From positions 1 to 40,485 of the forward strand of contig CAMDDQ010000001.1 of assembly GCA_945892765.1 (NCBI GenBank): 40,485 nt of DNA, written 5' to 3'. The position numbers and the translations under genes are program-made. Position 1 is the first letter of the stretch, and each line of letters starts with the position of its first letter. Under the pieces are notes generated by a model. That model saw only the letters and a list, made by a program, of their open reading frames with translations. It was not told the origin of the DNA and ran no database searches. Source of the stretch: Asaia bogorensis. GTDB lineage: Bacteria > Pseudomonadota > Alphaproteobacteria > CACIAM-22H2. Shown piece after piece: positions 1 through 40,485 of the stretch.

Positions 1-2
1 GC

Positions 3-632
3 ATCTCGGTCAACAACCTCGCCGGCGTCCCGTCCATCGTTTACGGCGTGTTCGGCCTTGGCTTTTTCGCCTATATCCTCGGCGGTACAATCGATCAGGT
101 CTTTTTTCCCGAACGGCTTCCCAATCCAACTTTTGGCACCGGCGGGCTAATGTGGTCGGCCTTGACCTTGGCGTTGCTCACCGTGCCAGTCGTGATCGTC
201 GCCACCGAAGAAGCCTTGGCCGCAGTGCCGCGTTCGATGCGTGAAGGCTCGCTCGCCTGCGGCGCCTCCAAATGGCAGACCATCCACCGCATCGTGTTGC
301 CGCGGGCCATGCCCGGCATCATGACGGGATTGATCCTGGCGATGGCGCGCGGCGCTGGCGAAGTCGCGCCGCTGATGCTGGTCGGGGTCGTCAAATTGGC
401 CCCGGAACTCCCGATCGACGGCATCTTTCCGTACATCCATTTCGAACGCAGCTTCATGCATTTGGGTTTCCACATCTATGACGTGGGTTTCCAGTCGCGG
501 AATTCAGAAGCGGGCAAGCCGATGGTTTTCGTGACGACGTTGCTTCTGATCGCGCTCGTCGCGCTCATGAACGCGACGGCGATCGTCGTCCGTAATCGGC
601 TCAAGCGGAAATTTGCCGGCAGTCAGTTCTAA
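3..632 (+). CDS. pstA: Phosphate ABC transporter permease PstA, C-terminal part (5' end outside window)
   Basis: Frame 3 is open from the window edge: [28 protein letters not shown]..., the typical Pst[12 protein letters not shown] motif; followed by pstB, phoU and phoB. Confidence 0.95.
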
Positions 633-658
633 GGCCCCGAAAGAGGCGGAGACGAAAA

Positions 659-1483
659 ATGGCGACCGTTGCACGAAGCATCCAACCGGACGAAGGCAAG
701 ACCGTGTACCACGTCCGTGCCGGCGTCGAAGGCGCTGTCATCGACGTCAATGGGTTCAACCTGTTCTACGGCCGGAAGCAGGCGCTGTTCGACATCACGT
801 TTTCGGTGCCGCGCGGCCTGGTCTGCGCTCTGATCGGTCCCTCGGGTTGCGGCAAGTCGACGCTGCTGCGTTGTCTCAACCGCATGAACGACCTCATCGA
901 CAACGTGTCGATCAGCGGCGACATGCGGATCGAGGGCCACGATCTCTACGGTTCCGGAGTCGACGTCATCGCGTTGCGCAAACGGATGGGCATGGTCTTC
1001 CAAAAACCCAATCCGTTTCCGATGTCGATTTTCGAGAACGTGGTTTATCCGCTGCGGATCGATGGCGTGCGCGATCGCAACGTGCTCGAAGAGACCTGCG
1101 AACGCGCCCTGAAGGGTGCCGCCCTCTGGGACGAGGCGAAGGATCGGCTTAAGGAAAGCGCCTTGGGATTGTCGGGCGGTCAGCAGCAACGCCTGTGTAT
1201 CGCCCGCGCCATCGCCGCCGATCCGGAGGTGCTGCTGATGGACGAGCCCTGTTCGGCGCTCGATCCCATCGCCACCTCGAAAATCGAGGAGCTGATCGAC
1301 GAACTCAAAGGCCGTTACACCATCATCATAGTTACCCACAACATGCAGCAAGCGGCGCGCGTTTCCGACAACACGGCCTTCATGTATCTCGGCCGCCTGA
1401 TCGAATTCGGCGAGACCGAGATATTGTTCACCGCACCCAAGGTGACCAAGACGCTCGACTACGTCACCGGACGCTTCGGCTGA
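659..1483 (+). CDS. pstB: Phosphate ABC transporter ATP-binding protein PstB
   Basis: Walker [26 protein letters not shown] signature, [27 protein letters not shown]-terminus; pst operon context. Confidence 0.97.
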
Positions 1484-1509
1484 CGCCGCGAACCGGGAAG
1501 AGGACATCC

Positions 1510-2253
1510 ATGAACAGCGACAGCACACATACCGTCAAATCTTACGACGAAGACCTGCGCCGCCTGAACAAGACGATCGCGGAGATGGGCGGTTTGGCCG
1601 AAACCCAGCTTGCCGAGGCCGTCGACGCACTCGTCGGCCGCGACAGCGACAGCGCCGCCGCCGTCATCGAAAGCGACCAGCGCATCGACCAGCTCGAACG
1701 CGAGGTGGACGCATCGGTGGTTCGCCTGCTCGCCCTGCGCCAACCGATGGCGAGCGACCTGCGCTTGATCGTCGCCGCGCTCAAGATCGCGTCCGATATC
1801 GAGCGCATCGGCGACTACGCCGCCAACGTCGCCAAGCGGGCCATCGCATTGAACCAGATGCCGCTGGCCCGCCCGGTGAATTCCCTGCCGCGCATGGGCC
1901 GCCAGGTCCAGCAAATGATCAAGGACGTGCTCGACGCCTTCGTCGACAAGGACGCGGCGAAGGCGGAGGCCGTGTGGAACCGCGACGAGGAAGTCGACGA
2001 TACGTACAACAGCCTGTTTCGCGAACTGCTGACCTATATGATGGAAGATCCCAGGAACATCAGCGCCTGCATCCATCTCTTGTTCATCGCAAAAAACGTT
2101 GAGCGTATCGGCGACCACACCACGAACATCGCCGAGACGATCCATTTCATGGTCCATGGCAAACCGATCGTCGCTGCGCGGCCCAAGGGCGATTCGACCG
2201 CCTTCGCCGTGATCAAGCCCGGCCTCGGCGAGAAAGGCTCCACTGCCCAATGA
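1510..2253 (+). CDS. phoU: Phosphate signalling complex protein PhoU
   Basis: ATG at 1510; MNSDSTHTVKSYDEDLRRLNKTIAEMGGLAE..., RIGDYAANVAKRAI and ERIGDHTTNIAE repeats characteristic of PhoU. Confidence 0.96.
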   Translation: MNSDSTHTVKSYDEDLRRLNKTIAEMGGLAETQLAEAVDALVGRDSDSAAAVIESDQRIDQLEREVDASVVRLLALRQPMASDLRLIVAALKIASDIERIGDYAANVAKRAIALNQMPLARPVNSLPRMGRQVQQMIKDVLDAFVDKDAAKAEAVWNRDEEVDDTYNSLFRELLTYMMEDPRNISACIHLLFIAKNVERIGDHTTNIAETIHFMVHGKPIVAARPKGDSTAFAVIKPGLGEKGSTAQ

Positions 2254-2957
2254 AACAGCGCATCCTGGTTGTCGAGGACGAAGACGCCGTCGTTGAATTG
2301 CTGCGTTACAATCTGGAAAAGGCCGGCTTCGACGTGGCCGCCGCGGGAGACGGCGAAGAGGCGTTGAGCGCCGTCGCCGACGGTGTGCCCGATCTTCTCA
2401 TCCTCGACTGGATGCTGCCGCATGTTTCGGGCATAGAAGTCTGCCGGCAGATTCGGCGCAAACCCGAAACCCGAGACATTCCGGTATTGATGTTGACCGC
2501 CCGCGGCTCGGAGGCCGATCGCGTTCGCGGTCTTGATTGCGGCGCCGACGACTACGTCGCCAAGCCGTTCTCCACCAACGAGTTGATGGCGCGGGTGCGG
2601 GCGTTGCTGCGCCGGGCCAAACCGGCCGAGATCGCGGGCAAATTGACTTTCGGCGGCGTCGAGATAGACCTCGGTTCACATCGGGTCAGCCGGGCCGGCC
2701 GTTTGATCCATCTCGGACCGACTGAGTTCCGACTGCTCAAACATCTGATGGAACGGCCCGGCCGCGTCTTCAGCCGCGAGCAACTTCTGGACTCGGTCTG
2801 GGGCCGCGACATCTATGTCGAGCCGCGCACCGTCGATGTCCATGTTCGCCGCTTGCGCAAGGCGCTGAACGGTCCCGATGATGTCGACATCATTCGCACT
2901 GTCCGCGCCGCCGGCTACAGCCTCGACGAGACCACCGAGGAAGAAAAGTCGGCCTAA
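2250..2957 (+). CDS. phoB: Phosphate regulon response regulator PhoB (OmpR family)
   Basis: ATGA overlap with phoU; receiver domain (VVEDEDAVVELLRYNLEKAGF, LILDWMLP, KPF) plus winged-helix domain; pst-pho context. Confidence 0.94.
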   Translation: MKQRILVVEDEDAVVELLRYNLEKAGFDVAAAGDGEEALSAVADGVPDLLILDWMLPHVSGIEVCRQIRRKPETRDIPVLMLTARGSEADRVRGLDCGADDYVAKPFSTNELMARVRALLRRAKPAEIAGKLTFGGVEIDLGSHRVSRAGRLIHLGPTEFRLLKHLMERPGRVFSREQLLDSVWGRDIYVEPRTVDVHVRRLRKALNGPDDVDIIRTVRAAGYSLDETTEEEKSA

Positions 2958-2961
2958 GGCC

Positions 2962-3891
2962 TTAACGCCCGCCGAACAGCTTCGAGCGGAACGGCCGGCG
3001 TTTCTTGACCGCCACCATAATCACACGCGACTGCGTGCGGATATCGGCCCACCACAATTCCTCGGTCGGCGCGAACACCATCTTTTGCACCTGCTCGAAG
3101 CCGACGTCGCGCAGAAGCGTGACCAGGGATTCTTCGGTCAACCACACGGAAAAATTGTTCTTCAGCGAGGCCGTGGCAGAAAGGTCCTTGTGCAACCGGC
3201 TCGTGCCCGGATCGAATTCCCGGTAATCGCGACCGCGATAGGTCTTGCCCTCGAACACGTAGTCCTTGATCGGGGACAATTCCGGTTTCCAGTTTTTGTG
3301 TTTCTGGCGGATGATCTTGGGCTGGCCATTCCAAGCGACATGGGTGTCGATCACGATGAAATCGGTGCACAGCACGGCCATGTTCTTCAGGAACCGGAAG
3401 GGATCGTTGAGGTGGTAAAGCAGGCCGAGCGAAATGACGACATCGAAGGATCCGTATTTGCCCTTCGTCACTTTCATCGCGTCGTCCTGGACGTAGGATA
3501 GGTTTTTCAGGCCGAGCACCGATTTGGTGAATTCGCATTTCTTGACGTTGAGGAGTTTGCCCTCCACGCCCAGGACCTTGGACCCTTGCAGCGCGCATTC
3601 GGTCGCGAAATACCCCTCCATGCAGCCGATATCGACGACCTTCTTTTTCTTGAAGGTTCCGCCGAGTTGATGATTAATAATTCGCATGATCTCCTCATGC
3701 GCCTTGTAGTAAAAATCAACGTAGGCGGTGTATATGTTGTGGGGCAGCTTGATATTATGATTCCAAGGCCCTAACACTTCCATCACTGCGAGAATGCTCT
3801 TCTTGTCCCACTTATTCCTTTGGATGGACAGTGCTAAAATTTTCTTGAAATAGGCTTTTCCTTCTCGTTCTTTGTACATCTGAGCCGACAT
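2962..3891 (-). CDS. Class I SAM-dependent methyltransferase
   Basis: VVDIGCMEGYFATECALQGSKVLGVEG and FDVVISLGLLYHLNDP motifs. Start taken as MSAQMYKEREG (ATG at 3891) with GGAGAA just upstream; the longer ORF to 3978 is probably over-extended. Confidence 0.8.
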   Translation of the reverse strand: MSAQMYKEREGKAYFKKILALSIQRNKWDKKSILAVMEVLGPWNHNIKLPHNIYTAYVDFYYKAHEEIMRIINHQLGGTFKKKKVVDIGCMEGYFATECALQGSKVLGVEGKLLNVKKCEFTKSVLGLKNLSYVQDDAMKVTKGKYGSFDVVISLGLLYHLNDPFRFLKNMAVLCTDFIVIDTHVAWNGQPKIIRQKHKNWKPELSPIKDYVFEGKTYRGRDYREFDPGTSRLHKDLSATASLKNNFSVWLTEESLVTLLRDVGFEQVQKMVFAPTEELWWADIRTQSRVIMVAVKKRRPFRSKLFGGR

Positions 3892-4100
3892 GTCATTTCT
3901 CCAAATGCGCGGGTCATGGGCGAGTGCTGACCAGAAGCCTTGAGCCCACAGCGGCAGGTTCGTGCACGTTGCGGCCATGGAAGCCTAATTTGCCGGTTGG
4001 GACAAGCCCCCGTGTCGGTATGGCCACAAGCCCCTTCGCCCCCGCGATGGACCGAGACATCACAACGAGCGGAACGTTCTGCCTCGCGACAACTCGATGA

Positions 4101-5006
4101 CTTCGGGGACGATACTGTCGCTGGAGATCTAATTCTCGCCGCAATTCGAAGAACCCCGAAACGCAAGAAAACGGCAACATTGCTGTCATGTTGGCAACCT
4201 ACCTGTCCCGTACGCGCATCGCCGCCGACGCCCTGGGTGCCACCAAGATGGACCGCCCGGAATGGGGCGCCGTCGACCCGATCAACGGCACGGTCTACAT
4301 GACGCTCACCAACAACAACGCGGCGCTGCGGCCGATTGCGGCCCTGGATACGGCCAATCCGCGCCATTTCAACGACGCGCGGACGAATGGCACGGCGCAG
4401 TACGGCAATGCCAACGGTCACATCATCCGCTGGCAAGAGGCGGGCGACAATGCGGCCGCGCCTGCGTTCCGCTGGGACATCTTCCTGTTCGGGGCGCGTG
4501 CCGCCGCCGATCCCAAGAACGTCAACCTGTCCGGTCTGACTGCCGACAACGACTTTTCCAGCCCTGACGGCCTGTGGTTCTCCCATGCCACCGGCATTTG
4601 CTGGATCCAGACCGATGACGGCGCTTACACCGACGTCACCAACTGCATGTTGGCGGCATTGCCCGGCAAAGTCGGCGATGGCGGCGCGGCCGGCAAGAAA
4701 TCCGTCACCAGCACCGACGCGGCCGGCGCGGTGAAGGAGGTCACCACCCAGGTCGGCGCGCCGCTTGGCGACAAGCTCGCGCGTTTCCTGGTTGGCCCGG
4801 CACAATGCGAGATCACCGGCATCACCGAATCCCCGGACGGCCGGGCCTTGTTCGTCAACATCCAGCATCCCGGCGAAGAAACCAAACCGGCCGATGTCGA
4901 CAATCCTTCGGCATGGGCGAGCTACTGGCCCGATGGCGGCATGTCGCGCCCGCGGTCCGCAACCGTCGTGATCACCAAGAATGACGGCGACGTAATCGGT
5001 CTCTAA
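4101..5006 (+). pseudogene. 5'-truncated PhoX-type alkaline phosphatase (DUF839 family), C-terminal part only
   Basis: SRTRIAADALGATKMDRPEWGAVDPINGTVYMTLTNN...GHIIRWQE...FSSPDGLWFSHATGICWIQTDDG...QCEITGITESPDGRALFVNIQHPGE matches the C-terminal half of PhoX-like proteins. The N-terminal part is absent; in-frame TGA at 4098. Confidence 0.75.
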
Positions 5007-5011
5007 TCCCC

Positions 5012-5055
5012 GGCGAAGGGGAAGGGCATGCGCGCCTTCCCCTTCGCCGCTTTTC
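5012..5055 (+). terminator. Hairpin with perfect 14-bp stem followed by a T-rich run; probable terminator after the phoX remnant
   Basis: ggcgaaggggaagg (5012-5025) / ccttccccttcgcc (5035-5048), 9-nt loop gcatgcgcg, followed by gcttttctctt. Confidence 0.6.
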
Positions 5056-5703
5056 TCTTCGCATTTTCGATCGAAGCCGCCGTCGCCCAGGACGCCCTGC
5101 GCGGCAAGCAGCTATTACCACGATGTCGGCCGCCTCAGAGGCGGCGACCTCAGCTGCGTCGATTGCCACGGCGGTTTTCCAGGCGCGCTGCACGGCCTCG
5201 GAAAAGCCGCGGGAGATCCCGGCGCAATCGCCTACGCGATCGGTGCGATCAGCCAGATGACGCCGTTGCGCGAACGCCTGACTTCGCAAGACATGGCCGA
5301 TCTCGCGGCCTATCTGGACTTTCCGGCGGTTCCAAGTCCCGAGCTTCGTCTGTCCACATCCGGTCCCGCCGCCTCGCCTTACGGCGGCGAGCGCCTGGAA
5401 TTTCCCGAGGCACATTCCGGATCGTCGTCTCCGCCGACGACCATTCGGCTGACCAACACCGGGGCCAAGCCGATGCGACTCATCTCGGCCCCCGCCTTGG
5501 CCGGCCCCGACGCCGCACAGTTCGCCCTGAAGGCCACCGATTGCGTCGCTGGGATAACCTTAGCCGCGCAGCAATCCTGCGCCCTGGAGATTGTCTTTAA
5601 TCCGGAAGGCGGGCCCGGTCTGCACGCAGCCAAAATCAACCTGGCGCACGACTGGATAAGGGGCGAAGTAAATATCGCTTTGATCGGTCGGGTCGTTCGG
5701 TAG
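5028..5703 (+). pseudogene. Frameshifted secreted c-type cytochrome with C-terminal choice-of-anchor D-like domain
   Basis: Frame 3 encodes a signal peptide (MRAFPFAAFLFAFSIEAAVAQDALRGKQ); frame 1 continues YYHDVGRLRGGDLSCVDCHGGFPGALHG (CxxCH heme motif)...MADLAAYLDFP...TIRLTNTGAKPMRLISAPALAGPDAAQFAL. A +1 shift near 5112 is needed to join them. Confidence 0.65.
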
Positions 5704-5787
5704 CGCCGGTTTCTCGCGGGGCCTGCTCGGCGCCGTCCCTGCCCGGCTTGACCGCCCTCGACGCCCCCTGTAGCTCTTGCCGCCGCC

Positions 5788-6585
5788 ATGACCCTGACCG
5801 TCGCGACCTGGAACATCAACTCCGTGCGCCTCCGCCTGCCCTTGCTGGCGCGGCTAGCCGAGGAGGCGCGGCCTGACGTCGTCTGCCTGCAGGAAACGAA
5901 GGTCACCGACGATCTTTTCCCGAGCGCGGCGATCGCCGATCTCGGTTATCCGCACCAGATTTTCCACGGCATGAAGGGGTATAACGGCGTCGCCATCTTA
6001 TCCCGGCGCAAACTAGAAGGAACGGGCACACGCGGCTGGTGCGGCAAGGCCGACTGCCGGCATGCCTTCGCCATCCTCCCCGGCGGCATCGAGCTGCACA
6101 ATTTCTATGTTCCGGCCGGCGGCGACGTCCCCGATCCGCGCGCCAACCCGAAATTCGCCCATAAGCTGCGATTCCTCCGCGAGATCGCGGATTGGTGGGC
6201 AACCTCGGCGACGAAAAGCGCGCGCTGCATCCTGGTCGGCGATCTCAACGTGGCGCCCCTGCCCAACGATGTGTGGTCGCACAAACAGCTTCTCGACGTC
6301 GTCAGCCACACGCCGGTGGAAGTGAAGCTCCTCGGTCGGCTGCAGGCAGCCCATGGCTGGGTCGACGCGATTCGTCATTTCGTCCCGGCGGAGGAAAAGC
6401 TGTATTCGTGGTGGAGCTACCGCGCGCGCGACTGGCGGAAAAGCGACCGCGGGCGCCGGCTGGACCATGTTTGGGTCACGCCGGCTTTGACCAAGGCGCT
6501 GGGCGAAATGTGTATCCTGAAGGATGCGCGGAGTTGGCCCACGCCCTCCGATCATGTCCCGGTCTTGATGGCGTTATCGGTCTAA
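5788..6585 (+). CDS. xth: Exodeoxyribonuclease III family
   Basis: MTLTVATWNINSVRLRLPLL...PDVVCLQETKVTD...LVGDLNVAP...RLDHVWVTPAL...SDHVPVLM. Confidence 0.92.
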   Translation: MTLTVATWNINSVRLRLPLLARLAEEARPDVVCLQETKVTDDLFPSAAIADLGYPHQIFHGMKGYNGVAILSRRKLEGTGTRGWCGKADCRHAFAILPGGIELHNFYVPAGGDVPDPRANPKFAHKLRFLREIADWWATSATKSARCILVGDLNVAPLPNDVWSHKQLLDVVSHTPVEVKLLGRLQAAHGWVDAIRHFVPAEEKLYSWWSYRARDWRKSDRGRRLDHVWVTPALTKALGEMCILKDARSWPTPSDHVPVLMALSV

Positions 6586-6587
6586 CA

Positions 6588-7094
6588 TCAACCCGAGACG
6601 CGGGGATCGACGCGATAAAGGAAGTAGCGGTCGGGCGCGACCGCCGGCGGCGGCGGCATCGGCACCAGCGCGGGAGCCCGAAGCCTTTGATCCGCGGCCA
6701 CGACCGCGCCGGGCCGCGACAAACCCGCGACGGCCGGGGCGAGCAAGGCGGCGGCTTCGGCATTAACCGCCGCATCGCCGGTCCCGATGTCGATATGGAT
6801 CAGCGCCGCGGTTGAACCGAGACGCGCCAGCGCCAGCGGGAGCGTATCGCGCAACAGGTGCGCCGCGTCCGGCGTGCAATCGGGATGGGCCGCCACCGCA
6901 CGCTCGAACACGAAGATTTCGCGCCCGGGCAGCAGGAGGCGGAGATGGTCGTAGGTGCGGCCGTTACCGAGCCCGAATTCCAGCACCGGCCCCGGCAAAT
7001 CGGCGATCAGCCCGACCGCCAATTCCAGGCAAGCCTGTTGGGCCTCGAGCCGGCGAATAAAGCTGTCGAGCCGGCTGCTCCGGCCTTCGGTCAC
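6588..7094 (-). CDS. Class I SAM-dependent methyltransferase
   Basis: GPVLEFGLGNGRTYDHLRLLLPGREIFVFERAVAAHP; single SAM-binding-type motif, about 168 aa. Confidence 0.65.
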   Translation of the reverse strand: MTEGRSSRLDSFIRRLEAQQACLELAVGLIADLPGPVLEFGLGNGRTYDHLRLLLPGREIFVFERAVAAHPDCTPDAAHLLRDTLPLALARLGSTAALIHIDIGTGDAAVNAEAAALLAPAVAGLSRPGAVVAADQRLRAPALVPMPPPPAVAPDRYFLYRVDPRVSG

Positions 7095-7107
7095 GCGTTC
7101 AACCCAT

Positions 7108-7566
7108 TCAACGGTTGCTGATCTGGGTCATGGCCTCGCGGAGCTGCGCCGTCGTCTTTTCGAGGCGGCGGGCAAGTTCGCGCATGATCTCCACCGCCAT
7201 GGACGGAAATTCATTGATCAACCGGTAGAAGAGATCCTTGGCGATCATGAGCGTCTCGAGTTTGGACTTGGCGCGAACGGTCGCCGTGCGCGGCACGTCG
7301 CAGAGAATGGCGATTTCGCCGACGATGGCGTTGCGGCCGACCACGGCCACCGCCATTTCCCCCTTGGGCGTATTGACCAGAACCTGGGCCTCACCGCCGA
7401 TGATGATATAGGCGGCGTCGGCCATGTCGCCCTGCTTGAACAGCGCCTGTCCCGGCTCAAAGGTCAATCTTTGACTGGTGAAGGCCAGAAACTTGAGTTT
7501 CGCCGGCTCCACCTTCGCAAAGAGCGGAATGTTGCGAAGCAGCTCGACTTCTTCCTGCAACGACAC
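7108..7566 (-). CDS. Cyclic nucleotide-binding domain protein (single CNB domain, no HTH seen)
   Basis: LLRNIPLFAKVEPAKLKFLAFTSQRLTFEPGQALFKQGDMADAAYIIIGGEAQVLV...GRNAIVGEIAILCDVPRTATVRAKS; 152 aa. Confidence 0.88.
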   Translation of the reverse strand: MSLQEEVELLRNIPLFAKVEPAKLKFLAFTSQRLTFEPGQALFKQGDMADAAYIIIGGEAQVLVNTPKGEMAVAVVGRNAIVGEIAILCDVPRTATVRAKSKLETLMIAKDLFYRLINEFPSMAVEIMRELARRLEKTTAQLREAMTQISNR

Positions 7567-7582
7567 CTGTGTCCTCCCAATC

Positions 7583-10234
7583 TTATTCGGCTGCCAGCAT
7601 TTCGTGGAGCGGCGCGCCTGGGCCTTCCAATTCGGCGAACTTGCCCTGAGACACGATCTTTCCGTCGCGCATGATGACGATGCGGTCGAAGGAGCGGGCG
7701 AACGCCGCCCGATGAAGAACCCACAATACTCCGCGGCCCTGAAGTTCGCGGAGAATGTTGTCCATGACTTTACCTTGCGCCTGGGTATCGAGCAGAGCCG
7801 TGGATTCGTTGCAGATCAACAATTGCGGCCGACGCAGCAAGGCGCGGGCAAGCGCCAGCTTTTGACGCTGCGCCGCGCTCATGCGTGAACCGCCCACGCC
7901 GACCGAAAAATCGATGCCGACTTCGATGATGGCGTCGCGAAGATCGAGTGTCGCCAAAACCTCGGAGATGACCTTGCCGAGGCGCACGCCCGCCTGGGCC
8001 TGGCCATAGGCGACCTTTCCGAACAGAATATTGTCCTGGAGCGTGCCCGCGGCGTTGTAGGAATCGGAGCGAAAGAACTCGACCGATTTCGCCAGGTTCG
8101 CCGGGAGGTTCGCCGCGAAGGCCGCCCGCGCCTCGAGCAGGCGGCGCTGCATCGGTTCGTCGATCAGACCCAAGCGATGGCGGGCCGGGATTAGTTTGAA
8201 GGGCAGCGACAAAAGCCGGGAACGGTCCTCCGGGCGTATTTCCGTCTGCGCGATCTTGGCGGTACGTCCAAGCAAAGCCTGAAATTCCGGCAGATCCTCG
8301 GAACTGATGAAGCTGTATTCGGCGAAAAATTCGTGTGTCGGCGGCAGACCGGCGAACAATTCGACCATGGTCTCGGCGACTTTCCGGCCCATCGCGATCA
8401 GATCGGAGGTCAGGCCAACCTTTTCCAGAACACTCAGCACATAGGCGTTTTCGGCCAATTTTTCGACTTCGAAAGCGGGGCCGACCTGAGTGCCGAAAAG
8501 CACGTTTTCGGCGACGGTCGCGTTGGTGTTGTACCGAGCCTCGTCGAAGGGCTCCACGAGGGCGGCCATCTCGCCTCCCTTCAGGCGTTCACGCAAGGCG
8601 GTCCGCGCTTCGAGAACACGCGCCGCCAGCGCCGGCCGCGCCTTGGGATCGATGGTGCCGCGCAGGCCGAATTGATAAACGTCGTCGTCCAAATCGACGA
8701 CCGCCAACATGCGGATGCAGCGCGCGGCGAGTTCCGCGGCATCACTGACGCCGGCCGCCGAATAGTCGATCCAGTCGGCCGTGATGTCGAAATCGGTATT
8801 GCCGGCACGCGTCGCCTCGACCAACCATTGTTTACGTAGCGCGGCGGTCGCCCCGTCGGGATTGGCCGCGATTCGCGGGCGTTGTTTAAGGACGTAGATC
8901 AGGTTCTCCCTGACCGTGCCGGTGAACAAATACGAACTCTGGCCGACATAAGCGATGCGCTGGGCCGAGCGCCATTCCGGCAGCGTCAGCAGATCGTCGC
9001 TGCCCAGTTGGATACGGCCCCCGCTCGGCGCCACGAGTCGGGCGATCGCGTTCGCCAGATGCTCCTTGCCCGATCCCGCCGGCCCGACAATCGCGATATG
9101 TTCGCTCAGCCCCATGTCGAAGGAGACGCCATCGACGAGTTTGCCACCGCCGTCGTCGCTGACCGCGAGGTTGGCAATGCCGAGACGATCGTCGGCGGAC
9201 GGCGTGGGCATGGTTTCCGGGGCGGGTTCCTGCAATTCCGCCGGCGCCATGCCCTCGGGCTGGAACTGTTCGATGACCTGTTCGTATTTGATCACCGCGT
9301 CGGCTTGGCTCTGATAGAAGGTGAGCAACTCCTTCCATGGTGGCGCCAAATCCTTGTAGGCGGCCAGCACGGCGACCAACGCGCCGATGCTGAGATCCCC
9401 GGCGATCACCAAATATCCGCCGAACAGATAAAAGAAAAAGGGCGTTAGCTGGGCAATGTTGCTGTTGAGCTGCTTGACCAAGAACTTGCGCTGGAAGATG
9501 TCGAAGCGGATGCGATAGATCGCGCCCATGCGTTCGGCGAAATCGGCGCGTTCGTAAGTCGACGTGCCGTGGACATGGACTTCGGCGATGCCCGAAACGG
9601 TGTCGCTGATTCGATCGGCGACCTTGCGAATGACTTTCACCCGCTCCTTGCCGAGCAGGTTCACTTTTCGCTGCATCTTGGGGATGACATAGGCCTGCAG
9701 CGGGTAGAGCGCGATGGCGAAGGTGCCCAGCAGCGGATCCTGCACAAACATGAAAAACAGCGCGGTCAGCAACAGCCCGCCCTGGTGCAGAGGCAGCACC
9801 AGCGCGTCGCCGATGAAGCCGCCCAACGCCTCCACTTCCGAGGTGATCATCGGAATGATCTCGCCTTGCGAGACCTTCCGGAAATGCGGCAGCGGAAAAC
9901 GCAGAATCCGGCTGTAGAGTTCGTACCGCAAACGCCGCAGCATACGCTCGCCGAGGCGCCCCTTCATGATGTTGATGTAGAACTTGAACCGGGCGTTGAT
10001 GAAGACCAAAGCCAAGAACACGAAACAGAGGGTGATCAGATAGGGCATCTGATCCAGCGACCAAAAATAGTAGTCTTGGGGAAAAGTCTTGCCCTGAATG
10101 GCACGGTTCACGATCGTCTTGGGCAGATCGAGAATGAAATAATAGAACGGCAGCGACACGCCCGTGACGAGCATTATGACGATCTGCTCTTTCAGGCTGT
10201 AGCGCAGGATGAACCGGTGGATGGTCGATTCCAT
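7583..10234 (-). CDS. Divergent ABC exporter: transmembrane domain plus degenerate nucleotide-binding domain with large internal insertion
   Basis: Start taken as MESTIHRFILRYSLKEQ (ATG at 10234). ABC_membrane-like N-terminus; HIAIVGPAGSGKEHL (Walker A), AYVGQSSYLFTGTVRENL (Q-loop), long insertion, GGSRMSAAQRQKLALARALLRRPQLLICNESTALLD (signature and Walker B), VLHR (H-loop). Confidence 0.85.
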   Translation of the reverse strand: MESTIHRFILRYSLKEQIVIMLVTGVSLPFYYFILDLPKTIVNRAIQGKTFPQDYYFWSLDQMPYLITLCFVFLALVFINARFKFYINIMKGRLGERMLRRLRYELYSRILRFPLPHFRKVSQGEIIPMITSEVEALGGFIGDALVLPLHQGGLLLTALFFMFVQDPLLGTFAIALYPLQAYVIPKMQRKVNLLGKERVKVIRKVADRISDTVSGIAEVHVHGTSTYERADFAERMGAIYRIRFDIFQRKFLVKQLNSNIAQLTPFFFYLFGGYLVIAGDLSIGALVAVLAAYKDLAPPWKELLTFYQSQADAVIKYEQVIEQFQPEGMAPAELQEPAPETMPTPSADDRLGIANLAVSDDGGGKLVDGVSFDMGLSEHIAIVGPAGSGKEHLANAIARLVAPSGGRIQLGSDDLLTLPEWRSAQRIAYVGQSSYLFTGTVRENLIYVLKQRPRIAANPDGATAALRKQWLVEATRAGNTDFDITADWIDYSAAGVSDAAELAARCIRMLAVVDLDDDVYQFGLRGTIDPKARPALAARVLEARTALRERLKGGEMAALVEPFDEARYNTNATVAENVLFGTQVGPAFEVEKLAENAYVLSVLEKVGLTSDLIAMGRKVAETMVELFAGLPPTHEFFAEYSFISSEDLPEFQALLGRTAKIAQTEIRPEDRSRLLSLPFKLIPARHRLGLIDEPMQRRLLEARAAFAANLPANLAKSVEFFRSDSYNAAGTLQDNILFGKVAYGQAQAGVRLGKVISEVLATLDLRDAIIEVGIDFSVGVGGSRMSAAQRQKLALARALLRRPQLLICNESTALLDTQAQGKVMDNILRELQGRGVLWVLHRAAFARSFDRIVIMRDGKIVSQGKFAELEGPGAPLHEMLAAE

Positions 10235-10380
10235 TTCGTTGCTCCCCGCCTCTCCGCCCGTGGCGGAGAGCGGTCCCCTTCTGTCTTTGGCCCCGGCCAC
10301 CTTAACCCACGACCCCGGATGGGTAAATGGCGCGGCTTCCGGCGTTGCGCGGAACGCGATGAACGAGTACTAGCCGGCGG

Positions 10381-12090
10381 ATGATCGTTCTTGGCATCAA
10401 TCCCGCCACCCACGACGCCGCAGCCGCGCTTTTCGACGATTATCGCCTGCTGGCCGCGGTCTCGCTCGAACGCCTGACCCGGCGCAAGGGTGACGGGAAA
10501 GGCGTACCGCTGGAATGTATCGCCGAGGTTCTCTCCATCGCCGGCATGTCGCCTGCCGATGTTGACATCGTCGTCAGCACACGCGGCACGGTGCCACGGC
10601 GTTATCTTCCCCATTTGCGGCGCCAGACCCTTGAGGAGTCGGGCGATGAATCCTCGGCGAGTCTGGCCGAGGAGATGCGCAAGGCGAGAGCTGTGAACGC
10701 CGACGGTTTCTTCGACTCAGCGATGTTCCGTGCCGAACACGGATTTCGGGCCGGCGTGCCGGTGCGGTTTGCTAATCACCACCGCGCGCACGCCCTGCCG
10801 GCGCTATTCTTCACACAATGGCCGGATGCGTTGCTGTACACGGCCGATGGCGGCGGCGACAACGTCCATTACAGCCATCGGGTGTTCTGCGAGGGCACGA
10901 TTGACACGCTGTTCGGCGACGACCGTTGGCTTTTGCCGGAACGGCGCGTGGACAGCCTCGGACTCGCTTATGCCTACGCCACCCAGGCATTGGGTTACCG
11001 CGCGCTTCGCCACGAGGGCAAACTGACGGGCCTGGCTGCGTTTGGCGAGCCCACCTTGATCGACGTGATGGCCCCCCACTTCCGCGTCGACGACGAAGGC
11101 CGGATCGACAGCGATTTCGAGAGTTATGGGGCGATGCGCCGCTTGATTTTTGCGCTGGCCGCGGGACAGAAGCCCCAAGATGTCGCGGCGTCCATCCAGA
11201 AACTGCTTGAGGATTTGATCCTCGGCTCGGTCACCCGCCTGCTCGAACGCCAGCCCGTCAGACATCTTGGACTTGCCGGCGGCGTCTTCGCCAATGTCAG
11301 GCTCAACCGCCTGCTGGCCCAACGCGCGCAGGTGGATGAGATCTTTGTCTTTCCCGCGATGAGCGACGATGGGCTTGCCGTTGGCGCGGTCCTGGAATTT
11401 CTGCTCGAGCGGGACGGCCTGGCGGCCTGGCTCGATCGCCGGCATCACCTCGATCATGTGTTTTTCGGCCGCGACCACGGCGCGGCCATCGACCGCGCGT
11501 TGACGGCCGCACCCGGCATCCGGCGCCTATCCGATCGGCCGGTGCCGGCCGCCGCCGAATTGCTGGCCGAAGGCCGCATCGTTGCCATCTTCAACGGCGG
11601 CATGGAATTCGGCCCCCGCGCGCTTGGCGCCCGCAGCATCCTTGCCGCCGCCTCCGACCGCAGGGTCAACGACACCTTGAACGCCCGGCTCGAGCGGACC
11701 GAGTTCATGCCCTTCGCGCCGGTCGTGCGTGACGTCGACGCGGCGCGGGTCTTCGATCTCGGGGCGGTTAATCGTTACGCCAGCCGGTTCATGACGATTA
11801 CCTGCTTGGTCCGCCCGGAGTGGCGGGAACGTATCCCCGGGGTCGTCCATGTCGACGGGACGGCCCGCCCGCAGGTCGCCGAAAGAAAGACAAACCCACT
11901 TTATTACGACATCCTGACCGAATATGAGGCACGCACCGGCCTGCCCGTCCTGGTCAACACCAGCTTCAACGTCCATGAAGAACCGATCGTGAACACACCA
12001 GAGGAATGCTGCCGCGCTTTGGCCGACGGGCGTATCGATTTTGTGGTCACCGCCTTGGGAGTTTATGGACCCGGCGAACGCCGAAAGTGA
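10381..12090 (+). CDS. Carbamoyltransferase (NodU/CmcH family)
   Basis: MIVLGINPATHDAAAALFDD...SLERLTRRK...LGLAYAYATQALGYRALRHEGKLTGLAAFGEP...LAGGVFANVRLNRLL...GRMEFGPRALGARSI-like (GGMEFGPRALGARSIL)...LVNTSFNVHEEPIVNTPEE. Confidence 0.95.
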   Translation: MIVLGINPATHDAAAALFDDYRLLAAVSLERLTRRKGDGKGVPLECIAEVLSIAGMSPADVDIVVSTRGTVPRRYLPHLRRQTLEESGDESSASLAEEMRKARAVNADGFFDSAMFRAEHGFRAGVPVRFANHHRAHALPALFFTQWPDALLYTADGGGDNVHYSHRVFCEGTIDTLFGDDRWLLPERRVDSLGLAYAYATQALGYRALRHEGKLTGLAAFGEPTLIDVMAPHFRVDDEGRIDSDFESYGAMRRLIFALAAGQKPQDVAASIQKLLEDLILGSVTRLLERQPVRHLGLAGGVFANVRLNRLLAQRAQVDEIFVFPAMSDDGLAVGAVLEFLLERDGLAAWLDRRHHLDHVFFGRDHGAAIDRALTAAPGIRRLSDRPVPAAAELLAEGRIVAIFNGGMEFGPRALGARSILAAASDRRVNDTLNARLERTEFMPFAPVVRDVDAARVFDLGAVNRYASRFMTITCLVRPEWRERIPGVVHVDGTARPQVAERKTNPLYYDILTEYEARTGLPVLVNTSFNVHEEPIVNTPEECCRALADGRIDFVVTALGVYGPGERRK

Positions 12091-12195
12091 GATCGCCTCT
12101 TACTATCAGCCGACATAGGAAGGAAAACCAATTGCCAGGGTTGCCAGACCCATGGGAACAATACCTCGGACCTTGCCTATTCAAAAATTACCGGC

Positions 12196-12234
12196 GGGTC
12201 GGTCGTGAACGCTCGCTGGACGAGCGACCGACCC
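12196..12234. other. Two-tier inverted repeat in the carbamoyltransferase-GT intergenic region
   Basis: gggtcggtc (12196-12204) / gaccgaccc (12226-12234), enclosing gctcg-ctgga-cgagc (12211-12225). Confidence 0.6.
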
Positions 12235-12333
12235 GGAGGGTCGCCTTCCGATCGCGCCAATTTGTGCTTTTTTGCCAATCGGAGCCTGTGCCATAGTTGC
12301 GTCAACGAAGAACGCGGTTTCCGGGGGGGGGCC

Positions 12334-13557
12334 TTGAGCGGATACGTCGCCGGGGCGCGCATCTTGGTGTACAGCCACGACACGTTCGGGCTGGGGCACC
12401 TTCGTCGATGCCGCGCCATCGCCCATTCCCTGGTCAAACACGATCCCGACCTGTCGGTTCTGATCATTTCGGGCTCGCCCATCATTGGCAGCTTCGATTT
12501 CCGGGCGCGCGTGGATTTCGTTCGTATCCCCGGCGTGATCAAGCGCGGCGACGACGAATACGCCTCGCTCAACCTGTCGATCAATATTCAGCAGACACTC
12601 GCCATCCGCTCGTCGATCATTCAACACACCGCCGAACTCTTCGAGCCCGACCTGTTCTTGGTCGACAAGGAGCCGTTGGGGCTGCGCGGCGAGGTGCATG
12701 ACACGTTGACCATGCTCAAGGCCCGGGGCACCCCGCTGGTCCTGGGCCTGCGCGACGTCATGGACGAACCCGCGCTGCTCGGCGAGGAATGGCAACGCAA
12801 GAACGCCGTGCCCGCCTTGCGCGACCTCTACGACGAGGTTTGGGTTTATGGGTTGCCGCAGATCTGCGATCCGCTGGAGGGCATTGGCCTGCCGCGCTCG
12901 GCTCGACAGAAAGTGACCTATACCGGCTACCTGCCGCGCACGGTTTCGCCGGTTACCCCGCGCAGCCATCTGCCCGATTATTTCCAGGAACCCTACATCC
13001 TGGTAACCACCGGCGGTGGCGGCGACGGCGAGGTATTGATCGATTGGGTGCTGCGCGCCTATGAGGCCGACGGTGCCATGCGGCATCCGGCGCTGCTCGT
13101 GCTCGGGCCCTTCATGCCGCCGGAAATTCAGGCCGGTTTCATCGAACGGTCGCGCCGCCTGACCCGGGTTCAAGCCATCACCTTCGATACCCATATCGAG
13201 ACGTTGATGGCCAATGCCGTCGGCGTGGTGGCGATGGGCGGCTACAACACGTTCTGCGAAATCCTGTCATTCGATAAGCGTGCGTTGATCGTGCCGCGCA
13301 CGGTGCCGCGCATGGAACAATACATCCGGGCCACGCGCGCCGCCGATCTCGGCCTCATTCGAGTGCTGATCGACGACGGCGAACGGGACGCCCTGATGAT
13401 GGCGGCGGCGCTGCGCCGTTTGCCGGAGCAAGCCCCGCCGTCCGCGGTCGTGGTGCCCGGACTGCTCGACGGGCTGAAAAACGTCAACCGCAAGGTCGAC
13501 CGGTGGCTGTCGCCATCGCGGCCGGCGCTGGTTTCCGCCGCCGCCCGCCTCGCCTAG
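12334..13557 (+). CDS. MurG-like glycosyltransferase
   Basis: ARILVYSHDTFGLGHLRRCRAIAHSLVK...TYTGYLPR...ILVTTGGGGDG...VAMGGYNTFCEILSFDKRALIVPR. TTG at 12334 preferred over GTG at 12205, which lies inside a hairpin and gives an unconvincing N-terminus. Confidence 0.85.
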   Translation: MSGYVAGARILVYSHDTFGLGHLRRCRAIAHSLVKHDPDLSVLIISGSPIIGSFDFRARVDFVRIPGVIKRGDDEYASLNLSINIQQTLAIRSSIIQHTAELFEPDLFLVDKEPLGLRGEVHDTLTMLKARGTPLVLGLRDVMDEPALLGEEWQRKNAVPALRDLYDEVWVYGLPQICDPLEGIGLPRSARQKVTYTGYLPRTVSPVTPRSHLPDYFQEPYILVTTGGGGDGEVLIDWVLRAYEADGAMRHPALLVLGPFMPPEIQAGFIERSRRLTRVQAITFDTHIETLMANAVGVVAMGGYNTFCEILSFDKRALIVPRTVPRMEQYIRATRAADLGLIRVLIDDGERDALMMAAALRRLPEQAPPSAVVVPGLLDGLKNVNRKVDRWLSPSRPALVSAAARLA

Positions 13558-14888
13558 CGGTGGGCAGGCCCGCATTGGCGCAGCCGCAAACAGCAGGCAG
13601 CGGCCATGGAATCCCCGGCGACGCCACGATCGCCATCGTGCTCAAGGGTTACCCACGCCTGTCCGAGACGTTCATCGCGCAGGAAGTGCTGGGGCTGGAA
13701 CGCCGGGGGTTAGGCCTTCGCCTGGTTTCGCTGCGTCATCCCACCGACAAACATGTTCACCCCATCCATGGGTCGATCGTGGCCCGGGTCGATTACCTGC
13801 CCGAATATCTGTATCGGGAGCCGCTTCGCGTCCTGGCCGGATGGCGTGCTGCGCGCCGGCTGCCCGGTTATCAATCCGCCCGCGTGGCTTGGTTGGCCGA
13901 TCTCCGCCGCGATCCGACCCCCAACCGCATCCGGCGGTTCGGCCAAGCCTTGGTACTGGCCGCGGAGTTGCCGCCCGCGATCGGCCACCTTCACGCGCAT
14001 TTTCTGCACACGCCGGCCTCGGTGGCGCGCTACGCCGCCCTTCTGCGCGGGCTTGGATTTAGCGTTTCGGCGCATGCCAAGGACATCTGGACGATTCCGG
14101 AATGGGAAAAGCGCGAAAAGCTGAACGCCGCGGCATGGGCGGTCGTCTGCACGCGCGCCGGCCGCGATCACCTGGCCACGCTTGCCGCGATGCCCGGCAA
14201 GATCGAGCTGGTTTATCACGGCCTCGATTCCGCGCGTTTTCCCGCGCCACCCGCGCGACCGGCCCGCGACGGCGGCAACAACGATGATCCGGTGACGATC
14301 CTGTCGGTCGGCCGCGCCGTGGCAAAGAAGGGTTACGACGACCTTCTGGACGCCTTAGCTCTCTTGCCGCCGGCACTGTCTTGGCGCTTGGTGCATATCG
14401 GCGGGGGGGCGTTGATTCGCCGCCTCCGACGCCGCGCCGAACGCCTGGGGCTTTCCGACCGCATCGAATGGCGCGGGGCACTTGCCCACGATGCCGTGCT
14501 CGCGGCGTATCGATCCGCCGATCTCTTCGTGTTGGCCAGCCGCGTCGCCAAAGATGGAGATCGCGACGGCCTGCCCAATGTGCTGCTGGAAGCAGCGAGC
14601 CAGGGGTTGGGCTGCGTGGCGACCGAAATTTCCGGCATCCCGGAATTCATCAGCGACGGCCAAACCGGCGTCCTGGTGAAACCCAGGGAACCCGAGAAGC
14701 TCGCCGCGGCGCTGGCCGCCTTGATCGGCGATCCCTCCCGCCGCGAAACCCTGGGCAAAGCCGCGGCCCAGCGCGTCCGCGCCGATTTTGCGCTGGACCG
14801 CGGGATCGATCGGATCGCCGCCCGGCTGGTGGAAAGCGGCGGCCCGCAACGCGCCACCCTTCCCGGCGCGGGCCGCGCGGCGGCCTGA
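13503..14888 (+). CDS. Glycosyltransferase family 4-type protein
   Basis: IAIVLKGYPRLSETFIAQEVLGLERRG...LHAHFLHTPASVARYAALLRGLGFSVSAHAKDIW...LSVGRAVAKKGYDDLLDALALL...GLPNVLLEAASQGLGCVATEISGIPEFI. True start uncertain (GTG 13503 or TTG 13575). Confidence 0.88.
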   Translation: MAVAIAAGAGFRRRPPRLAVGRPALAQPQTAGSGHGIPGDATIAIVLKGYPRLSETFIAQEVLGLERRGLGLRLVSLRHPTDKHVHPIHGSIVARVDYLPEYLYREPLRVLAGWRAARRLPGYQSARVAWLADLRRDPTPNRIRRFGQALVLAAELPPAIGHLHAHFLHTPASVARYAALLRGLGFSVSAHAKDIWTIPEWEKREKLNAAAWAVVCTRAGRDHLATLAAMPGKIELVYHGLDSARFPAPPARPARDGGNNDDPVTILSVGRAVAKKGYDDLLDALALLPPALSWRLVHIGGGALIRRLRRRAERLGLSDRIEWRGALAHDAVLAAYRSADLFVLASRVAKDGDRDGLPNVLLEAASQGLGCVATEISGIPEFISDGQTGVLVKPREPEKLAAALAALIGDPSRRETLGKAAAQRVRADFALDRGIDRIAARLVESGGPQRATLPGAGRAAA

Positions 14889-14931
14889 ACACCGTCGACG
14901 ACGCCAACGCCCGAAATTCCCTCAGTCCGCC

Positions 14932-16083
14932 GTGCGTATCGCCTTTTATGCTCCGCTGAAACCGCCGACGCATCCAGTGCCGTCGGGTGACCGGCGCATG
15001 GCGCATTTGCTGATGGAGGCGATACGGCAGTCCGGCCATGTCGTTGAATTGGCGTGCCGATTCCGCAGTTACGACGGCGACGGAAACGCGGCGCGCCAGG
15101 CGCGGCTGCGACGCATCGGCCAGAGCATGGCGGCCCGTCTCGTGAAACGTTATGAGGCGGGCGAGCCGGAGCGACGGCCGGAGCTGTGGTTCACCTATCA
15201 TCTGTATCACAAGGCGCCGGATTGGCTGGGGCCGGCGATCAGCCGCGGCCTCGATATTCCCTATATCGCCGCGGAGGCCTCGTTCGCAGGCAAACAAGAG
15301 GGCGGGCGCTGGGCGGCCGGACATCGGGCCGCGGCCGCGGCGATAGAGGCCGCCGACATGATCGTCAATTTCAACCCGATCGACGCCGCCGGCGTGCGGC
15401 GTCTGCATGGCGACGACCGTCGGATGATCTCATTGCCGCCCTTCATCGAAGCCGCGCCGTTTCAAGCGGCGGCGTCGCGGCACCGCGACCGTCGCGAAGC
15501 CATCGGCAGACGTTTCGCCCTTGCCGCCGACCCGCCGCGTTTCCTGACCGTGGCCATGATGCGGCCGGGTGACAAACTTCAATCCTTTCGCCTGTTGGGG
15601 CTGGCGCTGCGCCAAATTCTCGACCTGCCCTGGCAGCTTCTGGTGATCGGCGAGGGACCGGCGCGCGCCATCGTCGAAAAATATCTGTCCGGGCTCGGAC
15701 CGGATCGAGTTTGTTTTGGCGGAGAACAGCCGCAAGAGGCCATGCCAGACATCTATGCCGGCTGCGACCTTTACGTTTGGCCGGCGATCGGCGAAGCCTA
15801 TGGCATGTCTTTTCTCGAAGCGCAGGCCGCCGGACTGCCGGCGATCGCCGGCGACAATGCCGGTGTCAGCGAGGTCGTTGACGGCAAGGCCGGGGCGTTG
15901 GTGCCGGCGGGCGATGTCGATGCCTTCGCCGCCGCCGTGCGACGGCTGGCAACGGCGCCGCGGGAATGGCCGGAAAGGCGCGTGGCGGCGCAGGCCTTCG
16001 TCGCCCACCGCCGCAGCCTGTCGGCGGCGCGGGTCGTGCTCGACGCCGCCATGGCGAGCGCGGTCGCGCGGCGGCGCCGATGA
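14932..16083 (+). CDS. Glycosyltransferase family 4-type protein
   Basis: GTG start MRIAFYAPLKPPTHPVPSGDRRMAHLLMEAIRQSGH...GCDLYVWPAIGEAYGMSFLEAQAAGLPAIAGDNAGVSEVVDGKAGALVPAGD. Confidence 0.88.
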   Translation: MRIAFYAPLKPPTHPVPSGDRRMAHLLMEAIRQSGHVVELACRFRSYDGDGNAARQARLRRIGQSMAARLVKRYEAGEPERRPELWFTYHLYHKAPDWLGPAISRGLDIPYIAAEASFAGKQEGGRWAAGHRAAAAAIEAADMIVNFNPIDAAGVRRLHGDDRRMISLPPFIEAAPFQAAASRHRDRREAIGRRFALAADPPRFLTVAMMRPGDKLQSFRLLGLALRQILDLPWQLLVIGEGPARAIVEKYLSGLGPDRVCFGGEQPQEAMPDIYAGCDLYVWPAIGEAYGMSFLEAQAAGLPAIAGDNAGVSEVVDGKAGALVPAGDVDAFAAAVRRLATAPREWPERRVAAQAFVAHRRSLSAARVVLDAAMASAVARRRR

Positions 16084-17798
16084 CCGCGCTCGCCCTGATC
16101 CGCCACGCGCCGACGACCTGGAACGAAACCGGGCGCATTCAAGGCCGGGAGGACACACCCTTAAGTGTGGCCGGCCGGCAGGAAGCCGCGGCCCGCCGGC
16201 TGCCCGCCGATTTCACCGGCTTCGACATCTTCGCCAGCCCGCTGAACCGGGCCATGGATACGGCTCGGCTGATGGGCCTCGACCCGCGGCTGGAGCCCAG
16301 GTTGATGGAAATGGATTGGGGGCGGTGGTCGGGCCGCACGCTCGCCGAACTGCGCGCTGAAGGCGGCGCAGCAACCGAGGACAACGAGGGGCGCGGCTTG
16401 GATTTCACGCCGCCCGGAGGCGAAAGCCCGCGCGATGTGCAGCGCCGCCTGGTGACCTGGTTCGCCGAAATCGCGCGGACCGGGCGGCCCGCCGTCGCCA
16501 TCACCCATAAGGGTGTCATCCGGGCAGCGCTGGCTCTGGCGACCGGCTGGGACATGACGGGAAAGGCGCCGGCCAAGCTTGACTGGTCGGCGGCGCAACT
16601 TTTCGACCTCGACGACAACGGTAGGCCGAGAGTCGCACGCCTCAACCTGCCGCTCCGGCGCCAAACCGGCCGCGGTCGCGTGATGTTCTATGTCCAACAT
16701 CTGTTGGGCACCGGGCACCTGCGCCGCGCCGCGGTGATTTCCGGCGCCTTGGTCAAGGCGGGCTTCGACGTCGATTTGGTCTCCGGCGGTCTGCCCATTC
16801 CCGATGTCGACATCGGCGGCGCCAAATTGTGGCAATTGCCGCCGCTACGCAGCTATGACGACACCTTCAAGATCCTGATCGACGACAAGGGGGCGGTCGC
16901 CGACGATGCCTACAAGCAGCTTCGCCGCACCCAGCTGCTCGATATCTTCCACACGCGCCATCCCGATGTGTTGATGTTCGAGCTGTTCCCCTTCGGCCGC
17001 CGCACGCTGCAGTTCGAATTGTTGCCGCTGCTGGAGGACGCTCATACGCGCCGCCCGCGACCCTTGATCGTGTCATCGGTGCGCGATGTGTTGACCCGCG
17101 AAAAGAAGCCGGACCGCGTCACGGCCATGGCCGATGTCGCCCGCGCCCGTTTCGATCACGTGCTCGTGCATGGGGACCCTCGTTTGATCGGGTTCGAAGC
17201 GAGTTTCGCCGAAGCCCACCGCGTCGCCGACAAGCTGACCTATACCGGCTATGTCGTGGCGCCGCCGATGCCGGGGCCGCCAACAGGCGAGGTCGTGGTT
17301 TCCCATGGCGGCGGCGCCATGAGCGCACATTTGCTGGAAGCGGCGGCGGCGGCGCGGGGCCGCTCGCGCCTCCGCGGCACCTGGCGGCTGTTGCTCGGTC
17401 CCAATCTCGACCGGGAGAGCGTCGAGGGTCTGAATCGCATGGCCAGCGACGGCGTCGTCGTGGAGCAGTCGCGCGCCGATTTCCGGCGGCTGCTCGCCGG
17501 GTGCGATGTCTCGATTTCCCAGGGCGGCTATAATACGACCATGGATATGCTGGTGGCGAACACACGTTCGGTCATCGTGCCTTTCGAGGGCCGCGACGAA
17601 ACCGAGCAACTCGTGCGCACGGAAAAGCTCGCCGCCATGGGCCTCACGCTTCTGCTCCGCGAACGCGACTTAACGCCAGAGTCTTTGGCCCGCGCCGCTG
17701 ACGCCGCGGACGCCATGAAACGTCCGGACGCCACGCTCGACCTGGAAGGCGCGCCCGCGACCGCTCGTCGCCTCGGCGAATGGCTCGAACGGCGTTAG
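16080..17798 (+). CDS. Fusion protein: histidine phosphatase domain (N) plus MurG-like glycosyltransferase domain (C)
   Basis: ATGA overlap with the preceding GT; LIRHAPTTWNETGRIQGREDTPLSVAGR...FASPLNRAMDTARLM...ITHKGVIRAAL, then without a stop VMFYVQHLLGTGHLRRAAVISGALVKAGFDVDLVSGG...SISQGGYNTTMDMLVANTRSVIVPFEG. Confidence 0.88.
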   Translation: MTALALIRHAPTTWNETGRIQGREDTPLSVAGRQEAAARRLPADFTGFDIFASPLNRAMDTARLMGLDPRLEPRLMEMDWGRWSGRTLAELRAEGGAATEDNEGRGLDFTPPGGESPRDVQRRLVTWFAEIARTGRPAVAITHKGVIRAALALATGWDMTGKAPAKLDWSAAQLFDLDDNGRPRVARLNLPLRRQTGRGRVMFYVQHLLGTGHLRRAAVISGALVKAGFDVDLVSGGLPIPDVDIGGAKLWQLPPLRSYDDTFKILIDDKGAVADDAYKQLRRTQLLDIFHTRHPDVLMFELFPFGRRTLQFELLPLLEDAHTRRPRPLIVSSVRDVLTREKKPDRVTAMADVARARFDHVLVHGDPRLIGFEASFAEAHRVADKLTYTGYVVAPPMPGPPTGEVVVSHGGGAMSAHLLEAAAAARGRSRLRGTWRLLLGPNLDRESVEGLNRMASDGVVVEQSRADFRRLLAGCDVSISQGGYNTTMDMLVANTRSVIVPFEGRDETEQLVRTEKLAAMGLTLLLRERDLTPESLARAADAADAMKRPDATLDLEGAPATARRLGEWLERR

Positions 17799-17805
17799 CT
17801 CCTCG

Positions 17806-18585
17806 ATGAGTGACTGGGCCGCCCTGACCGACGAACTCGGCTTGTGGACCCGAAGCGGGCAGGTCCCGACTTTCTGGTGGCGCGATGACGATGCCGCGGC
17901 GCACACGCCGGCACTGGATCGGCTGTTGGACCTGCGCGCGCGCTTGAATCTGCCTCTGTCGCTGGCGACCGTCCCCGGCAAGACGGAGCCCGGCTTGGTC
18001 AAACGCCTGAGCCGCGAAGCCGGAGTCGCCGTCCTTCAACATGGCTGGATGCACACAAACCACGCCCCGGCCGGCGAGAACAAGGCCGAACTCGGCGCGC
18101 ACCGCACGCTGGCGGCCGTCCTTGCCGATGTTGCCCAAGGCCGGCGGCAGATGGATCGGCTGTTCGGCGAGGCCTGGCGCCCGATCCTGGTGCCACCCTA
18201 TAACCGTATCGCGCCGGCCGTGGTGCGAGCTTTGCCCGGGCTGGGTTTCCTCGGGCTGTCGACCGACCAGCCGCGCCCGGCGCGCGCGGTAATGCCGGGC
18301 ATGGTCCAGGTCAACACCCATGTCGACATCGTCGATTGGCGTGGCACGCGCGGCTTTGTCGGCGAGGCCGGCGCGATCGAACGCGCCGTCAGCCACCTTC
18401 GTGGCCGCCGCGCGGCCGGCGCCGACGCCGCCGAACCGACCGGCCTTTTGACCCACCATCTTGTCCATGACGAGGGCTGCTGGCGTTTCATCGCGGATTT
18501 CGCCGGCCGGACCACCGCCCATCCCGGTGCCCGCTGGCTGTCGGCGGAGGAAGCCTTCGCGCCCGCGCCCGTGGCAACCGGATGA
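17806..18585 (+). CDS. Polysaccharide deacetylase-like protein
   Basis: FWWRDDDAAAHTPALDRLLDLRARLNLPLSLATVPG...VAVLQHGWMHTNHAP...ILVPPYNRIAPAVVRALPGLGFLGLST. Confidence 0.8.
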   Translation: MSDWAALTDELGLWTRSGQVPTFWWRDDDAAAHTPALDRLLDLRARLNLPLSLATVPGKTEPGLVKRLSREAGVAVLQHGWMHTNHAPAGENKAELGAHRTLAAVLADVAQGRRQMDRLFGEAWRPILVPPYNRIAPAVVRALPGLGFLGLSTDQPRPARAVMPGMVQVNTHVDIVDWRGTRGFVGEAGAIERAVSHLRGRRAAGADAAEPTGLLTHHLVHDEGCWRFIADFAGRTTAHPGARWLSAEEAFAPAPVATG

Positions 18586-18642
18586 CCTCCGACGAGCCGC
18601 CGATGCCGCCGCCCCTTCGCGCCCGCGCCCGTGGCAACCGGA
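18554..18642. repeat. 29-bp perfect direct repeat, copies 60 bp apart
   Basis: ccttcgcgcccgcgcccgtggcaaccgga at 18554-18582 and 18614-18642. Confidence 0.95.
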
Positions 18643-19172
18643 CGCCCGCCGCAGTGACCCTCGGCAGCGGCCTCAGCGTCCACCGTTATCCGCGCCGAGC
18701 TTTGACCGGCGACTATGTTCGCGCCGGGGTTGGTGTCGTCCTGACCGGCGGGCCCCTGCTGTTCGCGCCGACCGCGCCGGTCGCATCGGCGGTGCTGGGC
18801 GTTCTCGTCCTGGTCTTCACCGGATTTGGCGCCATCACGGCTTTGCGGCAAGTCAGCAGCGTGCGCCTTTCCGATGAAGAAATCTCGCATTGGGGTTTGA
18901 ATCGCGTTAGGCTTGGCTGGCGAAATATAGAAAGCGTTAGGCTTCGATATTTCTCGACCAGGCACGACCACTCGGGGGGGTGGATGCAGTTGCGCTTGTC
19001 AGCCTGGGGTCGAAGTTTGACGCTCGAATCGAGCATCGACGGGTTCCTCGAAATCGCCACGCGAGCCGCGGCCGCGGCGGAAACCAACCGATTGCGGTTG
19101 AGCCGCGCGACGATTGGCAATTTCGCGGCGCTCGGCATCGTTTGCCGCGCCGGCGACACGCACGGGTATTGA
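18582..19172 (+). CDS. Membrane protein of unknown function, possible PH-like fold
   Basis: ATGA overlap with the deacetylase gene; two hydrophobic segments (YVRAGVGVVLTGGPLLFAP, ASAVLGVLVLVFTGFGAI) then ISHWGLNRVRLGWRNIESVRLRYF... Confidence 0.65.
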   Translation: MTSDEPPMPPPLRARARGNRTPAAVTLGSGLSVHRYPRRALTGDYVRAGVGVVLTGGPLLFAPTAPVASAVLGVLVLVFTGFGAITALRQVSSVRLSDEEISHWGLNRVRLGWRNIESVRLRYFSTRHDHSGGWMQLRLSAWGRSLTLESSIDGFLEIATRAAAAAETNRLRLSRATIGNFAALGIVCRAGDTHGY

Positions 19173-19185
19173 AAGAACACCCCGC

Positions 19186-21087
19186 ATGGATCTCCTGACC
19201 GTTAACGATCTCAAGATTGACTTTCAGGTCCATGACAGCGTCATTCGGGCCGTTGACGGCGTTTCCTTTCGCGTACGTCCGGGAACTACCGTGGCCCTGG
19301 TCGGCGAATCCGGTTCTGGAAAATCGGTCGTCTCGCAAGCCATCATGGGCATCCTGCCAGCCAATGGCCGCATAACGGGCGGCGAAATTCTGTTCCGGGA
19401 TCCCGATCGCGACCTGGGCGGTCGCCGCCGGCAGGAGATCTGCGACATCGCCACGCTCAGTCCCGATGGCCGCACTTTCCGCAATATCCGCGGCGGCCGT
19501 ATTTCGATCATTTTCCAGGAACCGATGACCTCGCTGTCGCCGCTGCACACCATCGGCGACCAAATCGGCGAAGCGCTTCACCTGCATCGCACCGTCGGCG
19601 CCGCCGAAGGCCGCGAAAAAGTCATGGAGATGCTGGGGTTGGTCGGCTTCGAGAATCCGACCAAGGCGCTGCGCACCTATCCATTCGAGCTGTCGGGCGG
19701 GCTGCGCCAACGTGCCATGATCGCGATGGCCTTGGTTTGCCGGCCGGCGTTGTTGATCGCCGACGAACCGACGACCGCCTTGGACGTCACCATTCAGGCG
19801 CAGATCCTGAAGCTGTTGAACGACCTGCAGGCGGAATTGCATATGGCCGTCTTGATTATCACCCACGATCTGGGGGTGGTGGCCAATGTCGCCGAGGAAG
19901 TCGTGGTGCTACATCGCGGCAAGGTCATGGAGCGCGGCACCGTCGAGGACATCTTCCGCGCTGCCGCCCATCCCTATCTGAAGGCGCTGTTGCGCGCGGT
20001 GCCTCGGTTCAACATGAAGGCGGGCGAACGTCTGGTGCCGCTGCGGAAGATCACCCACGAGGCAAGCCCGCTCTTGAAGGCAAAGGAACCATGGCCGAAG
20101 GGCGCCGATGACGCCGGCCCTCTGCTCGAGGTGCGGGGGCTGACCAAACGCTTCCGCCTACGCAAATCCGCGTTCAAGTTGGCGCCCAGTGTCGATGTGG
20201 CGGCGGTTGGCGATGTGAGCTTCGACATCGCCCGTGGCGAATGTTTCGGGCTGGTCGGCGAAAGCGGCTGCGGCAAGACGACGTTGTCGAAGATGATCAT
20301 GCGGGCGTTGACGCCGGATGCCGGGACCATTCGCTTTAACGATCGCGGCCGCATGGTCGATGTGCTGGCCTTGGCGGGAAAGGACCTTTTAGGGTTTCGG
20401 CCCCGCGTTCAATTCATCTTCCAGGATCCGTTCGGATCGCTCAACCCGCGGATGACGGTTTTCGACATCATCACCGAACCGCTGGCGATTCACGGCATCG
20501 GGGATGCGACTTCGCGGGCCGAGATGGCGCGCGAATTGATGCGCCTCGTCGGCCTCGATGCGCGCCACCTCAACCGTTATCCGCACAGCTTTTCCGGCGG
20601 CCAGCGCCAGCGTATTGGCATCGCGCGCGCGCTCGCGCTCAAACCCGACCTTTTGATTTGCGACGAGCCGGTCTCCGCCCTCGACGTGTCGATCCAGGCC
20701 CAAATCCTCAACCTGCTGAAAGACCTACAGAGCGAGCTGGGACTGACCTATCTGTTCGTTTCGCACAATCTTGCGGTGGTCGATTACATCGCGCACCGGA
20801 TCGCGGTGATGTGCAGCGGCCGAATCGTGGAGATCGCGCCGCGCGATGCCCTGTTTCGCAGTCCGGTTCACCCCTATACGAAGGCGTTGTTGTCGGCGGT
20901 CCCCAAGCCCGACCTAGATGACCGTTTGGACTTGGGAGCCCTGATGGAAGGCCGCGCGTCGAAACCCGAGGCGTGGCCGTGGCCGTTCACCGCGAATGGC
21001 AAAATCGAACCGGGTTTGATCGAGGTCGACACCGGCCATTACGTACGCGCGGACACAGATTGGGACCGAAAGGAACTCGTCGCATGA
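19186..21087 (+). CDS. Fused dual-ATPase subunit of peptide/nickel-type ABC transporter (YejF/DppDF-like)
   Basis: [15 protein letters not shown] start; two complete NBDs: GESGSGKSV...[32 protein letters not shown] and [12 protein letters not shown]...[32 protein letters not shown]. Confidence 0.95.
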
Positions 21088-23018
21088 CCAGCCCGCATGC
21101 ATCGCGCAGCCTCGCTGCGATTCTTTTCTTCGCCGGCGCCCTCACCCTGGGCGCGCCCGCGCGAGCCGTCGAGCTGATCGAGACACCCGGCCTGTATGAC
21201 ATGGTCGCTGCCGGCAAGTTGCCGGGGGTGGCCAAACGTGCGCCGGCGGCGCCGGGGATCGTCGATGTCGTGGGGACGCCTCGTTCCGGCGGAGAATTAC
21301 GCGTGCTGATGGGCCGGGCCCAGGATGTGCGCATGATGGTCGTGTATGGCTACTCGCGTTTGGTTGGCTACACGCCCGATTTCAAGATTTTGCCCGACAT
21401 CGCCGAACGTCTGGACATCGAAGACACCCGCGTCTTTACGTTCAAACTGCGCGCCGGCCATCGCTGGTCGGACGGCCGTCCCTTCACGGGAGAGGATTTT
21501 CGCTATTTCTGGGAAGACGTCGCGCTCAACAAAAACCTCTCGCCCGCCGGACCGCCGAGCCAAATGATGGTCCGCGGCAAGGCGCCGAAATTCGCCTTGA
21601 TCGACGAAACGACGGTGCGTTTTTCTTGGGATGAACCTAACCCGGAATTCGTCGCGGCGCTGGCCGGCGCCGCCCCGCTTTATATTTATCGCCCGGCCCA
21701 CTACCTGAAGCAGTTTCACGAGAAATACGCGGACAAGGACAAGCTGGCCGAGGTCGTGAAAGCGCGCGGCGTACGCAATTGGGCCGCCCTTCACAACCGT
21801 GTCGACAACCAATACCGCAACGACAACCCAGACCTGCCAACGCTCGATCCGTGGGTGCTGTCGACCCGGCCGCCGGCCGACCGTTTCGTCTTCGAGCGCA
21901 ATCCCTATTATCACCGCGTCGACAGCGCGGGCCGGCAGCTACCTTATCTCGACCGCGTGGTCATGAACATCGCCGACCCGAAGCTGGTCCCGGCCAAGAC
22001 CGGGGCCGGCGAAGCCGATTTGCAGGCCCGTTATGTCAGCTTCAACAACTACACCTTCCTTAAACAGGCGGCGAACCGCAACAATTACCAAGTCCATTTG
22101 TGGCGAACGGCGCGGGGTGCCCATCTAGCACTTTACCCCAATCTCAATGTCAACGACCCGGTATGGCGCAAGCTGATTCGCGATGAACGCTTCCGCCGCG
22201 CCCTGTCGCTGTCCATCGACCGCCACGAAATCAACCAAGTCATCTATTTCGGGCTTGCCCTCGAAGGCGGCAATACCGTGCTGCCGGACAGCCCGCTCTC
22301 CAAGCCGAATTACCGCACGTCTTGGGCGACGCTGGACATCAAGCGGGCCAACGCGCTGCTCGATGAAATTGGCCTGACCAAGCGCAACGACAAGGGTGTC
22401 CGGCTGCTTCCCGACGGGCGACCGCTCGAAATCATCGTGGAGACATCGGGCGAGGAGGTCGAGCAGACCGACGTGCTCGAACTCATCCACGATTCCTGGA
22501 TGAAGGCGGGCGTGAAGTTGTACGCTAAGCCGTCGCAGCGCGAGGTTCTCCGCAACCGTGTTTTCGCGGGCAAGACCGTGATGTCGATCTGGTACGGTTT
22601 CGAAAACGGCGTGCCCACCGCCGATATGAGCCCGATGGCGCTGGCGCCGACAGCCCAGGACAGCCTGCAATGGCCGAAATGGGGGCAGCATTACGATTCC
22701 GCCGGCAAGGGCGGCGAACCCGTCGATATGCCCTTGGCCAAGGAGCTGCTCACGCTCGTCGACGAGTGGCGCAAGGCGACGAGCGCCGAGGGCCGGGAAA
22801 GAATCTGGCATCGGATGTTGTCCATCCACGCCGACCAAGTGTACTCGATCGGGCTGGTGGGCGGCGTGCTGCAGCCGGTGATCGTCAACAACCGCCTGCG
22901 CGGCGTTCCGGAAAAGGGCATCTTCAACTTCGAGCCCGGCGCCTTCTTCGGCATCTACCACCCCGACACCTTCTGGTGGGCGGCTCCGAACGAGACCGCA
23001 GAGGCCGTGAAGAAGTGA
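21084..23018 (+). CDS. ABC transporter substrate-binding protein, family 5
   Basis: Signal peptide; YSRLVGYTPDFKILPDIAERLDIEDTRVFTFKLRAGHRWSDGRPFTGEDFRYFWEDV...LSLSIDRHEINQVIYFGLA. Confidence 0.94.
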   Translation: MTSPHASRSLAAILFFAGALTLGAPARAVELIETPGLYDMVAAGKLPGVAKRAPAAPGIVDVVGTPRSGGELRVLMGRAQDVRMMVVYGYSRLVGYTPDFKILPDIAERLDIEDTRVFTFKLRAGHRWSDGRPFTGEDFRYFWEDVALNKNLSPAGPPSQMMVRGKAPKFALIDETTVRFSWDEPNPEFVAALAGAAPLYIYRPAHYLKQFHEKYADKDKLAEVVKARGVRNWAALHNRVDNQYRNDNPDLPTLDPWVLSTRPPADRFVFERNPYYHRVDSAGRQLPYLDRVVMNIADPKLVPAKTGAGEADLQARYVSFNNYTFLKQAANRNNYQVHLWRTARGAHLALYPNLNVNDPVWRKLIRDERFRRALSLSIDRHEINQVIYFGLALEGGNTVLPDSPLSKPNYRTSWATLDIKRANALLDEIGLTKRNDKGVRLLPDGRPLEIIVETSGEEVEQTDVLELIHDSWMKAGVKLYAKPSQREVLRNRVFAGKTVMSIWYGFENGVPTADMSPMALAPTAQDSLQWPKWGQHYDSAGKGGEPVDMPLAKELLTLVDEWRKATSAEGRERIWHRMLSIHADQVYSIGLVGGVLQPVIVNNRLRGVPEKGIFNFEPGAFFGIYHPDTFWWAAPNETAEAVKK

Positions 23019-23114
23019 CCGGCGCAATCTCGTCCGTGCGATGCACCCCGGGAGTCCGATGACGTCCGCCCCGGCATTTCGCCTTTCCTGAAACCAAACA
23101 GAGCGTCGCGTCCA

Positions 23115-24113
23115 GTGCTGGTCTATTCCATCCACCGCCTGCTGATCATGATTCCGACGTTGCTCGCGATCAGCATCATCGTCTTCATCATCATCCAACT
23201 GCCGCCGGGTGATTACCTCACCACTTATATCGCCGAGTTGCAGTCACAGGGCGAGGCGGTCAACGCCGATAAAATCGCCTTCCTGCGCGAGCAATACGGA
23301 CTCGACCGGCCGCTGATCGAACAATACTTCCGCTGGGTATTCGGCCTCCTGCAGGGAGATCTCGGTTTTTCCTTCGAGTTCAACCTGCCAGTGAACCAGG
23401 TGATTGGCGACCGTATGCTGCTTACCTTCCTGGTGTCCTTCGCGACGGTGCTGTTCACCTATGTCGTCGCCTTTCCCATCGGCGCCTATTCGGCGACGCA
23501 TCAATATAGCTGGGGCGATTACGGCCTGACCCTCCTGGGCTTCCTTGGGCTGGCCACCCCAAGCTTCCTGCTGGCGCTGGTCCTTCTGTATTTCGCCAAC
23601 GTCATGTTCGGCACCTCGATTGGCGGATTGATGGACCCCGAATTTATCGGTCAGCCCTGGGGGTGGGAGAAACTTCTGTCGGTGCTGGAGCATCTCTGGG
23701 TGCCGGTCATCGTCATCGGCACCTCGGGGACGGCGGGCATGGTCCGCAGGCTACGCGCCAATCTCCTGGACGAACTTCAGAAGCAATATGTGTTGACCGG
23801 ACGGGCCAAGGGCCTACCGCCGGGGCGCCTTTTGCTCAAATATCCGCTGCGCATGGCACTCAATCCCTTTATCGCCGATATCGGGACGTTGCTCCCGGCG
23901 ATGTTGTCGGGCGCCGCGATCGTGTCGGTTGTTCTGTCGCTGCCGACCAACGGCCCCATGCTGTTGTCGGCTTTGCGCAGCCAGGACATGTATCTGGCCG
24001 GTTCCTTTCTGATGATCGAGGCGTGCCTGATCGTTGTCGGCGTGTTCGTGTCGGACATGGCGCTGGCCGTGCTCGATCCGCGCATCCGCTTCCGCGGCGG
24101 ACAGGCCCGATGA
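23115..24113 (+). CDS. Peptide-type ABC transporter permease (DppB/YejB-like)
   Basis: VYSIHRLLIMIPTLLAISIIVFIIIQLPPGDYLTTYIAE...ANLLDELQKQYVLTGRAKGLP. Confidence 0.94.
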   Translation: MLVYSIHRLLIMIPTLLAISIIVFIIIQLPPGDYLTTYIAELQSQGEAVNADKIAFLREQYGLDRPLIEQYFRWVFGLLQGDLGFSFEFNLPVNQVIGDRMLLTFLVSFATVLFTYVVAFPIGAYSATHQYSWGDYGLTLLGFLGLATPSFLLALVLLYFANVMFGTSIGGLMDPEFIGQPWGWEKLLSVLEHLWVPVIVIGTSGTAGMVRRLRANLLDELQKQYVLTGRAKGLPPGRLLLKYPLRMALNPFIADIGTLLPAMLSGAAIVSVVLSLPTNGPMLLSALRSQDMYLAGSFLMIEACLIVVGVFVSDMALAVLDPRIRFRGGQAR

Positions 24114-25282
24114 ACCGGCCGAAGCCAACCGCGCCGGGGCTTGCCCATTTCGTTTCGCCCGCGCCTTTCGATGCCGGCGCGAGCGAGGCGATGTCGGCCG
24201 AACTCGAACATTATTACCTGGCGTCGCAGTGGCGCATGATGTGGTGGAAGTTCCGCCGGCATCGGCTGGCGGTGATCTCGGGCGCCATCCTTGCCCTGCT
24301 TTATGCCTCGATCCTCATCAGCGAATTCCTTGCGCCCTACGAGTTGCACACGCGCAATACCGATTTCATCTATGCGCCGCCACAATCGATCCATTTTTTT
24401 CACGAGGGGCGATTCGTCGGGCCCTTCGTCTATGGGTATAACTACAACCTCAACCTTGAAAACCTCCGCCGCGAATACACCGAGGATACAACGCGGGTTC
24501 AGCCGATCCGCTTTTTCTGCACCGGCGATGCCTACGAATTCTGGGGTCTGATCCCGGGTAACATTCACCTGATGTGCCCGGCGCCGGGCGGGACGCTCTT
24601 CCTTCTCGGGACCGATCGCCTGGGGCGCGATCTCATGTCGCGCATGTCCTATGGCGCGCGCATTTCGCTGACCATCGGAATCGTGGGCATCACGATCAGC
24701 TTTTTCTTGGGCATCGTCCTGGGCGGGCTCGCCGGTTACTACGGCGGCTGGGTGGATCATGTTGTGCAGCGGACGATCGAAATCATCCGATCATTCCCGG
24801 AATTGCCGCTGTGGATGGCGCTGTCAGCCGCGCTTCCCGTGAGCTGGAGCCCGATTCTGATCTATTTCGGCATCACGCTGATCCTGGGGCTGATCGACTG
24901 GACCGGGCTGGCGCGGGCCGTGCGCTCGAAATTGCTGGCCCTGCGCGAGGAAGATTTCGCCACGGCCGCGGTTCTGATGGGGGCGTCGCCGCGGCGTGTC
25001 ATCGGCCGGCATCTCTTGCCCAGCTTCATGAGCCATCTGATCGCTTCAGCCACGCTGTCTATTCCCGCGATGATCCTGGGCGAAACGGCGCTGTCCTTTC
25101 TCGGCCTCGGCCTGCGGCCGCCGGTGACGAGTTGGGGTGTCCTGCTGACCGAGGCGCAAAACATCAACGTCGTAGCGCTTTATCCTTGGTTGCTTTTGCC
25201 TTGCGCGCCGGTGATTGTCGCCGTTCTTGCGTTCAACTTTTTTGGAGATGGCTTGCGCGACGCCGCCGATCCGTACAAATAG
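24110..25282 (+). CDS. Peptide-type ABC transporter permease (DppC/YejE-like)
   Basis: ATGA overlap; FLLGTDRLGRDLMSRMSYGARISLTIGIVGI...ALREEDFATAAVLMGASPRRVIGRHLLPSFMSHLI...GETALSFLGLGLRPPVTSWGVLL. Confidence 0.95.
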   Translation: MNRPKPTAPGLAHFVSPAPFDAGASEAMSAELEHYYLASQWRMMWWKFRRHRLAVISGAILALLYASILISEFLAPYELHTRNTDFIYAPPQSIHFFHEGRFVGPFVYGYNYNLNLENLRREYTEDTTRVQPIRFFCTGDAYEFWGLIPGNIHLMCPAPGGTLFLLGTDRLGRDLMSRMSYGARISLTIGIVGITISFFLGIVLGGLAGYYGGWVDHVVQRTIEIIRSFPELPLWMALSAALPVSWSPILIYFGITLILGLIDWTGLARAVRSKLLALREEDFATAAVLMGASPRRVIGRHLLPSFMSHLIASATLSIPAMILGETALSFLGLGLRPPVTSWGVLLTEAQNINVVALYPWLLLPCAPVIVAVLAFNFFGDGLRDAADPYK

Positions 25283-25298
25283 AACCCATGCGAGCGCC

Positions 25299-25327
25299 GT
25301 CGCTTACGGGAAGCGACAGATTTTTCG
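25299..25327 (+). terminator. Possible rho-independent terminator between permease and second substrate-binding protein
   Basis: gtcgctt-acggg-aagcgac (25299-25317) followed by agattttt. Confidence 0.4.
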
Positions 25328-25342
25328 GGGGGCAAACCGGAC

Positions 25343-26845
25343 ATGATCCGACTCGGCGGCAAGGGTGCAGGTTTAGCGCTTTTGGTGCTGGCCGCGCTCC
25401 TGGCCGTGCAGCCCGCGGCTTGGGCTCAACGAAAGCGGCCGATCCTAGCAGCGCTGCCCTTCATGCTGGAGGTTCTGGACCCGACGCGCGGCACCGCCGG
25501 CTGGCAATTGGTGACCCATGGCATCGCCGAAACGCTGTTCGTCATCGACGAGGCCGGCAAGATTACCCCAGGGCTTGCGGAATCGGCGCGGCCCGATGGC
25601 GCCTCCTGGATCGTCCGCCTGGCCGCGGGCCGCAAATTCTCGGACGGGTCTGCGGTTGAAGCCAATGCCGTCGGCGAGGCCTTGTCGCGCAGCGCACGCG
25701 CCAACCCGCTCGCGGTTTTCGCGACCGGGCCGTTGCAGATGGAGACCCTCGATCCACTGACTCTGCGTGTGACACCGACTCGACCGGTCAACCGGATCGA
25801 GACGGTGCTCGCGGCGTTTCCGGCGGTCATCTACAAAAACGACGCACGCGGCCGACCGATTTTTACCGGCCCCTATCTTGTCGGCGATTTCCGCGCCAAT
25901 CTGGTGTTGCGGCTCGATCCCAACCCCCACTACCCGTCGAGCCAGCCGCGGGCGCCGATCCTGATCCGGCGCATGCCAGATGCGAACGCCCGGGCGATGG
26001 CCCTGGAAAGCGGGGAGGTCGATCTGGCCGGCGGCCTGTCCAACGAGAGTTTGGCGCGGCTGTCGAAGCTCCCCGACATCGAAATCCGCTCGGCGGCCAC
26101 CGGCTATCAATACATGATCGTCGCCAACCTTTTGCGCCTGCCCCTGGCAATTCCCAATGTTCGCAAAGCGATCGATTTGGCGATCGATCGGGCCGCCCTG
26201 GTCAAGGCGCTTGGCCATGGTGAGCCCGCGACCGGCTTGTTTCCGACGAATTTCCACATCGGCGATGGCAAAGTCCGGCCCTTCGATGCCAGCCGCGCCA
26301 ACCGGCTACTCGATCAGGCCGGTTTGCGGCGCGACGAAGGCGGCTTCCGCCTCTACAACAACAAACGTGTCGCAATCGAACTTCTGGCCTATCCGCAGCG
26401 ACCAGATTTCCTGGTCATCGCCCCGCTGATCAAAGGTCAGTTGGCGGCGATCGGCTTCGACATCAAAATCCGGATCGCGGAGAATGTCTCGCAGCTGTTG
26501 CAGACCGGCGATTTCGAGCTGGCATTGTGGGCAATGCATCCGGCCCCGGCCGGTGACGCCGGCTATGTCTTCAGCCAACATCTGCGCGACGGCGGACCAC
26601 GCAATTACGGCCGCTACGAATCGCGGCGGCTCGAGACGATCCTGGAGGATTTGGCGAAGACGCCGGAGCCGGATGCGCGCGCGGCGCTCGTGGCCCGTGC
26701 ACAGGCCGTGATCCTCGAGGATGCCCCGATGATTTTCTTGATGACGCCGCAGATTCGCGTGGGTATCTCGAGGCGCGCGGCGGTGGACGGTGTCCTGACA
26801 TCGGATGCCTTTGTGTTGCGCGCGGACATCGGCGTGGGACCTTAG
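25343..26845 (+). CDS. ABC transporter substrate-binding protein, family 5 (second)
   Basis: Signal peptide; TRGTAGWQLVTHGIAETLFVIDEAGKITPGLAESARPDGASWIVRLAAGRKFSDGSAVEANAVGEAL...AIDLAIDRAALVKAL. Confidence 0.92.
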   Translation: MIRLGGKGAGLALLVLAALLAVQPAAWAQRKRPILAALPFMLEVLDPTRGTAGWQLVTHGIAETLFVIDEAGKITPGLAESARPDGASWIVRLAAGRKFSDGSAVEANAVGEALSRSARANPLAVFATGPLQMETLDPLTLRVTPTRPVNRIETVLAAFPAVIYKNDARGRPIFTGPYLVGDFRANLVLRLDPNPHYPSSQPRAPILIRRMPDANARAMALESGEVDLAGGLSNESLARLSKLPDIEIRSAATGYQYMIVANLLRLPLAIPNVRKAIDLAIDRAALVKALGHGEPATGLFPTNFHIGDGKVRPFDASRANRLLDQAGLRRDEGGFRLYNNKRVAIELLAYPQRPDFLVIAPLIKGQLAAIGFDIKIRIAENVSQLLQTGDFELALWAMHPAPAGDAGYVFSQHLRDGGPRNYGRYESRRLETILEDLAKTPEPDARAALVARAQAVILEDAPMIFLMTPQIRVGISRRAAVDGVLTSDAFVLRADIGVGP

Positions 26846-26857
26846 AAGGATATCGAA

Positions 26858-27346
26858 GTGTTCGGTCATTGGTTAAAGCAGACAATCCACGGTGGCCTGG
26901 CCGCGTTGGCCATCCTCGCCTGGGCACCCGCGCTTTCGGCACAGACCGCCAACACGGGCCCGATTGTCGTTTCCGACCCATGGGCGCGGGCGTCGGCCGG
27001 AGCGACCGCTGTCGCCTACATTACGATCGCCAATGGCGGCCTGGCGGCCGATCGCCTGATCGGGGCCGCTTCGCCGGCCTCCCGTGCGGTGGAGATTCAC
27101 AATTCCACCGTCGAGGGCGGAGTCATGAGGATGAACCGCGTCGAAGCCATCGAAATCAAGCCGGGCGAAAAGGCCGTGCTCCAGCCCAGTGGCCTGCACC
27201 TGATGCTCACCGGCCTGGCCGCGCCCCTGAAGGAAGGCGACAGCCTCCCGCTGACGTTGACCTTCGAAAAGGCCGGGGAAATCGAATTGCGCGTTGCCAT
27301 CGGCAAGGCCGGCGCCATGGGACCGGCGCCCACGCCGGCCAAATAG
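26858..27346 (+). CDS. PCuAC-type periplasmic copper chaperone (DUF461)
   Basis: Signal peptide, VVSDPWARASAGATAVAYITIANGG...AVEIHNSTVEGGVMRMNRVEAIEIKPGEKAVLQPSGLHLMLTGL. Confidence 0.9.
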   Translation: MFGHWLKQTIHGGLAALAILAWAPALSAQTANTGPIVVSDPWARASAGATAVAYITIANGGLAADRLIGAASPASRAVEIHNSTVEGGVMRMNRVEAIEIKPGEKAVLQPSGLHLMLTGLAAPLKEGDSLPLTLTFEKAGEIELRVAIGKAGAMGPAPTPAK

Positions 27347-27352
27347 CCGGGT

Positions 27353-28243
27353 TTAGGTCGGCGAGACGACCTTCCGCAGCCATAGGCTGGTCTCCGATGC
27401 GCCCGCCCGGATGGGCAGGGCGCCGACCGTCGAGGCCGCGATTTCCGCACCCAGAAACGCCACCATGTAGCGGCTGGCGGCCACCACCTCGTAAGCCGGC
27501 GATAGCACCAGCGTGGCCACCACGTTCTGTTCGTTGTAGCCGCGCCACTGCCAGTCGTCGGGATAGGCGTCGGGCAGAAAAATGTCGTGAAAATGCACGA
27601 GAACGCCGGCGGGAAGCATCGGCAGCACGATGTTGAGAAGGAAATCGACATCGGTGCCGGGCATCAACACATGACTCGAATCGATGAAGACGAAATCGCC
27701 GGCCGCAAGGGCGGCGAAAGGCTCGACCCCAAGCGTTTGCACTGGCGCTTGCAGGCGTTCGATCTTGAGCCCATCCAGGCGGGCGCGCGGGGCGGGATCG
27801 ATTGCGGTCAGCCGGGTCGAAAGACCCTGGTCGCGGATGGCCCGCGCCATGAAGCGGGTGGAATGACCGGAGCCGATTTCGACGATCCGGCGCGGCATGA
27901 ATTCGCGCACGAAGCTATAAGCGAGCGCGGCGTCGAGGCGCGGGAACCAGTCCTGATCGAAACGAGCCGGCCTGTCTCCAGAACTAGGCGATGCTTCAGC
28001 GATCGCCACCAGCGCGGCGGTGTGGCGGTCGACGCCGGCGAGCGCGTCGCGGAAGGAAGCTTCGCGAAGGCGCAACGCCGCCTCGATATTGGGGTAGCCA
28101 AGGGGCAACACGTCGCCCGCACCGCGCAGGGGTATGTAGAAGCCGCGCGCCGCAAACCCCAGCACTGTCGAAAGGCCGCCGACACACCGGCGTAGCCGCG
28201 TGCCCAGCGGAAGATGCTGCGTCCGCGGCCCTTTCGCGGCCAC
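27353..28243 (-). CDS. Class I SAM-dependent methyltransferase (Methyltransf_24-like)
   Basis: RRIVEIGSGHSTRFMARAIRDQGLSTRLTAIDPAPRA...DFVFIDSSHVLMPGTDVDFLLNIVLPMLPAGVLVHFHDIFLP. Confidence 0.82.
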   Translation of the reverse strand: MAAKGPRTQHLPLGTRLRRCVGGLSTVLGFAARGFYIPLRGAGDVLPLGYPNIEAALRLREASFRDALAGVDRHTAALVAIAEASPSSGDRPARFDQDWFPRLDAALAYSFVREFMPRRIVEIGSGHSTRFMARAIRDQGLSTRLTAIDPAPRARLDGLKIERLQAPVQTLGVEPFAALAAGDFVFIDSSHVLMPGTDVDFLLNIVLPMLPAGVLVHFHDIFLPDAYPDDWQWRGYNEQNVVATLVLSPAYEVVAASRYMVAFLGAEIAASTVGALPIRAGASETSLWLRKVVSPT

Positions 28244-28253
28244 CGATCGGCGC

Positions 28254-29066
28254 CTAAATCCGGAGGATCAGGCCCTCGCGCGCGACGAGCGTGCCCGGAC
28301 GGGTCAGCGAGGCCTGCGCCGAAATCCGATCCATGAATTTGTCGTCATGCGCGGGGTCGTGATGGAAGATGATCAGGGTTCCGACTCCGGCCAGGTCGGC
28401 CAAACGCGCGCCTTCCTGCCAAGTGGAGTGTCCCCATCCCACATGTTTGGGAAATTCCTCGTCGGTGTAGGTGCAGTCATAAACGAAGAGATCTGCGCCC
28501 TTAATCAAGTTCAGGACATTTTCATCGGTCTTTCCGACGGAATGTTCGGTGTCGGTCACGTAACAAATCGCCCGCCCCTCATAGTCCACGCGATACCCAG
28601 TCGCGCGGTTAGGGTGATTGAGCGGAGCGGTACGTACCGTTACGCCCGGGCGGGGCTCAAGTGTTATGCCCCCAACGAAATCGTTGAATTCTATGGTGGC
28701 GCGCATGATGTCGAGCGAGACCGGGAAAAGCGGCGCGGCCATGCTGGCCGCCAACACGTCCTTCAACCGATGTTCGGGCAACAGATGCCCGGCATACATG
28801 CGAAATCGGTTTTGTGGGTCGTAGACCAAGCTGAAGAACGGCAGGCCGCAGACATGGTCGAAATGGGTGTGGGTGAAAAACACATCGGCATCCACCGGGC
28901 CGCGATTTAGCAGAGACTTGCCCAACGGCCGCAAGCCGGTGCCGCCGTCGAAAATGAGCAATTGCGAATCGCAACGGATTTCAAGGCAGGACGTGTTACC
29001 GCCATACCTTACCGTGTCGATCCCGGGGCAGGCGATGCTTCCGCGCACGCCCCAGAAACGCAACAT
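28254..29066 (-). CDS. MBL-fold metallo-hydrolase
   Basis: MLRFWGVRGSIACPGIDTVRYGGNTSCLEIR...FFTHTHFDHVCGLPFF...GHSTWQEGARLADLAGVGTLIIFHHDPAHDD; ATG at 29066 preferred to the longer ORF. Confidence 0.88.
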   Translation of the reverse strand: MLRFWGVRGSIACPGIDTVRYGGNTSCLEIRCDSQLLIFDGGTGLRPLGKSLLNRGPVDADVFFTHTHFDHVCGLPFFSLVYDPQNRFRMYAGHLLPEHRLKDVLAASMAAPLFPVSLDIMRATIEFNDFVGGITLEPRPGVTVRTAPLNHPNRATGYRVDYEGRAICYVTDTEHSVGKTDENVLNLIKGADLFVYDCTYTDEEFPKHVGWGHSTWQEGARLADLAGVGTLIIFHHDPAHDDKFMDRISAQASLTRPGTLVAREGLILRI

Positions 29067-29199
29067 AAAATCGCCTGGCGCCGCCAAGGATGTCGCCCCC
29101 ACCGCAGCAACTAGCCTCGTTTCAATGTATCCCGCAAGTGACGACGATCACAGCGATTTTCGTTTCTCCGCCGGTGGCGCGCGAAAATGAACAAACACA

Positions 29200-29883
29200 C
29201 TAAGGAACCAATCGGTAACCACCGGCATCGGTTACCAGGATATCGGCCTTCGCCGGATCCCGTTCTATCTTTTGCCGCAGCCGGTAAACATGGGTCTCGA
29301 GGGTATGTGTGTTGACCCCGGCGTTGTAGCCCCAGACCTCGTTCAGTAGGACATCGCGGCCGACAACCCGGCCCTCGGCGCGAAACAGGTAGCGCAGGAT
29401 CGCCGCTTCCTTTTCGGTCAGCCGGACCTTGCGGCCGTTGGTCTTGTGCAAGAGGAGCTTGGCCGCCGGGCGGAAACTATAAGGACCGATCATGAAGACC
29501 GCGTCTTCGCTGTGTTCATGTTGGCGCAGTTGCGAACGCAGCCGGGCGAGCAATACACCCAAGCGGAAGGGTTTGGCGATGTAGTCATTCGCGCCGGACT
29601 CAAGTCCGAGGATGGTGTCGGCATCGCTGCTGGCAGCGGTGAGCATGATAATCGGCGCCTTGACACCGGCGCGGCGCATCGAGCGGCAAACCTCCCGGCC
29701 ATCGATGTCGGGAAGCCCGATGTCGAGGAGGATGGCGTCGAAATGATCCTGCTTTGCCAGTTCCAGACCCTTGGCGCCGCAATCGGCCTGGACGGTCGCG
29801 AATTCCTCGTGAAGGTGGAGTTGCTCAGCGAGCGATTCGCGTAGCATCGAATCGTCGTCCACCAGCAATATCTTTCGGCTCAT
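29200..29883 (-). CDS. OmpR-family response regulator
   Basis: MSRKILLVDDDSMLRESLAEQLH...ILLDIGLPDIDG...KPFRLGVLLARLR plus winged-helix EVWGYNAGVNTHTLETHVYRLRQKIE; ATG at 29883. Confidence 0.92.
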   Translation of the reverse strand: MSRKILLVDDDSMLRESLAEQLHLHEEFATVQADCGAKGLELAKQDHFDAILLDIGLPDIDGREVCRSMRRAGVKAPIIMLTAASSDADTILGLESGANDYIAKPFRLGVLLARLRSQLRQHEHSEDAVFMIGPYSFRPAAKLLLHKTNGRKVRLTEKEAAILRYLFRAEGRVVGRDVLLNEVWGYNAGVNTHTLETHVYRLRQKIERDPAKADILVTDAGGYRLVP

Positions 29884-30045
29884 GTGCCCCGCCGGATTTG
29901 GAATCGGCATCCCATATATCGGGCCGGATAGTACGACCGGCGCGGGCGAGTAACAATGTCCCTGGCAGGGGCACCAAGCCGACGCAACCGAAACTCCCGT
30001 CGCGGCCATGGCGATTGTTTGGCGTATTTGGTACAGGCTAGACCC

Positions 30046-30816
30046 ATGCCCTCCTGGCGCCTCCTGCTGATCGCCCTGGTTGCGGCGCCTGCCTTGGCCG
30101 GGGTCGCTCCTCTGGCCCGAGCGGCCGAGGACGCGGACTATCGGGTTTGCATGGAACTGGCGCGGCGCGATGGGCGGGCCGGGCTCGAGGCGGCTTTGTC
30201 CATGGGCGGCAGCGTCCCCGCCCTCCATTGCCGCGCCGTCGCCTTGCTAGAAATGGGTCGCGCGGAGGAAGCCGCGTCCCTGCTCGAGCGCCTTGCTCAC
30301 ACGCGGCCGCTCCCGCCTACCCTTCAGGCCGAACTTCTCGCCCAAGCCGGTCTTGCATGGTTGAGCGCGGGCGCGGGCGCGGGCGCGTCGGCGCGTGCCG
30401 CGCTGTCCGCGGCCATCGGGATAACCCCGAACGACCCGGAGTTGTTCATCGACCGCGGTCAGGCGTTCATCGAGATGGGTGACGATTGGGCAGCCGTCGA
30501 CGATTTCGACCGTGCGCTCGAACTCGATCCACGCCGGCTTGATGCGCTCCTGTTGCGCGCGGGCGCTTATTATCGACTCGACGCCCTCGACCTGGCGATG
30601 GAGGACGCCAATCGCGCCGTGGCGCTCGCGCCCCTAAACACAGACGCCCGCATCGAACGCAGCGCCATTCGGGAAAAAAAAGCCGATCGGGCCGGGGCGC
30701 GGGAGGATTTGCTGACGGTGCTCAGACTGGCGCCGGACTCGCCCGCCGCAATCATCGCGCGGTCGGCACTGGAAAGGCTGGATGTCCGGCAGCCCTCACC
30801 GGTCCCGCTGCGATGA
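30046..30816 (+). CDS. Secreted/periplasmic TPR-repeat protein
   Basis: [32 protein letters not shown] (signal peptide); TPR-like DPELFIDRGQAFIEMGDDWAAVDDFDRALELDPRRLDALLLRAGAYYRLDALDLAMEDANRAVALAP. Confidence 0.85.
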   Translation: MPSWRLLLIALVAAPALAGVAPLARAAEDADYRVCMELARRDGRAGLEAALSMGGSVPALHCRAVALLEMGRAEEAASLLERLAHTRPLPPTLQAELLAQAGLAWLSAGAGAGASARAALSAAIGITPNDPELFIDRGQAFIEMGDDWAAVDDFDRALELDPRRLDALLLRAGAYYRLDALDLAMEDANRAVALAPLNTDARIERSAIREKKADRAGAREDLLTVLRLAPDSPAAIIARSALERLDVRQPSPVPLR

Positions 30817-30817
30817 A

Positions 30818-30849
30818 AAAGCATGGGCGCCCGAGGGCGCCCATGCTTT
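30818..30849. terminator. Perfect 15-bp hairpin between convergent reading frames; candidate bidirectional terminator
   Basis: aaagcatgggcgccc (30818-30832) / gggcgcccatgcttt (30835-30849), 2-nt spacer, directly after the TPR stop codon; A/T runs flank the stem. Confidence 0.65.
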
Positions 30850-30886
30850 CGACAACCGAGCTGACCTCCGTCGCGAGCGGGAGAGA

Positions 30887-31231
30887 TCACGCGAAGGAGG
30901 CGGCCTCTGTGGACGAGTGCCTGGTCGCCAGCGAGGCCGGACCACCGGCGATGACGAACTGGCTGTATTGGCCCTGGAGGCCGCGTTCGTTCATGTAGTC
31001 GTGGTGAAGCTGCACGAACCGCGGATCGATGCAGGTCAACAACAGTGCCTCGTAATTCCCGGTCGCCGCGAACCCGGTGAAGGGCATCATGCCCATGACG
31101 CCGGCAATGCCGGCGGCCGCGCCCAGCGCAAACAGCCGGCGGCGCGAGACGGCTTCATTCGCCGCCGCGCTGACGATTTGGGTGCAGCCGCAATTTTCGT
31201 GATGGACGTGGTGTTGGGCGTGGTCTTGGTT
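30887..31231 (-). pseudogene. Truncated Tat-signal carbonic anhydrase-like remnant
   Basis: Minus-strand frame reads NQDHAQHHVHHENCGCTQIVSAAANEAVSRRRLFALGAAAGIAGVMGMMPFTGFAATGNYEALLLTCIDPRFVQLHHDYMNERGLQGQYSQFVIAGGPASLA then TRHSSTEAASFA-stop. Twin-arginine motif and CxDxR (CIDPR) present; no upstream start codon found; no HxxC half. Confidence 0.6.
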
Positions 31232-31304
31232 TCACGGCAATTCTTCACGCTGGGAACGCGGCCGTCAGTCATACGGAAGGTGGAGGCGGCGGCCGTGGCT
31301 ACGC

Positions 31305-32288
31305 CTATTTCAGGGGCAGGTAAATGTCGGTGATCGCCTCATGTTCGGCGACGTCGGGGCAAAAAGTCACGCGCCGGCAATATGGCGGGAAGTCGCGCGG
31401 CTCCTCCCCGCTTTGCGGCAGCCAGGTCGCATAGAGATACCTCATCGCATCGCCAAGGCAGTCATCGGAGCCGACCAAACGAAGCGCCGCACAACGTCCG
31501 CCCGGGATCGTCTTGACGACGCAGCCATCGTCATCGGGTCCAATCTCCCGGTCGGTCGCGGCGCCGAGGTCGAAGCGGTATTCGTCCGGCGGCGTCGTGG
31601 CGGGGTCGTCATAGTGCAGGTTGAAGGTGGCGCTGAGCTTCGGCGACAGGCCGGTCTTCTTTCGCCAGGCGATAAACCGCGGAACCGTGTCGTTGAGCAA
31701 GGCGGGAGGACCACGATGCTCCATCGCGGCGATGCAAATCGGCTTGGTACCGACAATCGCGACCTGATCGAGATTGAACTCCTTTTTCATGTGCGCCGTC
31801 CTCGTCTCTGCAATGGTGCGATAGGTTTCGTGCCAGGACGGCCATTGCGGCCCGCTGCGAAATTCGCTCGGCGTCTGCCCAAAGCGCAGCTTGAAGGCGC
31901 GGCAAAACGCCTCCGGACCTTCATAGCCGCTGTCGAGCGCGATTTGGATCAGTGGGTCGTCGCGGAAAGCCAGCCGATAGGAAGCGCGCTTCAGGCGCAA
32001 AAGCTGGATATACCGATGGACGCCGATTTCGAACAGCGCCGCGAATTGGCGGTGGAAATGGAATTTGGAAAAGGCGGCGACGCCGCTTAGCACATCCACG
32101 CTCAGTTCGCCGTCGAGATGGGACTCGATATGGCGAAGCACCCGTTGCAGCCTCGCACGATAATGTTTGACGATCGGTGCCGACACATTTCCCCCCGTCC
32201 TGGCGTAAGGAGGTTTACGGACTTTCGGCGGGCGCGGCCTGACCGATATTGCTGAATTGAACGGCGGGAAGGGGGAGCCGGCGCTCAC
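31305..32288 (-). CDS. AraC-family regulator with GyrI-like effector-binding domain
   Basis: YRARLQRVLRHIESHLDGELSVDVLSGVAAFSKFHFHRQFAALFEIGVHRYIQLLRLKRASYRL...IALDSGYEGPEAFCRAFKLRFGQTPSEFR; C-terminal GyrI-like region. Confidence 0.92.
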   Translation of the reverse strand: MSAGSPFPPFNSAISVRPRPPKVRKPPYARTGGNVSAPIVKHYRARLQRVLRHIESHLDGELSVDVLSGVAAFSKFHFHRQFAALFEIGVHRYIQLLRLKRASYRLAFRDDPLIQIALDSGYEGPEAFCRAFKLRFGQTPSEFRSGPQWPSWHETYRTIAETRTAHMKKEFNLDQVAIVGTKPICIAAMEHRGPPALLNDTVPRFIAWRKKTGLSPKLSATFNLHYDDPATTPPDEYRFDLGAATDREIGPDDDGCVVKTIPGGRCAALRLVGSDDCLGDAMRYLYATWLPQSGEEPRDFPPYCRRVTFCPDVAEHEAITDIYLPLK

Positions 32289-32291
32289 CTT

Positions 32292-33185
32292 TTAGCGCTT
32301 GGTTTCGCCTTCGACCGGGGTGCTCGGGTTGTTGCCATAACCCATCCAGGACGAATAATAGACTTTCACATTCGTGAAACCGAGATCGCGCAGCACGATG
32401 GCGGTTTCGGAGGCGCGCACGCTGCTCTGGCAATAAACGATGGTCTCCTTGTTGCGGTCGAGCTTGGCATAAAGCAATTCGAGCGCGGCCCGCGGCTTGA
32501 GCGCACCGTCGGCGCGGTCGCCGACCAGATTCATTTCATAGGGGATGTTGATCGCCCCAGGGACATGGCCACCACGGCTGGCGCGGATTTCCTTGCCCGA
32601 ATATTCCTCGATCGTGCGCGCATCGAGGATTTGCACGCCGGGTTTGCCGATATTGTCCACGATGTCCTTGGTCATGATGACGATTCCGGGCGTCAACGCG
32701 GATTTCAGCACCACGGGCGGCAATTTCGTGGGTTCGGTCGCGACCGGCTTGCCGGCGGCGGTCCAATCCTGCCAGCCGCCGTGGTAGACGCGGACATTCT
32801 TCGCGCCGAGCACCTCGAGGTTGACCTTTGCAAAATAACCGCCGGTCCCGGCGCGCGGGCCATAGAGCACGATTTCCTTGCTGGGATCGATGCCGGCATC
32901 ACCCAGAATCTTCACCAGCCGATCGAGCGCGATGTTTTCGTTGTCCGAGCCGCGCAGGGCGAGTACCTGGCCGACGCTGACGGCGCCAGGGATGTGGCCG
33001 GCGCGGTATTCGGGCTCGCCGCGTGTGTCCCAGACGATGGCGCCGCGCTTGATCGCGGCTTCGACAAAGGCGGTATCGACGATGCCGCCATCGGCGCCGA
33101 AATTCTCCGCCCCCGCGGCGAGGACCAGGCCGGTGGCGGCGAGCCCCGCCGACAAGATCGCGGCGAACATGCGTGAGGTTTTCAT
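32292..33185 (-). CDS. Periplasmic sulfurtransferase with two rhodanese domains
   Basis: Signal peptide; WDTRGEPEYRAGHIPGAVSV and QILDARTIEEYSGKEIRASRGGHVPGAINIPYE; VYCQSSVRAS active-site loop in domain 2. Confidence 0.9.
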   Translation of the reverse strand: MKTSRMFAAILSAGLAATGLVLAAGAENFGADGGIVDTAFVEAAIKRGAIVWDTRGEPEYRAGHIPGAVSVGQVLALRGSDNENIALDRLVKILGDAGIDPSKEIVLYGPRAGTGGYFAKVNLEVLGAKNVRVYHGGWQDWTAAGKPVATEPTKLPPVVLKSALTPGIVIMTKDIVDNIGKPGVQILDARTIEEYSGKEIRASRGGHVPGAINIPYEMNLVGDRADGALKPRAALELLYAKLDRNKETIVYCQSSVRASETAIVLRDLGFTNVKVYYSSWMGYGNNPSTPVEGETKR

Positions 33186-33223
33186 GGACGCCTTCCTTTC
33201 GCTGTTGCGGCGCGAATTTTAGA

Positions 33224-33886
33224 TCAGAAATCCAGATCGGCGTAATGCTTCGGCGGCGGAATGCCCGGAATGTGATCGGCCAGCAGCGGACGGAAGCTGG
33301 GGCGCGATTTCAGCCGCGCATACCATTCCTTCGCCCCCGGATGGCGGTCCCAGGGTACGTCGCCGAGATAATCCAGTGACGAAAGATGCGCGGCGGCGGC
33401 GATATCGGCCAGCGATAATTCGTCCCCGGCGAGATATTTGCGCCGCTCCGCCAGCCACGCGATGTAATCCAGATGGGTGTGGAGATTGGCGCTGCCGGCG
33501 CGGACCGCGGCGGAGTTCGGCTCACCCAGCCGGAGAAACCGTTTCATGATCTTTTCGTCGAGCAGGTTCTGCGTGACCTCGCGGGAGAATTTCACGTCGA
33601 ACCAGGCGACCAGGCGGCGGGTTTCGGCGCGTTCCTGCGGCGTGATCCCCAGCAGCGAGCGTTCGGGGTAGGCCTCCTCGAGAAATTCCGAGATCGCCGA
33701 GCCGTCGGCCACCACATCGCCGCCGGGTTCGACCAGGACCGGCACCTCGCAAGCCGGGTTGAGCGCGAGGAAGGCCGGGCGGCGCTCCCAGACCGGCTCG
33801 ATCTTCAATTCGAAATCGAGGTTTTTTTCCTTGAGCAGGATGCGCACCTTGCGCGAGGGCGGCGACAGCGCGAGGTGATAAAGCAA
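33224..33886 (-). CDS. Glutathione S-transferase family protein
   Basis: LLYHLALSPPSRKVRILLKEKNLDFELKIEPVWERRPAFLALNPACEVPVLVEPGGDVVADGSAISEFLEEAYPERSLLG; start guessed as TTG 33886 (ORF is open to 34021). Confidence 0.82.
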   Translation of the reverse strand: MLYHLALSPPSRKVRILLKEKNLDFELKIEPVWERRPAFLALNPACEVPVLVEPGGDVVADGSAISEFLEEAYPERSLLGITPQERAETRRLVAWFDVKFSREVTQNLLDEKIMKRFLRLGEPNSAAVRAGSANLHTHLDYIAWLAERRKYLAGDELSLADIAAAAHLSSLDYLGDVPWDRHPGAKEWYARLKSRPSFRPLLADHIPGIPPPKHYADLDF

Positions 33887-34098
33887 CCGGGCGCGGGAAC
33901 GGGCTTCGGCACCCGCCTCGGCAATGTCGGCGCCAGGCTGTTCGGTTGGGGTCAAATGCCTGCGCGGGCGAGTCGCGCGGCGCGGACGCTCATGATGCCG
34001 CCGAACAGGCGCGCCAGCCACACGCCCAGCAGCCCATGTGGCGCTAGCCCAACCGCCTTCAGCAACATGGCCACCGCGCGTTCGATATGGCGCGGCCG

Positions 34099-34767
34099 CT
34101 ACAGGGCATAGGCGCGGCGGGCATAGGCTCGTGTGAACAGCCGCCGCCGATAGGGACCATCGCCGGCATTGGCGGCGTAATAGGCGTAGGCCAATTCGTC
34201 ATCCTCGGATTCCAAAAGGCGGCCGAACCCGATGCGCAAACGGCTCCACAGCCCCAGCCTTTCCACCGCGAGATAACGTTTCATGTGGGTGTAAAACAGC
34301 TTGTAATGCCGGTGTTCGTCGGCGGCGATCTTGCGGCAGATGACCTTGAGGACGGGTTCGTCGGTGGCGTCGCCGAGGGCGGTGTAATAGGAGCTGGTCC
34401 CGGTTTCGACGACGCAGCGCGCGATTAGTTCGCCGGCGCGGGAGCCGCGGATCGATTGGGTCGCGTCGATGGCGGGGCGGAACCCGGCGACGAAACGTTG
34501 GAAGGCTTTCTCCGGGTCGAACCCGGCATCGGCCAACTGCGCCCAGCGCGCGAGCGCCAGCCCATGCTGCACCTCCTCGCCCGCCCATTCCCGCGCCGCC
34601 GCCTGAAATTCGGGATCGTCATGGAAGACGTTGCACAGATAGGTTTCGTAATCGGCGCCATTACGCTCGACCACACTCGCCGCCTTGACGATGGCCAGGA
34701 TATCGGGTTGCACCTTGGCCGCATCGAAATGCCGCCAAGGAATGTCGTCAAGCGTCCAATGACCCAT
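34099..34767 (-). CDS. Ferritin-like domain protein (rubrerythrin/COQ7-type helical bundle)
   Basis: FHDDPEFQAAAREWAGEEVQHGLALARWAQ...CVVETGTSSYYTALGDATDEPVLKVICRKIAADEHRHYKLFYTHMKRYL: paired ExxH motifs. Confidence 0.75.
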   Translation of the reverse strand: MGHWTLDDIPWRHFDAAKVQPDILAIVKAASVVERNGADYETYLCNVFHDDPEFQAAAREWAGEEVQHGLALARWAQLADAGFDPEKAFQRFVAGFRPAIDATQSIRGSRAGELIARCVVETGTSSYYTALGDATDEPVLKVICRKIAADEHRHYKLFYTHMKRYLAVERLGLWSRLRIGFGRLLESEDDELAYAYYAANAGDGPYRRRLFTRAYARRAYAL

Positions 34768-34879
34768 CGCCTATTTCGTCCGTGCCGAGTCTCGACGCGA
34801 CAGAGTCCGCCTGGGATAATATCGCGTTAGCCGGGCAAAGGCGCAAGGTTTCCAAACCGGAACAGCAGTGCGGGCCGCC

Positions 34880-34926
34880 CGTCGGGCGAAGCCCGACGGA
34901 TTCCGGAGTCGGCCGGCTTCGCCGGC
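34880..34926 (-). terminator. Two consecutive hairpins downstream of atpC, candidate end of atp operon
   Basis: cgtcgggc-gaa-gcccgacg (34880-34898) and gccggc-ttc-gccggc (34912-34926); no clear T-tract. Confidence 0.4.
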
Positions 34927-34951
34927 GGGGCCCCCACATTCTTTCTTCGCC

Positions 34952-35359
34952 TTAGGCCCCGCTCAACGCCTGCAACTTCGCGTCGGCGATGCGTTGGCGG
35001 GGGTCGACGGCGGCGCGGGCGGCGTCGTCCTTGGCCGCGGCCATGTCGTCTTTGATGTCGCGCAATTCGGTTTCGAGCGCGGCGCGGTCGAGTTTATCGA
35101 CCGGGGTCGCTTCTTCGGCCAGCACGGCACAGCGATCGGGCGTGACTTCGGCGAAGCCACCGGCGACGAACAGCCGCTCGGTGATCTTGCCGTCATCGTG
35201 GATGGCGATGACGCCGGGGCGGATGGTGGAGATCAGCGGCGCGTGACCGGGAAGCACGCCGAAATCGCCCTCCCCGCCGGGGATGACCACCATTTCCACC
35301 GCGCGGCTGACCAAAAGACGCTCCGGCGAGACCAGCTCGAACTGCACCTTGTCGGCCAT
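34952..35359 (-). CDS. atpC: F1 ATP synthase epsilon subunit
   Basis: MADKVQFELVSPERLLVSRAVEMVVIPGGEGDFGVLPGHAPLISTIRPGV; operon position. Confidence 0.96.
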   Translation of the reverse strand: MADKVQFELVSPERLLVSRAVEMVVIPGGEGDFGVLPGHAPLISTIRPGVIAIHDDGKITERLFVAGGFAEVTPDRCAVLAEEATPVDKLDRAALETELRDIKDDMAAAKDDAARAAVDPRQRIADAKLQALSGA

Positions 35360-35383
35360 GATTTTCCCCCGCGCTTTCCGCCC

Positions 35384-37727
<2,344 letters not shown>

Positions 37728-37764
37728 GGAGGTTCACCCAGTCACAGGGACGTCCACTCTCACC

Positions 37765-37827
37765 CGGCGGCTGCGCCGCCGGCCCCTCCCCGAGGGAGAG
37801 GTGGAAGACGCCCTCTCCCTCGGGGAG
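37765..37827. repeat. REP-like palindromic intergenic element between atpA and atpG
   Basis: cggcggctgcgccgccg palindrome (37765-37781) plus ctccccgagggagagg / cctctccctcggggag inverted repeat (37786-37801 / 37812-37827). Confidence 0.6.
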
Positions 37828-37903
37828 AGGGCGGGGCCCATGCCCAGCATGGGAGGGTGAGGGGAAGCTTGTTCTGAAATCGACCACTGAGGAACCCAAC
37901 CCC

Positions 37904-39432
<1,529 letters not shown>

Positions 39433-39433
<1 letters not shown>

Positions 39434-39993
39434 TAGTCCACACCTTTCATGGCGAGCTGCAGTCTTTTGAGTTTTGTATCGAGCGAGGAATCGATCATGC
39501 GCGAGCCGATCTTGACCCGCAGCCCGGCGATCAACGCGGCATCGACCTTCGTCTCCATCGAAACCTTCTTGCCGAGCGCCGCGCGCAAGACATCGCCAAG
39601 CGCCGCCGATTGTTTATCAGTCAGCGCCTTGGCCGAAACGATCTCGGCGCGGATTTCGCCGCGCCGCGCCGCGAGCAGCCGCGCATAAGCCTCGGCGATT
39701 GCGGAAAGCAGGAACAGCCGGCGATTGCGGGCGAGCACCGCGACAAAGCGGCGCGTGAGATCGGAAACCGTCACGCGGCCAAGCAGCGCCGCCATCGCCT
39801 TGCCCTGCTCGACGCGCGAAATCAGCGGCGAGGCGACGAACCGGCGCAGATCGGGGCTTTCCTCGACCAGCGCCTTCAGCCGCGCCAGATCGGCGGCGAC
39901 GCCGTCGAGCAGCTTGGCATCCTCGGCCAGATCGTACAGCGCGCCGACATAACGCCCGCTTAATGAGGATGCGCCACCCGCGCCCGATGCCAC
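39433..39993 (-). CDS. atpH: F1 ATP synthase delta subunit
   Basis: GTG start at 39993 with GGAGAG upstream: [42 protein letters not shown]...[40 protein letters not shown] to 40344 judged over-extended. Confidence 0.93.
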
Positions 39994-40485
39994 AGCAAAC
40001 TCTCCACAGTCTCGGGACACAAGGCCCCGATCAAGCCTTTGAGAATACAGGAAAATCGGAGCCGCCGCGAGGACCGCCCGGGAAGCCCTCGCGTGAGGCG
40101 CGCGATTGCTAGCATAACCCTGTTGGTGGCGCAACACGGCAAGGCGCCGGGTAGTGGCCGGTTTTTCAAGGAAAAACCTAACTACGCAGACCGCCCTCCC
40201 CAACCAGGGAGCCAATCCCCTCCCCACCCGCGAGGGCGCCCATCCCCACTTCCCGCCGGGGAGAGGGGTTCGGGCCCGGATCGTCCGCCACCGAGGTGAA
40301 CCCCCCCCGTTTTTGACAGGGCGGGGATCGGGAACATTCGGCAATGCCCCATGATCGAACCCGTGGCGGTGGCGGCGCGTTTGTCACCTGTATCACATTC
40401 CCCCCTTACACCTCCTTCTTTGGGGGTGACAGATGGGACACGCGACGCGTCACCTTTCCGGAGGTTCCGCCGGCACGGCTTCTGT

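Follow-up and report, generated by a model that had tools for sequence, protein, structure and literature searches.

The window analyzed here, i.e. the whole stretch of 40,485 nucleotides from Asaia bogorensis, carries on its minus strand a gene (7583-10234) for a protein of 883 amino acids, referred to below as pseudo-ABC, in which the transmembrane domain (TMD) of an ABC exporter is joined to a degenerate and expanded nucleotide-binding domain (NBD), as indicated by the open reading frame, Pfam domains, homologs and an AlphaFold2 model. The reading frame is free of stops, and spans either 7583-10300(-) from a GTG or 7583-10234(-) from an ATG, the latter start being the one common to the homologs. 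The TMD covers residues 1-328 (9251-10234, minus strand) and is identified by the ABC_membrane domain (PF00664, residues 62-290, E 1.9e-21), by long helices in the model and by its clade in a membrane-domain tree. The ABC_tran domain (PF00005) is broken into two matches, so that one TMD and one NBD are present, as an earlier note made from the sequence had stated. For the AlphaFold model, which draws on 73 sequences of the family, the mean pLDDT was 87.5, and Foldseek searches with the whole model gave only ABC exporters among the matches listed; Pfam, model and Foldseek together identify the transmembrane domain as that of a type I/IV ABC exporter. No curated subfamily fits it, since none of the 25 NCBIfam ABC exporter models listed (MsbA, CydCD, PglK, HlyB and others) reached its cut-off, the top match being MsbA with 201.1 bits against a cut-off of 602. 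PADLOC and PHROG scans yielded only generic matches to ABC and cyclic-nucleotide-binding-domain proteins, and public records label family members 'ABC transporter ATP-binding protein' or similar.

The most conspicuous departure from a canonical exporter is the length of the NBD. Between the Q-loop residue Q432 and the first signature residue, M785, lie 352 residues, compared to 56 in all canonical exporters examined, 11 in number and drawn from related genomes with the window's own among them, and to the roughly 50-60 expected of such domains. The excess is consequently about 296 residues, close to the 280 extra residues read from the sequence earlier, when the separation had been put at some 340. 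The insert lies in the helical subdomain at approximately residues 450-729 (8048-8887, minus strand), as judged from the spacing excess, conservation in the family and its order in the model, where its pLDDT is about 93; a model of the insert alone, made without an alignment, was too poor to use (pLDDT 35.6). Three copies of a motif found next to the Q-loop, already recognized in the earlier note, were located on the minus strand at 8894-8920 (GTVRENLIY, residues 439-447), 8492-8518 (TVAENVLFG) and 8018-8044 (TLQDNILFG). The latter two belong to longer duplicated stretches, copy A (residues 535-609, 8408-8632) and copy B (residues 694-766, 7937-8155), which match each other over 72 columns with E 3.3e-15 in a profile-profile comparison (hhalign) and share one and the same order of helices and short strands in the AlphaFold model. 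When the repeats were compared as units by the same approach, unit 2 matched unit 3 with E 5.5e-12, and unit 1 gave weaker matches to unit 3 (E 4e-5) and unit 2 (E 1.5e-4). A triplication of the full Q-loop-to-signature segment was rejected, as the C-terminal part of unit 3, with the signature helix, reached only E 0.03 and 0.13 against the other units, and hence the repetition is limited to parts of the segment. An unrelated inserted domain was likewise rejected, given that no Pfam domain matched inside the insert and that it contains repeats of the neighboring NBD segment. The insert motifs ENLLFG, DNILFG and RHRL are near-invariant across the family and, together with SFISxDDLP, rank among the best-conserved features outside the membrane domain. 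The profile repeats and the order in the model indicate that the helical subdomain has been enlarged, at least partly through tandem duplication of the segment that follows the Q-loop, and that the insert is not an obvious foreign domain.

All ATP-site motifs are off-consensus in the window copy, as had been read earlier, and an alignment of 109 homologs extends this to the family. The Walker A motif GPAGSGKE (residues 384-391, 9062-9085, minus strand as for all motifs here) has Glu in place of the expected Ser/Thr, with Asp or Glu at this position in 93 of the 109 homologs and K[S/T] in only two, and the preceding Lys is shared by 63 homologs, 40 others having Arg. In the Q-loop region (IAYVGQS, residues 427-433, 8936-8956) the Gln is kept in only 26 homologs. 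The signature reads MSAAQ (residues 785-789, 7868-7882) instead of LSGGQ, and neither SGG nor SGGQ occurs in any of the 109. In the Walker B motif LLICNE (residues 805-810, 7805-7822) Asn replaces the Asp, which is absent from 103 homologs (98 have Asn or Ser), leaving DE in three. Not one homolog has a canonical Walker A, signature and Walker B, or even two of the three intact. The catalytic Glu and the H-loop His (residue 841, 7712-7714), described earlier as retained, are indeed present in the window copy but are no features of the family, being found in 71 and 54 of the 109 homologs, respectively. It would be conceivable that the protein still hydrolyzes ATP at an active site of unusual make-up, considering that many homologs keep the P-loop Lys and the Glu after Walker B and that the window copy has both as well as the H-loop His. 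This is very improbable in view of the acidic side chain that replaces the Mg-coordinating Ser/Thr, the lost Walker B Asp and the frequent exchange of the P-loop Lys for Arg, and a recognizable P-loop is moreover absent from most of the divergent fused members listed below (L094 keeps GK). From what is known of ABC ATPases, both ATP binding and hydrolysis are predicted to be lost, and on the motif counts we are highly confident that pseudo-ABC represents a conserved ATPase-dead family. Of the two earlier proposals, that of a partly duplicated NBD with altered ATPase activity holds for the duplicated NBD fragment, but 'altered' understates the predicted loss; that of a regulatory or structural ABC protein holds in part, as the substitution pattern in the 109 homologs points to a regulatory or non-ATPase role.

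The frame of the signature, Leu-Ser-x-x-Gln, is well preserved (Leu in 104, Ser/Thr in 99 and Gln in 107 of 109 homologs), so that pseudo-ABC could still donate a signature to some partner. This raises the alternative of a degenerate half of a heterodimeric, ATP-driven exporter, in which an unlinked canonical half would supply Walker A and B, and pseudo-ABC the signature through its L-S/T-x-x-Q-R-Q frame. Exporters with one degenerate site (e.g. TM287/288, TAP, MRPs, Pdr5 and CFTR) are common and have similarly lost Walker B, signature and H-loop residues; as described in a review of degenerate exporters (PMC7756269), they keep one working site, within a heterodimer or a full transporter. Pseudo-ABC differs in having a single NBD with all motifs lost and no evident partner. 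Its flanks contain no conserved canonical half-transporter, only peptide-importer ATPases and sporadic NBDs, the signature glycines are gone, and the divergent fused members have lost the signature as well, which makes this alternative unlikely. An 877-residue upstream open reading frame seen in some loci was dismissed as an ABC partner; it has no ABC match and looks antisense over glycosyltransferase genes.

About 110 full-length homologs, co-linear, intact and with the same architecture and degenerate motifs, were found across Alphaproteobacteria. Among 61 related genomes searched, 33 had stop-free, co-linear homologs that were full-length or nearly so, with 32-97% identity, with the exception of one genome (G007) in which the match covers only the N-terminal half. 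Named genomes, when scanned, contributed 485 confirmed matching stretches, of which the best 80 were taken further; members were seen in Azospirillum, Skermanella, Thalassobaculum, Nisaea, Inquilinus, Sneathiella, Tistrella and many uncultured Alphaproteobacteria. Plasmid carriage was seen in 262 records, from Rhizobium, Sinorhizobium, Ensifer, Phyllobacterium, Azospirillum, Ruegeria and Sulfitobacter. The family thereby ranges from Rhodospirillales to rhizobial plasmids and includes model strains (Rhizobium etli CFN 42, Sinorhizobium meliloti, Azospirillum), and in a sample of the phylum strong matches were confined to the window's own class. No close homolog lacking the insert or having canonical motifs was found. 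Among three congeners, dN/dS was 0.06-0.08 for the whole gene and about 0.08-0.10 for the insert, indicating that the gene is maintained under purifying selection. Local decay, a frameshift or an assembly chimera would have fitted off-consensus motifs confined to one genome; with the same stop-free architecture in about 110 intact, co-linear homologs, closed genomes and plasmids included, and such low dN/dS values, this explanation is refuted and retains practically no probability. In the record of the pSymB homolog of S. meliloti 1021 (L139, about 841.7-844.4 kb), the matches fall in two different reading frames and the copy thus looks frame-shifted, and the homolog of S. meliloti SM11 (L142) is in one frame throughout.

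Immediately downstream of pseudo-ABC, at 7108-7566 on the minus strand, lies a gene for a stand-alone cyclic-nucleotide-binding-domain (CNBD) protein of 152 amino acids. It has the cNMP_binding fold (PF00027, E 6.4e-20), the only domain given by Pfam, and the C-terminal HTH of CRP/FNR-type regulators was not found in it. By a strict count, the CNBD gene directly follows pseudo-ABC in 103 of the 108 loci with enough flanking sequence, the other five including one pair about 620 bases apart as well as fused or contig-end cases. The phosphate-binding cassette of the CNBD is intact, with Gly83 and Arg93 in 134/134 and Glu84 in 126/134 sequences, and the protein aligns with the domains of cGMP kinase, PKA (cAMP) and the SthK channel. 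The membrane part proposed to be regulated is an ABC exporter domain here, and not a K+ channel as in SthK-type proteins. In a number of divergent members (L094, L109, L128-L130, L132, L133, L136 and L141) the CNBD is fused to the C-terminus of pseudo-ABC, which is strong evidence that the two act together. Two of these (L094:7884-11606 and L109:5333-8905) are four-domain fusions of an ABC membrane domain, a degenerate NBD with the insert, a CNBD and a GGDEF-like domain devoid of the GGDEF motif. From the gene pairing and the fusions, pseudo-ABC is probably regulated by the ligand of the CNBD. We infer this ligand to be a cyclic nucleotide, although CNBD folds may take others, as the CNBD of HetC binds ppGpp and not cAMP (PMC10986499). 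Two adenylate/guanylate cyclase genes occur in the same neighborhood on a Mesorhizobium plasmid, and by raw count cyclase homologs were found near six further loci. HetC of Nostoc, in which an ABC exporter fold is joined to a CNBD required for function (PMC10986499), is also the nearest precedent for the combination seen here. In HetC the CNBD is N-terminal, a C39 peptidase is present and the ATPase Glu is essential, whereas in the pseudo-ABC family the CNBD is separate or C-terminal, no C39 peptidase was detected by Pfam, and the ATPase, with its degenerate motifs, is predicted to be dead.

A sister family lacks the NBD altogether. These proteins, of about 315-360 amino acids, occur in several related genomes and have ABC_membrane as their sole meaningful Pfam match. 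Examples are L144-L149 and L160-L162 (e.g. L145:3793-4773), from genomes that carry the long form too. They score 128-213 bits against the membrane domain of pseudo-ABC, compared to at most 67 bits for canonical exporters, and in the membrane-domain tree they form one clade with the pseudo-ABC family (support 100/100) to the exclusion of the canonical exporters; within this clade, the sister group has a support of 87/92. When 190 genomes of the class were searched, matches at E 1e-30 or better were of the long or the short form, and none was of the canonical form of about 600 residues. Of the 13 genomes that have the short form, 12 have the long one too, and in the remaining genome a second match is cut by the contig end. 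No NBD gene adjoins the sister genes, except for an unrelated UvrA-like fragment in one locus. These observations support the view that the TMD works without ATP, possibly as a heteromer.

On its other side, and diverging from it, pseudo-ABC adjoins a glycosyltransferase cluster on the plus strand, whose members turn up in the flanking sequence of 41-45 out of 47 long loci. The first gene, here called GT1, encodes a divergent GT28-like glycosyltransferase (12205-13557; within 8 kb in 41 of 47 loci) and is followed by a GT4-type, EpsE-like enzyme (13503-14888; 45 of 47), a second GT4-type glycosyltransferase linked in the same cluster (14788-16083) and a protein combining a histidine phosphatase with a GT28-like part (15966-17798; 45 of 47). 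GT1 is present in all 33 genomes with pseudo-ABC compared to one of the 28 without, or 11/11 versus 1/28 when counted by family (Fisher p 7e-9), bearing in mind that shared ancestry inflates such counts. In two genomes (G044 and G055) both genes are present yet non-adjacent, and in a few loci, e.g. of Sneathiella and Tistrella, the glycosyltransferases lie away from pseudo-ABC. The rhizobia keep a common order, namely peptide-type ABC importer, three glycosyltransferases, pseudo-ABC and CNBD. Taken together, it is likely that pseudo-ABC serves the linked glycosyltransferase pathway.

A NodU-like carbamoyltransferase gene (10381-12090) separates pseudo-ABC from the cluster; among the loci examined it was seen in this position only in the window's genus, and elsewhere the two are usually adjacent. 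Two further cluster proteins (17806-18585 and 18582-19172), matched by no Pfam or NCBIfam model, have homologs in 39 and 29 of the 47 long loci, respectively. After the glycosyltransferases comes a peptide-type ABC importer (an ATPase, two SBP_bac_5 proteins and a permease; 19114-26845), and a related importer adjoins the same cluster on Rhizobium and Sinorhizobium plasmids and, in Azospirillum lipoferum, lies next to the fused form of pseudo-ABC. In Rhizobium leguminosarum 3841, the putative efflux permease pRL110043 is reported to be necessary for root attachment (PMC11406972); by synteny and position only, it may correspond to the MFS gene that neighbors the ABC-CNBD pair in R. etli.

In their half-transporter layout of TMD followed by NBD, and in their glycan context, the homodimeric lipid and glycolipid flippases of the MsbA/PglK type resemble pseudo-ABC, in agreement with the curated and structural matches above. 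They are set apart from it by their canonical ATP motifs, the absence of the approximately 296 extra helical-subdomain residues, and the lack of a near-constant CNBD partner. Our working interpretation, tentative and at somewhat below even odds, is that pseudo-ABC is an ABC exporter that has become a membrane protein with a dead ATPase, regulated by a cyclic nucleotide and serving a glycan pathway, with the TMD as a gated passive route. The helical subdomains of ABC exporters contact the coupling helices of the TMD. Pseudo-ABC would form a homodimer, or pair with the NBD-less sister where this is present, and the expanded helical subdomains could keep the dead NBDs joined in the absence of ATP and serve as the docking site of the CNBD. 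When the CNBD binds its ligand, these subdomains might then pass the signal on and open or close the passive route, the putative cargo being the product of the linked glycosyltransferases, a glycolipid or a glycan. In its most specific version, i.e. an ATP-uncoupled exporter gated by a cyclic or related nucleotide via the CNBD and moving a glycolipid passively, the proposal is a possibility that we consider rather doubtful.

A sensor or transducer, rather than a transporter, would account for the data almost as well. The TMD would in that case bind a membrane or periplasmic ligand, for example the glycolipid that the pathway produces. Through the dead NBD and the repeats of its insert, this state would be passed on to the CNBD, and in L094 and L109 also to the GGDEF-like domain, as feedback on the glycan pathway. 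The fusions to a C-terminal CNBD and to a degenerate GGDEF domain are arranged in the manner of a receptor, no energy source remains in the protein, NBD-less sister proteins exist, and glycosyltransferases and cyclases adjoin. The GGDEF fusions are nevertheless restricted to two loci, both without the motif, and the CNBD is in most genomes a separate protein lacking an output domain, so that it would fit an input better than an output. We regard the sensor as a less probable alternative, and lean, with reservations and just short of an even chance, towards the passive gated flippase or conduit.

The earlier reading of this DNA had missed the CNBD partner, its fusion to pseudo-ABC in divergent members, the sister family without an NBD and the link to glycosyltransferases, and no published description of the family was found in the open-access literature searched. 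This family of bacterial membrane pumps is widespread and has apparently been described nowhere so far. Transport driven by ATP is the defining trait of ABC exporters, and here is a family with no recognizable working ATP site and a nucleotide sensor as its constant companion, in which a pump may have been converted into a signal-gated gate or sensor. If the gated-conduit reading is true, the ABC exporter fold would act here as a ligand-gated conduit or scramblase, and the path taken by pseudo-ABC would end in the NBD-less sister family. The family thus offers a natural test of what an exporter membrane domain is able to do without ATP, and a new candidate target of bacterial cyclic-nucleotide signaling that is tied to a glycan pathway.
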